Assembly: GCF_004362805.1 (NCBI RefSeq)
Contig: NZ_SNYF01000009.1
Coordinates: forward strand, 62,001-126,000
Direction of reading: 5' to 3'
Source: Algoriphagus boseongensis
Lineage (GTDB): Bacteria; Bacteroidota; Bacteroidia; Cytophagales; Cyclobacteriaceae
DNA length: 64,000 nucleotides
Shown here: positions 1 to 64,000 of the stretch, piece by piece
How positions within the stretch are numbered: the first letter of the stretch is position 1
How the letters are laid out: the number at the start of each line of letters is the position of its first letter
Made by a program: the position numbers and the translations under genes
Notes under the pieces: generated by a model
The model's input: only the letters and a program-made list of their open reading frames with translations
Databases searched by the model: none
What the model was told of the DNA's origin: nothing

Positions 1-369
1 AAAGTAGAAGAAATCAGAGATGAAAAGGTCGTAATTGATCTTTATGAAGAAACTGAAAAACCTAAGGCAGAACTTCCAAAGGAATCTGAGCCGGTACCAA
101 CTCTTTTTGCAAATGATTACTATGAGCAAATGAAGCAGAAGGCTATCCAAAGAGCTCATGAAAGATTCGAGAAGCTAAAAGGAAAGCGTTCTTTGAACCC
201 TTCTCCAGAAGAATTGAAGGAGAAAATGGAGGTTCCAGCTTATCAGCGTAAGAATGTTGTGTTGAACGAGCCTCAGCATAGCTCTGAGCCTGCGATCAGT
301 AAGTATAACCTAAATGACGAGAACGAAATTCTCGGCAACAACAGATTCCTGCATGATAATGTGGATTAA
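1..369 (+). CDS. ftsZ: Cell division protein FtsZ, C-terminal end (5' end outside window)
   Basis: The frame is open from the first base and ends at TAA 367-369, giving about 122 residues of a C-terminal tail. The GTPase core lies upstream of the window. The visible part is a charged, Glu/Lys-rich linker followed by the terminal peptide NNRFLHDNVD, which matches the conserved C-terminal peptide of Bacteroidota FtsZ that binds division partners at the membrane. There is no folded domain here, as expected for the linker. The assignment rests on the tail alone. The convergent gene's stop codon lies only 4 bases downstream. Confidence 0.85.
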   Translation, partial: KVEEIRDEKVVIDLYEETEKPKAELPKESEPVPTLFANDYYEQMKQKAIQRAHERFEKLKGKRSLNPSPEELKEKMEVPAYQRKNVVLNEPQHSSEPAISKYNLNDENEILGNNRFLHDNVD

Positions 370-372
370 TTC

Positions 373-897
373 CTAAAACTCAAGCAGCATGTCTGCCTGG
401 GTATGTAGGAGTTCTACATACAGCCTGTTGGTGAGCAGGTTATCTGACATATTTTGCTCGATTTTGGCAAGCTTCGGCTTGAGAGCAAGAACATGCATAC
501 CCAGATAATGGAATATGTCGGTGAGGTGGCTCAATGCGATGCCACCTCCCCCAATTCCAGAGGAGATGCCTACTAAAGCACATTTCTTATTTCGAAAGGT
601 GTTTGGATAAGTCATCCCGTCAATAAATGTTTTTAGTATCCCGGGGAATGAGCCGTTGTACTCAGGAACTATAAAAATGAATTTTTTCCCATCTTTAACC
701 CGGTCGTGAAAGGCATTGTAGCCCGGATTTTTACCGTTGTTTTCATAAAGTGCCGTAGCCGCAAAATCAGCCGGCAAATCTTCTAATTCCAGAATTTCAG
801 CATCCGATCCTTTTTCTCTTAAAATACCCTGATAGGTTTCAGCGATTATTTTTGAAACAGAGTTTTTACGGTTGGTGCCTACGATAATTTTGATCAT
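373..897 (-). CDS. NADPH-dependent FMN reductase family protein
   Basis: This is a flavodoxin-fold protein of about 174 residues. It opens with a beta strand and the phosphate-binding loop KIIVGTNRKNS, and in the middle has the VPEYNGSFPG segment typical of the SsuE/ChrR/AzoR-like NAD(P)H:FMN or quinone reductases. It is probably cytoplasmic, as no signal peptide is present. I chose the ATG at 897 because the longer reading starts at a GTG (918) and adds seven residues before the family's usual MIKIIVGT start. It converges on ftsZ with a 3-base gap, so it is a single-gene unit. Its substrate (FMN, quinone or metal oxyanion) cannot be told from sequence. Confidence 0.8.
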   Translation of the reverse strand: MIKIIVGTNRKNSVSKIIAETYQGILREKGSDAEILELEDLPADFAATALYENNGKNPGYNAFHDRVKDGKKFIFIVPEYNGSFPGILKTFIDGMTYPNTFRNKKCALVGISSGIGGGGIALSHLTDIFHYLGMHVLALKPKLAKIEQNMSDNLLTNRLYVELLHTQADMLLEF

Positions 898-992
898 GGG
901 AAAATAATTTCTGTCCACAATACACGGAAGTAGGGGTAAAAGTTCTAAGCAGAGGGTAAAATTCTATATTTACACTCCTTTGAATAGAAAAA

Positions 993-1811
993 ATGGAGTA
1001 TCTAAAGCAAATAGAAGAGGCTGAAGCCTATATCAAACAGGTGCATCCTGAAGAGGTGCCCATCGGAATTATTTTAGGAACTGGGCTAGGCAATCTGGGA
1101 GATCAGATTGAAGTCGAGCAAGAAATTGACTATGGATTGATTCCTCATTTTCCTATTTCTACCGTAGAAAGCCATTCAGGTAAACTGATTTTTGGTACCC
1201 TCTCGGGGAAAAAAGTGGTAGCTATGAAAGGCCGCTTTCATTACTACGAAGGCTATTCTATGAAACAGGTGACTTTTCCTGTTCGAGTGATGAAAAAACT
1301 TGGGGTTAAGACGCTTTTGGTTTCCAATGCCTGCGGTGGCCTTAATCCCGATCAGGAAGTGGGTGAGGTCATGATCATTTCGGATCACATCAATCTTTTC
1401 CCAGAGAATCCCCTTCGAGGAAAAAATTACGAGGAATTGGGTCCAAGATTTCCTGACATGAGTGATGCCTATTCTTCAAGATTAATCCATCAAGCTTTAG
1501 AGATCGGAAAGAAGCATAACATTAGATTACACACTGGAGTCTATGCTGGAGTTGACGGACCTAATCTGGAAACTCCTGCAGAATACAAATACATGCGAAT
1601 CCTTGGAGCTGATGCTGTCGGAATGAGTACTGTACCCGAAGTTCTCGTAGCCAGACATATGGGAATTGAGGTATTTGGAATTTCTGCGATTACCGATCTG
1701 GGTGTACCGGGTAAAATTCACCAAATCAGTCTTCAGGATGTTTTGAATGCAGCTGCAAAGGCAGAGCCTGTAATGAGTCTGATTATCCGGGAATTGGTGA
1801 AATCCTTATAA
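993..1811 (+). CDS. punA: Purine nucleoside phosphorylase (trimeric, PNP/MTAP family)
   Basis: This 272-residue cytoplasmic enzyme cleaves purine nucleosides with phosphate to the base and ribose-1-phosphate, for purine salvage. Family landmarks occur in order: ILGTGLG phosphate loop (residues 27-33), GRFHYYEGY, SNACGG, the NPL stretch, GPNLETPAEY with the base-binding Glu, GADAVGMSTVPEV and the late AITDL segment. Length fits the roughly 270-residue trimeric class. A weak Bacteroidota-like minus-7 element (TATATTTA, 965-972) lies just upstream. A hairpin terminator follows within 10 bases of the stop. Inosine/guanosine specificity is likely but not proven; MTAP-type use of methylthioadenosine is the alternative. 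Confidence 0.9.
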   Translation: MEYLKQIEEAEAYIKQVHPEEVPIGIILGTGLGNLGDQIEVEQEIDYGLIPHFPISTVESHSGKLIFGTLSGKKVVAMKGRFHYYEGYSMKQVTFPVRVMKKLGVKTLLVSNACGGLNPDQEVGEVMIISDHINLFPENPLRGKNYEELGPRFPDMSDAYSSRLIHQALEIGKKHNIRLHTGVYAGVDGPNLETPAEYKYMRILGADAVGMSTVPEVLVARHMGIEVFGISAITDLGVPGKIHQISLQDVLNAAAKAEPVMSLIIRELVKSL

Positions 1812-1816
1812 AATGA

Positions 1817-1845
1817 AAAGTCCTGCCTCAATTGGGCAGGACTTT
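1817..1845. terminator. Bidirectional intrinsic terminator
   Basis: An 11-base stem, AAAGTCCTGCC (1817-1827) with GGCAGGACTTT (1835-1845), carries a 7-base loop and T-rich tracts on both sides. It lies between the convergent phosphorylase gene (stop 1811) and the lipoprotein gene (stop 1849), so it probably serves both. Confidence 0.85.
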
Positions 1846-1848
1846 CTT

Positions 1849-2322
1849 TTATTGTTCAGGAAGCTGATCAAGGGCTAGGATCAGTTTATTCATAAATGGC
1901 TTAATCTCTTCCGGCCAAAGGGAAGGATCCTTACCTACCTGCCACCACAACACTCCGGTTTTGTTTTCAAATGCCAGATAATAGGCGCCTTGATCTACGC
2001 ATTCTGGACAAGCAATTAGGTTGTTTCCTAAGGGTCGAAGGAATGTTTCCGGGAAAGAAGTTCTGAGGTCTTCTACTAAAGAATTATACTGGGATGCCAA
2101 TGGCGTACTTTTGTAAGTGATCACCGGCGCATCTCTGAATGAATTCAGGTTATCGATATAGAGCTTACCTTGATCATACTTATAAATCTGTATGCAATTC
2201 CCTTCACAGAAGAAATTCCATTCTCCAAAGATGAAGGCTTCCACATTGGGTTCTTCTTCCTCCTCTTTACAGGAAAAGAGCAAGGGAAGAGACAGGAATA
2301 GAATAAGAAAGAACCGTTTCAT
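1849..2322 (-). CDS. Hypothetical lipoprotein
   Basis: This protein has about 157 residues when started at the ATG at 2322. That start gives a clean signal peptide MKRFFLILFLSLPLLFSC with a lipobox cysteine followed by KEEEEEP. The longer reading (TTG at 2346) only adds a charged stretch in front. The Glu-rich start after the Cys is typical of Bacteroidota lipoproteins exported to the outer membrane. The mature part has a Cys pair (CEGNC) and another near a CPECVDQG segment, so it may form disulfides. No catalytic family was recognised. It is divergent from the TonB receptor gene that starts at 2419. Confidence 0.75.
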   Translation of the reverse strand: MKRFFLILFLSLPLLFSCKEEEEEPNVEAFIFGEWNFFCEGNCIQIYKYDQGKLYIDNLNSFRDAPVITYKSTPLASQYNSLVEDLRTSFPETFLRPLGNNLIACPECVDQGAYYLAFENKTGVLWWQVGKDPSLWPEEIKPFMNKLILALDQLPEQ

Positions 2323-2418
2323 ATAGCTATCTTTTTTCTGCATCAAGTAACGATTGTATGGGTCATTTCGTTACGGCAAAATAAGCCAATTTGAATGATT
2401 TATTGTTTATTTCAGGGT

Positions 2419-4836
2419 ATGCGAAAATTTGGATTTCTTTTTTTAGTTCTTACAACTCTTATTGCTTTCTCGGCTTTTTCACAGACAGATTCTCTGGTCT
2501 ATTCTTTTGGGAAAAAGTCCACAACTCTACCGGCTTCCTATATTTTGACAGGTAAAGTAACGATCAAAGATTCCGGGGAACCTTTGGCTGGAGTCGGGCT
2601 GCATGTGGATGGACTCTTTTCTGGAGTAAGTACGGATAGGTTTGGTACGTATTACATCAACATTCCCCCAGGCAACCATAAAGTCACTTTTCGGCATATT
2701 TCACATATTCCGATTTTTACAGAAATCAATCTCTACGACAATGGAGTGATTAATCTGGAGATGACTGAGAAAAATTTCGAGCTTGAAGGGGTAGTGGTGA
2801 TGTCCGATGAACCCGATAGAAATGTGCGTGAACCCATCACAGGAATTACCAAACTCACAACCCGAGAGCTCAAAGCCATTCCGGCCTTCCTTGGAGAGGC
2901 GGATATTTTCAAAGGGCTACAGCTTTTGCCGGGGGTTTCTTCAGTTGGGGAAGGTACTTCAGGGATCAATGTTCGAGGAGCCAAAACGGACCAAAACCTG
3001 CTTTTGATGAATGAGGCCTTGGTGCTGAGTTCCAACCATGCCTTGGGATTTCTTTCTGCTTTTAATACCGATGTCACAGAGACTTTTACCCTTTACAAAG
3101 GCAATCTTCCTTCTACTTTTGGAGGACGTGCAGGATCGGCTTTGAATATTCTGATGAGGCCCGGAAGCATGGAAAGTTGGGGAGGTCAGGCTGGACTGGG
3201 TACTTCCAATGGAAAGCTTTTGCTGGAAGGGCCTATCCTGAAAGATAAAGTGAGTGTGATTGTAGGAGGTCGGATTTCCAATGTGAATTGGTTGTTGAAT
3301 CAAAGCAGAGATTTGGACATCCAAAATAGCCGTCTCAATTTCTATGATGGATATCTGGGGCTGAATTGGAAAATTGCCCAGGGACATACCCTGGAATTCA
3401 ACACCCTAATGACTAGAGATGAGTTTCAGTTTTCTAATCAGTTTGGCTACGAATGGGAAAACCGAGTTAGTTCACTCCGTTACAAAGGAATTTTAGGAGA
3501 AAATCTATCGCTCAATGCGCTTATTGCGGATGGAGATTTTGATAATGCATTTTTGGATCCTGAAGGAGTGGAGGCAGCGAAGGTCCAAAATGGAATGACT
3601 TACCAGCAGGGAAAAGTTTATGCCACTTGGGCAAATGAACAATTGGCTATCACCGGAGGACTGGAAGCCATTCGCTACAATGGAAAACCAGAACGATTGA
3701 ATCCATTTGGTGAAACCTCGGCAGTCCAACCCGAGCAAGTGGGAAAAGAGCAGGGAATTGAGGCTTCCGGATTTATTTCTTTGGAATATGAATTGGGAGA
3801 AAATACAGGTTTCGTGGCTGGATTGAGGTATTCCACTTATTCCCAATTAGGGACTGATACCGTGTACCAATACAATCCGAATGCTCCGATCAGTGAGAGT
3901 GAAATTGTGGGTCAGACGCCTTTTTCTTCAGGAAAAATCATTTCCTACTCCGGGCTAGAACCTAGATTTTCTCTTCGACAAAATCTTACTTCCACAGCTT
4001 CTCTCAAGCTGAGCTACGCCAGATTATTCCAATACGTGCAGTCTGTTTCCAATACGTTTGGTCCGACTCCTATTGATTTGTGGCAGTTGAGTACGACGTA
4101 CATTCCTCCCCAGCGCTCGGATAATTTCTCTTTGGGGATATTCAAAAACTCGGAGGATAATACATGGGAGTATTCTGTGGATGCTTTTTATCGGATAGGA
4201 AGCAATCAAGTGGAATACCGGGATTTTGCCAATATTTTCCTGAATCCGCACATGGAGACCGAGTTGGTATTTGGTGAAGGAAAGGCTTATGGGGCGGAAT
4301 TTATGATCAAGAAAAACCTTGGAGTGGTCACCGGCTGGTTGGCATACACGTATTCCCGCTCTTTTTTCAGATCCCAAAGTGAGTTTGAAGATGAGCAGAT
4401 CAATCAGAATGAATGGTTTCCATCCAACTATGACAAGCCTCATGAGGTTAATTTTATCCTCAGCCGAAAGATGTATCCCCGAGGCATGTTCAACTTTACC
4501 GTAAATTATTCCACAGGCCGTCCAGTCAGTGCGGTGAATGCTTCCTATTTATTGAATGGAGGGCTGCTGGTTCCGGATTACTCAGAAAGAAACAAATACC
4601 GAATCCCGGATTATTTCCGGGTGGATGTCTCCTATACGGTTGAGAAGGTCTTTTCCAAGAAAGGGGATAGCCTCAATTTCAGCATTTATAACTTGTTTGG
4701 AAGGCGAAATGCCTATTCTGTCTTTTGGCAAAAAGACGGGGATTCTCAGAAGTTGAGACCGTATCGCTTGGCAATTTTGGGATCCATTTTCCCATCGATC
4801 ACTTATAGCATTCAGTTTGGAGGTGCAAATGAATAA
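2419..4836 (+). CDS. TonB-dependent outer-membrane receptor with N-terminal carboxypeptidase-regulatory-like domain
   Basis: This protein of about 805 residues starts with the signal peptide MRKFGFLFLVLTTLIAFSAFSQ; I chose the ATG at 2419 over the one at 2395 because it places the charged n-region directly at the start. After the signal comes a CarboxypepD_reg-like beta domain (roughly residues 40-115), then a plug domain with LLPGVSSVGEGTSGINVRGA, then a long beta barrel ending in aromatic strands. It takes up an unknown substrate through the outer membrane using TonB energy. It is not a SusC: no SusD gene follows. The downstream DUF4249 lipoprotein overlaps it by 8 bases, a pairing that is common in Cytophagales and suggests a joint uptake complex. 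Confidence 0.85.
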   Translation: MRKFGFLFLVLTTLIAFSAFSQTDSLVYSFGKKSTTLPASYILTGKVTIKDSGEPLAGVGLHVDGLFSGVSTDRFGTYYINIPPGNHKVTFRHISHIPIFTEINLYDNGVINLEMTEKNFELEGVVVMSDEPDRNVREPITGITKLTTRELKAIPAFLGEADIFKGLQLLPGVSSVGEGTSGINVRGAKTDQNLLLMNEALVLSSNHALGFLSAFNTDVTETFTLYKGNLPSTFGGRAGSALNILMRPGSMESWGGQAGLGTSNGKLLLEGPILKDKVSVIVGGRISNVNWLLNQSRDLDIQNSRLNFYDGYLGLNWKIAQGHTLEFNTLMTRDEFQFSNQFGYEWENRVSSLRYKGILGENLSLNALIADGDFDNAFLDPEGVEAAKVQNGMTYQQGKVYATWANEQLAITGGLEAIRYNGKPERLNPFGETSAVQPEQVGKEQGIEASGFISLEYELGENTGFVAGLRYSTYSQLGTDTVYQYNPNAPISESEIVGQTPFSSGKIISYSGLEPRFSLRQNLTSTASLKLSYARLFQYVQSVSNTFGPTPIDLWQLSTTYIPPQRSDNFSLGIFKNSEDNTWEYSVDAFYRIGSNQVEYRDFANIFLNPHMETELVFGEGKAYGAEFMIKKNLGVVTGWLAYTYSRSFFRSQSEFEDEQINQNEWFPSNYDKPHEVNFILSRKMYPRGMFNFTVNYSTGRPVSAVNASYLLNGGLLVPDYSERNKYRIPDYFRVDVSYTVEKVFSKKGDSLNFSIYNLFGRRNAYSVFWQKDGDSQKLRPYRLAILGSIFPSITYSIQFGGANE

Positions 4837-5926
4837 GCTTAGAATTTTCGTCCTTGTCCTTCTCTTTTTGGGTTTTAATTCCTGCGTGGATCAGATCAGT
4901 TTTCCTTTGGAAAAGCCGGAAACCGAGCGACTCATCGTTTCTGGACTTTTCACAAATCTGGATGAGCCGCATACGGTATTTTTAAGCCAAACCACTTCTC
5001 AAGCAAGAGAGCCTTTATTTACAGGTGGGTTTTTTACACTAAATGATGAGCCAAGACCAGTTAGAGGTGCCATCGTAAGGTTGGTTGTTCCGTCCTTGTC
5101 CACTTCCTTTAACTACAATGAAATCAGACCCGGGGAGTATGAATTGGGGAAAGTGGGCATAACTCAAGAGGGATTGGAGTATTATCTTCAAATAGAAATC
5201 CAGGGGAAAACCTACCGATCTGTTCCTCAAAAAATGCCAGAGCTGATTGGTTCGGATGAATTGAGCGTAGCAGTGGAGCGAGCAAGGCTGGAGGATAATC
5301 CAGATGCTGCTTTGGCAATAATTAGCACAGCATACACTTTGCCAGAGGTAGTTGGGGGCTATTACCTGAGATGGACAGTGGATGAAGCTTATTTCTGGGA
5401 TTTGACCTTTTTCCCCAATCCTTTCAATAAACCTCCTCCCAATTGCATTGTTTTTGGTTTTCCTGATCCGGAGCGGATTACCTTAGTCAATGGAGATTTA
5501 TTGAATCAAGCTGGCGCAAAAAGCACCCAAATCGTCGCCAAGCGCCTGATCGATCAGTCCTTCTTGAGCCGTCACTATTTCAATGTGCGCCAACTCAGCA
5601 TCACCAAAGAAACCTACGAGTACTGGAGAAAAGTAAGAGAACTGGTCAATAACACTGGCTCGGTATTCGATTCTCCTCCGGCACCAATTCGGGGGAATAT
5701 CTACAATGTTTCTGATCCTGATGAGGTGGTTTTGGGCTATTTTGAGGTGGCAAAAGCTAGTGTAGAAAGAATCTATACGACTCGGGCCGATATTCCTTTT
5801 TTCATTGAAAAAGAATGCGAATATATCCCGGGAAAATCTGCCCAGCTCTACGAACCTACCTGCTTAAGTTGTTCTGTTTTTCCTCGAAGCCAGGAGCCAT
5901 TTCCAGAATGGTGGTTTGATCAGTAA
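4829..5926 (+). CDS. DUF4249 family lipoprotein (partner of the TonB receptor)
   Basis: This protein of about 365 residues begins at the ATG at 4829, placed 5 bases after a good GGAGG Shine-Dalgarno site (4819-4823) inside the end of the receptor gene. The signal peptide ends in the lipobox LGFNSC. The early segment ETERLIVSGLFTNLDEPHTVFLSQT is typical of DUF4249, a Bacteroidota family found next to TonB receptors. The C-terminal part has a cluster of cysteines (YEPTCLSCSVF) that is a family hallmark. It probably sits on the outer membrane and helps the receptor capture its ligand, but the ligand is unknown. The 8-base overlap points to translational coupling. Confidence 0.8.
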   Translation: MNKLRIFVLVLLFLGFNSCVDQISFPLEKPETERLIVSGLFTNLDEPHTVFLSQTTSQAREPLFTGGFFTLNDEPRPVRGAIVRLVVPSLSTSFNYNEIRPGEYELGKVGITQEGLEYYLQIEIQGKTYRSVPQKMPELIGSDELSVAVERARLEDNPDAALAIISTAYTLPEVVGGYYLRWTVDEAYFWDLTFFPNPFNKPPPNCIVFGFPDPERITLVNGDLLNQAGAKSTQIVAKRLIDQSFLSRHYFNVRQLSITKETYEYWRKVRELVNNTGSVFDSPPAPIRGNIYNVSDPDEVVLGYFEVAKASVERIYTTRADIPFFIEKECEYIPGKSAQLYEPTCLSCSVFPRSQEPFPEWWFDQ

Positions 5927-5930
5927 AATA

Positions 5931-5962
5931 AAACCCCTCCCGAAATCTTTCAGGAGGGGTTT
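5931..5962. terminator. Bidirectional intrinsic terminator (member of a repeated terminator set)
   Basis: The stem AAACCCCTCC (5931-5940) pairs with GGAGGGGTTT (5953-5962) and has T tracts on both strands. It sits between the convergent DUF4249 gene and the M20D gene. Similar sequence together with the flanking CTATGGACTATAGTC-like tail recurs at 10886-10921 and, in degraded form, near 7344-7379. Confidence 0.85.
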
Positions 5963-5996
5963 TTCTATGGACTATAGTCAATAATCTATGGGCTAA

Positions 5997-7289
5997 TCAC
6001 TTCTTCTTCCCCATATAATCCACCACCAAATAGCTGAGGGATTTTACTCCCAACACAAATCCATCTTCCTCAATATGGAACCCGGGGGTATGGTGAGAAG
6101 GGACTTTAGCTGGATCTTCCCCCTTTTTCATCGCGCCGAGCATCATGAAAAAACCAGGCTTTGCTCTTTGGAAAAAGCTAAAGTCTTCTGCTCCTGTGAT
6201 AGGATCCATGATGACCACATTTTCTGAGCCAATCGCCGCCTGTAAGGAAGGAATGGCTTGGGCGGTAAGCTCGGGCTGGTTTACTGTAGAGGGATAAAGT
6301 TTTCGAATGTTTACATCGGCTTTAGCACCTGCACTTTCGGCGATATTGGTAATGATTTCGGTAATTCTTTTATGCACCAAAGCCTGCTGCTCGTCTCCGA
6401 AAGTTCGAATGGTTCCGATCATTTCTACTTTCTCCGGAATGATATTGTGACGGATACCTCCATGAATTGCTCCTACAGTTACTACCGCTGGGTTTTGGGT
6501 AATATTGACGCTTCTGGATAGAATGGTTTGAAGACCGAGGATAGCTTGAGCGGAGGTGACGATTGGGTCTACGCTGGACCAAGGAGAAGCTCCGTGCGCT
6601 TGTGTTCCGGTAATGGTGACATTTAGATCATCTACAGCAGCCATGAATGGACCTGATCGATAACCAATCTTCCCAGTTTCCAATTGAGATTGGATATGAA
6701 GTCCAAAGATGGCATCCACATCCTCCATTACACCCTCTTCCACCATTTGCTTAGCTCCAAAAGTGGTGACTCCCGGTTCATAGATTCCTTCTTCAGCTGG
6801 TTGGAAAATAAATTTCACCGAGCCTTCCAATTGGTTTTTCATCCCTGCTAAAACCTCAGCCACACCCATCAAAATCGCCACGTGGGAGTCGTGCCCGCAA
6901 GCATGCATCACCCCGGTTTCCTGGCCATTGTAGGTCGAGGTATTGACGGATTTAAAGGGAAGGTCGTTTCTTTCGGTTACCGGTAGGGCATCCATATCGG
7001 CGCGAAGTGCGACCATAGGACCTGGTTTCCCACCTTTTAGAACTCCCACGACACCAGTGACTGCTACGTTTTCAGTGACTTCCATGCCCAAAGCGCGAAG
7101 ATGATCTGCCACGATCTTAGCGGTTCGGAATTCTTTATTCCCCAATTCAGGGTATTTGTGAAAATCACGTCTCCATTCGATCACTTTGGATTCGATGGCA
7201 GCAGATTTCTGATCGATTTCTGGGCGTAGTTTGGATTGGCCTAAGGCAGTAATGGAAAGTAAGAAAAGAGGTAGAATTAGCTTTTTCAT
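5997..7289 (-). CDS. Secreted M20D family amidohydrolase (copy 1)
   Basis: This is a 430-residue metal-dependent amidohydrolase with a cleavable signal peptide (MKKLILPLFLLSITALGQ), so it is probably periplasmic. The M20D metal ligands are visible: MHACGHDSH, PAEEG, GLHI and the C-terminal SHHTPGF. ALRADMDALP is the usual N-terminal substrate-pocket motif. The family cleaves N-acyl or N-carbamoyl amino acids, hippurate, or indole-acetyl conjugates; the substrate here is unknown. Copy 2 at 10953-12245 has the same length and is nearly the same through most of the protein, and the sequence just past both stop codons is also shared, so the pair arose by duplication. Confidence 0.9.
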   Translation of the reverse strand: MKKLILPLFLLSITALGQSKLRPEIDQKSAAIESKVIEWRRDFHKYPELGNKEFRTAKIVADHLRALGMEVTENVAVTGVVGVLKGGKPGPMVALRADMDALPVTERNDLPFKSVNTSTYNGQETGVMHACGHDSHVAILMGVAEVLAGMKNQLEGSVKFIFQPAEEGIYEPGVTTFGAKQMVEEGVMEDVDAIFGLHIQSQLETGKIGYRSGPFMAAVDDLNVTITGTQAHGASPWSSVDPIVTSAQAILGLQTILSRSVNITQNPAVVTVGAIHGGIRHNIIPEKVEMIGTIRTFGDEQQALVHKRITEIITNIAESAGAKADVNIRKLYPSTVNQPELTAQAIPSLQAAIGSENVVIMDPITGAEDFSFFQRAKPGFFMMLGAMKKGEDPAKVPSHHTPGFHIEEDGFVLGVKSLSYLVVDYMGKKK

Positions 7290-7438
7290 AGGATTCTGTT
7301 TGGTAGGTTTAAAAATAGAAAAAATCTCGCCCGAATATGGAATTAAAATAAAACCCCTCCTGAATTCCCTAAAGAATGGTTTTTCTGTGGTTTGCCGACC
7401 AAATTCTAAATCGAATCCGGACTAAATTGGATAATTCT

Positions 7439-7518
7439 AAACCACATAGACACATAGAAAATTAAGACAAGGATGCTCAAAGGGTCTCCCTATATGTCCT
7501 TATGTCTCTATGTGGTTT
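7439..7518. repeat. Palindromic dispersed element, copy 1
   Basis: The left arm AAACCACATAGACACATAG (7439-7457) and the right arm TATGTCTCTATGTGGTTT (7501-7518) are inverted repeats with one mismatch over 18 bases, around a 43-base centre. The left arm is the exact reverse complement of the right arm of the element at 9531-9588. No transposase is present. It may be a small non-autonomous or REP-like repeat. Confidence 0.75.
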
Positions 7519-7523
7519 AATCC

Positions 7524-7626
7524 AAAAAATAAATTAGGTGAAAATCAGATTCTTATTAAATTTCTTTTAGTTCGCTATTGACTTTTTAGTTGGGGGGGGT
7601 ATTTTCCGATAACTAATTTAATTTTT
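7524..7626 (+). repeat. Duplicated leader/upstream block, copy 1
   Basis: This starts with AAAAAATAAATTAG and runs into the ATG of the gene at 7627. Shared pieces with 9689-9795 include AAATTTCTTTTAGTT, GACTTTTTAGT and AACTAATTTAATTTTTATG, in the same order and spacing. It probably contains the promoter and untranslated leader of the downstream gene, but no clear TTTG/TAnnTTTG pair was found. Confidence 0.7.
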
Positions 7627-8925
7627 ATGAAGAATACTTTTAAACAGGGCCTTTCTGGGGCCGTATTCTTGATGGCCATTTGGTCGTGTACTTTGGAGGA
7701 GATCGAGACTCCTCAGCAATCGGCAATGCTTGATCCTATTCCATTGGCTCAGGCATTTTATGAAACGGAGAAGCCCAAGCAGGGGAATTTCTACGGTAGA
7801 ATTACTTCTGATTTGGAGGTTTTTCCACATTGGGAGGGAGCGAAGAGCTATTCGGATGGAAGAATTCTGATTGTTCCGGCACATCGGAAGGTAAAAGCGA
7901 CCTATGCCCAGGGATATCTAAGAAGACTCGTCTTTCAGGTGGATGAATCTGGCGAAGTCATCCGCGGAGGAATCTTAGAAATCGCAGGAAAAGACGGAGA
8001 TTTTCTTTTGGACAATGAGGAAGTGCTGATCGAAGGATTTCTCTCCGGTGTGAAATCTTCCCAACTGACCTATTTGTGGTCTGATTTTGGTTCCAAGCCC
8101 TTGGACGGAATGCAGGCCAATGGACGGACCGTCGAGCGATCGATAGATCGGCTGCTTAATTCCAGAAAAGGAACCGAAGGATTCAGCTTTGAGAATTGCA
8201 TCGATTGGTACTGGGTGTACAGCATTGGCGGGGTAGTGGTCTATGAAGAGTACAGCCATACGACTTGTGGGGGGGAAGGATGTGGAACTGGTGGATTACG
8301 TGTTACCAATCAAAACGATGCCTGCTTAGATGATGGTACGAATGGAGGGGGAGGAGATGGAGGTCAGATAACCTATAAAATTGAAAACAAAGTCCAGAAT
8401 CCTTGCATTTCAGGACAAGTGGACAAAGCAGTTGATTCTCAATTTAAAAACCAAATAACCAATTTGATTAATAATGCATTTGGACAAAGCGAGAAATTTA
8501 ACATTCTATTGGAAGACATGGATCTCAATGATAATTCAAAAGACGGAATCACAGGGACATCTTTTACAGATATGGCTGTAACCTTTACAATTACAATAAA
8601 TTCAGGAGTATTAGCTTCTTCCTCCCAGGAATATATTATGATTACAGTTTTTCATGAATTGCTCCATGCTTAAATGAATTATTTAGGTATTAATATGTCA
8701 TCAAATTCAATAGATCATGTAAATATGGCTAATTCATACCTTACCTTATTAAGCCAAGCATTAATGGAACATTTTGAGATTGGAGCTGTAGATGCCTACC
8801 ATTTGGCTTGGGGAGGATTGCAAAATACTCATAAATGGTCTGAATTATCCCAAACACAAAAAGACCATATCGCTGAAACAAATCAAAAATACCGGTCTGG
8901 AGTTAAAGGCAATAAATGCAATTAG
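7627..8925 (+). pseudogene. Lipoprotein with HExxH metalloprotease-like motif, interrupted by an in-frame TAA
   Basis: The first part (7627-8673) encodes a 348-residue lipoprotein with lipobox AIWSC. It has a glycine-rich Cys-containing middle (GGEGCGTGG, then GGGGDGG) and ends in FHELLHA, a zincin-type HExxH motif with His343, Glu344 and His347. The stop TAA (8671-8673) comes directly after this motif. The same frame is open again from ATG 8674 to TAG 8925, with 83 well-formed residues. In Bacteroidota proteins of this kind the motif is normally followed by an aromatic residue, so TAA looks like a TAT or TAC turned into a stop. The whole would be about 432 residues. An authentic shorter protein, or a base error, remains possible. 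It has a duplicated leader in front and a small exported protein gene 6 bases behind. Confidence 0.7.
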
Positions 8926-8931
8926 AAGATT

Positions 8932-9411
8932 ATGAAAATAAGATTATGTTTAAAATTAGGTTTGATAATTTTTCTTAGTTCGTTAAATCAAGTTCAATCT
9001 CAATCCTTTGAGGAGGATCAGTTTTACGCAGAATTAAAGAAAATAGTATCTAAGACAGCGATGCTTAATCCATTTGATTCCACTGGGAGAAAATATATTA
9101 GTTTTTCCTATGAGTTGAGAATTGGAAATGAGGCAAGAGTCAAAATAAGTGAAGATGCACCTTGGGGGGCGAAAAATAGAATAGAGAAATTAGGAGACGA
9201 TTTGGTTAATTATATTGAAAGCCTAGGAAAGGGATTTGATAATGAGTTGATCATTATTTATCCCGTGCTTTTTAATTTTGACTATTTGATGGATGATTCA
9301 AATAGTTTAGGGGCTGCAGTCCAATCTTTGATTAAAGGTTCGGACCTGAAGAATTGCCCCAGAATTGAGGCGCCAATTTATGTGGTTTCGAAAAAATCAA
9401 TTGTAAACTAG
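8932..9411 (+). CDS. Hypothetical exported protein
   Basis: This 159-residue protein starts with the signal peptide MKIRLCLKLGLIIFLSSLNQVQSQS; there is no lipobox, so it is probably released to the periplasm. The mature part is a mixed alpha/beta sequence with an ISFSYELRIGNEARVKIS strand pair; no family was recognised. It follows the interrupted metalloprotease-like gene by 6 bases and ends before an intrinsic terminator, so the two probably form one transcript. Base composition is more A/T-rich than in the neighbouring housekeeping genes, in line with an accessory block. It might be a partner or inhibitor of the upstream protein, but nothing in it shows this. Confidence 0.6.
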   Translation: MKIRLCLKLGLIIFLSSLNQVQSQSFEEDQFYAELKKIVSKTAMLNPFDSTGRKYISFSYELRIGNEARVKISEDAPWGAKNRIEKLGDDLVNYIESLGKGFDNELIIIYPVLFNFDYLMDDSNSLGAAVQSLIKGSDLKNCPRIEAPIYVVSKKSIVN

Positions 9412-9430
9412 AAGTCAAAACTATTAGGTA

Positions 9431-9461
9431 AAAACCCTCTCAAATCTTCTGGGAGGGTTTT
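9431..9461 (+). terminator. Intrinsic terminator
   Basis: AAAACCCTC (9431-9439) pairs with GAGGGTTTT (9453-9461), followed by more T residues. It ends the unit 7627-9411. Its sequence and the bases behind it resemble the terminators at 5931 and 10886. Confidence 0.75.
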
Positions 9462-9530
9462 TTCTTTGAACTAAAGCCCGTAATCCTGTAAACAAACCAA
9501 ACCAGGACTTTAATCAGTGCAATAAATAAG

Positions 9531-9588
9531 AAACCATATAGCCACATAGAATACATAGACTATGTGAACCTATGTGTCTATGTGGTTT
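9531..9588. repeat. Palindromic dispersed element, copy 2
   Basis: The left arm AAACCATATAGCCACATAG (9531-9549) and the right arm CTATGTGTCTATGTGGTTT (9570-9588) are inverted repeats with two mismatches over 19 bases. The centre is shorter than in copy 1 (20 against 43 bases), so the arms are what is conserved. Confidence 0.75.
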
Positions 9589-9688
9589 AATCCTTTTTTG
9601 AAATCGAAAAAAGTTCTTTTGCAAATCCTAAAATAAGGGTTTCTCTATAGTTTAAATTCGGTGGTCTATGGTCTGTCGACCGTTGATC

Positions 9689-9795
9689 AAAAAATAAATT
9701 AGTTTAAAGTCAGGGACTTACTAAATTTCTTTTAGTTTGCTATGGACTTTTTAGTCATAGGGGAAGGGTGTTCTCCGTTAACTAATTTAATTTTT
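9689..9795 (+). repeat. Duplicated leader/upstream block, copy 2
   Basis: It matches 7524-7626 in order and spacing, from AAAAAATAAATTAG to AACTAATTTAATTTTTATG. In this copy the ATG (9796) leads into only 16 codons before TGA (9844-9846). That ATG is in the same frame as the lipoprotein gene annotated from 9850. Confidence 0.7.
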
Positions 9796-9849
9796 ATGGA
9801 GAAAACAGAAATACCTTTTGCCATGAGAATAAATAGTCCAAAATGATAC

Positions 9850-10494
9850 ATGAGGAATTCCAAAATGTCCAATACAAGTCATACAAATAGCCAAATATTA
9901 GAGAAGATCAGGTTCATTTTCATTCTTTCAGTGATTTCTATGTTTTGCTTCAGCTGTACTTCAAGGGAAGAAAAAGAGATCAAGGAGCTGATGAATGCCG
10001 TATTTGAATGGGAACTTAATCGGGGCGAAGAAGTCATCGTGTTTGCGGAAGCGGAGGAGAATTGGGAAATCCCTTGGCTAGACTCTTGTTCGGTAGAAGG
10101 CATACTGAGTTTGCAAAGTGACTTCCATTATAAAGTTTTGTTCAAGGATGTGTTCACAGAAGCAGACGCAGAAAAGATTTGCAGGGAAGGAAAGCAAGCT
10201 TTCCGATTCCAACAGGATATGTTTCCGGCAGGAGTGAAAGTCTCTTCTGAAAAGGGGAGGTACGACAGTTTGTCAAATGCCTATTAAAATGCTTTAGGTA
10301 AGCCGGAAGTAGTCGAACTTGATATGGAATTGAAGAAATACATGAGCTATAAGACTATTTCCAAACCTGTGTTTTTGCAAGATTACCAATATGCATTTCT
10401 ATATGTTTTTAGTGAAGGAACCGGGCTTTTGATATATAAAAAGCAGAATAATAAGTGGGTTCATTACTTTACCAGTACTTTGATGCTTATATAG
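9850..10494 (+). pseudogene. Lipoprotein gene interrupted by an in-frame TAA
   Basis: The frame from ATG 9850 (or ATG 9865) encodes a lipoprotein with the hydrophobic segment FIFILSVISMFCFSC and a charged start after the Cys. It stops at TAA 10285-10287 after 145 codons. The same frame continues without another stop to TAG 10492-10494 and stays protein-like, with segments such as VFLQDYQYAFLYVFSEG and NKWVHYFT. The intact product would be about 214 residues. The true start is unclear: the leader block would place it at ATG 9796, but TGA 9844 cuts that reading. No family was recognised. Decay, recoding or sequence error could each explain the stop. Confidence 0.6.
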
Positions 10495-10524
10495 TAGAAA
10501 TATTAGAATAGGATTAGGAGAAAG

Positions 10525-10878
10525 ATGAAGAGAGTTATAGGGATTTTATTGGTTTTCGTTTCAGTTTTTTCTTCTTGCGGAAGCGGATCTGAAGAAGATT
10601 GTTTCACACTCTCTGAACTTTCTGATCAGCAAAGCCTAGATACTTTACTTATTGCCTCACCCAATCGAAACTCAATCTATCATGCCGAACTCCGATTTTC
10701 AGGAGAGGTTAAAGACACCATAAGTATTGCCTTTGAATCAAATTTTCAGCTGAAGCTGGCACCAGGAAAATATGATTCCTTGATTTACAAAGGAGATTGG
10801 TATGGCGATCCGATGGTGGTGAAAACTTCAGGAGGGGAAGGTAGTGTTGGTGAGTTTTGCGCAAGGTTTTTTTATTAA
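10525..10878 (+). CDS. Hypothetical small lipoprotein
   Basis: This 117-residue protein starts at ATG 10525, which follows an unusually good Shine-Dalgarno site for this window (AGGAG, 10516-10520). The signal peptide ends in the lipobox VFSSC followed by GSGSEEDC. The mature part looks like a short beta-rich domain (LRFSGEVKDTISIAFES, LAPGKYDSLIYKGDWYGD). No family was recognised. It lies 30 bases behind the interrupted lipoprotein gene and ends at a strong terminator, so it may be co-transcribed with it. Confidence 0.6.
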   Translation: MKRVIGILLVFVSVFSSCGSGSEEDCFTLSELSDQQSLDTLLIASPNRNSIYHAELRFSGEVKDTISIAFESNFQLKLAPGKYDSLIYKGDWYGDPMVVKTSGGEGSVGEFCARFFY

Positions 10879-10885
10879 AAAATTA

Positions 10886-10921
10886 GAAACCCCCTCCTGA
10901 AATCCTTCAGGAGGGGGTTTC
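10886..10921. terminator. Bidirectional intrinsic terminator (copy of the 5931 terminator)
   Basis: GAAACCCCCTCCTGA (10886-10900) pairs with TCAGGAGGGGGTTTC (10907-10921). It lies between the convergent genes 10525-10878 and 10953-12245. The tail CTATGGACTATGGTCTATAA matches the tail at the equivalent place behind M20D copy 1. Confidence 0.85.
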
Positions 10922-10952
10922 TATGGACTATGGTCTATAATCTATGGTCTAA

Positions 10953-12245
10953 TCACTTCTTCATCCCCATATAATCCACCACAAAGTAGCTTAGTACTCG
11001 CATCCCAAGGACAAATCCTCCCTCGTCAATGTAGAAGTCAGGGGTATGGTGGGAAGGAGTTTTGGTAGGATCTTCCCCTTTTTTCATCCCTCCCAAACCG
11101 ATAAATAATCCGGGTTTTTCCCGCTGATAAAAGCTGAAATCTTCTGCCCCGGTTACTGGGGGATTGTAGTTGATGTTTTCTTTTCCAGCGGCAGCTTCCA
11201 TGGAAGCAACCATTTTGGAAGTGAGTTCTGGATCATTGACCGTGGAAGGGTAGAGCTTTTGGATATTCACCTCGGCTCTAGCTCCGGCACTTTCGGCAAT
11301 ATTCGTTGCGATCTCAGTGATTCGCTTGTGAACCAAAGCCTGTTGCTCGTCACCGAAGGTTCGGATCGTTCCGATCATTTCTACTTTCTCCGGAATGATA
11401 TTGTGACGGATACCTCCGTGAATAGCTCCCACAGTGACCACGGCGGGGTTTTGGGTGATATTGACACTTCTGGATAGGATGGTTTGAAGTCCTGTTACAA
11501 TTTGTGAGGAAGTCACAATCGGGTCCACACCGGACCAGGGAGAAGCTCCGTGGGCTTGAGTTCCATGGACGATGATTTCCAGGTTATCCACTGCAGCCTG
11601 AGCAGGACCGGAACGATAGCCAATTTTCCCCACTTCGGTCTGGGAAGAAATATGCAAACCGAAAATCGCATCCACATCTTTCATTACGCCTTCTTCCACC
11701 AGTTGCTTGGCTCCCCAAGAAGTAACTCCGGGTTCATATATGCCTTCTTCAGCAGGCTGGAAGATGAATTTCACCGAGCCTTCCAATTGATCCTTCATTC
11801 CTGCCAGGACTTCTGCCACGCCCATCAGGATGGCCACGTGAGTATCGTGTCCGCAAGCATGCATGACGCCGGTTTCCTGTCCATTATAAGTGGTGGTGAC
11901 GGTAGACTTGAAAGGTAAATCAACCCGTTCAGTAACAGGAAGGGCATCCATATCCGCTCGAAGTGCGACGGTTGGTCCGGGTTTGCCTCCTTTTAAGACA
12001 CCGACTACGCCAGTCACGGCCATTCCCTCGCTCACTTCTATTCCCAAGGAGCGAAGATGATCGGCTATTTTCTTGGCAGTTCGGACTTCGTTATTGCCGA
12101 GTTCCGGATGTTGATGGATGTCCCGTCTCCATTCGATCACTTTGGATTCGATGGAAGAGGCTCTTTGATCAATGGTTGGGCGAAGTTTACTCTGCCCAAA
12201 GGCTGTTCCGCTTACCAGGAGTAAGGGTAAAATAAGTTTTCTCAT
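10953..12245 (-). CDS. Secreted M20D family amidohydrolase (copy 2)
   Basis: This 430-residue paralog of 5997-7289 has the signal peptide MRKLILPLLLVSGTAFGQ, the metal-site motifs MHACGHDTH, PAEEG, GLHI and SHHTPDF, and the pocket motif ALRADMDALP. Differences from copy 1 are spread along the protein but concentrate around residues 215-235 and 345-380, which may mean a changed substrate. A stretch of about 50 bases around 11373-11422 is identical in DNA to copy 1 while the flanks differ at synonymous sites, which hints at local gene conversion or a short conserved run. It has its own terminator and is probably transcribed alone. Confidence 0.9.
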   Translation of the reverse strand: MRKLILPLLLVSGTAFGQSKLRPTIDQRASSIESKVIEWRRDIHQHPELGNNEVRTAKKIADHLRSLGIEVSEGMAVTGVVGVLKGGKPGPTVALRADMDALPVTERVDLPFKSTVTTTYNGQETGVMHACGHDTHVAILMGVAEVLAGMKDQLEGSVKFIFQPAEEGIYEPGVTSWGAKQLVEEGVMKDVDAIFGLHISSQTEVGKIGYRSGPAQAAVDNLEIIVHGTQAHGASPWSGVDPIVTSSQIVTGLQTILSRSVNITQNPAVVTVGAIHGGIRHNIIPEKVEMIGTIRTFGDEQQALVHKRITEIATNIAESAGARAEVNIQKLYPSTVNDPELTSKMVASMEAAAGKENINYNPPVTGAEDFSFYQREKPGLFIGLGGMKKGEDPTKTPSHHTPDFYIDEGGFVLGMRVLSYFVVDYMGMKK

Positions 12246-12421
12246 AAGGTCTGGAGGTTGAGCTGGTGATTGACGAATGATTATGCTGTTGAAAAATAAA
12301 ACAGAAGCTTTGAATTTCCTTGGCCAATTTGATAAAAAGCAGGGGAGGGAGAACTTTTGGGGTTGATTTTGCTTTAGATAAAGGAGTATTCATAAACTCA
12401 AAGCGGGATTTTCGGAGATCA

Positions 12422-12453
12422 AATCCCCCTTACCACCTTAAAAAGGGGGAATT
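12422..12453. repeat. Short palindrome in the intergenic region
   Basis: AATCCCCCTT (12422-12431) pairs with AAGGGGGAATT (12443-12453) with one bulged base. It lies in the 280-base divergent gap between the M20D gene and the SDR gene, which holds no gene. Palindromes of this style are scattered between genes in many Bacteroidota; it has no poly-T tail and is not obviously a terminator. Confidence 0.5.
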
Positions 12454-12525
12454 AGCTTACGTTGATCCTCCAGTCCTGAATGGGTAAAATACTGTCTTAG
12501 ATTTTAACTAGTTGAAAAAGTAAAA

Positions 12526-13227
12526 ATGGAATTGAAAAATAAAATTGCCGTAGTCACCGGAGTCAGCAAAGGAATTGGCTTGGAAGTGGTGAAACTTTTG
12601 GTAGAAAAAGAAACAATTGTAGCTGGTTGGGGAAGAACTCAGCCGGATTTCCAGCATCCGAATTTTCATTTTTTCACCTGTGATGTTTCCAATGAAAGCA
12701 GTGTGGAAGTTGCCTACCAGGCGACCCTTGCCAAGTTGGGGGCAGATATTAGAATTCTGGTGAATAATGCAGGTTTTGGCGTTGCAGGACCTTTTGAAGA
12801 AATGAGTTCAGCCGATTGGAAATCCATGTTTGACACGAATGTGCATGGAATATTTTACGTGAGTAAGCGCTTGATTCCTGCCATGAAAGCTGCAGATGAA
12901 GGACATATTCTTAATGTAGCTTCAATTGCAGGCTTGAATGGGGTGGCCAATTTTGCTGGCTATGTAGGAACCAAGCATGCTGTGCGAGGAATTTCCCATT
13001 CTATGTACATGGAGTTGAGGGATTTTGGAATTAAGGTTTCTACAATCTATCCGGGCTCTGTTCAGACCAATTTCTTCGATGAGATTCCTGGAATGAGGGC
13101 TCATGAAAACATGATGCGACCTCAGGATGTGGCTTTGACGATTGTCCAGACTTTGGAAACCCACCCGAATTACTTTGTGGCGGATGTGGAGTGCAGACCT
13201 TTAAGACCGAAAGGGAAGAAGCAGTAA
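12526..13227 (+). CDS. Short-chain dehydrogenase/reductase (SDR)
   Basis: This 233-residue cytoplasmic NAD(P)-dependent oxidoreductase is of the classical SDR type. The dinucleotide loop TGVSKGIG is at residues 12-19, NNAG in the middle, the catalytic Ser in NVASIAG and the YxxxK pair in YVGTKHAVRG. It is slightly shorter than the usual 250 residues. The substrate is unknown. It stands alone: the upstream region is a divergent gap and a repeat-rich stretch follows before the gld operon. FabG-like or 3-ketoacyl reduction is possible, but nothing in its context supports it. Confidence 0.85.
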   Translation: MELKNKIAVVTGVSKGIGLEVVKLLVEKETIVAGWGRTQPDFQHPNFHFFTCDVSNESSVEVAYQATLAKLGADIRILVNNAGFGVAGPFEEMSSADWKSMFDTNVHGIFYVSKRLIPAMKAADEGHILNVASIAGLNGVANFAGYVGTKHAVRGISHSMYMELRDFGIKVSTIYPGSVQTNFFDEIPGMRAHENMMRPQDVALTIVQTLETHPNYFVADVECRPLRPKGKKQ

Positions 13228-13285
13228 TCAGAAGGCAGTAGGCAGTAAACAGTGGGCAGTAATCAATTCTGCCAACTGCTCACTG
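13228..13285. repeat. Short degenerate direct repeats (GGCAGTA units)
   Basis: Several near-copies of GGCAGTA occur in a row at 13233-13262, followed by a partly inverted stretch (TGCCAACTGCTCACTG). It is located between the SDR stop and the gldA promoter. Low-complexity intergenic repeats of this kind carry no coding signal. Confidence 0.5.
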
Positions 13286-13303
13286 AAATCTGCTCAATGA
13301 AAC

Positions 13304-13334
13304 CTTGCCTTTCCCCCCTCATTTCCTATTTTTG
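13304..13334 (+). promoter_or_regulatory. Bacteroidota-type promoter for gldA-gldF-gldG
   Basis: A minus-33 element CTTG (13304-13307) is followed after 19 bases by TATTTTTG (13327-13334), a perfect match to the TAnnTTTG minus-7 consensus. It is about 70 bases before the chosen gldA start, leaving a normal untranslated leader. Confidence 0.6.
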
Positions 13335-13402
13335 CCCAAGACCTGACCAAAGGGGATTTTACCCCTGCCATGCGGGTGATTTTCTCTTTGGTCCTTCTTT
13401 TT

Positions 13403-14314
13403 ATGTCACTCGAAGTCTCCCGTCTCAGTAAACTTTATGGTTCCCAGAAAGCACTGGATGAAGTAAGCTTTTCAGCTGCTCCGGGGAGAATATTGGGTTT
13501 TTTGGGGCCAAATGGTGCCGGAAAATCCACCACCATGAAAATCATTACAGGATACCTTGAAGCTGGTGGGGGCGAGGTGAAGGTTTTGGGAATTAATGCC
13601 CTCGAAAACCCCAAGAAAGTAAGCCCAAGCATAGGCTATTTACCGGAGCACAATCCTTTGTACTTAGACATGTACGTGCGTGAATTCCTTGAATTTTCGG
13701 GAGGAATCTATGAGATGAAACCAGCGGATATCAGAAGAAGAGTTGCCGAATTGATCCAGAAAACCGGACTCCAACCTGAGCAACACAAAAAGATCGGACA
13801 GCTTTCGAAGGGTTATAGACAGCGGGTTGGTTTGGCAAGAGCCTTGATCCATGATCCACAAGTGGTGATTTTGGATGAACCCACCACAGGATTAGACCCT
13901 AACCAGTTGGTGGATATTCGAAACCTTATTCGTGAAATAGCCGCCAATAAAACCCTGATCCTTTCCACCCATATCATGCAGGAAGTAGAGGCTATTTGTC
14001 AGGATGTGGTCATCATCAACAAAGGAAAAATTCTGGCGGCAAGTCCTCTTTCTGAGCTTAAGGCTGCTTCTTCTCAGACCGAATTGATTTTGGAGACTGA
14101 AGAGGAAATGGAATTGGACTGGTTTGAAAATCTGGGAAAAGCTCGATTCGGGGCCAAAGGAAAAAAGGAACTGATTTTAGAAACTTCCGATCCTGCAGAA
14201 TCAAGAAAGATTCTCATGCAGGTGATTGCTTCCAAAAACCTCAATTTGACGAGTTTGAATCAGGGAAGAAAAAACCTTGAAACGCTATTTAGAGAAATCA
14301 CCCAAGCCCAATGA
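13403..14314 (+). CDS. gldA: Gliding motility ABC transporter ATP-binding protein GldA
   Basis: This ATPase subunit of about 303 residues belongs to the GldAFG ABC transporter, needed for gliding in Flavobacterium johnsoniae. Walker A GPNGAGKST is near the N-terminus, then the signature LSKGYRQRVGLA, Walker B VVILDEPTTGLDP and the switch His in LSTH. The start at ATG 13403 (MSLEVSRLSKLYG) fits the family; the frame is open 11 codons further up but that part looks like untranslated leader. It overlaps gldF by 4 bases (ATGA). Not all gliding Bacteroidota need this transporter, so its presence alone does not prove motility. Confidence 0.9.
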   Translation: MSLEVSRLSKLYGSQKALDEVSFSAAPGRILGFLGPNGAGKSTTMKIITGYLEAGGGEVKVLGINALENPKKVSPSIGYLPEHNPLYLDMYVREFLEFSGGIYEMKPADIRRRVAELIQKTGLQPEQHKKIGQLSKGYRQRVGLARALIHDPQVVILDEPTTGLDPNQLVDIRNLIREIAANKTLILSTHIMQEVEAICQDVVIINKGKILAASPLSELKAASSQTELILETEEEMELDWFENLGKARFGAKGKKELILETSDPAESRKILMQVIASKNLNLTSLNQGRKNLETLFREITQAQ

Positions 14315-15030
14315 AAAGCCTGTTTTTCAAAGAAATCAATGCATTTTTGGGTAGCTTGACCGGTTACCTGATCTTGATTTTGTTTTTGGTTGCTTTGGGT
14401 TTGATCGTTTGGGTTTTTCCGGAAAGTTCGGTTTTGGACTACGGCTTTGCTGATTTGGAGTCGCTTTTTTCCTACACTCCTTACGTGTTTACATTCCTGA
14501 TTCCTGCCATTTCCATGCGGACTATAGCTGAGGAGAGAAAGAATGGCACTTGGGAATTGTTAAAAACCTCCCCTCTTTCACTGATTCAGATCATTTTGGC
14601 CAAGTATTTTGCCTTATTAGCCTTGGTGATTTTGGCAGTCTTGCCCACCCTTTTGTACGCGTTCTCCATCAGTCAGCTGGGAGATCCTCCAGGAAATCTG
14701 GATTGGGCTGGCTTTTTCGGAAGTTGGATAGGACTACTGATGATCGGGGCGACTTTTGCAGCAGTGGGATTATTTGCAAGTTCATTGACTGCACAGCAAG
14801 TTGTAGCTTTTGTATTGGGAGTCTTTCTTTGCTTTGTCCTTTATTTTGGATTTACTGCCTTGTCAGAAATGCTCACAGGCGAACTCGCCTACTGGGTGGA
14901 GGAACTCAGTTTGAGTTACCATTACATCAGCCTCAGTCGGGGAGTGGTGGATAGCAGGGATATTTTCTTCTTGCTGGGAATGATTGGATTGTTTTTGGGT
15001 GCCTCATTTTTGACTTTGAAAAACAAATGA
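14311..15030 (+). CDS. gldF: Gliding motility ABC transporter permease GldF
   Basis: This 239-residue inner-membrane permease has about six hydrophobic segments, starting MKSLFFKEINAFLGSLTGYL. The cytoplasmic stretch SMRTIAEERKNGTWELLKTSPLS after the second segment is typical of ABC-2 type permeases and of GldF, and is the likely contact with GldA. It overlaps gldA by 4 bases upstream and gldG by 4 bases downstream, so the three are translated together. The order A-F-G matches other Cytophagales. Transported substrate is unknown for the family. Confidence 0.9.
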   Translation: MKSLFFKEINAFLGSLTGYLILILFLVALGLIVWVFPESSVLDYGFADLESLFSYTPYVFTFLIPAISMRTIAEERKNGTWELLKTSPLSLIQIILAKYFALLALVILAVLPTLLYAFSISQLGDPPGNLDWAGFFGSWIGLLMIGATFAAVGLFASSLTAQQVVAFVLGVFLCFVLYFGFTALSEMLTGELAYWVEELSLSYHYISLSRGVVDSRDIFFLLGMIGLFLGASFLTLKNK

Positions 15031-16718
15031 GAAAGAGTCCTATCCGTCGTTTGCTGTCTTTTTTGATACTTCTGGGAGGAATTTTGCTCCTGTTTCTCCT
15101 TGCCCAGTTGGTACGATTCCGATTGGATTTGACAGAAGAAAAGCGATTTTCCCTTCATCCAGCTACCAAAGAATTATTGAGCGAGCTGGATCGACCCTTG
15201 CACGTGGATATCCTGCTGACTGGGGAAAATCTGCCCGGGGGCATGCGTCGACTCCAAAAATCCATCGAGGAAACAGTACGAACCTTCAATGCCTATTCGG
15301 CTGAAAAAATCACGGTTTCTTATTTCGATCCGCTTTCTGTGGTAGATTCTCTGAAGGAAGATTTCATCTATACCTTGGCGGATTACGGAATCAACCCGAC
15401 CAATCTTTTTGTGAATCAGAATTCCGGTCAGCAAGCCCAATTGATCTTCCCCGGTATTTTGGTCAGTGATGATGAGTTTGAAGTTGGTGCTTTGGTGTTG
15501 AAAGGGGAGTTGGGTATGAGTCCCGATCAAATTCTCAATACCTCCATAGAAAACCTCGAATTCGAACTGAGCAATGCTATTCGTAAGCTGGTGAATCCCG
15601 AACAGGGAGCAATTGCGATGGTCATTGGCCACGGAGAGCTTTCCGAAGATGAGGGATATGGCATGGTGGAAGCGCTGGATGGGCAATTTGAGCTTTTCAA
15701 AGTTCCTTTGGAACAGGCCAAAACCGTAGCTGATTTGAAATCATTCGGAATCCTTTTGATCCTTGGGCCTAAGTCTAGCTATACAGATCGAGAGCTTTTC
15801 CTTTTGGATCAATACGTGTTGGGAGGTGGGAATTTGGTTGTAGCAGCCGAAGGAGTAGAGGTTGATCTTAGCCAGGCTGCCGGAGAGGGTACGGTTTCTT
15901 TTCCTTTGGAAAATGAGTTGGACCGATTGCTTTTTCGCTATGGAATACGGATCAATAAGGACCTGATTCAAGATTTGAACTTTGGATACCTTCCCATCAT
16001 GGGAGGTAATTTTGGCAATCAGGAGCAAATGGTTCCTTTGCCTTGGCCCTATTATTTTAACGCAGGAAGGGTATTTCCTCATCCAATTACCAAAGGATTG
16101 GATCAGGTTAATTTCAGATTTGCCAGTAGTTTGGATACCGTTTTGGCACAGGGAATCCGAAAAACTCCTTTGATATTCGGGTCCGATAATTCCAGAATTC
16201 TTCCCGCTCCTTCTCGAATTGCCTTTGCAGATATGCAGCAGGCACCGGATGTAGAGGCTTTTGGCTTGAAAAATTTGCCATTGGCCTACCTCTTGGAAGG
16301 CGAGTATACTTCGCTTTTTAAGAATAGATTTCGACCAGATGAATTTGCTCAAGCGGATTTTCTGGAATCGGGATCAGGGAAAGTTGTTGTATTTGGCGAC
16401 GGATCAGTTTTTCAGAGCCAAAGCAGCCTTCAGGGTAACCAGCCTCTCACTTTGGGCGAAGATCCATTTGCTCAAACAACTTATGCAAACAAGCAGCTTC
16501 TCCAGAATTTGGTCCAATACCTGATCGACCCGGATGGGATAATCGCCTCACGGGAAAGGAGTTTGAAGATTCGTCCATTGAATCGGATCAAAGTTTCTGA
16601 GCAAAAGTCTTTTTGGCAGATACTCAATATTGGTCTTCCGATTTTGATTTTGGGAATAATTGGAGGCACAGTTGTCCTTTTGAGGAAAAGACGATTTAGC
16701 CAAAAAGCTAAAAGCTGA
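15027..16718 (+). CDS. gldG: Gliding motility-associated ABC transporter substrate-binding protein GldG
   Basis: This 563-residue protein has one N-terminal membrane anchor (LLSFLILLGGILLLFLLAQL), a large periplasmic domain, and a second hydrophobic segment near the C-terminus (ILNIGLPILILGIIGGTVVLL) followed by a basic tail. The segment RFRLDLTEEKRFSLHPATK just after the anchor is a GldG hallmark. It belongs to the third component of the GldAFG complex. The gene is the last of the operon; no clear terminator hairpin was found in the 204 bases before dnaN. Confidence 0.9.
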   Translation: MRKSPIRRLLSFLILLGGILLLFLLAQLVRFRLDLTEEKRFSLHPATKELLSELDRPLHVDILLTGENLPGGMRRLQKSIEETVRTFNAYSAEKITVSYFDPLSVVDSLKEDFIYTLADYGINPTNLFVNQNSGQQAQLIFPGILVSDDEFEVGALVLKGELGMSPDQILNTSIENLEFELSNAIRKLVNPEQGAIAMVIGHGELSEDEGYGMVEALDGQFELFKVPLEQAKTVADLKSFGILLILGPKSSYTDRELFLLDQYVLGGGNLVVAAEGVEVDLSQAAGEGTVSFPLENELDRLLFRYGIRINKDLIQDLNFGYLPIMGGNFGNQEQMVPLPWPYYFNAGRVFPHPITKGLDQVNFRFASSLDTVLAQGIRKTPLIFGSDNSRILPAPSRIAFADMQQAPDVEAFGLKNLPLAYLLEGEYTSLFKNRFRPDEFAQADFLESGSGKVVVFGDGSVFQSQSSLQGNQPLTLGEDPFAQTTYANKQLLQNLVQYLIDPDGIIASRERSLKIRPLNRIKVSEQKSFWQILNIGLPILILGIIGGTVVLLRKRRFSQKAKS

Positions 16719-16922
16719 AGCTGAAATTTAATTAGAGAAATTTTCCAGGAAAGGGGAGAGCGATCCCTCGAATTTGCATTTTATTTCTAAATTTACCCCA
16801 TTGGTTAAAATTTACAATTAAGCCCTACGATATGAAATCGAGCATGAGGAAGAACTTCTAAGGAAGTGATTGTTTTAGACCATGCGAGATTCCATATGGC
16901 CCTAGATAAAAACTAAAAACAT

Positions 16923-18047
16923 ATGAAATTTATTGTTTCCTCTTCTGCTTTGCTGAAGCAGCTTTCGGCCATCAACGGTGTTGTCACTACCAATCCGGTA
17001 GTTCCGATTTTGGAAAATTTCCTTTTCGAGATCAAAGACTCCGAATTGACCATTACAGCTTCCGATTTGCAGACTTCCATGATGACACAAATCCATGTGG
17101 AGGCGAAAGAGGATGGAAATATTGCTGTGCCTGCAAGGATTTTGATCGAGACCTTGAAAAATCTACCAGAGCAGCCGGTTACTTTCAGCATCGACCATGA
17201 TACCTATGCTGTTGAAATTAGCTCCGATAATGGCCGTTACCGATTGGCTGGGGAGAATGCGACTGACTTCCCGAAAATCCCGACAGTAAGCAATGCTACT
17301 TCCGTGGATATGTCTACCGAGGTTCTTTCTTCGGCGATTGCAAACACAATTTTCGCAACTTCCTCGGATGAGTTGAGACCAGCTATGACTGGTGTTTACA
17401 TCAACTTGAGTCCTACCAATACGACTTTCGTTGCTACGGACGGTCACCGTTTGATTCGTTACAGACGAGTGGATGTGGCTTCTTCTAATGGAGCAAGCTT
17501 GATCATCCCAAGAAAAGCCTTGAACCTACTGAAGTCTACTTTACCTTCTGAGAATGTTCCAGTATCTGTGGAATTCAACCAAAGCAATGCCTATTTCAAG
17601 TTTGGCAACATCAAAATGATCTGCCGTCTGATTGACGAAAGATTCCCGGATTATGAAAATGTAATTCCTGTAGATAACCCGAATAAGATGACTATCGACA
17701 GAGCGGAGTTGTTGGGTTCATTGAGACGGATTGCGATTTATGCCAATAAGACTACCCATCAGGTTCGTTTGAAATTGACAGGAAGTGAATTGATGATTTC
17801 TGCTGAAGATTTGGATTTCTCTAATGAAGCCAACGAAAGACTTTCCTGCGATCACGAAGGTGAAGACATTGAAATCGGATTCAATGCGAAGTTTTTGGTA
17901 GAAATGCTCAATAACCTAAGCTGCAAAGAGGTGAGCCTGAAGTTTTCTGCTCCTAACCGTGCAGGTTTGATTTTGCCAGTTGAGCAGGATCCTAATGAAG
18001 ATATCCTGATGTTGGTGATGCCGGTGATGTTGAACAATTACGTATAA
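16923..18047 (+). CDS. dnaN: DNA polymerase III subunit beta (sliding clamp)
   Basis: This 374-residue protein forms the dimeric ring that holds the replicative polymerase on DNA. The sequence begins MKFIVSSSALLKQLSAINGVV, has the family stretches TATDGHRL-like (VATDGHRLIRYR), FPDYENVIP and ends PVMLNNYV, the usual C-terminal shape with the hydrophobic pocket for clamp-binding peptides. Length is normal. It is not next to dnaA or recF here, which is common in Bacteroidota, so the locus gives no evidence for an origin. A 204-base upstream gap contains no gene; it includes a 9-codon open frame (16832-16861) of no clear meaning. Confidence 0.95.
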   Translation: MKFIVSSSALLKQLSAINGVVTTNPVVPILENFLFEIKDSELTITASDLQTSMMTQIHVEAKEDGNIAVPARILIETLKNLPEQPVTFSIDHDTYAVEISSDNGRYRLAGENATDFPKIPTVSNATSVDMSTEVLSSAIANTIFATSSDELRPAMTGVYINLSPTNTTFVATDGHRLIRYRRVDVASSNGASLIIPRKALNLLKSTLPSENVPVSVEFNQSNAYFKFGNIKMICRLIDERFPDYENVIPVDNPNKMTIDRAELLGSLRRIAIYANKTTHQVRLKLTGSELMISAEDLDFSNEANERLSCDHEGEDIEIGFNAKFLVEMLNNLSCKEVSLKFSAPNRAGLILPVEQDPNEDILMLVMPVMLNNYV

Positions 18048-18070
18048 TCTTGACCACAACCATAAAACGA

Positions 18071-18095
18071 AAGCCCGAATCATTGATTCGGGCTT
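18071..18095. terminator. Bidirectional intrinsic terminator
   Basis: AAGCCCGAATCA (18071-18082) pairs with TGATTCGGGCTT (18084-18095), with T residues following on the plus strand. It lies between the convergent dnaN (stop 18047) and the VF530-family gene (stop 18101). The single-base loop means the top of the stem opens in practice. Confidence 0.85.
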
Positions 18096-18100
18096 TTTCG

Positions 18101-18346
18101 TTAGCTCTTTTTGATGTCTCTCAGCATCTTCAAATACAAACCTTCCACTCTTTCCCTTGCCCAGGGAGTTTGTCTGAGAAATTTAAGACTGGAACCCACA
18201 GAAGGATTGTGGGTAAAACAGCGGATAGGTATTCTTTCCCCAAGTTCTTTCCATCCGTAAAATTCAATCAGCTGCTGAAGCATGGCATCCAGGCGGACAC
18301 CATGCAAAGGATTGTTGGGTTGAGAATTTTCAGGGTTTGAAGTCAA
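18101..18346 (-). CDS. VF530 family (DUF2132) protein
   Basis: This 81-residue protein is nearly all one small helical domain. The family signature runs [44 protein letters not shown] and [15 protein letters not shown]530-type proteins are described as small DNA-binding proteins; the function is not established. Translation seems to start at TTG (18344-18346): a TAA lies in frame four codons further up and there is no ATG before the conserved domain. An unusual start codon is therefore needed here. It converges on dnaN and shares its terminator. Confidence 0.85.
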
Positions 18347-18449
18347 AATCGTTGTTGATTAATGAGTTTTGGGCTTTTGTAAAACCCCATTTTTATTCGG
18401 TAAAGATAAGGCAAAGAGTCGTTCACAATTCCGGAGCTATCTGGATGAT

Positions 18450-19847
18450 TCAATCTTGAGAGTCTGGATTAATTTGAAAGTAGCCGATTCTTCCATTTCG
18501 ACATTCCAAAAGAACTGAACCCCCTTTATTCTGGTCCCAGATCTTTTGAAGTTCCTCCAGGGTGTGGATTTTTTTATCATTGGCTTTAACAATCAGTTCT
18601 CCCAGTGGCCATTCCATTTCATCTGCCTGTGAACCCTGGTAAATGTGCGTCACAGCCAGCATCGGCTCATCCTGATCAATGGTTTTCAACATTTCGATTT
18701 GCGCATGCGGATCGAATTCTTGAATAGCCTGAATTATCTCGAAGCTTAAGGGCTGGATGATCATGCCAAAAACCTCTAGATAATTTCTTTCACTAAGTAA
18801 AGGATTGGAGATGATTCCTTTTTCGGGATTCCGCATGGCATGCGCCTTGGTGGTTTTTATTTCTCCGTTTCTTAGATACTTTATCTCCACTTCCTCGCCA
18901 ATTGGCACCAGTTTCATGACATCAAAAATGTTTTTGTGTCGGTATAGACCCTCCTTCCCGATAACAATCCCATGCCGATCAAATTCCACATTGTTGATGG
19001 AAAGAATCACATCTCTTTGCTGAATCTGGGCTGCTTCCAAAAATCCTTTTGGAATAACCTGAGACACGATCACTCCTTTGGCACTTGACTGTTTTAGGAG
19101 AGGGTTAAAATTTTCAGCATTCTTCTGGAGTTTTCCTCCTATGTCTGCAAAATGAGGCTCATTGAGTAGCAGAAGGTTTTCGATGATGATTTTCACGAAA
19201 CTCGCCGGAGTGATAAAACCTATATTTTCGGCATCAATCATCACCGCGGTATTTAGACCTACGACTTTTCCATCCTCATTGATGCTTGGACCTCCTGAGT
19301 TTCCCGGATTTATCGCAGCATTGGTCACAAATCTTTCGGTGGTAAATTCCGAACCCGAAATGAAATTTGTGATTTCCCCACCGGTAATATTAGGCTCAAC
19401 CATGCCTAATGGGTAACCGATCGCCTTAATAGCCTCTCCTCTTGAAGGGCTTGTTCCTTCCCGAAGTTCAAGGTATTCAATAGGTTGGATAGCAAGTTTC
19501 TTGAACCGAATCAGCTCTTTTTCGGTCAGTTTGATTAAGGCAACATCAGGTTCCAGTTGTTTTACCAAGCCAACGACCTCAGCTTCAAATCGTTCTTCAC
19601 TGGTCAGCATAGAACTGATTTCCACTTTCACAGAGTTTCTTACGACATGTGCGTTAGTGACAATGTAACCTTCTAGCTTTTTGTATTTTACAAAAAATCC
19701 CGAACCAGTCCATATGCCCGGGATTTTTATGGAGGGATTTAATACTGACTGAATGTCCTCTTCGATATACCCTTCAACATGAATTTGAACGACACCGCTC
19801 ATCATTTGCCGGGCAACATCAGTGAGTTTGCGTTTAGCTTTTGTCAT
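18450..19847 (-). CDS. HtrA/Deg-like trypsin-fold protease with PDZ domain, no signal peptide
   Basis: This is a 465-residue serine protease. The catalytic triad is visible: His67 in TNAHVV, Asp101 in DVALI and Ser184 in NPGNSGGP. One PDZ-like domain follows around residues 240-330 (GVIVSQVIPKGF, DVILSINNVEFDRHG), and a second weaker one near the C-terminus (ELIVKANDKKIHTLEELQKIW). The start MTKAKRKLTDVARQM has no signal peptide or membrane segment, so unlike DegP/DegQ it should be cytoplasmic. In layout it resembles the plant Deg9-like branch. It is transcribed alone or ahead of the VF530-family gene about 100 bases away. Substrate unknown. Confidence 0.85.
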   Translation of the reverse strand: MTKAKRKLTDVARQMMSGVVQIHVEGYIEEDIQSVLNPSIKIPGIWTGSGFFVKYKKLEGYIVTNAHVVRNSVKVEISSMLTSEERFEAEVVGLVKQLEPDVALIKLTEKELIRFKKLAIQPIEYLELREGTSPSRGEAIKAIGYPLGMVEPNITGGEITNFISGSEFTTERFVTNAAINPGNSGGPSINEDGKVVGLNTAVMIDAENIGFITPASFVKIIIENLLLLNEPHFADIGGKLQKNAENFNPLLKQSSAKGVIVSQVIPKGFLEAAQIQQRDVILSINNVEFDRHGIVIGKEGLYRHKNIFDVMKLVPIGEEVEIKYLRNGEIKTTKAHAMRNPEKGIISNPLLSERNYLEVFGMIIQPLSFEIIQAIQEFDPHAQIEMLKTIDQDEPMLAVTHIYQGSQADEMEWPLGELIVKANDKKIHTLEELQKIWDQNKGGSVLLECRNGRIGYFQINPDSQD

Positions 19848-19914
19848 GGTTACCTCAAGTAAATGAATCGAATGATTAATGACAAGCTAAAAGCGGGATC
19901 GAACATTTTCAGCA

Positions 19915-20304
19915 TTAGTTGTTCGGCTGGATTAAATCCCAAAGATTACCATACAAGTCTTTGAACACAGAAACGATTCCATAGGCCTCTTGAGCAGGTT
20001 CTCTAATAAATTCCACACCCTTAGAAGTGTAATTTTCATAATCCCTATAAAAGTCATCGGTATATAAAAATAAGAAAACCCGACCTCCGGCTTGAAGTCC
20101 TATTTGAGCAATTTGGGCTTCATTAGCGGCTTTGGCTAAAAGTAAATGGCAGGAAGATCCCGGTGGTGATACCCTGACCCAGCGCTTGGTTTCACTCATT
20201 GGAGTGTCTTCAAGAAGTTCAAAACCCAAAACCTGGGTGTAATATTGGATCGCTTCGTCATAGTCTTTGACGAGAAGTGAGATTTGTCCGAGTTGTTGCT
20301 TCAT
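19915..20304 (-). CDS. VOC (glyoxalase/bleomycin-resistance fold) family protein
   Basis: This 129-residue protein has the two beta-alpha-beta-beta-beta modules of the VOC fold: LGQISLLVKDYDEAIQYYTQ at the start, and VEFIREPAQEAYGIVSVFKDLYGNLWDLIQ at the end, with the terminal metal-ligand position occupied by an acidic residue (NLWDLIQP). It may be a metal-dependent lyase, isomerase or dioxygenase; the substrate is unknown. The start is ATG at 20304, sharing one base with the stop TGA (20304-20306) of the upstream serine hydrolase, so translation is coupled. A GTG one codon up (20307) is the alternative. Confidence 0.85.
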   Translation of the reverse strand: MKQQLGQISLLVKDYDEAIQYYTQVLGFELLEDTPMSETKRWVRVSPPGSSCHLLLAKAANEAQIAQIGLQAGGRVFLFLYTDDFYRDYENYTSKGVEFIREPAQEAYGIVSVFKDLYGNLWDLIQPNN

Positions 20305-22103
20305 CACTTCTTCCGCTCTCCTCTAAATGTACCATTCGGCTGGATAAAGCTTACAGCTGTAATCTCACCCTCTTTTTCCTCAAACTTCACTTTGAAGCCT
20401 TCCAGTATTTTCAAGCTAAATTCGTGTTCTCCGATATTCACCAATTCATATTCGGGTTGGCTGGGAACTAGGGCGAAAAGCTTTTCATTTTTGATATAAA
20501 ACTTCACCTCCTGAACGCCCATCAGCAAATAGGCTCCCTCGTACTTTTTCAGATCATCTACAGAAACTTCCAGAGCTTTCGGTGTGCGCTTGAATTCAAT
20601 GGGATCGAGGGTAGGTTCAAAAGCCGCGTTCAACCCAGAGATATCTCCAGTCATATTGCTGACAAACTGAAACTTGAATGGATTATCCCGATTGGGTTTC
20701 CCTTGGTAGATCAGAATCATGTCAAAAACATCGTAATGCTTGTGGTCTAAAAATCCACCCAGAAGGCCAGTTTGCACAAAAAGGGTGTCATTCTTCAGCG
20801 TGATTTCCATTTTTCCATAGCCCGGATTGTCATATGATCCGGTGTAGTCGATCTTAGTATGTGAAGGCTTGGTATTGGAAATAGCTGTGGAATCCGCTTG
20901 GGCTTTTGCTTTGGCTTGAGCTTCTTTCGCTTCCTCCAATCGCTTCACTGCCTCTCCCAACCAATCTGCAGCTTCCAATTTGAGCATCTTATCGGCTACC
21001 ATATTGCGGACTACTCCAGGGAGCGCCGAACCGTTTTGATTGGTCAAAACCATAATCCCTAAACTATCTGTAGGGAAAAAAGAAGCCGATGCCGAAAATC
21101 CGTCGATATTACCTCCATGCTCTACTCGGTAGTGACCTCGGTAGGAAGACAAAAACCAGCCATAGCCATAATTCGAAAAATGGGCATCCGGATGCTCCTT
21201 TGAAGGAGTTCCTGCAGATACCACCATTTGGGCACTCATGGCTTCCTTGACGTAGTCTTCAGGAATGATTTGTTCTCCTTTGAATTTTCCACCATTGATC
21301 CAAGTGATCAACCAGTTTGACATTTCGAAAACACTGGAATTGATCGCTCCTGCTGGTCCCATGGCGGCGATATTGTAGTAGTCCATTCGAGTGGTTTTCC
21401 CTTCTAGATCCACTGAATAGCCAAAGGATTTATCTCCGTCCTTCTCCAGTTCAGGAATTCGGAAATTACTTCGGGTCATCCCCAATTTGTCAAAAAAGAG
21501 CTCTTTTACGTTTTGCTCCCAGCTATCGCCCGTAATTCTAGCGCCTATTTCTCCTTGGAGGAAAAACATCCAGTTGTTGTAATACCACTGCTGTCGCAAT
21601 CCTGTGAAAGGTTCTTGAAACTCTAATCGTTTGATCAATTCGGACTTGGATTCTGAAGGAAACATAAACCAGGAAAAGTCATGCCTAGGCAAGCCAGTTC
21701 GATGGGCCATCAAATCCTTGACGATGATTTGCTCATTCATCCATGACTCTTTGAACCGCAGTTCGGGGATGTATTTTCCCGGTCTTTCGTCAAAGTCGAT
21801 TTTTTCATCTTTTCTCAAAACCCCCAAAACTGCTGAAGTGAAAGCTTTGGAAGAAGAGCCGATGGCGAAAAGCGTGTTCTCCGTTACCAGAACCTGATTT
21901 TCGAAGTCCTTATAGCCAAATCCTTTCGCATAGACAATTTTATCCTTTTGAACAATGGCCACCGCAAAACCTGGTGCCTTTAAGGCTACTCTGGCCTTTT
22001 CAAGTTCGGTGTCGAGGGTTTTAAAAACATCTTGGGTTTTTTGAGAAAAGGCATTGACGGATAAAAACCCTACAAAAAGTACTGCAAGTAAAATTCGTTT
22101 CAT
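20304..22103 (-). CDS. Secreted serine hydrolase (class C beta-lactamase / esterase fold) with C-terminal DUF3471-like domain
   Basis: This 599-residue protein starts with a signal peptide (MKRILLAVLFVGFLSVNAFSQ). The beta-lactamase-like domain has the SxxK motif SSSK with the nucleophilic Ser, a Tyr-x-Asn motif in WYYNNW, and HGG in VEHGGNIDGF. A C-terminal beta domain (about residues 420-595) follows an Ala/Lys/Glu-rich helical linker (EEAKEAQAKAKAQADS). Such proteins are mostly D-aminopeptidases, esterases or penicillin-binding-like enzymes, not antibiotic-resistance enzymes. The VOC gene overlaps its stop. It is probably periplasmic. Confidence 0.85.
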   Translation of the reverse strand: MKRILLAVLFVGFLSVNAFSQKTQDVFKTLDTELEKARVALKAPGFAVAIVQKDKIVYAKGFGYKDFENQVLVTENTLFAIGSSSKAFTSAVLGVLRKDEKIDFDERPGKYIPELRFKESWMNEQIIVKDLMAHRTGLPRHDFSWFMFPSESKSELIKRLEFQEPFTGLRQQWYYNNWMFFLQGEIGARITGDSWEQNVKELFFDKLGMTRSNFRIPELEKDGDKSFGYSVDLEGKTTRMDYYNIAAMGPAGAINSSVFEMSNWLITWINGGKFKGEQIIPEDYVKEAMSAQMVVSAGTPSKEHPDAHFSNYGYGWFLSSYRGHYRVEHGGNIDGFSASASFFPTDSLGIMVLTNQNGSALPGVVRNMVADKMLKLEAADWLGEAVKRLEEAKEAQAKAKAQADSTAISNTKPSHTKIDYTGSYDNPGYGKMEITLKNDTLFVQTGLLGGFLDHKHYDVFDMILIYQGKPNRDNPFKFQFVSNMTGDISGLNAAFEPTLDPIEFKRTPKALEVSVDDLKKYEGAYLLMGVQEVKFYIKNEKLFALVPSQPEYELVNIGEHEFSLKILEGFKVKFEEKEGEITAVSFIQPNGTFRGERKK

Positions 22104-22147
22104 GGTTAGCTAGTTTTTTTCAATATACCGCAGATGGAAGAGAAAAA

Positions 22148-22171
22148 AAAAGCTCCTGTTAAGGAGCTTTT
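22148..22171 (-). terminator. Intrinsic terminator
   Basis: AAAAGCTCCT (22148-22157) pairs with AGGAGCTTTT (22162-22171); on the minus strand a run of nine T residues follows. It ends the isomerase transcript (stop 22175), in front of the serine hydrolase gene. Confidence 0.8.
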
Positions 22172-22174
22172 CAC

Positions 22175-23119
22175 TTAGGCATTTTCTAATGTCCTTCGGA
22201 CTTGATCCAGATTGACCCGAACCTCTTCGATGGTTTCCCATTCCCGACCTCGCTCTCCATGCTCAATTCCCACATAGCCATGATAGTTATGCGCAAGTAC
22301 GATCTTCATCATTCGTTCATAGTCCAGACCGGTTTCACGACCCTGATCATCCCAAACAGTCGGCTTCAAACTTACCCCTTTTGCATAAGGCATCAGTTCA
22401 TCTACACCTCGATAGGAGTCGTAGCTCAAGATTCCATTTGCATCTCGCTTCATGGCAAAATTTCCAAAATCAGGAAGGGTTCCTGCTCGTGGATGGGCAG
22501 TTTGCTTGATCAGTTCAGCCAGCCATTTTCCGTTGGAAGAGTATCCCCCATGGTTTTCGATGATGACGTTAATCTCGAAATCATTCGCGAATTCACAAAT
22601 TCTCCTCAAGGTAGAGCTACAAACATCAATCGCCTCCTTTTCCAATTTCGGATCTTGGCTAAAAGGCACCGCCGTGTAAGCATTTACCCGTATGGCATGG
22701 CAACCTAGGAACTTGGCAGCCTCTACCCACTTCTTGTGATTTTCTACGGTTTGTCTTCTTTCATCAGGAGTGGCAGCACCCAATTGCCCTTCTCCATCGA
22801 CCATGATGAGTACATTGGTCACTCCCTCTCCATCCGATCGAGTTTTCATTTCTTGAAGATAAGCCTTGTCTTGAGCTTTGTCCTTGAAAAACTGGTTGAC
22901 ATACTCCACGGCTTCGAAGTTGTGCTTCTTAGCCTCGACGGCAAAGTCCAGATTATCCATTTTTCCACCAAAAAGCAGGGGATTGAGTGACCACTGTGCC
23001 AAAGAGATTTTAAAAATCGGGTCTGCTTTTGTTTTTGCCATGGCAAATTCAGGTAATCCAAGCCCTAAAGCTGCAGCTGCCAGGCCTGTTGTTTTGAGAA
23101 AGTTTCTGCGGTTTTGCAT
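22175..23119 (-). CDS. Exported sugar phosphate isomerase/epimerase-like TIM-barrel protein
   Basis: This 314-residue protein has an N-terminal twin-arginine-like export signal (QNRRNFLKTTGLAAAALGLG). The body is an AP-endonuclease-2-type TIM barrel: FKISLAQWSLNP, FEAVEYVNQFF, INVIIENHGG, GTLPDFGNFAM and GYVGIEHGERG. The acidic and His residues at the strand ends (Glu in NVIIENHG, Asp in TLPDFGN, Glu/His in GIEHGE) fit a divalent-metal site. It is called isomerase/epimerase by family; exported members often act on keto-sugars or as lyases. It lies 69 bases downstream of a Gfo/Idh/MocA gene and is probably co-transcribed, a recurring pair in Bacteroidota sugar loci. Confidence 0.85.
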   Translation of the reverse strand: MQNRRNFLKTTGLAAAALGLGLPEFAMAKTKADPIFKISLAQWSLNPLLFGGKMDNLDFAVEAKKHNFEAVEYVNQFFKDKAQDKAYLQEMKTRSDGEGVTNVLIMVDGEGQLGAATPDERRQTVENHKKWVEAAKFLGCHAIRVNAYTAVPFSQDPKLEKEAIDVCSSTLRRICEFANDFEINVIIENHGGYSSNGKWLAELIKQTAHPRAGTLPDFGNFAMKRDANGILSYDSYRGVDELMPYAKGVSLKPTVWDDQGRETGLDYERMMKIVLAHNYHGYVGIEHGERGREWETIEEVRVNLDQVRRTLENA

Positions 23120-23188
23120 AAGGTTGTTTTGGTTGGGTTAAAAATTAGGAGTAATAAGTTAAGATTTTTATTTCTAAAAATCAGAGGA

Positions 23189-24703
23189 TTATATTTCCCA
23201 TCCAGACCGATACTCACGAATCAGGAATTGGTTGGCTGATTCATCATTGGTGATATTGACCAGATTGGAATCGAATTCTACCTTTTTTCCGGCCCTCAAA
23301 GCAACAGCTCCTAGATTGATGGTATCTGTGATGCACTGGGCTCGGGTAAAACTGCCCGGAGTCTGCTTGCCTTCGAGCATGGACTCTACCCAAGAATCTC
23401 TCATCCGTTCAACCTCCCTGGAATTGATCCTCTCCGAATCTCTTCCCTGCATCTTGGTTGATTCTGGAAGTAAGACTGGGTTTTCCCCTCGGAAACCTCC
23501 CAAAATTTTCCCCTTGGTACCTACGATCATCAGTCCTTCCTCGGGAGTATCTTTTCCATCTACTTCCAGTTCTTCACAGGCAAAAGGTTTCATGCCTCCG
23601 TCATACCAGAAAAGGTCAAAGGCTGGAAGTGAAGCTTGGGCCGGAAACTGCCATTTAATGGTGCAACTTGCGGGAAAGGCCACGTCATTTTTTACCCATT
23701 GGTAGACCTGATTGATTTCTTCTCTTGTGGTCGTGCCAAAGGCTCTTGCTGAGAGTGGACTTCGATTTATTCCCAGAGTTTCAAAAAGTGGAAATAAGCT
23801 GTAGTGCCCCATGTCCGCCACAGAACCTCCCCCGAATTCATACCAGCCTCTGAAGACATTGTGTGTATAATTTTTATGATAAGGAAGATTTGGGACAGAA
23901 CCCAGCCAGAGTTCCCAATTTAAGCCCTCAGGGATGGGTTGAGATTCTGTGGGTTTTTTGGTCCATTGTTGCCAAACAGGCCTATAAGACCAGTTGTGGA
24001 TTTCTTTTAATTCCCCAATCAATCCCGCATCCATCCAAGCTTTGATCTGTCGGTATTCGGGGCGATCTGACCAGGCTAGTAGATGGGTGACCAAGCCGGA
24101 GTCCTTTGCTTTTTGAATCACTTTTCTTCCTTCTAGCAATCGGTTGGCGATGGGTTTGTGCGTGACCACATGCATTTTGTTACTCATTGCTGCTAAGGCA
24201 ATAGGGGCATGAGTATGATCAGGAGTCATGATTTTGACTGCATCAATTCCTTTTTCTTTAGCAAAAAGCTCCCGATAATCTTCATAAGATGCACATCCTT
24301 TATATTTCCCGGAAGGTTTGTTTTTGGAGTAGAATTTTTCCACATACTCCTGACCGATATCTCTACCGCCAGGAATTCCGGGTTTTCCTTCCCACCATGT
24401 TTCATCCCCGATCGTTTTTCGGATATCATCCCGGATACCGTAAGGAGACCAGTCAAAGTAATCCGTTGAAAATTTGTTCACATCACATACTGCCACCACT
24501 CGGACTTTAGGGTTTTGGAGCAATGATCCCATTTCTCGTAAGCCTTGAGTTCCACAGCCGATATTCGCCACAGCTAATTGGTCGGATGGGGGGATTTTAC
24601 CCAAACCTGCAATCACATTGGAGGGTACAATGGTAAATGAGGCGGCGAAAGTAGCTGCTGAACTTAAAAAATCTCTTCGGTTGATTTTTGGGATATTGTC
24701 CAT
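23189..24703 (-). CDS. Gfo/Idh/MocA family oxidoreductase with Tat-like signal
   Basis: This 504-residue protein has the export signal KINRRDFLSSAATFAASF. The N-terminal Rossmann domain has IGCGTQG (about residues 48-54), VAVCDVNKFS and MTPDHTHAPIALAAM; the family's EKP motif is here THKPIA, keeping the Lys. The long C-terminal alpha/beta domain and total length fit the exported NAD-retaining subgroup (glycoside hydrolase GH109-like and keto-sugar enzymes) seen in Bacteroidota. It likely oxidises or interconverts a sugar in the periplasm with tightly bound nucleotide. It precedes the isomerase-like gene. The substrate is not known. Confidence 0.85.
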   Translation of the reverse strand: MDNIPKINRRDFLSSAATFAASFTIVPSNVIAGLGKIPPSDQLAVANIGCGTQGLREMGSLLQNPKVRVVAVCDVNKFSTDYFDWSPYGIRDDIRKTIGDETWWEGKPGIPGGRDIGQEYVEKFYSKNKPSGKYKGCASYEDYRELFAKEKGIDAVKIMTPDHTHAPIALAAMSNKMHVVTHKPIANRLLEGRKVIQKAKDSGLVTHLLAWSDRPEYRQIKAWMDAGLIGELKEIHNWSYRPVWQQWTKKPTESQPIPEGLNWELWLGSVPNLPYHKNYTHNVFRGWYEFGGGSVADMGHYSLFPLFETLGINRSPLSARAFGTTTREEINQVYQWVKNDVAFPASCTIKWQFPAQASLPAFDLFWYDGGMKPFACEELEVDGKDTPEEGLMIVGTKGKILGGFRGENPVLLPESTKMQGRDSERINSREVERMRDSWVESMLEGKQTPGSFTRAQCITDTINLGAVALRAGKKVEFDSNLVNITNDESANQFLIREYRSGWEI

Positions 24704-24853
24704 GGGGTATCATGTTGTCAAAAAGAAATTTAACCAAAAAATCTCTAATCCCTTATTTTGAATGCGTAATGATTTGCAAGTCAGGGGAGTAAAGGAATGT
24801 AAAATATTCTGAAAAGTTTATCTTGTAAAATACAACCCAAAATCCCCAAGTTC

Positions 24854-26485
24854 ATGCGAATCTTCCTTGCTGTATTTTGTCTCGCCCTTGTTTTTTCTTG
24901 TTCAACTAAACAGCCTGAGGTAAAGGAAATAAGCTATCCCGAGCGGCCCAATATTGTCTGGATCGTGGTGGAAGATATGTCACCTGAGCATTTGGAAACC
25001 TATGGAGGAACCGGTGGAAAGACTCCTAATCTGAACGCTTTAGCAGCTGAATCTTTGCAATATCAAAATGCATTTTCCACGGCAGGAGTTTGCGCACCCA
25101 GCAGGGCGGCATTGATCACCGGAGCTTACCAAACTTCCATCGGGGCCATGCATATGCGGACCTTGGGAATGTCTGCCAATGCCCTAGATGCCTATCCTCC
25201 GGGTTTTAAAAGTTACTCAACTGTGCTTCCTGAAGGGATGTGGCCCTATCCGGTTCATTTGCGAATGGCTGGATATTATGTGACCAACAATGTTAAGGAG
25301 GATTATCAGTTTAGAACTCCGGTTGTGATGTGGGATGAAAGCAGCAACAAAGCCCATTGGAGAAATAGAAAAGATCCCAATCAGCCTTTCTTCTCCATTT
25401 TCAATTTTACCACCACCCATGAATCTCAGGTTTGGGCGAGAGAAGGTCAGGACAGCTTACTAGTTGATCCAAAGGATGTAAAAGTGCCTCCTGTTTACCC
25501 AGATGATTCCCTTACCCGAAGAACTCTGGCTCGCTTCATTACCAATGTGATGCGAATGGATCAGCAAGTTGGAGAAGTGATAGCGCAACTGAAAGAAGAT
25601 GGCTTGTACGAGAATACCATTATTTTCTTCTATTCCGATCACGGGGATGGAATGCCTTATTTCAAGCGGGAGTTATACGATCGGGGATTGAAAGTGCCAC
25701 TTTTGGTGAAAGCACCTTGGTTGGAAGGGGGGACGAAAACAGATGAATTGGTCAGCTTTGTGGATTTTGGACCGACACTACTTTCTCTGGCAGGAGTACC
25801 AATTCCTGAATCCATGCAGGGGCAGGCTTTTTTAGGAGAGCAAAAAGCAGAACCGCGAAAATACATTTATGCTGCCCGTGACCGAATGGATAGCGAATAC
25901 GATAGAGTGAGAGCTGTTTCGAATGGGAGGTTTAAATACATCCGAAACTATATGCCCGAAAAACCCAACTATCAAAATATTCAATATCGACTTCAAAATC
26001 CATTGATGGGTCACCTGTTGGAATTGAATGAGAAAGTACAGCTCAATGAAAATCAAGCCCGCTGGTTTGCTCAAAGCAAACCCGATGAAGAACTCTATGA
26101 CACTCAATCCGACCCTTGGGAATTTACCAATCTGGTAGGTAATCCAGAATACGCCGAAAAGCTTGCTGAGCTACGCAAAGCGCACGAAGATTGGATAGCC
26201 AAGTATGGTGATATGGGTGCAATGAATGAAATGGAAATGGTAAGGAATTGGTGGAATGGAGCTGAAAATCCACCGGTCACTGCAGAAGCTGAGGTAAGTT
26301 TTGCCGATGGTAAAGTCACCTTAACTTGTCCTACCCCTTCAGCACTGATCGGCTGGCGAAAGTCCAGTGGGGATGCTTGGAAGATTTACAATGGGCCTTT
26401 TGAGGCGACAGCAGGAGATTCACTGTATGTGAATACCCATAGAATTGGGTTTGAGGCTTCTGAAATTTCTCTGGTAATTCAATAA
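24854..26485 (+). CDS. Lipoprotein sulfatase (S1 family, N-sulfoglucosamine sulfohydrolase-like)
   Basis: This 543-residue sulfatase has a lipobox signal (MRIFLAVFCLALVFSC). The formylglycine motif is CAPSRAALITG with Cys80 and Arg84, preceded by the metal site PNIVWIVVEDMSPEHL and followed later by the SDHGDGMPYFKRELYD segment that supplies further metal and sulfate ligands. The GMPYFKRELYDRGLKVPL segment resembles heparan-N-sulfatase-like (SGSH, S1_8-type) enzymes. It needs an anaerobic or FGE maturase from elsewhere in the genome, as none is in the window. It removes sulfate from a polysaccharide or amino sugar. It is followed after 13 bases by an esterase-like gene, so they form an operon. 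Confidence 0.85.
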   Translation: MRIFLAVFCLALVFSCSTKQPEVKEISYPERPNIVWIVVEDMSPEHLETYGGTGGKTPNLNALAAESLQYQNAFSTAGVCAPSRAALITGAYQTSIGAMHMRTLGMSANALDAYPPGFKSYSTVLPEGMWPYPVHLRMAGYYVTNNVKEDYQFRTPVVMWDESSNKAHWRNRKDPNQPFFSIFNFTTTHESQVWAREGQDSLLVDPKDVKVPPVYPDDSLTRRTLARFITNVMRMDQQVGEVIAQLKEDGLYENTIIFFYSDHGDGMPYFKRELYDRGLKVPLLVKAPWLEGGTKTDELVSFVDFGPTLLSLAGVPIPESMQGQAFLGEQKAEPRKYIYAARDRMDSEYDRVRAVSNGRFKYIRNYMPEKPNYQNIQYRLQNPLMGHLLELNEKVQLNENQARWFAQSKPDEELYDTQSDPWEFTNLVGNPEYAEKLAELRKAHEDWIAKYGDMGAMNEMEMVRNWWNGAENPPVTAEAEVSFADGKVTLTCPTPSALIGWRKSSGDAWKIYNGPFEATAGDSLYVNTHRIGFEASEISLVIQ

Positions 26486-26498
26486 TTCATTTTCAGAC

Positions 26499-27674
26499 AT
26501 GAATCAGCGCTTGCTTAATCTTTCAGTTTTTGTGATTCTTTTCTTTAATGGGCTTTTTGCCTCAGCTCAGGAAAATATGCTTTGTCAGGGAGCTTATTGG
26601 ACTGAGGATCAAGCAGAGCTTTTTATGAAAGAAACAGGCTCTTCCTGGATCAATCGAATGGAATGGGAAAAGAGGGCTGAGCTGATTAAGAAGGGTATGA
26701 TCCAAGGGATGAAACTGGATCAAATGCCTGAAAGGAATACTCCATTTAATACTATCATCCATAGTACTCGGGAAATGGATGGATATATTGTCGAAAATAT
26801 CGCCATTGAAAGCTTTCCCGGATTTTTCATCACAGGTAATCTGTATCGCCCGCTTAATCCAGCTCCATTTACAAAAAGTCCCGCCATTTTGAGTGTGCAC
26901 GGACATGGAAATGACCCGAGATTTGGAGAAAGTATGCAAAAACGAAGTGCTGCGTTTGCAAGAATGGGTGCGGTAGTTTTTGCCTATGATATGATTGGAT
27001 ATGGAGACTCTAAGCAGGTGGATCACAAAATTCCAATCGCCCTTACTATCCAAACTTATAATTCTCAAAGAGTAATTGATTATTTAATTTCTCGACCAGA
27101 TGTGGATCCAGAGCGAATTGGTGTTACTGGAGAATCAGGTGGAGGAACCCAGACAATTCTAATTACAGCGATTGATTCGAGGATAAAAGTTTCAGCTCCG
27201 GTGGTGATGGTGTCTGCTTACTTTTTTGGTGGTTGCACCTGCGAAAGTGGAATGCCGATTCACAAAAGCGATTACCATCAGACCAATAATGTAGAAATCG
27301 CTTCCTTGGCGGCTCCAAGGCCTTTATTGCTGGTTTCTGATGGGGGAGATTGGACAAAAAACACTCCTGTTATTGAATTTCCATATGTCCAGAAGGTTTA
27401 TTCTAATTATGGGGCTTTGAGCAAAGCAGAGAATGTTCACCTTCCGGGAGAGCGACACGATTATGGGAAAAATAAAAGAGCAGCCGTGTATAATTTTCTT
27501 GGGAATTATCTGGGGTTAAATCCGGGGAAAATCCCTTACCGAGATGGATATGATGAAAGCTTTGTTACCTTACTCTCACCGGATCAATTGCGGGTTTTTA
27601 ATTCGGAATATCCTGTTCCGGCTACTGCGCTTCAAGGAGATGCATCGGTGATCGAATACCTTAGGCTGAATTAA
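26499..27674 (+). CDS. Exported alpha/beta hydrolase (acetyl-xylan-esterase-like)
   Basis: This 391-residue protein has a cleavable signal peptide (MNQRLLNLSVFVILFFNGLFASAQ). The nucleophile elbow is GESGGG, with an oxyanion region SVHGHGND, a late Asp candidate in SDGGDWT and a His candidate in GERHDYG. The extended N-terminal part before the hydrolase core (residues 25-115) and overall length resemble the large Bacteroidota/Planctomycetes acetyl-xylan-esterase or dienelactone-hydrolase-like group. It is 13 bases behind the sulfatase gene, so a combined desulfation/deacylation of one glycan is the simplest reading. Its last four bases overlap the end of the convergent lysozyme-like gene. Confidence 0.8.
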   Translation: MNQRLLNLSVFVILFFNGLFASAQENMLCQGAYWTEDQAELFMKETGSSWINRMEWEKRAELIKKGMIQGMKLDQMPERNTPFNTIIHSTREMDGYIVENIAIESFPGFFITGNLYRPLNPAPFTKSPAILSVHGHGNDPRFGESMQKRSAAFARMGAVVFAYDMIGYGDSKQVDHKIPIALTIQTYNSQRVIDYLISRPDVDPERIGVTGESGGGTQTILITAIDSRIKVSAPVVMVSAYFFGGCTCESGMPIHKSDYHQTNNVEIASLAAPRPLLLVSDGGDWTKNTPVIEFPYVQKVYSNYGALSKAENVHLPGERHDYGKNKRAAVYNFLGNYLGLNPGKIPYRDGYDESFVTLLSPDQLRVFNSEYPVPATALQGDASVIEYLRLN

Positions 27675-28477
27675 CGAGGCGGCATTTTCAACTTATGTAA
27701 CTGAAACCTTCCACCTCTTAGGATATTGAGGTCGATATGCTCTCCAATTCCATCCAAGCTGCCTTTTTCAGAAAATTGCCAGATCACCCAGTTTTCTGTT
27801 TCAGGTTCATAAATAGGATTATAATTGGCTACCCAAATCGGGTACTCATCGAATCCTTGATTATGAAGCACTTCCCAAAAGAATCGATCTCCAGTGTAGA
27901 TCATGGGTTTTACACCATAATGATTTTCCACAATCCTGAGCCAGTTTTTAATTCCCTCTCTTAATTTTTCCCGGGATTGAATCGTGCTGTGCTTTTCAAT
28001 GTCTAAAACAGGAATTAAATCTCCGGATTGAAGTTTGACTGTTCGAATAAAATTTTCCGCCTGCTTGGTACTGTTTTCATTCGGGCGATAATAATGATAG
28101 GCTCCTTTCACCAGTGGGAGTTTGCTGGCTTCTTTCCAATTTTGCTTAAACCTCCGATCCATAGCATCAGAGCCCATAGTTGCTCGGATCACTAAAAATT
28201 CAACGGGACGATTTTGAAGTTGGAATTGAAGCTTGGAAAAATTGATTTTACCCTGATATTCAGAAATATCTATACCCAAAATTCCGTCTGGGAAATTCTC
28301 AAAGACCTGTTCAAATTTGTAAGACTCAGTCCATTTTGGACTTGGGCCTTTATAGTCGGAAAGTTCTTTTTTGATCCACTTTGAATAGCGAATAGTTATG
28401 AAAATTCCACCCACAAGGCTCAGGGAAAGCAACACTATCACCCATGTCCAGGAGCTGGAATTACGTTTTGGAGGCAT
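27671..28477 (-). CDS. GH25 family lysozyme-like glycoside hydrolase, membrane-anchored
   Basis: This protein of about 268 residues starts at ATG 28477 (MPPKRNSSSWTWVIVLL); a single N-terminal membrane segment follows. The longer reading from 28528 would run into the amylase gene. The GH25 catalytic core is clear: GIDISEYQGKINF with the first Asp, LVIRATMGS, GAYHYYRP, and the DxE pair in VLDIEKH, then PMIYTGDRFFW and PIWVANYNP. It should cleave the MurNAc-GlcNAc bond in peptidoglycan from the periplasmic face of the inner membrane. The gene follows the amylase gene by 13 bases. Confidence 0.9.
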   Translation of the reverse strand: MPPKRNSSSWTWVIVLLSLSLVGGIFITIRYSKWIKKELSDYKGPSPKWTESYKFEQVFENFPDGILGIDISEYQGKINFSKLQFQLQNRPVEFLVIRATMGSDAMDRRFKQNWKEASKLPLVKGAYHYYRPNENSTKQAENFIRTVKLQSGDLIPVLDIEKHSTIQSREKLREGIKNWLRIVENHYGVKPMIYTGDRFFWEVLHNQGFDEYPIWVANYNPIYEPETENWVIWQFSEKGSLDGIGEHIDLNILRGGRFQLHKLKMPPR

Positions 28478-28490
28478 GTTTATATAAATC

Positions 28491-30350
28491 CTATTGGATT
28501 TCAAAAATTGCAGATTCCCAAGGTCCAAGAATTAGGTCCAAATCTGCGCCATTTTCATTTACCCGAAGGGTTGTCTTTTTCTTTCCAAACATCACTTCTT
28601 TGATCACCCGTTCGCCTTTTTCCAAATTCCATTCCTTGACTAGCTCGGGAGAAAGTTTTAGGGTTGTTTTTACCGATTGAAACTCGTCGAAATTGGTAAC
28701 CACGATCAGCTTCTGACTTTCATCCCAGCGGGCAAAAGCAAAAGTTTTGTCTGTATAAGCTGGATTTTGCTTTCGGTTGAAAGAATGCAATTCCAAATAT
28801 TCTCCCATTAAAGCAGGACTGTTTCGGGTGAAGTTTAGCACCTCAGCGTAGTAGTTTCTCAGGGCTTTTTCATTATCCGAAAGTTGTCCCCCGTCAAATT
28901 TCCCTCCATTCATCCACTTCTGATGCTGAGGAACTCCCACGTAATCAAATATGGACGTACGGCTGGGCTGTCCAAATCCAGCCATTTCTGCTCCTGGTTC
29001 CCCGACTTCCTGGCCAAAATAGATCATGGTTGGTGACGTCGAAACCGTCGCAGAAACGACCATAGCAGGCATAGCTTTCCAGGGATTTCCGGCAAACTCC
29101 GGACTGGCAATTCGCTGCTCGTCGTGATTTTCCAGGAAGTGGAGCATGTGGTGCTCAATGTCTTTTAATCCCTCCAGAATCGGAGCCAGGTTGTCCGTGG
29201 AACCGTGACCCTGCATGATATGCTTCAGCGTGTCGTAAAGCTCTACCTTATCGTAGAGGTAATCCATTTTTCCCTTTCGGATATAGTCTATGTAGAGGCT
29301 AGGATTATAAACTTCTGCCAAAAGGAAAGCTTCCGGATTGGTCATTTTGATATGGGAATTGAGGTAGGACCAGAACTCTACAGGCACCATCTCGGCCATA
29401 TCAAATCGGAATCCGTCTACTCCTTTACCCAACCAAAACTGGATGATGTCCTTAAATTTTTTCCATGAATCCGGAACGTCTTTTCCCTGCCAAAAGTCAT
29501 AATGAGCTTTCCAATCTAAGGAATTCGCTCCCGTAGGCAACTCGTCAAAATCTTTTTTTCCATCGGGACTTACTCCATAATTGATCTTGACAGTTTCGTA
29601 CCAATCGTCAAAGTTGGGTTGTGCGAGACGAGAGCCATTCCCGGTCCATTTGGCTGGATTTTCGTCAAACTTTCCATCGGCAAAGGGATGCTTTTCTCCT
29701 CCCAGTGGGCGATAACCATTTTTGGAAATAGGTACTTGAAAGGCCTTTCCCGGGATATAATAGAAGTTATTGTTTTTAGCGTATTCTACTGTTTTGTCAT
29801 CATCGGCTCCAAAATCCCTAACTCCAGCAGGATTGTTTTTTCCTTCGTAATGTCTAGAAACATGGTTGGGTACGATGTCGATGATCACCTTCATGTCGTG
29901 CTTGTGAGTTCGGGCAATTAGCGCTTCAAATTCCTCCATTCGCTTGGTCACATCCACCGCCAAATCGGGATTGACTTGGTAATAATCTCGCACAGCATAG
30001 GGTGAACCCGCACGGCCTTTAATCACATCAGGATCATCTGATTCCACACCGATCTCAGGAAAATCTCCGATTACCCCATGATGCGGCACACCCGTGTACC
30101 AAATGTGGGATACGCCAAGTTTTTTGATTTCCTCCAAGGCGGTATCCGTGAAATCGTTGAATTTTCCCACTCCGTTTTCTTCCTTGGTACCCCAAGGTTT
30201 GTTGGTCGTATTGGTATTGCCAAACAGGCGTGTGAAAACCTGATAAACGATTATTTTTTTAGGCTTCATAGATTCTGGTTCTTGCAGCTCGGTTTCTTGG
30301 CAGGAAAATGTGACCAAAGCCATGGCTGCTAGGATGAAAAATTTCTTCAT
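28491..30350 (-). CDS. GH13 alpha-amylase family lipoprotein
   Basis: This 619-residue lipoprotein (lipobox TFSC at residues 14-17) has the four GH13 regions: I DIVPNH (158-163), II GFRFDMAE with nucleophile Asp317, III LLAEVY with acid/base Glu346 and IV FLENHDEQ with Asp410. The C-terminal beta domain starts near residue 540. It probably degrades alpha-glucans or maltodextrins at the outer membrane or in the periplasm. There is no carbohydrate-binding module and no susCD pair at this locus. The M20 gene ends 4 bases upstream and the lysozyme-like gene starts 13 bases downstream, so the three are likely one transcript despite different roles. Confidence 0.9.
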   Translation of the reverse strand: MKKFFILAAMALVTFSCQETELQEPESMKPKKIIVYQVFTRLFGNTNTTNKPWGTKEENGVGKFNDFTDTALEEIKKLGVSHIWYTGVPHHGVIGDFPEIGVESDDPDVIKGRAGSPYAVRDYYQVNPDLAVDVTKRMEEFEALIARTHKHDMKVIIDIVPNHVSRHYEGKNNPAGVRDFGADDDKTVEYAKNNNFYYIPGKAFQVPISKNGYRPLGGEKHPFADGKFDENPAKWTGNGSRLAQPNFDDWYETVKINYGVSPDGKKDFDELPTGANSLDWKAHYDFWQGKDVPDSWKKFKDIIQFWLGKGVDGFRFDMAEMVPVEFWSYLNSHIKMTNPEAFLLAEVYNPSLYIDYIRKGKMDYLYDKVELYDTLKHIMQGHGSTDNLAPILEGLKDIEHHMLHFLENHDEQRIASPEFAGNPWKAMPAMVVSATVSTSPTMIYFGQEVGEPGAEMAGFGQPSRTSIFDYVGVPQHQKWMNGGKFDGGQLSDNEKALRNYYAEVLNFTRNSPALMGEYLELHSFNRKQNPAYTDKTFAFARWDESQKLIVVTNFDEFQSVKTTLKLSPELVKEWNLEKGERVIKEVMFGKKKTTLRVNENGADLDLILGPWESAIFEIQ

Positions 30351-30354
30351 CAGG

Positions 30355-31644
30355 TTATCGGGTCAATCGGTAGAGTAAAATAGTATTTCTCTTGATCAAA
30401 TCAGGGAACTGCTTCATGTTAATTGTTTCTCCAGGTGCATGGGCACCAGAGCCAGAAGCTCCCAAACCGTCAAGGCAATCCAGGTATTCCGCCACAAATG
30501 AAATATCTCCTGCACCTCTGCTTCCAGGATCTCCAGGCTTGACGATACCGAATCCCATATCCTGAGAAACCTGGCTTAAAACTTCTGCCAAAGCATAATT
30601 TCCTTCCGTTGGGGCCATTGAAGGGATGTAATCGTAAAAGGTGATTTCGGCACCAGTTTGAGGAAGATTCTTGGCTACAATTTCTCGCATTTTTGCTCGT
30701 GCAGCTTCTTTTTGAGCTTCACCCAAAAACCGCAAATCTCCTGTGACAATAGCCTCTCGGGCTACGATATTGGTTTTTCCAAGGGATGTTGCAGTTCCGG
30801 TTACTTCATCAAATTTCACATCAGAACCTCCCACAAACTGACCCGGATTGAAGGTTAAGTATTTTTCCCCAGCCAAAGCTTCACGGAATTCATCCAAGAT
30901 TCTGGCAGCTTCATAGATAGCTCCATAACCTGCATTTTGACCAAAGACTCCGCTGGAATGAGATTGCTTTCCACTGGTTTTTAGCCTCCAGCCACTTGCA
31001 CCACGGCGAGCAACTGTAGTGGTACTAAATCCCTGAGCCGTCTCATAGCCCAAGGCAATGTCATGCAGTTTTGCCCGCTCGATGAAGTCTTTTCTGGAAA
31101 GTTTTTCGTTTCCTGTACTTTCCTCATCTCCATTGAAATACACGGTAATTGTGCGGTCATCCAAAAGGCCGAGTTCATGAAGTGCCTTTAAGCTTGCTAA
31201 AACCAACACGTCTCCCCCTTTCATGTCGTTTGCTCCTTGACCAGTGGCAGTGCTATCATTTAGGTAAGTAAATGGGGTAAAAGGCATGTCTTTTTCAAAG
31301 ACGGTGTCCAAATGCCCGATTAAAAAAAGCTTTTTGCCTTGGGTTCCTTTTCGGGTTGCCACAAAATGACCTGCACGATTGACTTCTGCAGGCACTTCCA
31401 CCCATTCGGTTTGGAAGCCGATTTTTTGAAATTCCAGTTCGAAAACCCGGCCAACTTCTCGTACCCCTTCTTTATTCAAAGAACCCGAGTTGATGTTCAC
31501 TACTTCTTCGAGGAGGGCAAGAGTCTCCTGATAGTTTTTATCGATTAGTTCGATGAGCTTTTGCTCTTCTTTAGTAAGTTTTTGCTGGGCAAGGGAAAGA
31601 ATAGGTCCACTGACCAAGATGAGAATCAGGATGATTTTTTTCAT
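30355..31644 (-). CDS. Secreted M20 family metallopeptidase (carboxypeptidase G2/ArgE-like)
   Basis: This 429-residue zinc peptidase has a cleavable signal peptide (MKKIILILILVSGPILSLAQ). Metal ligands and the catalytic Glu are visible: GHLDTV, GANDMKGG (bridging Asp), GDEES (catalytic Glu), GYETA, and a C-terminal GASGSGAHAPGE supplying the last His. The dimerisation domain begins around residue 205 (RRGASGWRLKTSG). It differs clearly from the two M20D copies earlier in the window and belongs to the glutamate carboxypeptidase-like branch. Likely substrates are C-terminal Glu or acylated amino acids in the periplasm. The amylase gene follows by 4 bases. Confidence 0.85.
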   Translation of the reverse strand: MKKIILILILVSGPILSLAQQKLTKEEQKLIELIDKNYQETLALLEEVVNINSGSLNKEGVREVGRVFELEFQKIGFQTEWVEVPAEVNRAGHFVATRKGTQGKKLFLIGHLDTVFEKDMPFTPFTYLNDSTATGQGANDMKGGDVLVLASLKALHELGLLDDRTITVYFNGDEESTGNEKLSRKDFIERAKLHDIALGYETAQGFSTTTVARRGASGWRLKTSGKQSHSSGVFGQNAGYGAIYEAARILDEFREALAGEKYLTFNPGQFVGGSDVKFDEVTGTATSLGKTNIVAREAIVTGDLRFLGEAQKEAARAKMREIVAKNLPQTGAEITFYDYIPSMAPTEGNYALAEVLSQVSQDMGFGIVKPGDPGSRGAGDISFVAEYLDCLDGLGASGSGAHAPGETINMKQFPDLIKRNTILLYRLTR

Positions 31645-31713
31645 GGGAGGAAATTAGGAGAAAAAGAGTCTAGGGGCAAGAAAGCACCATCAATGAATTT
31701 GAAAACTGGATTT

Positions 31714-32208
31714 TTACCTCGATTTATTTGATTTCAGAAAATCAAAAAGCACATAGGAAATTGGAACCCCTATGAAGAAAATTAAAGCAATTAATGAAAA
31801 ATAATCAGGTAGCTGAGTTTGATTTCCAAGCCCAATTTGAATTGTGCCATAATTAATAAAGGCAAAAAGGAAAACCATCCCCGCATTTAATATCCTAAGC
31901 ATCCTTGCGTATTTCATTTGAAAATACTCAAGTCTTTCTGGATCTGGTTTAAAGGGGAGATTAATAAGGCTTGGAATATGGCTTACTACTCCGATGACTA
32001 GGTAAAGGATAAACCCGGTAATTGGAAGTAGCCAAATTATTCCTTTTGAGCCGTATGCATTAGGTAAACCATCCGAGTTAAAGTGTCTCGGAATAGAATC
32101 AGGCAGGTTTTGATAATTGATCGCTGGAAGGATAAAAGATGCTAAAACCAGAAGAATTCCAAAGATTTCAAGGAATTGATCAAATGGATGTTTTTTAAGG
32201 CTTTGCAT
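31714..32208 (-). CDS. DUF1648 domain membrane protein
   Basis: This 164-residue protein has four hydrophobic segments (about residues 14-30, 57-75, 108-125 and 135-155). The extracytoplasmic loop LPDSIPRHFNSDGLPNAYGSKG after the first segment is the DUF1648 signature, as in SdpI-type immunity proteins and related membrane proteins. There is no SdpABC toxin gene in the window, so immunity is not implied. It stands alone upstream of the M20 gene by 69 bases. Function unknown. Confidence 0.75.
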   Translation of the reverse strand: MQSLKKHPFDQFLEIFGILLVLASFILPAINYQNLPDSIPRHFNSDGLPNAYGSKGIIWLLPITGFILYLVIGVVSHIPSLINLPFKPDPERLEYFQMKYARMLRILNAGMVFLFAFINYGTIQIGLGNQTQLPDYFSLIALIFFIGVPISYVLFDFLKSNKSR

Positions 32209-32353
32209 TTGGGTAAAAGTTGAATTGGGATAGAAATCTTTATTTGATCAAAAGTTAGGTATGTGATTTTGGTACTTACTAAACTATCAATTTCATTCGG
32301 GAAGCTTGAATTTCTTTTTTAGCTATCCTTTATCACACACCTATCAGTGCCAA

Positions 32354-32372
32354 CACCTAGTCCATCTAGGTG
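32354..32372 (+). other. Leader hairpin upstream of lipoprotein gene
   Basis: CACCTAG (32354-32360) and CTAGGTG (32366-32372) form a perfect 7-base stem with a 5-base loop, followed ten bases later by six T residues (32383-32388). It lies 66 bases before the start at 32438. It may be an attenuator or a leader structure; stem length makes it a weak call. Confidence 0.35.
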
Positions 32373-32437
32373 ATTTGCAGTATTTTTTAAAGAGGGAATA
32401 TGAAACAACTTTGGTTCAAACATTAATCAATCATATT

Positions 32438-32905
32438 ATGAATAAGAATATTCTCTTTCTTTTTGTCTTCTTAGCCATATTTTCCTGTAAGGATGAGGAA
32501 GATACTTCACCCGATTCCACCGCGTGTGCAGGTACTGTTTGTTCTGCAACTTTAGGATCAGGAGAGACTGCAGCTACCATTCCTAGTTCTGCTGTAGGAG
32601 TTTTTAAAACAGTGGTGACTTTTGCCGAACCGACTTCCCCTTTCAAATTGGGTACCAAGGCTACATTCGAGGTAACAAAGGACCAAAAATTGATCGTTAG
32701 TATTGAGGGAAAGGACTGCATTACCTTGACCAATCCAATTTGGAGATTTGGAGCTACTTCGGGTTCAGGGAACTACACCTTCAAAGACAATTGCAGAGAC
32801 AATGTAGCCTATAACCTTTCTTTTAATACCAACGGAACCTTCAATGAAGTAAATATTGAAAACGTAAGCGGGCCTGGCTTTTTCGGGCAATTTACGGTAG
32901 AGTAA
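32438..32905 (+). CDS. Hypothetical lipoprotein
   Basis: This 155-residue lipoprotein starts at ATG 32438, which opens directly into the signal peptide MNKNILFLFVFLAIFSC with lipobox and an acidic start (KDEEDTSPD). The same frame is open to 32306, but that extension has no signal-like or conserved sequence. The mature part is rich in Ser, Thr and Gly, with two more Cys pairs (CAGTVC; C near ITLTNP and DNC), suggesting a small disulfide-bonded beta domain. No family recognised. An imperfect hairpin (32908-32937) with a T-rich end follows the stop. Confidence 0.65.
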   Translation: MNKNILFLFVFLAIFSCKDEEDTSPDSTACAGTVCSATLGSGETAATIPSSAVGVFKTVVTFAEPTSPFKLGTKATFEVTKDQKLIVSIEGKDCITLTNPIWRFGATSGSGNYTFKDNCRDNVAYNLSFNTNGTFNEVNIENVSGPGFFGQFTVE

Positions 32906-32982
32906 AAACACCAATTCATTTTAGAATTGATGGGTTTTGTTGGAAAATGGCTAATATTAATAGTCAATTAAACCTATTATAA

Positions 32983-34689
32983 ATGGCCAATTTTAACATC
33001 GATGCCGATAAAAATCTAACCTATGACGCCATCGTCATCGGTTCGGGCATCAGCGGGGGTTGGGCAGCAAAGGAACTTTGCGAAGCCGGCCTCAAAACCC
33101 TTGTTCTCGAACGAGGACGAATTGTAGAGCATGTCGTGGATTATCCCACCATGACCCTGGATCCTTGGGAGCATGAACTTCGTGGAGGACTCACTCCAGA
33201 GCAAAAAGCCAAGCATCCCAAAGGAGGAAGGTCCGGCTTCATTGGGGCTTTCAATGAGCATTTTCATGCTAATGATCTTGAAAATCCCTACACGGAGGTC
33301 AAGCCCTTTATGTGGGTCAGAGCTCATCAAATGGGTGGGAGATCCCTACTTTGGGGGAAGCAAACCTATCGATGGTCGGACTTGGACTTTGAAGCTAACG
33401 CTAAAGACGGGCATGGGGTAGATTGGCCGATTCGCTACAAGGACATCGAGCCTTGGTATACCCATGTGGAGAAATTCGCCGGGATCAGTGGGGAAGCTTT
33501 GGGGCTACCTCAATTGCCGGATTCTCATTTTTTACCTCCTATGGAATTAAACTGTGTGGAGAAACACGTCAAGGCTAGGATTGAAAAGGAATTCAATGGC
33601 CGAAATATGATTATCGGCCGGGTGGCCCACTTGACCGAACCTCTGAATGGTAGAGGCAAATGCCAATTCCGAAATCGATGCGATCGGGGATGTCCTTATG
33701 GAGCGTATTTCTCAAGTAATGCAGTGACTTTACCAGCGGCAAATGCTACCGGAAACCTGACCATCCGCCCATTTTCCATTGTCCAATCTGTGGTTTATGA
33801 CGAGCAAAAGGGTAAAGCATCCGGCGTTCGAATTATTGATGCAGAAACTGGGGAAGACATCGTTTACAAAGCCAAAATTGTCTTCGTAAACGCCTCCACT
33901 TTGAGTACAACTCAGATATTGCTGAATTCCACTTCCAATCGGTTCCAAAATGGATTGGGTAATGATTCTGGTGAGCTTGGTCACAACCTCATGGATCATA
34001 CCTATCGAGTGGGAGCCATGGGAACTGTGGAAGGATTTGAAGATCAGTATTACAAAGGACGGAGACCAAACGGGATTTATATCCCTCGCTATGTTAATCT
34101 AAAAGGTGGTCCGCAATCTGACAAATTTGTCCGTGGCTTTGGCTTCCAAGGCGGTGGTGGAAGATCAGGTTGGGGAGCGGGAAGCAATCAGGAAGATTTT
34201 GGTGGAAACTTTAAAGACGGATTAATGAAGCCAGGACCTTGGGAGTTTTTTATCACAGGATTTTCTGAGTGTCTCCCGTATCATGAAAACCAAGTATATC
34301 TCAACAAAGACGTCTTGGACAAGTGGGGTCAACCTACTCTTTCGATTGATGCAGAATGGAAAGCCAATGAATTGGCGCTAAATGATCAAGCAAGACAAGA
34401 TGCCAAGGAAATGCTGGAAAGAGCTGGTCTCAAGGACATCATGGAATTTGACAACAAGCATGAAATGGGCTTTGGAATCCATGAGATGGGTACCGCCCGA
34501 ATGGGGCGAGATCCAAAAACTTCTGTGTTAAATGGTAACAATCAGGTTCATGGATGCGAAAATGTCTTCGTCACGGATGGAGCGTGTATGACTTCTTCTT
34601 CCTGTGTGAATCCTTCCTTGACTTATATGGCCTTGTCAGCACGAGCGGCCAATCACGCGGTTTCCGAACTTAAAAAATTGAATCTCTAA
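32983..34689 (+). CDS. GMC family oxidoreductase (glucoside/gluconate dehydrogenase-like large subunit)
   Basis: This 568-residue FAD enzyme has the Rossmann loop GSGISGGWAA (about residues 19-28), LVLERG, and the C-terminal GMC active site with His in GIHEMGTARMG and Asn in SSCVNPSLTY. The Cys cluster FRNRCDRGCPYGA near residue 230 is typical of the membrane-linked subgroup that includes gluconate-2-dehydrogenase and glucoside-3-dehydrogenase large subunits. It has no signal peptide of its own; the small subunit with a Tat-like signal follows after 3 bases and could carry it across the membrane. Likely oxidises a sugar or sugar acid and feeds electrons to a cytochrome not found here. Confidence 0.85.
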   Translation: MANFNIDADKNLTYDAIVIGSGISGGWAAKELCEAGLKTLVLERGRIVEHVVDYPTMTLDPWEHELRGGLTPEQKAKHPKGGRSGFIGAFNEHFHANDLENPYTEVKPFMWVRAHQMGGRSLLWGKQTYRWSDLDFEANAKDGHGVDWPIRYKDIEPWYTHVEKFAGISGEALGLPQLPDSHFLPPMELNCVEKHVKARIEKEFNGRNMIIGRVAHLTEPLNGRGKCQFRNRCDRGCPYGAYFSSNAVTLPAANATGNLTIRPFSIVQSVVYDEQKGKASGVRIIDAETGEDIVYKAKIVFVNASTLSTTQILLNSTSNRFQNGLGNDSGELGHNLMDHTYRVGAMGTVEGFEDQYYKGRRPNGIYIPRYVNLKGGPQSDKFVRGFGFQGGGGRSGWGAGSNQEDFGGNFKDGLMKPGPWEFFITGFSECLPYHENQVYLNKDVLDKWGQPTLSIDAEWKANELALNDQARQDAKEMLERAGLKDIMEFDNKHEMGFGIHEMGTARMGRDPKTSVLNGNNQVHGCENVFVTDGACMTSSSCVNPSLTYMALSARAANHAVSELKKLNL

Positions 34690-34692
34690 GCC

Positions 34693-35286
34693 ATGAATAG
34701 ACGCGACGCACTCAAAAAATCAGCTTTAGCGCTCGGAGCAGCAGCTGGAGCACCGACTTTGCTCAGTTTGCTTCAGGCTTGTGCAAAAACGGATAGACTT
34801 ACTTGGACACCTCAATTTCTTGCTGAGAACCAGGCTAGATTCATTTCTTCATTTGTAGATTTTCTTTTACCTAAAACAGAAACTCCCGGTGGCTTGGATG
34901 TCAAAGCGGATGTTTTCATCGATCTGATGTATGCAAAAACTTATGATGAGGCAGGACAAAAGCAGATAGTTGCAGATATTGAAAAATTCAATGCAGACTG
35001 CAAGGAGAAATTTGGGAAAATATTTGCTGAGCTTTCTGAAGAAGACAAAACAGCTTGCTTCAAAGAGCACGAAGCTAATTCTCCTAAATTTCCCAAAACT
35101 GTTTGGGGTGGAGCAGTTGGACCTCGAGAACCAGTAGGATTATACCGAGGATTAAAATCAACCGTGCTTTGGGCCTATTTTAGTTCTGAAGAAATCGGAA
35201 AAAATGTACTGAGTTACGATCCTATTCCAGGTGAGTATTTGGGATGTATTCCCCTCTCAGATGTAGGAAATACCTGGAGTTTGTAG
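34693..35286 (+). CDS. Gluconate 2-dehydrogenase subunit 3 family protein
   Basis: This 197-residue small subunit starts MNRRDALKKSALALGAAAGA, a twin-arginine-type export signal, followed by a possible lipobox-like LLQAC. The mature domain (FISSFVDFLLPKTETPGG at its start) is the family signature of the gamma subunit that partners GMC dehydrogenases. It is 3 bases behind the GMC gene, so they form a two-gene operon. Its role is to carry the large subunit through the Tat pathway and stabilise it, by analogy with known GMC/subunit-3 enzymes. Confidence 0.85.
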   Translation: MNRRDALKKSALALGAAAGAPTLLSLLQACAKTDRLTWTPQFLAENQARFISSFVDFLLPKTETPGGLDVKADVFIDLMYAKTYDEAGQKQIVADIEKFNADCKEKFGKIFAELSEEDKTACFKEHEANSPKFPKTVWGGAVGPREPVGLYRGLKSTVLWAYFSSEEIGKNVLSYDPIPGEYLGCIPLSDVGNTWSL

Positions 35287-35294
35287 TTTTTTCT

Positions 35295-35352
35295 CATAGA
35301 TGCCACAGATAATCACTGATTCTTTCATCCGTGATTATCTGTGATCCTATTA
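35295..35352. repeat. Long near-palindrome between convergent genes
   Basis: The core CACAGATAATCAC (35304-35316) pairs exactly with GTGATTATCTGTG (35331-35343) across a 14-base loop; shorter matches extend it outwards (ATAG...CTAT). It lies between the small-subunit gene and the convergent NIF3-like gene, so it may act as a bidirectional terminator, though no long T run follows. The style matches dispersed palindromes of Bacteroidota genomes. Confidence 0.6.
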
Positions 35353-36255
35353 AAAAACTTGCAAGGAATTGCCTGAAGGAATGTGGTAAACAGGAAGTCC
35401 CGGCATATTTTGAGTGAGCCAGTTTTTGACAAATTCTGATCCTCCCTCCTCGCTTGCTGAATGACCGATCTCGATCATGGATAGCTTCATGCCGATCTCA
35501 TTAGCAGCACGGACATATTCAGGAGTTTCCCACTCATTGGATTCTCCGCAAACCAGTACATCAGGTCTGTGCTCCATGATCTGGGTAATCTGAAGACGCC
35601 CGCCAACAGCACCGGGAAGAAGAAGTACTTTAGAGCAAGTCTGGTTCAAATCACCCACATAGCGCATGGCAGGCACACCAAGCTTGGTTTTGATATGATT
35701 GATTAAGCTACGAAGATTCGTTTTTGGGATGTTTAAAATTCGGCTTCCTGGAGTATAATATTCATTCCAACCCAGGTCTCCCACTACTCCTACACGCACT
35801 CCATCATCTTGCATTCGGTGCACATAGTCATGGTTTCTCCAAAGCGTAATTCCATTTTTTTCCATCAAATCATACTTCGCTCTAAAGACAGGATCCTCCT
35901 GTAAGTAATCCGTGTCGTCCTGTCCCGAGAAAAAGGTGGGCTCATGGGGAATGATCAGATTTGCCTTAAGTTCGATTGCTTTATGGATTATTTCCATGGT
36001 GGTAAACATGGTAGTTACCACGCCTGTGACAACAGTTTCCCTGGATCCTACTTTGATTGTATCCACAGTTCTTTCGAATGGAGCATTAGGAACTTGACTG
36101 ATGAAAGTATCCATGATTTCTCCAACTGTCCATGATTTTTTGGAATCAAAAGAAAAAGCTGAAAGAGGAGAAGATAGGAGACCCGCACCAAGAAGAGCTC
36201 CTGATTTGAGCATGAATTCGCGTCGGGAAGAATTGTTTTTAGATTCCATGGGCAT
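35350..36255 (-). CDS. Exported NIF3-like dinuclear metal-centre protein
   Basis: This 301-residue protein has a Tat-like signal (NSSRREFMLKSGALLGAG) and a NIF3/YbgI-type body: MDTFISQVP at the domain start, IIPHEPTFF (the family's His/Pro metal loop with one His) and the C-terminal GHSASEEGG, which supplies the second half of the metal site. The middle insertion (residues 130-215) is longer than in YbgI. Most NIF3 proteins are cytoplasmic, so an exported version is unusual. Function of the family is unknown; GTP cyclohydrolase-like and metal-dependent hydrolase roles have been proposed. Confidence 0.8.
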   Translation of the reverse strand: MPMESKNNSSRREFMLKSGALLGAGLLSSPLSAFSFDSKKSWTVGEIMDTFISQVPNAPFERTVDTIKVGSRETVVTGVVTTMFTTMEIIHKAIELKANLIIPHEPTFFSGQDDTDYLQEDPVFRAKYDLMEKNGITLWRNHDYVHRMQDDGVRVGVVGDLGWNEYYTPGSRILNIPKTNLRSLINHIKTKLGVPAMRYVGDLNQTCSKVLLLPGAVGGRLQITQIMEHRPDVLVCGESNEWETPEYVRAANEIGMKLSMIEIGHSASEEGGSEFVKNWLTQNMPGLPVYHIPSGNSLQVF

Positions 36256-36314
36256 TGTTTTTTGCCAATTTAAACAAATCGGGAAGAGTGGTCCACCCTT
36301 TTTATAGGAAAAGA

Positions 36315-36344
36315 AAAAGCCTTGAGTTTCAACCCAAGGCTTTT
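36315..36344 (-). terminator. Intrinsic terminator
   Basis: AAAAGCCTTG (36315-36324) pairs with CAAGGCTTTT (36335-36344), with T residues on the minus strand behind it. It ends the transcript of the lipoprotein gene 36364-37023, upstream of the NIF3-like gene. Confidence 0.8.
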
Positions 36345-36363
36345 GATGAATTGTATGGAAAGG

Positions 36364-37023
36364 CTATTCTACTTTGATATTCGAGATCCAAAGTGTTCGC
36401 TGTCCTTCTGCATTTTTATGTGTGGTGACAAATTTTAATGGTCCATGGGTTTCTACATCTTCCCAAGTGGTGGGACGTCCCTCAGGACCATTTCCTCTGC
36501 GAAACACCCATTCTGTAATCATTTTATTTTCATCCAAATACAGGTCATAAGCATCACCTGGGGTGTAGCCCATTCCCGGAGCTGCAGGTTCCCCTGATTT
36601 GTAGACGATCGTTAGTTTGGTAGAATTTTTTCCAGCTATCGGAGAGGGTACATTTTCTTCCACTTCGAAGGTATATCCGGTATCCCAAGCCAATTGGAAA
36701 GGCATCATCGCCCAGTATTTGTCGTTGATAAATCCTCCGTCCTGCTTGGGTAGGGAGTCAGCAGTGAGGCTGTAAGTCAAGGTCGTATCCGGACCGGAAT
36801 AGTAGACGGTGCTGTCTTTGATATTCCATTTCCAATCTCTGGAAAATACATTTACTGAATCCCGCTGTACATTCCAGGTGTAGGAAATTGAGTTGACTTG
36901 GTCGAAATTTTCAAATCCATAGGCCTTGGCTACTTGAAAAGGCAAGGTGTCTGGCATCTGAGGTTTTTGTTCGCATGAGCTAAAAAGCCAAAGCAAAAGG
37001 AAAAGAGGTAGGAGGTTTTTCAT
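36364..37023 (-). CDS. Hypothetical lipoprotein
   Basis: This 219-residue lipoprotein has the lipobox LWLFSSC and a mature part made mainly of beta strands with many Trp and Tyr (SYTWNVQRDSVNVF, RDWKWNIKDSTVYYSG, DAYDLYLDENKMITEWVFRRG). The arrangement resembles the periplasmic lipid- or sterol-handling beta folds (LolA/DUF-type), but no named family was recognised. It lies 36 bases after the SDR gene stop, which makes it the likely last gene of the group 37060-41015. A terminator follows directly. Confidence 0.65.
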   Translation of the reverse strand: MKNLLPLFLLLWLFSSCEQKPQMPDTLPFQVAKAYGFENFDQVNSISYTWNVQRDSVNVFSRDWKWNIKDSTVYYSGPDTTLTYSLTADSLPKQDGGFINDKYWAMMPFQLAWDTGYTFEVEENVPSPIAGKNSTKLTIVYKSGEPAAPGMGYTPGDAYDLYLDENKMITEWVFRRGNGPEGRPTTWEDVETHGPLKFVTTHKNAEGQRTLWISNIKVE

Positions 37024-37059
37024 GGTTAGGTTGATGATTGAGTACTAAACTACTGATTA

Positions 37060-37839
37060 TTAGCTTTGTTTTGAAATCCATTTTTTGAATTTCTGGTATT
37101 CCAGATATTGGTAGAATGGCCGAATTACATAAATGAAATTGTTGAGATGCAATAAAACCCGGAATAAGGTCGACGGAAAAATCTTCTTTTTCCCAGAAAT
37201 TACTCCTTTGACGATGGCTTGAGCCACTTTCTGAGCAGATTGCAATGGGAAGGATTTTGGAGTTCCTTTTCCGGCAGCTTCAAAAAACCCGGTTTTCGTA
37301 CCTATCGGAAATACCAAAGTCAACCAATTTCCTTCTTTTTCTGCCCAAACCGCCCTGGCCCATTGAAGCAAAGCCGCCTTGGTGGCACCATATAAGCTAT
37401 AGCCGGGGATCGCCCAGAAACTTATGGCTGAGCAAGTGATGATGTGTTGAAATCCCGAATTTTGGGAAAGTGATTTTAAGGAAAGACCCAATTGAATGGG
37501 GGAATGGACATTCAATTGGAAAAGGGTTTCCATATTTTCCCAATCCTGTTCTGTGAAAGGTTTGTATTCAGCTTTTCCTGCATTGGCAAAGCAAAAATCA
37601 ACAGATTTCCAATTAGACTTGACCCAATTCAAGATGTGTTGATTGCCTTCCTTACTACTCAAATCAGCCTTTAATACATGGATTTCAAGGAATTCCTTTT
37701 GCAATTTTTCCAAAAGTGAATCTGAAATATCCACCGCCAAAATATTTCTGGCTTCCGGGTAAATCAATCGGACCAGTTCCAAACCAATTCCAGATCCCGC
37801 GCCGGTAATTATTACATAGGAATTCTTAAACGATTTCAT
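37060..37839 (-). CDS. Short-chain dehydrogenase/reductase (SDR)
   Basis: This 259-residue enzyme has TGAGSGIG (residues 12-19), a Ser in CSAISFWAI and YGATK as the YxxxK motif. The C-terminal part has a hydrophobic-aromatic segment (LFRVLLHLNNFIYVIRPFYQYL) that is longer than in soluble SDRs and might touch the membrane. It overlaps the upstream decarboxylase-like gene by 14 bases, showing tight coupling. Substrate unknown; acyl or keto-lipid reduction is possible given the partner. Confidence 0.8.
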   Translation of the reverse strand: MKSFKNSYVIITGAGSGIGLELVRLIYPEARNILAVDISDSLLEKLQKEFLEIHVLKADLSSKEGNQHILNWVKSNWKSVDFCFANAGKAEYKPFTEQDWENMETLFQLNVHSPIQLGLSLKSLSQNSGFQHIITCSAISFWAIPGYSLYGATKAALLQWARAVWAEKEGNWLTLVFPIGTKTGFFEAAGKGTPKSFPLQSAQKVAQAIVKGVISGKKKIFPSTLFRVLLHLNNFIYVIRPFYQYLEYQKFKKWISKQS

Positions 37840-38506
37840 CCTTGAAAATCGGTTCGGGAAATTCTAAGTGAAATGGGTCAATTTTTACAGAAAGGAGAGG
37901 TTTGATTTCTCTGAAGTCTGGAAAGAACTCAGGATTTATATCGACTGCCTCAATTTTAGCGAGTTTTCCCCAGCCTGTCCCGGTGGGTTTGGTGTAGTAT
38001 TTAATCTTCTTCCATACCTGACGCAGGTGTATTGGTAGGATGGCAGTTGTGACAGGGAATTTGATTCCTCCGTGTTTTAGACGGATTGAAAAAATTGGTT
38101 TTCCACCTGAGAGTACCTTGATTTCTTCAGTATTTCCATTCTTTTCCCAGGAAAAAGGCAAGGTCTCCTTCGGAATTCCCCAATTGGCCTGTCCATTGAG
38201 AGTACTGCATTCTGAGTCCACGTAGATTTTGGTGATGCACTGGGTTTTGCTTTTTCGAAATTTCCCCGGAATAAAGAGTAATTCCTTATAGGGACCAACA
38301 GGAGATTCGGTGTAATTAACCAGCATCACATAACCCAATCCACCTCTAAATCTGCCTTTTAGACTTTCGGGAAGAAAGCCATTGTCCTCCACCCAGTTTT
38401 CTCGGAATTTAAACATCAAAATGAATCCATCTCCCTTAAGCTTCCAGGGCGCCGGAGCCTTTTTGACTAAATGAAGATCTGAGAGAGATGCTTTATTTTC
38501 AGGCAT
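37826..38506 (-). CDS. Acetoacetate decarboxylase (ADC)-like family protein
   Basis: This 226-residue protein fits the ADC fold family: FRGGLGYVMLVNYTESPVGPY, FIPGKF, CITKIYVDSECSTLNGQANWGIPKETLPFSW. Lys113 in IPKE is in the place of the Schiff-base Lys of the classical enzyme, but the following residue is Glu where Clostridium ADC has a second Lys that tunes it. Many such homologues are not true acetoacetate decarboxylases. It overlaps its neighbours on both sides (8 and 14 bases), between two SDR genes, so the three act in one pathway. Cytoplasmic. Confidence 0.7.
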   Translation of the reverse strand: MPENKASLSDLHLVKKAPAPWKLKGDGFILMFKFRENWVEDNGFLPESLKGRFRGGLGYVMLVNYTESPVGPYKELLFIPGKFRKSKTQCITKIYVDSECSTLNGQANWGIPKETLPFSWEKNGNTEEIKVLSGGKPIFSIRLKHGGIKFPVTTAILPIHLRQVWKKIKYYTKPTGTGWGKLAKIEAVDINPEFFPDFREIKPLLSVKIDPFHLEFPEPIFKDEIV

Positions 38507-39260
38507 AAGGAGAGGGGCTTATAGAGGTCCATCCCCCGTCAATAATGAGGGTTTGTCCTGTGATGTGTCTTGCTGAATCTGAAAGTAAAAATGCTGCCGC
38601 GTTGGCGATATCAGTGGCTGAGGCAGGCCTGCCCATAGGCGTTAGTCGAGACCATGTGCCTGCATATTCTGGGTCAGAGGTAGTTCTTTCCGTTAATGTC
38701 GCTCCTGGTGCAATAGTATTTATTCGTATTCCTAAAGGAGCTAATTCAAGCACCAGATTTTTGGCTAGCATTTCAATGGCAGCTTTGCTCATGGCATAAG
38801 CGGCGAGGTTTTCATGACTCTGATGAGCTGTCACTGATGAGGTGAATAATATAGCGCCTCCTTCAGCTTGGTTTTTCATCACTCTTGCGGCTGCCTGAGT
38901 TAAGAAAAAGGTGCCAGCCTGATTTACTCTGACTACTTCCAAAAAATCTGCTTGGCTATAGTCCAGAAAATTTCCGAAAAGCGTTATTCCTGCATTACAA
39001 ACCACCTGATCCAATCGACCAAAATTGCTTAAAGCGAGTTCGATTAATTCATCAATGACAGATTGATCAGCCGCATCTCCTGAGCATCCAAGAACGGAGC
39101 CTTTTCCCATTCTGGAAAGATTTGCCACTGCTTCCTCTGTGAGGCTTTTTTCTAAATCATTCAGGACCACATTTGACCCTTCCTCCAAAAGTTTCCTCGC
39201 GATTTCAAGACCAATTCCTTGTCCTGCTCCGGTGACTATGGCTACTTTTTGGGTTTTCAT
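38499..39260 (-). CDS. Short-chain dehydrogenase (sugar-1-dehydrogenase-like SDR)
   Basis: This 253-residue enzyme has the full classical SDR set: TGAGQGIG, NAG in CNAGITLFG, Ser in FTSSVTAHQ, YAMSK, and the C-terminal ITGQTLIIDGGWT that ends most FabG/glucose-1-dehydrogenase-like SDRs. Next to an IlvD/Edd dehydratase it could oxidise an aldose to its lactone in a non-phosphorylating sugar route. A 36-base gap separates it from the dehydratase gene; its 3' end overlaps the decarboxylase-like gene by 8 bases. Confidence 0.8.
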   Translation of the reverse strand: MKTQKVAIVTGAGQGIGLEIARKLLEEGSNVVLNDLEKSLTEEAVANLSRMGKGSVLGCSGDAADQSVIDELIELALSNFGRLDQVVCNAGITLFGNFLDYSQADFLEVVRVNQAGTFFLTQAAARVMKNQAEGGAILFTSSVTAHQSHENLAAYAMSKAAIEMLAKNLVLELAPLGIRINTIAPGATLTERTTSDPEYAGTWSRLTPMGRPASATDIANAAAFLLSDSARHITGQTLIIDGGWTSISPSPYA

Positions 39261-39296
39261 GGCAATGGAAGTTTAATTGGGAGAGGTTGGGTTTTC

Positions 39297-41015
39297 TTAG
39301 TGCGAATCTCTTTTTACCACCGATCCTGAACTTCCCTGAAGAAAATCAAAATCTACTCCTTCGTGAGCTTGATTTACTTTATCCAAAAACAGATTTACAT
39401 ATCCTCTCTCATAAGGAAGTTCTGTTGGCTTAAAGTTTTCTTTTCGCTTTTCAAAGTCCTCCTCTGAAATCAAAAGATTCAAGGTTCGGTTAGGCACATC
39501 CAATTCGATCATGTCTCCATTTTGGACAAAAGCCAATGGTCCGCCAATGGCTGATTCTGGTGAGACGTGAAGGACTACCGTTCCAAAGCCAGTTCCGCTC
39601 ATCCTACCGTCAGAAATTCGAACCATGTCCTTGACTCCTTTTTCCAGGAGTTTTTTAGGTAAGCCCATATTTCCAACTTCCGGCATTCCGGGGTATCCTT
39701 TTGGTCCCACATTTTTTAAAACCATGACGCAGGTCTCATCGATGTCCAAGTTTGGATCGTCGACCTTGGCTTTGTAGTCATCTATATCTTCAAAAACCAC
39801 GGCTCTTCCTTTATGCTTCAAGAGGCTTGGGGTTGCAGCTGATGGTTTTAGTACTGCTCCATTCGGACAAAGATTTCCTTTCAAAACCGCAATTCCTGAT
39901 TCCGGTTTAATAGGATTTTCAAGTGTTCCAATCAGATTTCTATCCCAACATTCGGCTTTGCTGATGTTTTCGCCGATAGTTTTTCCATTGACAGTAATGG
40001 CATCAGTATGGAGATGCTTTTGGATTTCTCGCATGACCGCAGGCATTCCACCGGCGTAAAATAAGTCTTCTACCCAATGCTCTCCTGAAGGTTGGACGTT
40101 TGCGATCAAAGGGATTTTGGCAGAGAAATGGTCAAAATCTGTAAGATCCAATTCAACTCCAATTCGCTTGGCGATAGCGGTCAAGTGAAGGATGTAATTC
40201 GTGGAGCCTCCGATAGCCGCATTGACCATGATGGAGTTTTCAAAGGCCTTTCTGGTTAAGATTTTATCCATGGTTAGGTCTTCTTTGACCATCTCCACGA
40301 TTCGCATTCCAGCCATATGAGCAAGGACTTTTCTTCTTGAGTCAGCCGCAGGAATGGTTGCATTATCCGGCAAGGCTAAACCTAAGGCTTCAACCATCGC
40401 AGCCATGGTAGAGGCAGTTCCCATGGGAGCACAATGCCCGATAGATCTGGACATGGAGGATTCGACCTCAATCATGTCTTCTTGGCTTAGTTTGCCCACT
40501 TTATAGTCTTCGGCAAATCTCCAAATGTCAGAGGTTCCGATTTTTTTTCCTCTAAATCTCCCCACAAGCATGGGGCCACCGGAAAGAACCAAGGTCGGAA
40601 GATTGACTGAAGCAGCTCCCATGACCAAAGAAGGAGTAGTTTTGTCACAGCCGCACATCAATACCACACCATCCATTGGATTGGCTCGAATGCTTTCTTC
40701 CACATCCATGGATGCCAAATTTCGGAAAAGCATGGCTGTTGGTTTGATCGAACATTCCCCGAGCGACATTACCGGAAACTCAAGCGGAAATCCTCCAGCC
40801 TCCCAAATTCCTCTTTTCAAGGCCTCGGCTAGATCTCTAAAATGTGCGTTGCAGGGGGTGAGTTCGGACCAGGTATTACAAATTCCGATTACTGGTTTTT
40901 CTCCTGTGAAAAGATGATGGGGAAGTCCCTGGTTTTTCATCCAGGAGCGATAGATGATTCCGTCTTTTCCCGTTCTGCCGTACCATTCTTGGCTACGGAG
41001 TTTTTTCTTGGACAT
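39297..41015 (-). CDS. IlvD/Edd family dehydratase (sugar-acid, L-arabinonate dehydratase-like)
   Basis: This 572-residue enzyme has the three cluster cysteines of the IlvD/Edd family: Cys46 in GICNTWSELTPC, Cys123 in MCGCDKTTP and Cys195 in IGHCAPMGTAS. The start KLRSQEWYG and the GFPLEFPVMSLGE segment match the pentonate/arabinonate dehydratase branch rather than branched-chain amino-acid IlvD. It removes water from a sugar acid to give a 2-keto-3-deoxy acid in the cytoplasm. It is the first gene of the group; the aldolase that would complete the route is not in the window. Confidence 0.85.
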   Translation of the reverse strand: MSKKKLRSQEWYGRTGKDGIIYRSWMKNQGLPHHLFTGEKPVIGICNTWSELTPCNAHFRDLAEALKRGIWEAGGFPLEFPVMSLGECSIKPTAMLFRNLASMDVEESIRANPMDGVVLMCGCDKTTPSLVMGAASVNLPTLVLSGGPMLVGRFRGKKIGTSDIWRFAEDYKVGKLSQEDMIEVESSMSRSIGHCAPMGTASTMAAMVEALGLALPDNATIPAADSRRKVLAHMAGMRIVEMVKEDLTMDKILTRKAFENSIMVNAAIGGSTNYILHLTAIAKRIGVELDLTDFDHFSAKIPLIANVQPSGEHWVEDLFYAGGMPAVMREIQKHLHTDAITVNGKTIGENISKAECWDRNLIGTLENPIKPESGIAVLKGNLCPNGAVLKPSAATPSLLKHKGRAVVFEDIDDYKAKVDDPNLDIDETCVMVLKNVGPKGYPGMPEVGNMGLPKKLLEKGVKDMVRISDGRMSGTGFGTVVLHVSPESAIGGPLAFVQNGDMIELDVPNRTLNLLISEEDFEKRKENFKPTELPYERGYVNLFLDKVNQAHEGVDFDFLQGSSGSVVKRDSH

Positions 41016-41122
41016 AGGTTACTGGGTTGAGATAATTTGTCCAGAAGTTAGAAAAAAATGACAAGAAGGGGAAAAAAGTAAAGTTTAATGGCAACTATTT
41101 CCTTTGAAATGTGGAATTCAAA

Positions 41123-42103
41123 TCAACTGGATTCTATTTCTTTGATCGCCTCTTCCAAAGCCTCCAAATCAATTGTAAAATTTGTCATGATGGTATCCTT
41201 GTTGTCTCCTCGATTTAAAGTGTAATAGTAGGGAAGTCCTAAGGCAGAAGCTAAGTTGAAATAGCAATGGGTAAGGTCGTCATCGAAATTTCTCATCTCT
41301 AGTACTTTAGCTTCCCTTGGGAGAAAAAGCATATTGGTAAGCGCCGCTCCGTGGAGACCAACCAGAATTTTTGTTTCTCCCATCAACTTGATTTGCTGTG
41401 GAAGTGTGAGTTTTTCTGTATATACGATTTCAAAACCCTTTTTCTGAAGCAATAGCTCTATCTCGGTCTCGTTATTTGCTATTCGTTTGGAGGCAAGTTT
41501 TCTGCTGATATATGTTTTCCTCCAAGGTTCCTTTATACTGGATATTGAAAGATTTGCTCTGGTTTTTTCGACCAGATCTTCATGGAAGTTTGGGAATTCA
41601 GCTGATTTAGCGGTAAGAATCAAGGTGTCAACGTGAACGTTTTCACTTGATTTAAAAAAATCCACTTTTAAACCAATTAATTGTAAGGATTCAGTTACAA
41701 AGTCTAGACTACGGTAAGATTCAGGTAAAATTACGGGGCAATCTCGATCTCTTTCCCTGCCTTCCCAGATTCTGGGTAGACAATCGGTCATCCAGTGGAA
41801 GTAATTGGCACTCCATTCATCAATTACCCACATCCCTTTAGGGATTTTTCTCCAGGATTTTGTGGCGCAGTAAGCAACTCTTTTTGCAAGTGGCAGAGGG
41901 CCTAAGCCTGAATTATGAGTAAAATTTGAATAAAATTTAATTTCCCCGGGAGAAAAAATGGTGTCCTGAAGTACCCATCCGTTTTTTAAAATTAAAGGAT
42001 GAAGGCGTTCAAACCTTGCTGAAAGTGAGTTCTGAAACAGAGGTAAATCCTTTGTTTTAATATTGGCAGGTAATTTTCGGTTGATGATAATTTCTTGTCG
42101 CAA
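41123..42103 (-). CDS. Glycosyltransferase family 61 (DUF563) protein
   Basis: This 326-residue protein has NYFHWMTDCLPR near residue 100, the central TYISRKLASKR and GLHGAALTNMLFLP near residue 250, all markers of GT61 (EOGT/XYLT-like) enzymes. It probably adds a sugar to surface polysaccharide or protein in the cytoplasm. Translation seems to start at TTG (42101-42103): an in-frame TAA lies four codons upstream, and the next ATG is about 90 codons further in, beyond conserved sequence. GGTGA just upstream is a fair Shine-Dalgarno site. It stands alone between murA and the dehydratase genes. Confidence 0.75.
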   Translation of the reverse strand: MRQEIIINRKLPANIKTKDLPLFQNSLSARFERLHPLILKNGWVLQDTIFSPGEIKFYSNFTHNSGLGPLPLAKRVAYCATKSWRKIPKGMWVIDEWSANYFHWMTDCLPRIWEGRERDRDCPVILPESYRSLDFVTESLQLIGLKVDFFKSSENVHVDTLILTAKSAEFPNFHEDLVEKTRANLSISSIKEPWRKTYISRKLASKRIANNETEIELLLQKKGFEIVYTEKLTLPQQIKLMGETKILVGLHGAALTNMLFLPREAKVLEMRNFDDDLTHCYFNLASALGLPYYYTLNRGDNKDTIMTNFTIDLEALEEAIKEIESS

Positions 42104-42124
42104 GTCACCAATATTTTAAAATTA

Positions 42125-42146
42125 AAAGGGAGTTTTCACTCCCTTT
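42125..42146. terminator. Intrinsic terminator downstream of murA
   Basis: AAAGGGAGT (42125-42133) pairs with ACTCCCTTT (42138-42146) around a 4-base loop. On the minus strand it follows the murA stop (42152) by 5 bases, with T residues in the loop side and tail. Confidence 0.8.
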
Positions 42147-42151
42147 GCAAT

Positions 42152-43459
42152 TTATGGTATTCGTTCGATTTTAGCTCCAAGAGCATTCAATCGTTCATCG
42201 ATATGTTGATATCCGCGGTCTATCTGCTCGATATTGTCAATGATGGAAGTGCCATTCGCTGACATGGCTGCAATCAAAAGTGCCACACCGGCTCTAATAT
42301 CTGGGGAGGTCATCCGGATTCCTCGAAGCGGATATTTTCTATCCAAACCAATTACTGTTGCCCGGTGAGGATCACATAGAATAATCTGAGCGCCCATATC
42401 AATCAACTTATCCACGAAGAAGAGTCTGGATTCAAACATCTTTTGATGAACCAAGACCGTTCCTTTTGCTTGAGTGGCGGTCACCAAAACGATGGATAAT
42501 AAGTCTGGGGTAAAACCAGGCCATATCTGATCAGCAATAGTCAAAATCGAACCATCGATGAACGTTTCAATTTCATAATGCTTCTGTGCTGGGATGTGAA
42601 TATCGTCTCCACGAAATTCCATCTGGATTCCCATTCTTCTGAAAGTTTCCGGAATGATGCCCAATCGGTGGATTTGACAGTCTTTGATGGTGATTTCGGA
42701 CTGGGTCATAGCCGCTAAACCAATGAATGAACCAATCTCAATCATATCCGGAAGCATAGTATGCTCTGTACCTCCCAAAGATTTCACTCCTTCGATTGTC
42801 AGTAGGTTGGAACCCACACCGGTGATTTTGGCTCCCATTCGGTTAAGCATATCACAAAGCTGCTGCAGGTAAGGTTCGCATGCTGCATTGTAAATGGTGG
42901 TTTTTCCTTCAGCCAAAACTGCAGCCATGACAATATTTGCAGTACCTGTCACTGATGCTTCATCAAGCAGCATGTAAGTACCTTTCAGGTTCTTGCCATC
43001 AATATGGAAGATCTCGTTTTTGGCATCGTAATGGAATTGAGCTCCCAGTTTTTGAAAGCCAAAAAAGTGAGTGTCCATTCTTCTGCGACCGATTTTGTCT
43101 CCTCCTGGCTTGGAAAGTTTTCCTTTCCCAAATCTGGACAAAAGCGGTCCAAGGATCATCACAGAACCTCTGAGAGCTGAAGCCTTTTTAAGGAAATCTT
43201 CTGTTTCCAGATAATCCAGATTAACCTCATCAGCTTGGAAGCTATAGGATTCGGGACCTAATTTGGTCACTTTAACTCCCATGTCACCCAATAGCTCGAT
43301 CAGCTTATTGACATCCCGAATATTTGGGATTTTGTTGATGGTGACTTTCTCTGGGGTTAAGAGTACAGCGCAAAGAATCTGAAGCGCCTCGTTTTTTGCT
43401 CCTTGGGGTATAATTTCACCTTTCAGACGTGTGCCTCCGGTGACTCGAAAAGATGCCAT
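42152..43459 (-). CDS. murA: UDP-N-acetylglucosamine 1-carboxyvinyltransferase MurA (Asp-type active site)
   Basis: This 435-residue cytoplasmic enzyme transfers enolpyruvate from PEP to UDP-GlcNAc in the first committed step of peptidoglycan synthesis. The PEP/UDP-GlcNAc site residues Lys22-Asn23 and Arg98 are present. The active-site loop reads KPGGDKIGRRRMD, with Asp121 in the place of the catalytic Cys of Escherichia coli MurA (Cys115). This exchange is known from mycobacterial and chlamydial enzymes and makes them insensitive to fosfomycin. The gene follows the DUF4290 gene by 6 bases, a common pairing in Bacteroidota. Confidence 0.9.
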   Translation of the reverse strand: MASFRVTGGTRLKGEIIPQGAKNEALQILCAVLLTPEKVTINKIPNIRDVNKLIELLGDMGVKVTKLGPESYSFQADEVNLDYLETEDFLKKASALRGSVMILGPLLSRFGKGKLSKPGGDKIGRRRMDTHFFGFQKLGAQFHYDAKNEIFHIDGKNLKGTYMLLDEASVTGTANIVMAAVLAEGKTTIYNAACEPYLQQLCDMLNRMGAKITGVGSNLLTIEGVKSLGGTEHTMLPDMIEIGSFIGLAAMTQSEITIKDCQIHRLGIIPETFRRMGIQMEFRGDDIHIPAQKHYEIETFIDGSILTIADQIWPGFTPDLLSIVLVTATQAKGTVLVHQKMFESRLFFVDKLIDMGAQIILCDPHRATVIGLDRKYPLRGIRMTSPDIRAGVALLIAAMSANGTSIIDNIEQIDRGYQHIDERLNALGAKIERIP

Positions 43460-43465
43460 TTGGAA

Positions 43466-44125
43466 TTATCTGCGTTTTTTGTGACCGTTTCGGTTTTTCT
43501 TGCTGTTGTTGTGGTGCTTCTTTTTGTGCTTGTGGTTTTCCTCCTCAATGTGCGGGATTTTGAAATCTCTCCGCGTGTTGGATTCAAACAAAGCATTGGC
43601 TCTTACCTTTTCCAAGTCGATATGAAGCTTTCCCTTGGATAGAGTTTTGATATCGTCAATGATTATTCCATCGTCGAAATTGTCCCGATTCCAGGTGGAA
43701 TGGAAACTTCGCATAAGCTGACCAATGTAGATGATGGCGTTTTCCTGCTCCTCATCATTTTCGATTTCAATGGCTTTTTCAATCAGCTTTTCGATATTTC
43801 TGCCGTAGTGTTTGAATTTGACTTCACCTTTTGGGTACCCAACAGGCAAAGGTTTTTTCCCCAGAAGCTCTTTTTCAGGCATTGGAAAAGGCCCATCCAC
43901 ATCCAAGGTGAAATCTGACATGATGTAGATGTCATCCCAAAGTTTTTGGTCGTTTTCCTGCTTTAGTGAAGGGTTGAGTTGCTTGATGATTTCAATAACG
44001 GTATAGGCACTTTGTGTGCGCTTTTCCCGGTCTTCAATAGCTGCAACATGATTGACCAGCTGTTGAATATTTTTGCCGTATTCTTTCAAAATAAGTTGTT
44101 TGTTGTCTGAATCTTTATGCTCCAT
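43466..44125 (-). CDS. DUF4290 domain protein
   Basis: This 219-residue cytoplasmic protein has the DUF4290 body (about residues 10-165, beginning LKEYGKNIQQLVNHVAAIEDREKR and repeating as KHYGRNIEKLIEKAIEIENDEEQ) and a strongly basic tail of Lys, His, Asn and Arg (KHKKKHHNNSKKNRNGHKKRR). The tail may bind nucleic acid or metal. Two copies of the YGxNIxxLxxxA motif suggest an internal duplication. It precedes murA by 6 bases. Function unknown; the linkage to murA hints at the cell envelope. Confidence 0.8.
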   Translation of the reverse strand: MEHKDSDNKQLILKEYGKNIQQLVNHVAAIEDREKRTQSAYTVIEIIKQLNPSLKQENDQKLWDDIYIMSDFTLDVDGPFPMPEKELLGKKPLPVGYPKGEVKFKHYGRNIEKLIEKAIEIENDEEQENAIIYIGQLMRSFHSTWNRDNFDDGIIIDDIKTLSKGKLHIDLEKVRANALFESNTRRDFKIPHIEEENHKHKKKHHNNSKKNRNGHKKRR

Positions 44126-44190
44126 ATCGCTCCCCGGTTTTGCCTCATATAAGGTAGTAAAAAATCACCAAAAGGCAGGGGAGCAGGTGA

Positions 44191-46452
44191 TTAGTCAATA
44201 ATTCTGAGCTTGGCAAAGCTAAGCAATAATGTCTTTTCGCCAAAATGCTCAAATTGGATAGTGGCTTTTTTATTAAGTCCTTCAGTTTCAATTTTTTGAA
44301 CTTTCCCAAAACCAAATTTAGGATGCTCAACCAGTTGTCCGGCCTGGAGGTTATTGGTGTTGCTGGGTTTGAAATCTGGACTTGGGGTGTGAATTTTCAT
44401 CTGCACCGCTGGGCGTGCTTCCGGTTGTTTTTTGATCCCTATGAAACCCTGAGAACCGGGTAATCCCTCCCTCCTTAAAGCTCCAGGGAACTCTCGGGCT
44501 GTGGACATTTTCTTATTCACCTTGATTGTGGCAGGATCCACTTCTTCCAAGAATCTACTTGGCTCACAATTGAGGAGTCGTCCAAATCTATACCGGGTCA
44601 GCGCATAAGTCAGATACAGCTTATCCATGGCCCGAGTGGTAGCCACGTAGAAAAGTCTCCTTTCCTCTTCCAAATCTTCCCGACTTTGCATCATCATCTG
44701 GGATGGGAAAAGGTCTTCCTCCATCCCAACCACAAAAACCTGCTTGAATTCCAGTCCTTTGGAAGAGTGGATGGTCATCAGTGTGATGGCATCTGTCTTG
44801 TCCTTATCCTGATCATTATCCGTCAGTAGGGCGATTTCCTGAAGAAAAGACCCCAAACTTTTATCTGGATTTTCAGGGTTATCCACATACTCCTTGATGG
44901 CATTGAGCAATTCCTGAACGTTTTCGTATCGGTTGAGTCCTTCGATGGTTTTGTCTTCGTAAAGCTCCCGTAAAAGTCCACTTTGTTTGGCGACCGAATT
45001 GGCTGCTTCGTAGGCGTCTTTTCGTTCGATTTCGATTTGGAAAGCTTTAATCATGGTGGCAAAATCGTCCACCGAACTTCCGGCTCTTCCTCCCAAAAAA
45101 CTATGGGCATTTTGTACTACTTCCCAGAGCGGAATATCATGCTCGTAGGCAGAAACTAGGATTTTTTCTACAGAAGTATCCCCGATTCCTCTTTTAGGAT
45201 AATTGATGATTCGCTTGAAGGCTTCCTCATCCGCCGGATTGACTGCAAAACGCAAATAGGCCATCAAGTCCTTTATTTCCTTTCTTTGGTAAAAGGAAAG
45301 TCCACCAACAATCTTGTAGGTGAGGTTCATTTTGCGAAGTGCTTCCTCTATAGCTCTTGATTGGGAGTTGGTCCTATAGAGAATGGCAAAATCGCTGTTA
45401 TTAAGCTTTTTGTTGTTCTTTTCTTCGAAAATGGTCGTAGCCACGATCCTGCCTTCCTCATTGTCTGAAGTAGCTTTGATCAACTCGATCAAGTCTCCAT
45501 CTGGATTGGAGGTCCATACGACCTTTTTCAGCTGGGCTTTATTCTTATCAATGATGGAATTTGCAGCTTCTACAATGGTCTTGGTCGAACGGTAATTCTG
45601 CTCCAGTTTGACTACAAAAAGATCTGGATAGTCCTTTTCGAAGTTGAGGATGTTTTGGATGTCTGCTCCACGAAAAGCGTAGATGCTTTGTGCATCGTCG
45701 CCGACGACACAAATATTCTGGTGTACGGAAGCCAGCTTTTTGGTGATTAAATATTGGGAAACGTTGGTGTCCTGAAACTCATCTACCATCACATACTTGA
45801 AGCGCTGTTGGTACTTGTTGAGCACGTCCAAGTGATCCCGAAAAAGCACATTGGTATTGAAGAGCAAATCATCAAAGTCCATTGCTCCAGCCTTGAAAAG
45901 CCTTTCCTGATACTTTTGGTATACTTCACCCATTCTGGGTTTCATGGCAGCTTCGTCATCAGCCTTGACAAAAGGGTCTTGCTGGTACGCTTGCCAGGAA
46001 ATCAGTCGGTTTTTCGCACCGGATATTCTGGACAAGACCACACTGGGTTTGTAAACTTTATCATCCAGCCTCATTTCCTTGACAAGGGTTCGAATCAGCG
46101 ATTTGGAATCGTCTGTATCGTAGATGGTAAAATTGGAAGGATAGCCGATTCGGTCGGATTCTACTCTTAGGATTTTTGCAAAAATGGAGTGAAAGGTACC
46201 CATCCAGGTATTTCTGGCTTCCAGACCTACTAGGCGCTCAATCCGGTGCTTCATTTCATTCGCCGCCTTATTGGTAAAGGTCAAGGAAAGAATATTAAAT
46301 GGATCAACTCCTTTGGCATAGATCAAATGAGCAATGCGATAGGTGAGCACCCGGGTTTTCCCCGAACCTGCACCTGCAATGATCATCAGCGGTCCATCCG
46401 TGTGTTCTACAGCTTGTCGTTGTGGAGGGTTTAATTCCTTAAGGTAATCCAT
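44191..46452 (-). CDS. UvrD/PcrA-type superfamily I DNA helicase
   Basis: This 753-residue ATP-dependent 3'-5' helicase has motif Q/I (NPPQRQAVEHTDG; GAGSGKT at about residues 27-33), motif Ia TFTNKAANEMK, motif II DEFQDTN, motif III VGDDAQSIYAFRGA, motif IV QNYRST, motif V LMTIHSSKGLEF and motif VI RRLFYVATTRA. A C-terminal Tudor-like module (VEHPKFGFGKVQKIE) is typical of PcrA. It acts in DNA repair and replication restart. It is transcribed away from the lipid-acyltransferase gene, and 66 bases before the DUF4290 gene. Confidence 0.9.
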   Translation of the reverse strand: MDYLKELNPPQRQAVEHTDGPLMIIAGAGSGKTRVLTYRIAHLIYAKGVDPFNILSLTFTNKAANEMKHRIERLVGLEARNTWMGTFHSIFAKILRVESDRIGYPSNFTIYDTDDSKSLIRTLVKEMRLDDKVYKPSVVLSRISGAKNRLISWQAYQQDPFVKADDEAAMKPRMGEVYQKYQERLFKAGAMDFDDLLFNTNVLFRDHLDVLNKYQQRFKYVMVDEFQDTNVSQYLITKKLASVHQNICVVGDDAQSIYAFRGADIQNILNFEKDYPDLFVVKLEQNYRSTKTIVEAANSIIDKNKAQLKKVVWTSNPDGDLIELIKATSDNEEGRIVATTIFEEKNNKKLNNSDFAILYRTNSQSRAIEEALRKMNLTYKIVGGLSFYQRKEIKDLMAYLRFAVNPADEEAFKRIINYPKRGIGDTSVEKILVSAYEHDIPLWEVVQNAHSFLGGRAGSSVDDFATMIKAFQIEIERKDAYEAANSVAKQSGLLRELYEDKTIEGLNRYENVQELLNAIKEYVDNPENPDKSLGSFLQEIALLTDNDQDKDKTDAITLMTIHSSKGLEFKQVFVVGMEEDLFPSQMMMQSREDLEEERRLFYVATTRAMDKLYLTYALTRYRFGRLLNCEPSRFLEEVDPATIKVNKKMSTAREFPGALRREGLPGSQGFIGIKKQPEARPAVQMKIHTPSPDFKPSNTNNLQAGQLVEHPKFGFGKVQKIETEGLNKKATIQFEHFGEKTLLLSFAKLRIID

Positions 46453-46504
46453 TAAATAAGTAGCCAGTCGCTAGATTTTAGTATTAAGATAGGAGAATTA
46501 AGTA

Positions 46505-46565
46505 TCAAGAGGCAAGACGGAAGCAAGGAGACGGAAGACCGGAGACGGAAGTTGGAAGACCGAAG
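46505..46565. repeat. Degenerate tandem repeat (ACGGAAG/AGACCGAAG units)
   Basis: About six imperfect copies of a 7-11 base unit with the core GACGGAAG or GACCGAAG occur in a row in the gap between the helicase and acyltransferase genes. No coding signal. Similar low-complexity repeats are common between genes in this group. Confidence 0.6.
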
Positions 46566-46648
46566 ATACTATAGCTATGATTTTTAGAATTTAATGGAAA
46601 AATGGGTAAGACCAATTTTTCAATCTTCAAACATTTCAATTTTTCAAT

Positions 46649-47488
46649 TTAAATCTTCCACCGCTTGTGGCTCCAGAGGTATAAGTCAGGTTGAAGCCTA
46701 ATGTTTTCCTCGAGTCGTTTACAAAATTCATCCGTAATGCTATGAGGCAAATCTTCCCCGTAAGGAGGAGTAGCCAAAGGAGAAAACTCGAATCGATAAT
46801 GCCCTCGCTTCAATTTGGTCATAGTACCAAAGAAAACAGGCAATTCCATTTTTTTAGCCATAAACTCACCCCCTTCAAAGAAGTAGGCAGGTCTATTCAT
46901 GAATTCTCTTTGGTAGCGGTTCTCTTTTCCCGGAGGTCTTTGATCTGCAGCCAAATGAATGATCCTAGGCTTACTGCGCATGGTGATCATGCTTCTTCGG
47001 AATTCACTTTTTTCAGTCATCACTCCACCAAAATGAGTTCGGATGGCAAGCATGAGTTTATTGAAAAAAGGATTGTTTAATTTCAAATAAACCGTTTCCG
47101 CAGTGACTTCAGTATTCAATGCTACCCCCAAAATGGCCATTTCCCAATTGAAGACATGTCCTGCCATCATCAAGGCACTCTTTTCTTTGAGTACCTCTTG
47201 ATCCAAGAGATGCTGATTGATTACCTGAAACCTTCTCCTCAACTCCTTTTCCGAAATAGTCAGCATTTTGATGGTTTCGGCAAAAAAGGCGTCGGTGAAA
47301 TTGCGGTAAAACGAATTACGTATCGCCTTTCTTTCTTTTTCGGACTTTTCTGGAAAGGCAAATTTCAGATTCTCATCGATAACTTTTTTTCTATATCGAA
47401 TCACATACCTCGCCAGCAGATAGAGGAGGTCGGAGAAGAGGTAAAGCACCCCAAGGGGTAATCTGGAAAGTAATCTGAAAAAAAACAT
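46649..47488 (-). CDS. Lysophospholipid/lipid A acyltransferase (LpxL/HtrB family)
   Basis: This 279-residue protein has an N-terminal hydrophobic segment (FFFRLLSRLPLGVLYLFSDLLYLL) and the acyltransferase motif HxxxxE in GHVFNWE (about residue 111). Typical LpxL features follow: LNNPFFNKLMLAIR, HLAADQRPPG and LYLWSHKRWK at the C-terminus. It adds a secondary acyl chain to lipid A precursors, or acylates a related amino lipid, at the inner membrane. The start is ATG 47488; the TTG one codon further out is less likely. Confidence 0.85.
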   Translation of the reverse strand: MFFFRLLSRLPLGVLYLFSDLLYLLARYVIRYRKKVIDENLKFAFPEKSEKERKAIRNSFYRNFTDAFFAETIKMLTISEKELRRRFQVINQHLLDQEVLKEKSALMMAGHVFNWEMAILGVALNTEVTAETVYLKLNNPFFNKLMLAIRTHFGGVMTEKSEFRRSMITMRSKPRIIHLAADQRPPGKENRYQREFMNRPAYFFEGGEFMAKKMELPVFFGTMTKLKRGHYRFEFSPLATPPYGEDLPHSITDEFCKRLEENIRLQPDLYLWSHKRWKI

Positions 47489-47576
47489 CAACTAAGGGAA
47501 TTTTTTAAGGGATATCTTCCTTTTGGGTAAATCTCTTGGACAAAATAAAGGAAATAGGCTGACTTTAAGTTCAGAC

Positions 47577-47609
47577 TTTAGGGATAAATTGGGGCAATGA
47601 TTACTTTTG
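47577..47609 (+). promoter_or_regulatory. Promoter in front of the ECF sigma factor gene
   Basis: TTTA (47577-47580), 21 bases, then TACTTTTG (47602-47609), which fits TAnnTTTG exactly; the minus-33 element has one mismatch to TTTG. The ATG start at 47616 is only 6 bases after the minus-7 box, so transcription would begin at or just before the start codon. Confidence 0.45.
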
Positions 47610-47615
47610 GTGCTT

Positions 47616-48212
47616 ATGTCTGAAGTACAGCGAAGGAAATATTCTCAGGAAGAGAAGACTGCCATCTTCGATGGGGAGTTTATGCCACACATAGACTCTA
47701 TGTACAATTTTGCTTTTCGACTCACCTTTGATGAGGATGATGCCAAGGATTTGGTGCAGGATACCTATATGAAGGCTTTCCGATTTATCAATTCATTTGA
47801 GCAAGGAACGAATGCCAAAGCTTGGCTTTTTCGAATCCTGAAAAACAGCTTCATCAACGAATACCGGAAAAAAAGTAAGCAGCCTGCGAAGGTAGATTAT
47901 CAGGAAGTGGAAACTTTCTACAACTCGGATGATGTTGACTACCAAAGTACTACTGATTTGCGTGCGGAATCGGTGAAGGATATGCTGGGAGATGAAATTT
48001 CCAATGCACTCAATGCCTTGGCAGTTGACTTTCGCACAGTGATCATTTTGGCGGATTTGGAAGGGTTTACCTATGAGGAAATGGCGAAAATTCTTGACAT
48101 TCCTATAGGCACGGTGCGGTCTAGGCTTCATAGAGCCAGAAATTTATTGAAAGAAAAATTAAAAGGGTATGCCCAAACTATGGGATACAATACGGACGAA
48201 GAGGAGGAATAA
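47616..48212 (+). CDS. ECF-type sigma-70 family RNA polymerase sigma factor
   Basis: This 198-residue sigma factor has region 2 (FMPHIDSMYNFAFRLTFDEDDAKDLVQDTYMKAFRFI) and region 4 with a helix-turn-helix (LADLEGFTYEEMAKILDIPIGTVRSRLHRARNLLKEKL). No C-terminal extension. The ATG at 47616 is chosen; the longer frame starts at a TTG inside the promoter's minus-7 box. The next gene encodes a zinc-finger anti-sigma-like protein, so its activity is probably controlled by that partner. The target regulon is unknown. Confidence 0.9.
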   Translation: MSEVQRRKYSQEEKTAIFDGEFMPHIDSMYNFAFRLTFDEDDAKDLVQDTYMKAFRFINSFEQGTNAKAWLFRILKNSFINEYRKKSKQPAKVDYQEVETFYNSDDVDYQSTTDLRAESVKDMLGDEISNALNALAVDFRTVIILADLEGFTYEEMAKILDIPIGTVRSRLHRARNLLKEKLKGYAQTMGYNTDEEEE

Positions 48213-48223
48213 AACGATTATAG

Positions 48224-48496
48224 ATGGAAGACAAAGAATTATCATCCGGGGAGCGAAAGCTCGAATGCAGTGATGTAAGCAGGTGTTTTCAGCTGTTGGA
48301 AAGCATCTTGGACGGTGAAATGGGAGAAGAAAGCAAGGACCTTCTTCAGGAAAAATTGGCCAAGTGTCAGCCCTGCTTTGAGCATTATCATCTCGAGCAA
48401 GCCATTCGCGAAGTGCTCAAGACCAAATGCACCAAACAACCCTGTCCTGAAAAATTGGCTGACTCTATCCGCCAAATGATCCACGATAGCAAATGA
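48224..48496 (+). CDS. Small zinc-binding anti-sigma-like protein
   Basis: This 90-residue soluble protein resembles the zinc-binding anti-sigma (ZAS) domain: a helix with CFQLLESILDGEM, then KLAKCQPCFEHYHLE with CxxC. In the usual ZAS motif a His precedes the CxxC by three residues; here that place is Lys/Leu, so metal binding would use other His or Cys residues (CSDVSRC, HYH, TKC, QPC). It has no membrane segment, so it would hold the sigma factor in the cytoplasm and may sense redox. It is 11 bases behind the sigma gene and overlaps gmk by 4 bases. Confidence 0.75.
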   Translation: MEDKELSSGERKLECSDVSRCFQLLESILDGEMGEESKDLLQEKLAKCQPCFEHYHLEQAIREVLKTKCTKQPCPEKLADSIRQMIHDSK

Positions 48497-49071
48497 GTCA
48501 AGCCGCTGGCAAAGCCATCATATTTTCAGCCCCTTCCGGTTCCGGGAAAACCTCCCTGGTCAAACACCTGATTCAGCATGTTCCCAATCTGGGGTTTTCC
48601 ATTTCTGCCTGTACCCGTGACAAGCGTGGTCGGCATGAGGTTCATGGAAGAGATTATTACTTTTTAAGCATTGCTGAGTTCAAAGAAAAAATCGATGCCG
48701 ATGCCTTCGTTGAATGGGAAGAAGTTTATGAAGGTAACTTCTACGGTACGCTCAAAGAAGAAGTGCAGCGCATCTGGGATAGTGGCAAGGCAGTCATTTT
48801 TGATGTGGATGTCAAGGGAGGAATTGCCCTCAAGAAATACTTCAAGGATCAAGCCTTGGCGATTTTTGTAAAGGTTCCTTCGATGGAAGTGCTTGCTTCC
48901 CGACTGAATGATCGGGGAACGGAATCTCCAGAATCACTTTCCAGAAGACTGTACAAGGCCCAATTTGAGATGACCTTTGAGCCGCAGTTTGATGTGACGA
49001 TTTTGAATGACGACTTCGAAAAGTCCTCCAAAGAAGCCGTCCATCTGGTTTCTGATTTTTTGGCGAAGTAA
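48493..49071 (+). CDS. gmk: Guanylate kinase
   Basis: This 192-residue enzyme phosphorylates GMP to GDP. The P-loop SAPSGSGKTSLVK is at residues 12-24, the GMP-binding part follows (SACTRDKRGRHEVHGRDYYFL, WEEVYEGNFYGT), and the lid region has SRLNDRGTESPESLSRRL. Length fits the family. It overlaps the anti-sigma-like gene by 4 bases (ATGA) and is followed after 2 bases by nadD, so nucleotide and NAD synthesis genes are under the same transcript as the sigma factor. Confidence 0.95.
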   Translation: MSQAAGKAIIFSAPSGSGKTSLVKHLIQHVPNLGFSISACTRDKRGRHEVHGRDYYFLSIAEFKEKIDADAFVEWEEVYEGNFYGTLKEEVQRIWDSGKAVIFDVDVKGGIALKKYFKDQALAIFVKVPSMEVLASRLNDRGTESPESLSRRLYKAQFEMTFEPQFDVTILNDDFEKSSKEAVHLVSDFLAK

Positions 49072-49073
49072 AC

Positions 49074-49640
49074 ATGAAGATCGGGCTCTATTTCGGAAGC
49101 TTCAATCCCATTCATGTTGGGCACCTGATCATTGCCAATACGCTTTACGACCGCACCGACTTGGACGAAGTCTGGTTTGTGGTCAGTCCTCAAAACCCCT
49201 TCAAAAAGCAGCAATCCCTGATTCATGAATTTGATCGCTTGCGGATGGTCGAGTTGGCCATTGCGGATCATTTCCATTTTAGAGCTACTGATGTGGAGTT
49301 TCGGATGCCCAAGCCAAGCTACACGATAGACACACTGACTTATCTGAGCGAGCAGTATCCACAGCATCAGTTTTGTCTTTTTTTAGGTTCAGATAATTTG
49401 ACTCATTTTAAGAAGTGGAAAAACTATCAGGCCATTTTGGAGCATTATGAGGTTTTTGTCTATCCGAGACCCGGAGAGACTAAGGGATTTGAGCATCCAA
49501 AAATCAAAACCATAGAGGCTCCATTGCTGGATATTTCTGCCACTTTTATCCGTAAATCCATTCAAGAGGGATATTCTGTCAAATATCTCCTCCCTGAAAA
49601 AGTGGAAGAGTATATTCTTGATAAAAAGCTTTATGAATGA
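49074..49640 (+). CDS. nadD: Nicotinate-nucleotide adenylyltransferase NadD
   Basis: This 188-residue enzyme adenylates nicotinate mononucleotide in NAD synthesis. The nucleotidyltransferase motifs are GLYFGSFNPIHVGHL (GxFxPxHxGH) at the N-terminus, SPQNPFKK for substrate binding, and the C-terminal ISATFIRKSIQEG (ISxTxxR). It is the last gene of the group 47616-49640; a strong terminator follows at once. No signal peptide. Confidence 0.95.
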   Translation: MKIGLYFGSFNPIHVGHLIIANTLYDRTDLDEVWFVVSPQNPFKKQQSLIHEFDRLRMVELAIADHFHFRATDVEFRMPKPSYTIDTLTYLSEQYPQHQFCLFLGSDNLTHFKKWKNYQAILEHYEVFVYPRPGETKGFEHPKIKTIEAPLLDISATFIRKSIQEGYSVKYLLPEKVEEYILDKKLYE

Positions 49641-49641
49641 A

Positions 49642-49667
49642 AAAGTCCCGAAGAAACTCGGGACTTT
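49642..49667. terminator. Bidirectional intrinsic terminator
   Basis: AAAGTCCCGA (49642-49651) pairs with TCGGGACTTT (49658-49667), followed by T residues. It lies between the convergent nadD (stop 49640) and the haloperoxidase-like gene (stop 49673) and serves both. Confidence 0.9.
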
Positions 49668-49672
49668 TTTGA

Positions 49673-51019
49673 TTACTTACTTGCCACTTGTTTTGGCTTG
49701 GTAGAGATCCTTTGCCAAATCAGTTCACCCACTTGGGTTCCTTGGGTCACTCCATACTCGATGGCTGGTTTGTAGTGAATTCCACCATAGAATCGGCTGA
49801 TTGCTGCTTCTTTGGCTGCGCTGGAAAAGGATTCGTATTCTCTTATCGGTAAGCCATAATCCACTTCTGAGCTATCCACCAAATGGAATTCGTCTCCAAA
49901 GAGCTGTGCCAAAGTATAGGCAGAGGCTGCTGAAGCCACGCTATGACCGCTTGTATGCTCAGGAAATGGAGGAGTCTGAAGTAAAGGCACCCAGTTTTCG
50001 TCAATGTGCTGATTGATGTAGGTTTCTGGACGGATCAGTTTGCTTCGGTACTTTTCATCCCAACAGGAAATAAAGGCCTCATTCAAGGAAATGCCGGTCA
50101 GGGCTAAGGTTTCCACCGTGCCTTTCCAGTCTTTGCCTGCTCCAGCAGCGGCAATGGAAGCAATGCTCATCCAATGTCCCCCGGGAGTGATTTTTTTCTC
50201 CGCAAACATCACATGCCCTTTGACATTCATTTTGTAGGGATTGCAATCCCAAAACATAGCGATGTCCTTATTTTCCTTAGTGGCATTGACATCCGCCTCA
50301 TAAACCTCTTTCGCCAATTTGAAGAATTCCGAATTGGGATCTGTGGAAAAAGGAGGTGGAGGAAGGGGTTTGAATTGAGCAGCTGAGTCCAGGACAAAGG
50401 TTCTGATCTTGTTCCAATGCGGCTCGATCGCTTCCATGTAGGCCGGAGGAGTAGGCTGCCAAGTGCCCGGGTCACTGACTACGGTATACTTGGGGAAAGA
50501 TCGACTTTGGTGGTAATTGTCCTTTTTGGAATAGGCGATGACATGATCCGCGATCTCTTTTCCGAAGGCCAGAGAAGCTTCAAAAACCTCATCAGGAATT
50601 CCTTTTTCTTTCAATTCTGCATACACCTTATCCCTGTGCTCATGCATCATTTCTTCTGAGAAAATCAATGCAGTTCCTACCTGATAATATGCCGCTAAAG
50701 CAGCAAGAGGAGGATAAATTCCCTCAGGGACAGTGACAGAAATAGGTTCAGATCCATTCAATTGCCCCATCAAAGAGGCATAATTGGTAGGGTCGGTAGC
50801 TGCGGCTACTTCATAAGCTGCCAAAGAGGTATAGGAATAAATTCGGGCTGCCACAGGAGGGGAGAAGATGTCGTGAATGATGACTTCTGTTACCCGTTTT
50901 TGGGCTCGGTGAAAGTAGCTTCCATCCGAAATGGCTTGGGAATAGTCCTTTTTTTCCTGACAGGATATTGCCAAAAGAACCAAGGCCAAGCCGGTAAATA
51001 GATATTTAAACGTACGCAT
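49673..51019 (-). CDS. Vanadium-dependent haloperoxidase-like (PAP2-fold) lipoprotein
   Basis: This 448-residue lipoprotein has the lipobox LLAISC (Cys20). The PAP2/vanadium haloperoxidase site is visible: Lys323 and Arg330 in KYRSKLIRP, Ser357-Gly358-His359 in PEHTSGHS, Arg409 in SRFYGG and His415, the expected vanadate ligand, in GGIHY. The spacing from Lys to Arg equals that of fungal chloroperoxidase. It could oxidise halides with peroxide, or act as an acid phosphatase, which uses the same site. It is the last gene of the SusCD-linked group but has its own consensus promoter, 78 bases before the start. Probably faces the periplasm or cell surface. Confidence 0.85.
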   Translation of the reverse strand: MRTFKYLFTGLALVLLAISCQEKKDYSQAISDGSYFHRAQKRVTEVIIHDIFSPPVAARIYSYTSLAAYEVAAATDPTNYASLMGQLNGSEPISVTVPEGIYPPLAALAAYYQVGTALIFSEEMMHEHRDKVYAELKEKGIPDEVFEASLAFGKEIADHVIAYSKKDNYHQSRSFPKYTVVSDPGTWQPTPPAYMEAIEPHWNKIRTFVLDSAAQFKPLPPPPFSTDPNSEFFKLAKEVYEADVNATKENKDIAMFWDCNPYKMNVKGHVMFAEKKITPGGHWMSIASIAAAGAGKDWKGTVETLALTGISLNEAFISCWDEKYRSKLIRPETYINQHIDENWVPLLQTPPFPEHTSGHSVASAASAYTLAQLFGDEFHLVDSSEVDYGLPIREYESFSSAAKEAAISRFYGGIHYKPAIEYGVTQGTQVGELIWQRISTKPKQVASK

Positions 51020-51097
51020 AGTGGGTTTTCAATTTAAGTGTGATAAATCATTGCTCCAGATTGGGTTTTGAGCGATTGATCAACTTACATGAGAATT

Positions 51098-51128
51098 CAA
51101 AGCTAAGGATATGCAAATCAATCCCAAA
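51098..51128 (-). promoter_or_regulatory. Consensus Bacteroidota promoter for the haloperoxidase-like gene
   Basis: On the minus strand: TTTG (51128-51125), 19 bases, then TAGCTTTG (51105-51098). Both boxes match the consensus exactly. It lies directly after the stop of the upstream giant lipoprotein gene (51133) and gives a leader of about 70 bases. Confidence 0.65.
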
Positions 51129-51132
51129 TGAT

Positions 51133-54100
51133 TTAATTCAGGTTTTTTAGAGGGATCCAGTGTAAAGGCCCATTGTTTTCTGCGCCCAGGTAGTAGGACG
51201 AGTTCTTCCATTTGATCCTTTTGATTCGTCTGATTTCAGGTTTGGGAGAGGGGGCGAGTTGGATAGTTTCTAAGTTCCATTGACCTTTATTCCATCGGAG
51301 TAGATGGGGAGGGTTTTGGATAGATTTCCCTAGATCTACTCTTAGGTCAGCCGAATTACTTCCGATGGCGATACTGCCGCTCTCTTCATCATAGGCTAAT
51401 GCCATTACCGGGCTCCACTGAACGGGATCAGGGAATGAAACAAATTCAAAGCTTCCATCAGCCTGTTGAAAATAAACTCCAGATCTAAATTCATAAGCCG
51501 GTAGTTTTCTGGCCTTTTGAATTTCCTCTTTCGGGAAAAGATCCTCAGGTTTGCTGATTTTGGAGTATTCAGCATAGGAAGAATGGGTTCGTTTGACTCC
51601 AGGAATCTGCCTAATCAAATCATCCCGGGTTGCAAAAGGAACCAACTTTTCGCCCATGTAATGAAAAATCAGGGGATCGGCCTGTCCGTTTGCGTCAAAA
51701 TCGTGGTGATAGAGCCAAACAGGTTTCTCGGAACTTGCCTTAAGCTTGGAGTTTAGACCAAGATTTCCAACCAGAATATCCGGTTTACCATTTCCATCCA
51801 AGTCAGCGATTTCCAAGGATTGAATCCAGCCTGCAGAAAATTCTAGCCCTTTAGGTTTGAATTCAGTAGCTTTTTGATTGGCAAATTTGAAAACCCGAAT
51901 GGGATTCCAATCTCCAGTCAAAATCAATTCGTGCTGATTATCTCCATCCAGATTTGCAAACTGGAGGGTATTAACCATCCCAAATTCAACGTTTCCTCCA
52001 AACCAAAGGGCGGTTTCGTCTTTGAATTGCCCTCTTCCATTGTTGATCAAGAGGCTGCTTTTTGGACTGGCGCCATAGTCTCCGGTTTTCACTGAAGAAC
52101 CTACAAACAAGTCCAAATCTCCATCCCCGTCCACATCAGCAATGGCCACTGATGAGGTGTTTTCCCCGATTGGAGGAAGAGAATTCATGGAAAAAATAAA
52201 ATTTCCAGATCCATCCCCAAAGAAAATCCGATCAAAATTGAACAAGTCACCTGTAGGATTTTCATTTCCTCCACTTCCCACAAACAAGTCCAAATATCCA
52301 TCCTGATTAAAATCTCCAAATTCAGCCACCACATCTTCTGCTTTTGCCAATTGCTCAAAAATCGGATTTGGCATCGGATCAAATCCCCCATTTTGGTTTT
52401 GGATCAAAAGAGTCCCGGCTTGATCTTTGGCTCCTCCGAGGTACAAATCCTCTTTTCCATCCCCGTTTACATCTCCCACAGCCAGTGCGGGACCCATTTT
52501 GGAAAAGCTTTTAGGAGCTAAATATTCCCGCTTGAGGAAATCGATCTCATCTTTTTCGACATGTCTCCAAGGAATTGAGGGAAGTTCTAAATCTGGAGAA
52601 CTCAAGTTTTCAAAGGGTTTTGTCCAAGGATTACCTTTTCCTTCTTCCAAAATCAGCTTTTGATTCGCAGGGCAAAATGGAAAGAGTTCAGCGTATCCTG
52701 TTGGCCAGAAAACCGCAATAGAGTCCACCATGGGAATTTTCCCAAGACCAAAAACCAAATCAGGGGAAGGGCCTGACTGGAAGCCTCTGGAAGTGCTGAT
52801 TCGTTGGGAAAACTGCTGGTTTCCTGCAAATAACGTCACTTTTCCTCCTATACCTTGGGGATTATGGATTTGGGATTTCAGGCGAATTTTCAAAAAATTA
52901 TTACCGGATTGCTCGCTGTGATTTTGGTAAATAAATGCTGGTTGATCGATGTTATTTACAACCAGATCCAAGTCCCCGTCATTGTCCAAATCGGCATAAA
53001 CAGAGCCGTTGGAATAGCTTTCCTGATCCAACCCCAGCGTTTTACTTTGATTTTCAAATCGAAGTCCTCCAAGATTTTTCCAGGCAAAATTTGAAATTTT
53101 CAACTGAGGAAGCATCTCGATTTGCTTTTGACGGAGTTCCTCAATTGGAGTTTTCAAATCCACATCCTGGCTGTATTGGATGAAATCCAAGTCATTAGGT
53201 CGCTTGGTGATTCCATTGGTCACATGGATATCAACCAGTCCGTCGTTGTCAAAGTCGAAAAGTAGGGGAGACCAGCTCCAATCCGAGGCATAAACCTCAG
53301 AGAACAGGGCAATTTCTGAAAACCCTTTACCGGATTGATTCAATTGGAGGTGGTTGCGTACATATTGATCTCCGTAACCAAAATTTTTCTTGATCTGATA
53401 GACCTCAGCCTTGTCTTCTCCCACTGATTTCATCCAGATTTCTGGATTTTCAGGAAGCATATCTGTAGTGAAAATTTCCGGAAAACCGTCTCCATTCAAG
53501 TCAGCGGCATCATTTCCCATGCTGTATCGGCTGGTGCTAGGGATGAGTTCCTGAAGTGTTTCCCGGAAGGTTCCATCTTGATTATTGAGGTAGAGGTAAT
53601 CGTTTTCCGTGAAATCATTGGAAACATACAGGTCCAGCCAGTCGTCTCCGTTGAAATCCTCTACAGCTACACCCAAGCCAAAACCCAAAATGCTGGAATA
53701 GATTCCTGCTTCTTCTGTCACATCTACAAATCCCTTTAGGCCTTCCGCAAGCAAGTTTTTATAGAGTTTATCTCCACTGGGATCAGATAGGTTTCTGTTT
53801 TCAGCCTTCGCAAAAACCTCCGGGGATTTCACGTTGTGATTGAGGAGATAGAGGTCCAAATCTCCATCCCGATCGTAATCAAAGAATGCAGCATGGGTAC
53901 TGTAGCCACTAAAATCTAATCCAAAGCTTGCCGCTTCCTCGGTAAATTTTCCATCCCCTTGATTAAGGTACAGCCTGTTTTTTCCAGATGTCTTTCCCAA
54001 ATCCCCAACCTGGCAGACATAAATGTCCAGCAATCCATCCCCATTGACATCTCCCATAGTCACCCCAGTGGACCAGCCACCATCTCCACTTACTCCGGCA

Positions 54101-54420
54101 GTTTCAGTGATGTCTTCAAATTTGAAGTTACCCTTATTTAGGAAAAGCTTATTGGGCACTTGGTTTCCTGTAAAATAAAGATCGATTAGCCCGTCGTTGT
54201 TGAGGTCTCCGGCAGCGACTCCTCCTCCATTGTAGAAATAGAGGTATTCCAGAATATTGAGTTCGGAGGCAGAAGTAAGAGTATTTTGAAATCCAATCCC
54301 TGTGCTGTCGGCGGGAAGCAGGGTAAATAGGCTAGGGGTGTTTTCTTCTTTTTTCTTACAGGAAAAAAGTAAAAGTCCCAGGACTGCCAGGCCAAAAAAG
54401 GATTGGATAGAGGTTTTCAA
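51133..54420 (-). CDS. Giant FG-GAP/VCBS-repeat lipoprotein with UnbV/ASPIC domain (third copy)
   Basis: This 1095-residue lipoprotein has the lipobox LLLFSC, a KKKEEN stretch, then many FG-GAP/VCBS repeats with calcium-loop motifs such as DLNNDGLIDLYF, DVNGDGLLDIYV, DYDRDGDLDLYL and DLDNDGDLDLVV. A UnbV/ASPIC domain lies around residues 500-580 (GGKVTLFAGNQQFSQRIS, GFQSGPSPDLVFGLG), then a second repeat set (DVDGDGDLDLFV). Translation starts at TTG, which overlaps the stop TGA of the upstream copy (TTGA, 54417-54420); an in-frame TAA nine codons up with no ATG between rules out a longer start. It is likely a surface-exposed beta-propeller. Role unknown. Confidence 0.85.
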   Translation of the reverse strand: MKTSIQSFFGLAVLGLLLFSCKKKEENTPSLFTLLPADSTGIGFQNTLTSASELNILEYLYFYNGGGVAAGDLNNDGLIDLYFTGNQVPNKLFLNKGNFKFEDITETAGVSGDGGWSTGVTMGDVNGDGLLDIYVCQVGDLGKTSGKNRLYLNQGDGKFTEEAASFGLDFSGYSTHAAFFDYDRDGDLDLYLLNHNVKSPEVFAKAENRNLSDPSGDKLYKNLLAEGLKGFVDVTEEAGIYSSILGFGLGVAVEDFNGDDWLDLYVSNDFTENDYLYLNNQDGTFRETLQELIPSTSRYSMGNDAADLNGDGFPEIFTTDMLPENPEIWMKSVGEDKAEVYQIKKNFGYGDQYVRNHLQLNQSGKGFSEIALFSEVYASDWSWSPLLFDFDNDGLVDIHVTNGITKRPNDLDFIQYSQDVDLKTPIEELRQKQIEMLPQLKISNFAWKNLGGLRFENQSKTLGLDQESYSNGSVYADLDNDGDLDLVVNNIDQPAFIYQNHSEQSGNNFLKIRLKSQIHNPQGIGGKVTLFAGNQQFSQRISTSRGFQSGPSPDLVFGLGKIPMVDSIAVFWPTGYAELFPFCPANQKLILEEGKGNPWTKPFENLSSPDLELPSIPWRHVEKDEIDFLKREYLAPKSFSKMGPALAVGDVNGDGKEDLYLGGAKDQAGTLLIQNQNGGFDPMPNPIFEQLAKAEDVVAEFGDFNQDGYLDLFVGSGGNENPTGDLFNFDRIFFGDGSGNFIFSMNSLPPIGENTSSVAIADVDGDGDLDLFVGSSVKTGDYGASPKSSLLINNGRGQFKDETALWFGGNVEFGMVNTLQFANLDGDNQHELILTGDWNPIRVFKFANQKATEFKPKGLEFSAGWIQSLEIADLDGNGKPDILVGNLGLNSKLKASSEKPVWLYHHDFDANGQADPLIFHYMGEKLVPFATRDDLIRQIPGVKRTHSSYAEYSKISKPEDLFPKEEIQKARKLPAYEFRSGVYFQQADGSFEFVSFPDPVQWSPVMALAYDEESGSIAIGSNSADLRVDLGKSIQNPPHLLRWNKGQWNLETIQLAPSPKPEIRRIKRIKWKNSSYYLGAENNGPLHWIPLKNLN

Positions 54421-57400
54421 AACTTCCAGATTTCTGCAGGAGCGTTATTTTTTACAACCAAAAGCTTATTTCCCGGAAGTAGGGAAAATGCGCGGATTTG
54501 GCCAGTCAAACTCAGGTGATGGAATCGATTTGGCAAGAAGGTAAATGTGCCATCTCCATTTCCGAGTAGGAGTTCTCCATAGCCACCGTCATATTTTCCA
54601 ACTTCAGGCTTGGCTCCAAAGAGATTGCCTCCAAGAAGGATGTCTTGCTTTCCGTCCTGATTAAAGTCTTCTACTAGTATGGAATAGATCCAAGTTTTTT
54701 GTCCGGCACTTTGGAAAGGTTTCCAGTCGAATTTTCCTTCACCTAGATTCAGCAATACCCCAGATTCCAAATTGTTGATTTGGCTCACCATAGACTTATT
54801 GACTGTTTCCGTAGGGAAAATATCCGTCAAGGACTGGTTGTTGTAATCCTTGTACTTGATGTATTTCTTTTTAATACCCGGTACCTGCTTCTCCAACTCA
54901 TGCTTCAAGGTGTAAGGAATCTCCGCTTCCCCGGATTTCTGAGTATAGATTTGTTCTATAGCTCCATTTTGGTCAAAGTCATTCAGGTAAAGACTGATTG
55001 GGCTTTCAGGAGTTGTTTTGAATCGGGAATTTTTCCCGTGGTTTCCCAAAATGATGTCCGGTTTTCCGTCAGCATTGAGATCTGCAACTTGCAGTCCCTG
55101 ATACCAGCCCTTCAGATTTTCCATTCCGGAAATAGTGGCTTTGATCAGCTTTCCATTTTGGTTTTCAAAAAATGTTGGACTCATCCAATCGCCCACCATA
55201 ACCAAATCCTGAAGAGAATCTCCATTCCAATCTACTGCCTTGATCTCCGTCACCATGCCAAGGGCCTTGAACTCAGGAGCCAATTCGGCGGATTTCTCGG
55301 TGAAGTTTCCTTTGCCATCGTTGATCCAAAGTTGAGAATCGGGATTTGCTCCATAGACGAATGGCACTAATCTTCCTCCAACAATTAAGTCCAAGGCTCC
55401 ATCTGCATTCAAATCCAGTACTTCAACACTGCTGCTACTTCCAAAAACTCCTTGAATTGCTGTGGTAAAACCTTTGGTAAATATTCCTTTTCCATCATTG
55501 AGATAAAGGCGATCTGCTAAATCCAAGGATCCAAAACCGGATTCATTTCCACCTGAAGTGACAAAAAGATCCAAATCTCCATCCCCATCTGCATCAAAGA
55601 AAACCGCATCTGTATCCTCAGAAAGCGCATCTTCATCCAAAGCGGTCTGGCTTGTAGCTTGGAAAGTACCTTCTTTCTTTCCTAGGTAAATTTTTCCAGA
55701 ATAGGTCTTTCCTCCTCCGAAATACAGATCCTCAATCCCATCTCCATTGATATCCGCCTTGGCAAAAGCAGGACCCTCTGTAGACATCATGTGATAAGTC
55801 AATCTATCCCGATCAAAATCCACAAATTCATTTTCCTGATGGGTGAATTCAATCGAAGAAGGACTTTCTAAAGTAAATTGTAGGGTAGAACTTACCGATT
55901 GAAAGAAGGACGTTCCTTCCGGAAGCGCTGAGCTTTCTTCCCAATTTAGTGTCAGGACTTGGTCTGCTTGCACATCTTTCAGTTCGGTATAGGAACCGTC
56001 AGGCCACAAGACATTGATTTGGTCAAGTTTGGAAACTGGTCCAAGTCCAAGGGTTAGCTTTGGATCAACTGAGGATTGAAAACCTCTGTTGGGCATTTGT
56101 TCCAGATAAAAAATCTGGTCACCAGATAATGCCTGAATTTGGGTTCCGATAGCCCCGGTATTTTGACCTTTTCCTTTTAAAATAAATTGAATTCGGTGAT
56201 TCTCCGGAAGCTGCGTGGTCGCTTGGCTGATGAAAATCTGAGCGGGTTGATTGACATTGTTGACGACCATATCCAGATCTCCGTCATTATCTAAATCACC
56301 ATAAGCTGTCCCATTGGAATGGATAGGTTTACCCAAACCCCATTCTTCAGCCTTATTTTTAAACCTTAGATCTCCCTGATTTTGGAATGCATAATTAGCA
56401 ATCGGGTTCACAGGGATTGGATCAATGAGCGCCTTGTAATCCACACCTTCTTTGGAGATGATTTTGATTTTGGTTTCCTCATTATCGATGAAATTCAGGT
56501 AATCCAAGTCTGTGATGTCCTGATAAATTCCATTGGCTACGAAAATGTCCCGCTTGCCGTCATTGTCCATGTCAAAAAGTAAGGCCCCCCAGCTCCAGTC
56601 TGTGGCTTCTACGCCTGCCAGCCTGCCGATTTCACTGAATGTTCCATCCCCATTATTGAGGTGGAGCATGTTTCGGGAATATTGGTAGTGGTAGCCATGC
56701 TGCTTGTTAAACTGGAATTTGTCCCAGTTTTCGAAAGTAGTGACCTGCTTCAATCGGGTAGGAGGTTCTGGCAACATATCCGTCACGAAAATGTCCAAAA
56801 GTCCATCACCGTTGATGTCGGCAATATCTGCTCCCATGGAAGCAGCACTAAGCGAACGCATGGAGGATTCGATGGACTCGGTGAAAGTTCCGTCCTGATT
56901 ATTCAGATAGAGGTAATCTCTTTCAAAAAAGTCATTGGAAATAAAGATATCCGGCCAAGTGTCCTGATTTACATCCCCAATGGTAATACCCAGTCCAAAT
57001 CCGATAATTGACCCATAAATTCCAGCTGCCTCACTGACATCAGTGAACTTTCCTCCGTCATTTCTGAATAATTTATCACCCCCAACAGGATCTCTTTTGG
57101 GTCGCTCGTTCTGCATTTTATTGAATGAGCCGATTGCCTGATAGGAGTTGTTGAGCAGGTAAACATCCAAGTCTCCGTCTTTGTCATAATCGAAAAATAC
57201 GGCGTGGGTGGAGAATCCTTGGTCAGCAAGTCCATAGGACTCCGCCATTTCCTGAAAAGTCCCATCTCCCTGATTGATGAAGAGTTCGTTTTGCTTGTTA
57301 TCTCCCTGAATATCTCCGGAATTACAAACATAAATGTCCAGCCAGCCGTCTCCATTGACATCTGCCATGGCCACTCCGGTACTCCAAGCCCGGGTGCCTG

Positions 57401-57719
57401 CCACTCCGGCTTTTTCAGTCACATCTTCAAATTGAAGATTTCCTTTGTTGAGGTAAAGTTTATTTGGGCCGAGATTGGCAGTAAAATACAAGTCCACCAA
57501 GCCATCGTTATTCACATCCCCAATTCCTACTCCACCACCATTGTAATAATTTCTGTAGGTGAAAATGTTGAACTGCTCGTTAAACTTCAAGTCGTTTCGG
57601 AAATCAACGCCAGAGTTCTCGGGGGTAATTTCTTGAAATAAGGTTGGAATTGGATCAGGCTTTGGACTACACCCAGCAACTGCTCCTGCCAATATCCATC
57701 CTGCTAGGGCTTTTTTCAT
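54417..57719 (-). CDS. Giant FG-GAP/VCBS-repeat lipoprotein with UnbV/ASPIC domain (second copy)
   Basis: This 1100-residue paralog starts at ATG 57719 with lipobox AVAGC. Its repeats include DVNNDGLVDLYF, DVNGDGWLDIYV, DYDKDGDLDVYL, DMDNDGKRDIFV, DLDNDGDLDMVV and DADGDGDLDLFV; the UnbV/ASPIC domain is at about 505-575 (GAIGTQIQALSGDQIFYLEQ, GFQSSVDPKLTLGLG). The order repeats-ASPIC-repeats is the same as in the other two copies, and it appears closer to the first copy (shared RDPxGGxKLFRN and DFFERDYLYLNNQ). It overlaps the small lipoprotein gene by 4 bases upstream and the third copy by 4 bases downstream. Confidence 0.85.
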   Translation of the reverse strand: MKKALAGWILAGAVAGCSPKPDPIPTLFQEITPENSGVDFRNDLKFNEQFNIFTYRNYYNGGGVGIGDVNNDGLVDLYFTANLGPNKLYLNKGNLQFEDVTEKAGVAGTRAWSTGVAMADVNGDGWLDIYVCNSGDIQGDNKQNELFINQGDGTFQEMAESYGLADQGFSTHAVFFDYDKDGDLDVYLLNNSYQAIGSFNKMQNERPKRDPVGGDKLFRNDGGKFTDVSEAAGIYGSIIGFGLGITIGDVNQDTWPDIFISNDFFERDYLYLNNQDGTFTESIESSMRSLSAASMGADIADINGDGLLDIFVTDMLPEPPTRLKQVTTFENWDKFQFNKQHGYHYQYSRNMLHLNNGDGTFSEIGRLAGVEATDWSWGALLFDMDNDGKRDIFVANGIYQDITDLDYLNFIDNEETKIKIISKEGVDYKALIDPIPVNPIANYAFQNQGDLRFKNKAEEWGLGKPIHSNGTAYGDLDNDGDLDMVVNNVNQPAQIFISQATTQLPENHRIQFILKGKGQNTGAIGTQIQALSGDQIFYLEQMPNRGFQSSVDPKLTLGLGPVSKLDQINVLWPDGSYTELKDVQADQVLTLNWEESSALPEGTSFFQSVSSTLQFTLESPSSIEFTHQENEFVDFDRDRLTYHMMSTEGPAFAKADINGDGIEDLYFGGGKTYSGKIYLGKKEGTFQATSQTALDEDALSEDTDAVFFDADGDGDLDLFVTSGGNESGFGSLDLADRLYLNDGKGIFTKGFTTAIQGVFGSSSSVEVLDLNADGALDLIVGGRLVPFVYGANPDSQLWINDGKGNFTEKSAELAPEFKALGMVTEIKAVDWNGDSLQDLVMVGDWMSPTFFENQNGKLIKATISGMENLKGWYQGLQVADLNADGKPDIILGNHGKNSRFKTTPESPISLYLNDFDQNGAIEQIYTQKSGEAEIPYTLKHELEKQVPGIKKKYIKYKDYNNQSLTDIFPTETVNKSMVSQINNLESGVLLNLGEGKFDWKPFQSAGQKTWIYSILVEDFNQDGKQDILLGGNLFGAKPEVGKYDGGYGELLLGNGDGTFTFLPNRFHHLSLTGQIRAFSLLPGNKLLVVKNNAPAEIWKF

Positions 57720-58294
57720 GATTCTTTTTCGCTGAGCATTTTTTGAACTGGTAGATCAGAGATTTCCACCCGGACAGCAGAAAGAGATTTTTTAAAAATT
57801 CGGATTCGTCTATTACCATCCATTTTGACATAGACGATTTTACTTTCATCCTCATTGCTGACCTCAATAAATCCCGGCCCGTACCATTCCTCCATCAATT
57901 TTAATACATCTTCACGGAGTTTGTCTACGCTAAGTTCCTCATTCCAAGGCGCCCAACTTTCGTATTGAAACTCAATCGGCATGAGGTAGATTTTGTCTTC
58001 GAGAAACTTTGGATAAAAGCGCATTTTTGCAGCATTACCTGAAGGCATTTCTGGGGAATATTCTACTGAAAGTTCAGTCGGGCCATTGGTGAGTAAGCCC
58101 TCTTTATTTAGATCCCAGCAGGTTTGGAAAAAGTCCCGCTTCTCCATTCCCAATTTCAGCCCGAGGAAAAGTTCGTCTACTTTTTTCCCTGAGGAAAGTT
58201 CTCTTTTTTCCAGCTTCTCATATTCAGATTGGCAAGAAAAGAAAATCAATAGAAAGAAAATGCTACTGTGTTTTGAAAACCAACGGTTCATCAT
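57716..58294 (-). CDS. Hypothetical lipoprotein between two giant repeat genes
   Basis: This 192-residue protein begins with MMNRWFSKHSSIFFLLIFFSC, giving a lipobox Cys and a charged start (QSEYEKLEKRE). The mature part has a helix with VDELFLGLKLGMEKRDFFQTCWDLN and then beta strands (AKMRFYPKFLEDKIYLMPIEFQYES, KIVYVKMDGNRRIRIFKKSLSAVRVEISDL). No family recognised. The start lies inside the last 32 bases of the upstream giant gene, and its stop overlaps the next giant gene's ATG (ATGA), so it is translated with both. A chaperone or partner for the giant proteins is a reasonable guess, not shown. Confidence 0.75.
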   Translation of the reverse strand: MMNRWFSKHSSIFFLLIFFSCQSEYEKLEKRELSSGKKVDELFLGLKLGMEKRDFFQTCWDLNKEGLLTNGPTELSVEYSPEMPSGNAAKMRFYPKFLEDKIYLMPIEFQYESWAPWNEELSVDKLREDVLKLMEEWYGPGFIEVSNEDESKIVYVKMDGNRRIRIFKKSLSAVRVEISDLPVQKMLSEKES

Positions 58295-61200
58295 TATTTC
58301 TAAATGTGATTAAATACGAATTTGTTGAGGATTTGACTTGGAGCATACTTCTGGTTTCTCCTGGAATGAATAATCCACTTTCCTCAGGTAAAAGAGCCTT
58401 CATTCCTTTTCCAACCTGATACTGAACCACCCATCCATAGCTACCCATCTGCGAACCCATCTCGGGTTTTATTCTGCTTTGATTTCCTGCAAATACCAGA
58501 TAAGGTGAGCCAGAAGAAGTGGAAATCTGTTCTATGGAATACACTGCAGAACTTTGAACCTCAATTGGAAGCGGTTCTCGGATGAATGAGCCATTGCCCT
58601 GGTTGATCCATAGCGAAGTCTCCAGCAAATCGGCTTGTAAAATTAATGAATTTGCCCATACTGACTCAGGAAATAAAGATTCTAAATTGGCTGATTTGTA
58701 AGAATCGTAAGTGGTCAGCTGCTTTTTAAAAACTGGGATTTGTTTCAAAAGCGAATTTTTCAAAACAATCGGAGTGGTTCCGTTTTGATCTTTAAAAGCT
58801 AGAATCTGCTCTACTGTCCCATTCTGATCAAAATCATTAACTACCAGCTGTAGCGGAGCTTTGGCACTTGTTCTAATTCTGGAGTTTAGACCTTGATTTC
58901 CAGCTAAGATATCTAGCTTTCCATCTCCGTTAACATCGATCAGCTGAAGACATTTCCACAAGCCTTTTGTATTTGAGAAGCCAAGTTCTTTCGTTTTTTC
59001 CACCCATTTCCCCTGTAGAAAAGAGAATACTCGTACATCCATCCATTCACCAACTACTACTAGTTCTTCTTGAGAATCCCCATCCAAATCCGCCAGCTTT
59101 CCATCTGTCGGCATTCCCATTTGGGTTAGATTTGGAGCGATTTCTTGGCTTACTTCGGTGAAGTTTCCACGTCCGTCATTTTTCCAAAACTGTAATCCTA
59201 CAGGAACACCATAGGCGAATGGGACGACTCTTTGTCCGGTGATTATATCCTGATCCCCATCCTGATCCCAGTCATGGGCTAATACAAATGCAGTTGGAGT
59301 TGGGGAAAACTGCTGGGAAGAAAGCGAGTAGTTGCCTTTGCCATCATTCAGATATAATCTATCCTGGTAGCTAGGAGAAAAGTCAGAAAACTCTATTCCC
59401 CCACTAGCAACCAGTAAGTCTAGGGCTCCGTCCCCGTTCGCATCAAAAAACGAGGATGCCACATCTTCAGCAAGCGCATGCTCATCAAATAACTTTTGCT
59501 GTTGAGGAATAAAGTCTCCCTTTTGGTTTTGAAGGAGTAGGGTGGAGGACTGTGCTTTTGAACCAGGGATAAACAAGTCTTCTAAACCGTCTCCATTGAC
59601 ATCGTCTTTTGTCGCTTTTGGACCTTCGTTACTGATCATCCAAAATCTCAATCTATCCCTATCAAAATCCACAAAATCACTTTCCTGATGAGAAAATGGA
59701 ATGCGTAAATCAGCAGTTGAGAAAATCCTCGTGGAGTGGGGATTTGAGTTATTTAGACTAGGACTGGAGGACTTTTTAGATGGTTTGAAAATTTGATTTG
59801 AAGGGATATTATGGAATTGACTCGCTGATCCATCTGGCCAGGTGATCTCAATCTGTTCCGCAACAGTATGCGTGCCTAAACCAAAATGTAATCTGGAATC
59901 CACAGAAGACATGTATCCTTTTACAGGTTGGAATTCCTGAAAATAGGTATCATTTCCAGCTTTGATTTGAACCTTCGCTCCAAAGTTATTTCCAAGGTCA
60001 ATCACTAGAAAATTGCCTTTTTTGCTTTCTGAAGCATTGTTCCTGTAGAGGAAGGTTGATTCATTTAGGTTATTGACTATCAAATCCAAATCCCCGTCAT
60101 TATCCAAATCCCCATAAGCAGCCCCAGAACTGAAAGTCAGTTGTTCAAGTCCAGATTGGGAAGCGATATTTTCGAATTTCCAAGCCCCCAGATTCCTAAA
60201 CAAGTAATTCTGTTGGGGATTGGATGGGAATTCATCGATCATTTTGGTCAACAAAACCGAGTCGGCTCTATATTCCTCTATTTTGCTTTGGTTGTTCACA
60301 TAAAAATCTACAAAGTCAAAATCGGTAAGATCTTTTACGATCCCATTGGCTACAAAAATGTCTTTCAAGCCATCCAAATCTGCATCAAAAATCAATGCCC
60401 CCCAGCTCCAATCCGTAGCGTCTACTTCGGCCATTCTGGAAACTTCAGAAAAAACCGGGGTTTGAGAATCTGGCCTGAAGCCTAAATTTCTTTGGAGGGT
60501 ATTTCGGGTGAATTGATGGTGATAGCCTGATTTGATATTGGCTTGATACTTATCCCATTCCTCAAATGGAGTTTTTGTTTTGATTCTTTCCCATGAAGCT
60601 GGAAGCATTTCAGTAACAAAAATATCCGGACGGGAATCGTTGTCCAGATCAGCAATATCCGCACCCATGGAACCCATGCTGATTTCAGGCAAAATGTCGG
60701 GAAGTACTTCCGAAAATGTTCCGTTTTGGTTATTCAAATAGAGATAATCTCTTTCAAAAAAATCATTGGATACATAAAGATCCGGCCAGTTGTCCTGGTT
60801 TAGATCCGCTACAGTCACGCCAAGCCCATAACCTATGGAGCTACCGAAAATCCCGGCTTCTTCGGAAACATCAGAAAACCTGCCACCCTCGTTTCTAAAG
60901 AGCTTGTTTCCTCCTTCCGGATCACGGATTTCCCGCTGCCCTTCTCTTAAATCAAAGACTCCTACAGATCTGCCTGAATTGCTGAGCAGATACATGTCCA
61001 GGTCTCCGTCTTTGTCATAGTCGAAGAAAACAGCATGTTGGCTTAAGCCTTCTTCAGCCAAGCCAAAGGCTTTGGATTGTTCTGAAAAAGTAAGGTCTCC
61101 GTTATTGATAAAAAGTTCATTATGCCTTCTTTCTCCTCCTTTTGGGCCGGATTTACAGACATAAATATCCAAAAGGCCATCTCCATTTACATCGGCCATG

Positions 61201-61550
61201 CTGACTCCTGTTGACCAAAGGCCTGTTGAATTTAGACCGCTTTGGTCTGTAATGTCTTTGAATTTTAGATTTCCCTGATTTAGGAAAAGTCTATTTGAAG
61301 TTTGATTTCCAGAAAGGAAAATATCCAACAGCCCGTCCTGGTTAATGTCTCCAAGGGCAACTCCCGCACCATTGTAAAAATTTCGGAAAGTATAGGGGTT
61401 GATCTTTTCTGTATAGCTCAGGTCATTCCTGAAGGCTATACCGGTTTCTTCTGCGGAGAGAAGTGTGAATAAGGTGTGCTCTTCCGGGCTTTTTTTCTTG
61501 CAGGAAGAAAAGCAAAAAAGAAAGAGAGATAGGTAGAGTAATTTTTTCAA
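58263..61550 (-). CDS. Giant FG-GAP/VCBS-repeat lipoprotein with UnbV/ASPIC domain (first copy)
   Basis: This 1095-residue lipoprotein has the signal MKKLLYLSLFLFCFSSC and a KKKSPEEH start. Repeats carry calcium loops such as DINQDGLLDIFL, DVNGDGLLDIYV, DYDKDGDLDMYL, DADLDGLKDIFV and DLDNDGDLDLIV; the UnbV/ASPIC domain is near 500-580 (FGAKVQIKAGNDTYFQEF, GYMSSVDSRLHFGLG). It starts with TTG (61548-61550); the frame is open upstream for only 17 codons to a TGA and contains no ATG. A terminator-like hairpin lies between it and susD, so its level is probably lower than that of susCD. Confidence 0.85.
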   Translation of the reverse strand: MKKLLYLSLFLFCFSSCKKKSPEEHTLFTLLSAEETGIAFRNDLSYTEKINPYTFRNFYNGAGVALGDINQDGLLDIFLSGNQTSNRLFLNQGNLKFKDITDQSGLNSTGLWSTGVSMADVNGDGLLDIYVCKSGPKGGERRHNELFINNGDLTFSEQSKAFGLAEEGLSQHAVFFDYDKDGDLDMYLLSNSGRSVGVFDLREGQREIRDPEGGNKLFRNEGGRFSDVSEEAGIFGSSIGYGLGVTVADLNQDNWPDLYVSNDFFERDYLYLNNQNGTFSEVLPDILPEISMGSMGADIADLDNDSRPDIFVTEMLPASWERIKTKTPFEEWDKYQANIKSGYHHQFTRNTLQRNLGFRPDSQTPVFSEVSRMAEVDATDWSWGALIFDADLDGLKDIFVANGIVKDLTDFDFVDFYVNNQSKIEEYRADSVLLTKMIDEFPSNPQQNYLFRNLGAWKFENIASQSGLEQLTFSSGAAYGDLDNDGDLDLIVNNLNESTFLYRNNASESKKGNFLVIDLGNNFGAKVQIKAGNDTYFQEFQPVKGYMSSVDSRLHFGLGTHTVAEQIEITWPDGSASQFHNIPSNQIFKPSKKSSSPSLNNSNPHSTRIFSTADLRIPFSHQESDFVDFDRDRLRFWMISNEGPKATKDDVNGDGLEDLFIPGSKAQSSTLLLQNQKGDFIPQQQKLFDEHALAEDVASSFFDANGDGALDLLVASGGIEFSDFSPSYQDRLYLNDGKGNYSLSSQQFSPTPTAFVLAHDWDQDGDQDIITGQRVVPFAYGVPVGLQFWKNDGRGNFTEVSQEIAPNLTQMGMPTDGKLADLDGDSQEELVVVGEWMDVRVFSFLQGKWVEKTKELGFSNTKGLWKCLQLIDVNGDGKLDILAGNQGLNSRIRTSAKAPLQLVVNDFDQNGTVEQILAFKDQNGTTPIVLKNSLLKQIPVFKKQLTTYDSYKSANLESLFPESVWANSLILQADLLETSLWINQGNGSFIREPLPIEVQSSAVYSIEQISTSSGSPYLVFAGNQSRIKPEMGSQMGSYGWVVQYQVGKGMKALLPEESGLFIPGETRSMLQVKSSTNSYLITFRNNDEPLVFKTQ

Positions 61551-61563
61551 GGTACTGGTAAAA

Positions 61564-61595
61564 AAAAGGAAGTGTACCGAGGCACACTTCCTTTT
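61564..61595 (-). terminator. Terminator/attenuator between susD and the first giant gene
   Basis: AAAAGGAAGTGT (61564-61575) pairs with ACACTTCCTTTT (61584-61595); on the minus strand eight T residues follow the stem. It lies 20 bases behind the susD stop and 14 bases before the TTG start of the next gene. It could stop most transcripts after susD and let a fraction through. Confidence 0.75.
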
Positions 61596-61614
61596 ACTAT
61601 GAATTCAGAAGGTA

Positions 61615-63105
61615 TTAATAACCCGGATTCTGCTTCAATGCAGGGTTTGCATTGATCTGGTTTTGAGGAATAGGGAATAGAGCTCTGAAAGGTTGAGAAG
61701 CGGTCTTTTCCCACCAAGGCTGATTCCACTTTCCGAAACGGATTTGGTCAGATCTTCTAGTAGCTTCAGCAAACATTTCTCTTCCTCTTTCCGCGAATAG
61801 TTCGTCAAGAGTCAAAGTGGTGTAAGCTGGCATGCTAGCTCGTGCTCTGATTTGATTAACAGCTGCAAGAGCTACTGCAGGTTTATTTTGACGCAAGGCA
61901 GCTTCAGCTTTGATCAGGATGATTTCACCATATCTGATCAATGGATAGTCATTATTCAAAGAAGAACCAGCACCCAAAGCAAATTCAAATTTACCTACTC
62001 TAGCACCTGCCTGACGGAAAGCGTTTGGAGCGAGCATGTTGATCTGAGGAGTGAAGGTTAATGGAGGTCCATCAGGATCATTTGCTTCTGCAGAAATGTC
62101 AATCAATCTGGTTCCATTGGAAGCAAACTGAGGTCCTACCAAGAAGCTTCTTCTACGAACATCTGTCGCATCATAGCTATTGTAGAATTCTTCCAAAGAT
62201 GCATATCCGTTCCAAGGCTGTTCCTGCAAGTTGAAAGTTTGCTGGCTCAGGTAATGAAGAGTCATTTGAGGAAGGTTAAATCCACCAGCGTTATTCTGAT
62301 CGTAAGGAAGAGTCAGGATGTTTTCGGTAGATCCGCTGTTTCTCTCTGAGAAGTTTGCGAAGTAGTTAGAAGAAAGAGAATACTTTCCGCTATTGATTAC
62401 TGCATCAGCAGCAGCTTCAGCTTCAGCCCACTTTGGAGTACCAGTGTAAACACCGGCATTCAGGTAAAGCTTAGCCAACATAGCTTGTGCAGTCATCTTG
62501 TTGATTGTAGACTTCAAGCTGGTTTCTGGAAGCAAAGCGATATTATCCTTGATAGACTTCTCGATGAAAGCAAATACTTCAGCTCTTGTAGCATTGGTTG
62601 GATTTCCACCAGTGGTAGTTTCATCGATGATTGGAACATTACCAAAGCTGTCGATCAACCACATGTAAACCAAAGCTCTCAAAACTTTCAATTCAGCATT
62701 CAAGGAAGCTACGTCTGGATACTGGATCAACAAGTTATTGATTTCACCGACTGCACTGTAGCAATAAGCCCAAGAGTTGTTGAATGATTCTTCAGAAGCA
62801 TTCCAAGTGTGCTTGTGCATTCTTATCCACTGACCACCATCTTCCCAGTCAGCACCTTTCTGTGGAATAGCCATTTCGTCGGAAGAAACTTCCTGAATGG
62901 ACCAAATACTGTTATGACCTCCCCAAGAACCAACGATTCTGGAGTAAGCTGAAGCCTTAAGCACGTTAACCAAGTTGGGATTATTGCTATTGGCTATATC
63001 CTCTGCTGTCACCCCATCAAGAACCTCTTGCTCCAACTCCTGACATGCTCCAATGGCAAATACCAATGGAAGCATTAAGCAGATTTTATTAAATGATTTT
63101 AACAT
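61615..63105 (-). CDS. RagB/SusD family nutrient-uptake lipoprotein
   Basis: This 496-residue surface lipoprotein has the lipobox FAIGAC (MLKSFNKICLMLPLVFAIGAC). SusD features are present: TPR-like helices with SFNNSWAYCYSAVGEINNLL, LKVLRALVYMWLIDSFGNVP, and the C-terminal RGREMFAEATRRSDQIRFGKW followed by RALFPIPQNQINANPALKQNPGY. It binds the ligand and hands it to the SusC channel encoded 19 bases upstream. The ligand cannot be read from the sequence; no glycosidase is in this group. Confidence 0.9.
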   Translation of the reverse strand: MLKSFNKICLMLPLVFAIGACQELEQEVLDGVTAEDIANSNNPNLVNVLKASAYSRIVGSWGGHNSIWSIQEVSSDEMAIPQKGADWEDGGQWIRMHKHTWNASEESFNNSWAYCYSAVGEINNLLIQYPDVASLNAELKVLRALVYMWLIDSFGNVPIIDETTTGGNPTNATRAEVFAFIEKSIKDNIALLPETSLKSTINKMTAQAMLAKLYLNAGVYTGTPKWAEAEAAADAVINSGKYSLSSNYFANFSERNSGSTENILTLPYDQNNAGGFNLPQMTLHYLSQQTFNLQEQPWNGYASLEEFYNSYDATDVRRRSFLVGPQFASNGTRLIDISAEANDPDGPPLTFTPQINMLAPNAFRQAGARVGKFEFALGAGSSLNNDYPLIRYGEIILIKAEAALRQNKPAVALAAVNQIRARASMPAYTTLTLDELFAERGREMFAEATRRSDQIRFGKWNQPWWEKTASQPFRALFPIPQNQINANPALKQNPGY

Positions 63106-63124
63106 ATCTGTATGATTTAACTTG

Positions 63125-64000
63125 TTATTTAAAGTTTACAGTTACACCCAAAGTGAATGAACGGGTCTGGAAGTAAGTATTTCTACGCTCGATACCCGGA
63201 GAAAGTGCCGAAGTAAAGGCGTCACCGTTTTCTGAGTCATTAGTTCTTACCTCAGGATCGATACCTGTATAATTTGTAATCGTAAATAGATTTTGAGCCG
63301 CTAAGTATACTCTTAAAGAACCCAAATTTGGTGAATTGGTTTTAATATTATAACCCAATTCCATGTTGTCCAATCTGACGAATGAAGCGTCTTCAACATA
63401 AGAGCTGTTGAATGTAGGGCTTGAAGTAACCAATGGGTTGGTTGGAGTCTTGTCTGTGATTACAGAGTTCCAAGTGTTTGATCCTGGGTCGCCGTTTTCA
63501 TAGAAACCTCTGTATGAGTTATACAAATCGTGACCCCATGCACCTCTGAAGAAGAAGTTCAAGTTCCACTGACCCCACATCAAGCTGTTAGCAAAACCGA
63601 ATTCACCTTTAGGCAAACCGTTACCTAGCTTTTCAAATTCGTTAGGGTCTGTAGTTGAAAGAATATACTGACCGCTTTCAGTCAAACCATTCAATCTTGG
63701 ACCATAGATATCACCCAAATTTTGGCCTACTCTGTTGTAGATGATTGGGTTGTTATTTTGACCAGGAGCTCCTGGAGTTGCAAATCTCAATTCTTCGAAT
63801 CCTAATTCACCATTTGACAAGCTTTCAATAGTTGTTTTGTCATAGATAGTGAAGTTTACAGTTGGAGACCACTTAAGGGCACCTTTACCGATTTGATTTA
63901 CTGAGGTTACGAATTCAAAACCAGCAGCTCTCAAGTCAGCCAAGTTTACCCAGGTAGAACCTGCAGTGTTAAATCTTCCTGGATCAAATGGGTTTGGAGC
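63125..64000 (-). CDS. SusC/RagA family TonB-linked outer-membrane protein, C-terminal end (5' part outside window)
   Basis: The frame is open from the window edge to TAA 63125-63127 and gives the last 291 residues of a SusC-type barrel. Hallmarks are NLADLRAAGFEF, WGQWNLNFFFRGAWGHDLYN, EDASFVRLDNMELGYNI, LRVYLAAQNLFTITNYTGIDPEVR and the final TRSFTLGVTVNFK with a terminal aromatic residue. It forms the TonB-driven channel paired with the SusD gene 19 bases downstream. The plug and N-terminal domains lie beyond the window, so the total length is unknown. Confidence 0.9.
   Translation of the reverse strand, partial: APNPFDPGRFNTAGSTWVNLADLRAAGFEFVTSVNQIGKGALKWSPTVNFTIYDKTTIESLSNGELGFEELRFATPGAPGQNNNPIIYNRVGQNLGDIYGPRLNGLTESGQYILSTTDPNEFEKLGNGLPKGEFGFANSLMWGQWNLNFFFRGAWGHDLYNSYRGFYENGDPGSNTWNSVITDKTPTNPLVTSSPTFNSSYVEDASFVRLDNMELGYNIKTNSPNLGSLRVYLAAQNLFTITNYTGIDPEVRTNDSENGDAFTSALSPGIERRNTYFQTRSFTLGVTVNFK

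Follow-up and report, generated by a model that had tools for sequence, protein, structure and literature searches.

In importers of the SusCD/RagAB type, SusC and SusD together form a TonB-driven pore and its lid. The vanadium-dependent haloperoxidase (VHPO) represented by PDB entries 4CIT and 4USZ, a vanadium iodoperoxidase of Zobellia galactanivorans, is reported to be active on iodide. We know of no established physiological role for vanadium haloperoxidases in bacteria, of no established function for bacterial ASPIC propeller proteins, and of no biochemical link between haloperoxidases and alpha-glucosides. The GH65 kojibiose hydrolase 7fe3 belongs to the dextran locus of Flavobacterium johnsoniae, which is not known to include VHPO or ASPIC genes. 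The initial annotation could name no pathway matching the locus analysed here, and a literature search of an open library likewise found no description of a SusCD-ASPIC-VHPO cassette.

Layout of the Algoriphagus boseongensis operon

The window, a 64,000-nucleotide stretch of A. boseongensis DNA, carries seven tightly packed genes on the minus strand, all located by an ORF check, in the order SusC, SusD, ASPIC 1, small lipoprotein, ASPIC 2, ASPIC 3 and VHPO (Table 1). SusC/SusD and SusD/ASPIC 1 are separated by 19 and 64 bp, the next three junctions (ASPIC 1/small lipoprotein, small lipoprotein/ASPIC 2 and ASPIC 2/ASPIC 3) overlap by 32, 4 and 4 bp, and a 113-bp gap lies between ASPIC 3 and VHPO. 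Promoter/terminator scans of the operon gave no excess (18 vs a shuffled mean of 24.4; 17 vs 15.8). ORFs and Pfam matches thus confirm the initially annotated minus-strand cluster of SusCD, three giant FG-GAP/ASPIC lipoproteins and a vanadium enzyme, and the proposal of an uptake system at the surface that includes an enzyme of vanadate/PAP2 type is supported as well.

Table 1 Features of the SusCD-ASPIC-VHPO operon (positions are those of the window).
Feature	Coordinates	Strand	Length	Basis
SusC-like TonB-dependent transporter, C-terminal part	63125..64000	-	291 aa	Pfam CarbopepD_reg_2, Plug, TonB barrel on whole protein
SusD-like outer-membrane lipoprotein	61615..63105	-	496 aa	Pfam SusD_RagB 3.9e-22
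ASPIC/FG-GAP lipoprotein 1	58263..61550	-	1095 aa	Pfam FG-GAP_3 1.1e-74, UnbV_ASPIC 1.7e-20
Small lipoprotein	57716..58294	-	192 aa	family-less by Pfam/NCBIfam
ASPIC/FG-GAP lipoprotein 2	54417..57719	-	1100 aa	Pfam FG-GAP_3 7e-88, UnbV_ASPIC 1.5e-17
ASPIC/FG-GAP lipoprotein 3	51133..54420	-	1095 aa	Pfam FG-GAP_3 6.9e-76, UnbV_ASPIC 3e-14
Vanadium-dependent haloperoxidase-like lipoprotein	49673..51019	-	448 aa	phmmer 4cit E 2.5e-144; PAP2 domain above Pfam cut-off

Adjacent genes for SusC (CarbopepD_reg, plug and barrel) and a SusD lipoprotein identify a SusCD import system. The complete SusC ORF (1029 aa; L005:3126-6215) ends outside the window and its C-terminal part matches RagA/SusC structures, while the closest PDB entry to SusD is the SusD structure 3ck7 (E 4.7e-25). 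All six proteins lying wholly inside the window have a lipobox-like site (permissive pattern). The 192-aa lipoprotein has no Pfam or NCBIfam match at E ≤ 0.001.

All three giant proteins belong to the ASPIC/UnbV FG-GAP family, with UnbV_ASPIC and FG-GAP repeats above the Pfam cut-off, and 9, 10 and 11 calcium-type loops (D-x-[DN]-x-[DNS]-G-x2-D) were counted in their sequences. ASPIC 2 matches CRTAC1 (PDB 9etn) with E 3.7e-13 as a single sequence and 4.4e-26 with a profile of 33 ASPIC proteins. Only four UnbV_ASPIC domains occur in the 4.18-Mb genome and three of them are at the operon, indicating clustering beyond chance; chance clustering was ruled out by this count together with a label-shuffle test on the tree of relatives (see below).

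The only PDB match of the VHPO at E ≤ 0.001 is haloperoxidase 4CIT. Candidate vanadate-site residues (K323, R330, S357, G358, H359, R409 and H415) were assigned from the vanadate-binding motif Lys, Arg, Ser-Gly-His, Arg, His; they are invariant in 121/121 aligned sequences (window protein and 4CIT included) and class the protein with the VHPOs, its preferred halide probably being iodide. The Asp ending H-x3-D, the close of the usual PAP2 phosphatase motif, is replaced throughout the same alignment (Ala 113, Ser 3, Thr 2, Gly 3; n = 121), and a plain phosphatase was dropped as first-choice reading because of its absence.

Conservation of the gene order and neighbouring sugar genes

For comparison, loci 1–80 were the best by similarity among the matches listed, and further regions (40 + 20 + 20) were hand-picked from match lists rather than drawn at random. 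One VHPO (L121, identical to L062) was removed before tree building, another (L195) was missed by the gene-picking step, and spurious short ORFs may interrupt same-strand runs. A same-strand ASPIC gene was identified ≤6 kb upstream of VHPO in 71/110 scorable relatives, with no ASPIC gene in this interval in the remaining 39. Mapped onto the relatives' tree, the ASPIC label is widely spread and requires 18 changes, compared with a shuffled mean of 32.3. The order ASPIC-small-ASPIC-ASPIC-VHPO was found in 19 of the best 80 loci, from Cytophagia, Saprospiria and Flavobacteriia (class as labelled in the records), with SusD directly upstream in all 19; family calls within these 80 are partly circular, as the family HMMs were built from them. 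Relatives of the 192-aa lipoprotein are present in 22 of the best 80 VHPO loci, each time adjoining an ASPIC gene. In the class-level sample ASPIC is missing from 10/20 hand-picked regions, and 4/5 of the fetched loci closest to 4CIT sit in such a cassette. The conserved co-occurrence across Bacteroidota on which the initial annotation had staked its reading is therefore strong. In hand-picked ASPIC loci without VHPO, ASPIC follows SusC-SusD in 12/19, so that the ASPIC proteins look like uptake partners rather than substitutes for enzymes.

Same-strand GH65, trehalase (GH37), sugar-transporter or glycerol genes were detected in the fetched DNA of 27/71 ASPIC-linked VHPO loci (GH65 or GH37 in 19/71), compared with 4/39 VHPO loci without ASPIC, 3/9 unscored loci and 0/19 ASPIC loci without VHPO (27/71 vs 0/19, Fisher p 4e-4, uncorrected for relatedness and with control loci that were hand-picked and of differing lineage). 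Cargo enzymes had initially been described as replaced, which is at most half right. None of the seven genes encodes a carbohydrate-active enzyme, and this sets the operon apart from a polysaccharide utilisation locus; the DNA fetched for 44/71 ASPIC-linked relatives likewise contains none of the six families of sugar or glycerol genes, but the other 27 carry them. GH65 relatives sit between ASPIC and VHPO in some loci, and a kojibiose hydrolase adjoins VHPO in at least 5 of 23 genomes having both in the order-level sample. The GH65 of L100 scores above the kojibiose-hydrolase cut-off, as do examples of GH37, GlpK and MIP/GlpF above a cut-off, while the label 'GH65koj' denotes a match to the HMM of a GH65 cluster and takes in other GH65 (e.g. 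L143, genome G059). Two Algoriphagus loci (L041, L045) have trehalose-phosphate synthase/phosphatase after VHPO and a GH15 gene nearby on the opposite strand, and a glycerophosphodiester phosphodiesterase gene is found near the VHPO of L096. A search of the window's own genome identified no kojibiose hydrolase or GH37 trehalase, and the trehalose-phosphate synthase of a relative, used as a probe without a positive control, found nothing there, so the sugar link is not readable from A. boseongensis itself. Use of the relatives' sugar genes to define this organism's own substrate was rejected on these three negative results.

Possible roles of the operon

The gene families, intact vanadate site and conserved order are established computationally. 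Our preferred reading, tentative and short of probable, is an importer for small alpha-glucoside/glycerol-type solutes in which the ASPIC propellers serve as receptor or scaffold and a VHPO at the surface deals with peroxide and halide. The seven genes would encode one outer-membrane uptake machine plus surface helpers, with SusC and SusD expected from their families to act as pore and lid, and the three ASPIC propellers and small lipoprotein, from their place in the gene order, as putative accessory subunits with a receptor or scaffold role. Osmolyte-type small alpha-glucosides or glycerol-glucosides, such as glucosylglycerol, trehalose or kojibiose, are the likeliest ligands, a class suggested by the relatives' neighbour genes rather than by the window. 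Beside the importer, the VHPO would oxidise a halide, probably iodide, with H2O2, and may remove peroxide or yield hypohalous acid during feeding, e.g. on algal/cyanobacterial exudate. Points that speak against this reading are the missing sugar genes of A. boseongensis and of 44/71 ASPIC-linked relatives, the modest share of genomes in which kojibiose hydrolase adjoins VHPO (at least 5 of 23), the relatives and class-level regions lacking ASPIC (39/110 and 10/20), and the want of a known biochemical link between haloperoxidases and alpha-glucosides.

Dephosphorylation of a phosphorylated glycoside or glycerol-phosphate polymer at the surface by the PAP2-fold enzyme, followed by SusCD import, appears quite improbable: the PAP2 domain is above the Pfam cut-off, relatives have GlpK, GlpF and GlpD-type genes and L096 has its phosphodiesterase gene, but the sole PDB match is a vanadium haloperoxidase, the Asp of the usual PAP2 motif, four residues past the last His, gives way to Ala, Ser, Thr or Gly in 121/121, and the recurrent annotated clusters include glycerol kinase, not a glycerol-phosphate transporter. 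Halogen handling as the purpose is unlikely; here the surface VHPO would oxidise iodide with H2O2, propeller-SusCD would import iodine species or an iodinated carrier, and the sugar genes would fuel H2O2 formation. Iodine uptake by Arenibacter C-21 needed glucose, oxygen and calcium, although a system generating H2O2 or oxidising iodide could stand in for glucose; glucose oxidase plus haloperoxidase were proposed, and no fewer than five 4USZ homologues are encoded in the genome (PMC5064120). These requirements and homologues, the 9–11 calcium-type loops per ASPIC protein and the VHPO match to 4CIT/4USZ are consistent with such a purpose, but the nearest relative of the SusD is starch SusD, which points to sugars, and ASPIC-SusCD exists without VHPO. 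The more specific version, peroxide-dependent uptake of iodine or an iodinated ligand, with reactive iodine made by VHPO, capture by calcium-loaded ASPIC, SusCD import and alpha-glucoside use feeding H2O2 production in lineages with those genes, is very doubtful; if true, it would explain what vanadium iodoperoxidases do for the physiology of bacteria.

Mere linkage of a general SusC-SusD-ASPIC uptake module to a VHPO acting as a separate surface defence enzyme, with no shared ligand, seems rather unlikely. It would account for SusC-SusD-ASPIC without VHPO (12/19 hand-picked loci) and for VHPO relatives without ASPIC ≤6 kb upstream (39/110), and fits Zobellia vIPO3, whose upregulation with Ascophyllum nodosum vs alginate has been discussed as a response to the defences of the alga (PMC9296495). 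However, the ASPIC-small-ASPIC-ASPIC-VHPO order kept in 19 of the best 80 loci, across several classes, would be difficult to account for if the genes had no role in common. This order ties VHPO to one SusCD importer class, in some lineages also to small-sugar and glycerol genes, and makes the role of VHPO testable in a concrete setting. ASPIC propeller proteins also emerge as frequent SusCD partners.

Comparison with described systems

The window VHPO matches the Z. galactanivorans vanadium iodoperoxidase (4CIT, 4USZ) over residues 9–439 with 54% identity, and 4CIT has the same seven vanadate-site residues. The giant proteins have the ASPIC domain and FG-GAP repeats in common with CRTAC1 and other ASPIC-UnbV proteins (9etn) but, unlike CRTAC1, are ~1,100-aa bacterial lipoproteins encoded behind SusD, with a second repeat-bearing half that weakly matches integrin alpha-V. 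GH65 relatives, comparable with the kojibiose hydrolase 7fe3, are found in some related loci, and a kojibiose hydrolase is absent from the window's genome. With SusCD/RagAB importers and polysaccharide utilisation loci the operon shares the susC-susD pair and downstream lipoprotein genes, but where those loci have glycosidases its seven genes instead include three ASPIC propellers and a VHPO.

The cassette in the window and its haloperoxidase

All seven cassette genes match ORFs found on the minus strand, where the initial annotation had placed them, and are tightly packed (three overlaps, otherwise gaps ≤113 bp) on contig C5 of the 4.18-Mb host genome. The SusC ORF runs out of the window and is 1029 aa in full. 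Pfam matches confirmed SusC and SusD, the ASPIC/FG-GAP make-up of the three giants and a PAP2 domain in the 448-aa protein, and the small lipoprotein (192 aa) had no match at E ≤ 0.001 in Pfam or NCBIfam. Each ASPIC giant carries a single ASPIC domain flanked on either side by FG-GAP repeats, and a profile from 33 such proteins matches CRTAC1 (9etn; E 4.4e-26) and, weakly, integrin alpha-V (best E 4.1e-7). The putative importer nature of the cassette is well supported by protein family. Elsewhere in the window, two M20 peptidase genes of the same length have a 300-nt stretch in common (78% identity).

The sole PDB sequence match (E ≤ 0.001) to the 448-aa protein is the vanadium-dependent haloperoxidase 4CIT/4USZ, the Zobellia galactanivorans iodoperoxidase (residues 9-439; 54% identity to 4CIT). 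Across 121 aligned sequences, including both the window protein and 4CIT, seven residues at what we take, from the expected motif, to be the vanadate site are invariant. The usual PAP2 motif has Asp four positions past the last His; here this position is Ala (113), Ser (3), Thr (2) or Gly (3), and Asp in none. Because of this sole match, the invariant site and the missing PAP2-type Asp, the protein is read as a probable haloperoxidase (VHPO); kinship alone suggests that it may prefer iodide. Among the best 80 of at least 581 loci, its closest named relatives are from Algoriphagus.

Features of the window and of related loci
Feature	Sequence	Coordinates	Strand or position
Cassette	window	49673-64000	minus
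VHPO	window	49673-51019	minus
Guanylate kinase and cytidylyltransferase-like gene	window		downstream of cassette, opposite strand
DUF5686 gene	contig C5, beyond the window		upstream of cassette, opposite strand
M20 peptidase genes	window	5997-7289; 10953-12245	
SusC-SusD-ASPIC locus	L006 (window's genome, contig C7)	4449-13235	
Cytochrome-c-domain protein	L110	5038-6423	between SusD and ASPIC, upstream of VHPO
Trehalose-phosphate synthase/phosphatase	L041	11517-13691	3′ of VHPO
Trehalose-phosphate synthase/phosphatase	L045	11448-13721	3′ of VHPO

Conservation of the gene order

The cassette is genuine and is conserved across many relatives. A VHPO-profile scan of genome contigs confirmed at least 581 loci, the best 80 of which form the first sample, several on contigs too short for the region to be visible. 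One or more ASPIC genes, irrespective of strand, were present at 53/80, ASPIC and VHPO in one uninterrupted same-strand run at 47/80, and the order ASPIC-small-ASPIC-ASPIC-VHPO at 19/80, the first ASPIC being truncated by the locus end (L039, L040, L044, L046, L047, L049, L050, L058, L059, L069, L075, L093, L096, L098, L103, L105, L109, L111 and L112). Within this order, VHPO is preceded by a GH65 gene in L059 and by an opposite-strand ORF in L096, short ORFs are interspersed in L049, and the third ASPIC is broken into two ORFs in L098. By record title, carriers of this order range over Algoriphagus, Cognataquiflexum, Belliella, Marinoscillum, Haliscomenobacteraceae, Saprospirales and Flavobacteriaceae, among others. 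Tandem VHPO pairs lie behind a single ASPIC gene in L052, L055, L056, L060 and L061 (Cyclobacterium and relatives) and behind two in L067.

The 10-kb flanks of first-sample loci exclude SusCD, and SusD was therefore searched for in the genomes behind 25 of these loci, and the matches were compared with the loci by coordinates, from which contig identity was inferred. At ≥22/25, among them all 19 order carriers, the gene immediately upstream is a same-strand SusD match; in L037 the pair is on the other strand, and L071 and L108 have no SusD nearby among the matches listed. L110 has an intervening gene (see table).

A second sample of 40 further regions, picked from an order-level search, repeats the pattern, with the complete order in L134, L135 and L156. 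Excluding the window itself, 71/110 scored relatives (first sample 50/71, second 21/39) have a same-strand ASPIC gene ≤6 kb upstream and 39 do not; scoring was not possible for nine loci or for 4CIT. ASPIC density in the window's genome is ~1 per Mb, and we therefore estimate ~1% linkage by chance. On a tree of the 121 VHPOs (both samples minus one duplicate, plus window and 4CIT) the linkage label changes 18 times, versus 32.3 in shuffles. A class-level search, with the 4CIT stretch as query, turned up relatives in 59/395 genomes (E ≤ 1e-60). Among 20 regions picked from it, ASPIC is ≤6 kb upstream in nine and not in ten, of which L183 shows 2.8 kb only and L196 has ASPIC downstream; in the twentieth (L195), where gene picking missed the VHPO, an ASPIC-labelled ORF adjoins it by position. 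The five fetched regions closest to 4CIT (63-74% identity) include four with the cassette (L177, L178, L179 and L181) and one with none (L180).

SusCD partners, neighbouring genes and the ligand

Twenty strong ASPIC matches were chosen away from known VHPOs; one turned out to be a VHPO cassette, leaving 19. SusD precedes ASPIC at 12 of these and not at seven, and SusC precedes SusD in 11 of the 12, in one case with one further gene intervening. After the second SusC-SusD-ASPIC locus of the window's genome (L006) come creatininase (other strand), asparaginase-2, CutC and a further FG-GAP gene, with no VHPO within the stretch examined. ASPIC is therefore a frequent partner of SusCD.

The cassette's ligand and the role of its VHPO we can only infer; neighbouring genes may hint at a small sugar or glycerol-type ligand. 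Recurrent first-sample neighbours, nearly always on the VHPO strand, are GH65, GH37 trehalase, GlpK, GlpD-type, GlpF, sugar MFS, SSF symporter, GH13 and ROK. Single examples were checked: the L100 GH65 scores 1052.8 bits (kojibiose-hydrolase cut-off 800; best match 7fe3, a GH65 kojibiose hydrolase), GH37, GlpK and a MIP channel each exceed a family cut-off, a GlpD-like protein falls below both the GlpD and GlpO cut-offs and an MFS neighbour below that for sucrose symporters. At least one of six families (GH65, GH37, GlpK, GlpD, GlpF, MFS) has a same-strand member in 27/71 ASPIC-linked VHPO loci (first sample 20/50, second 7/21), 4/39 without ASPIC, 3/9 unscored and 0/19 ASPIC loci without VHPO. 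Two Algoriphagus species carry trehalose-phosphate synthase/phosphatase beside VHPO, that of L041 exceeding its NCBIfam cut-off; GH15 is close by on the opposite strand in both. Against a sugar ligand, kojibiose hydrolase and GH37 are both absent from the window's genome, and among the VHPO matches listed a minority of the 23 genomes that encode both enzymes, five of them (G017, G019, G050, G064 and G132), have kojibiose hydrolase next to the VHPO. A search of the window's genome, run without a positive control, gave no match to the L041/L045-type synthase.

The open-access literature searched, with subscription journals mostly outside its scope, yielded no description of the cassette among the papers listed, and the passages of PMC11871015 and PMC8490876 add nothing on gene context. 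For iodine uptake by Arenibacter C-21, glucose oxidase plus haloperoxidase has been proposed (PMC5064120). PMC5507952 lists glycerol, glucosylglycerol, glucosylglycerate, sucrose and trehalose in a cyanobacterial consortium containing Algoriphagus, and PMC9296495 gives higher expression of Zobellia vIPO3 with Ascophyllum than with alginate.
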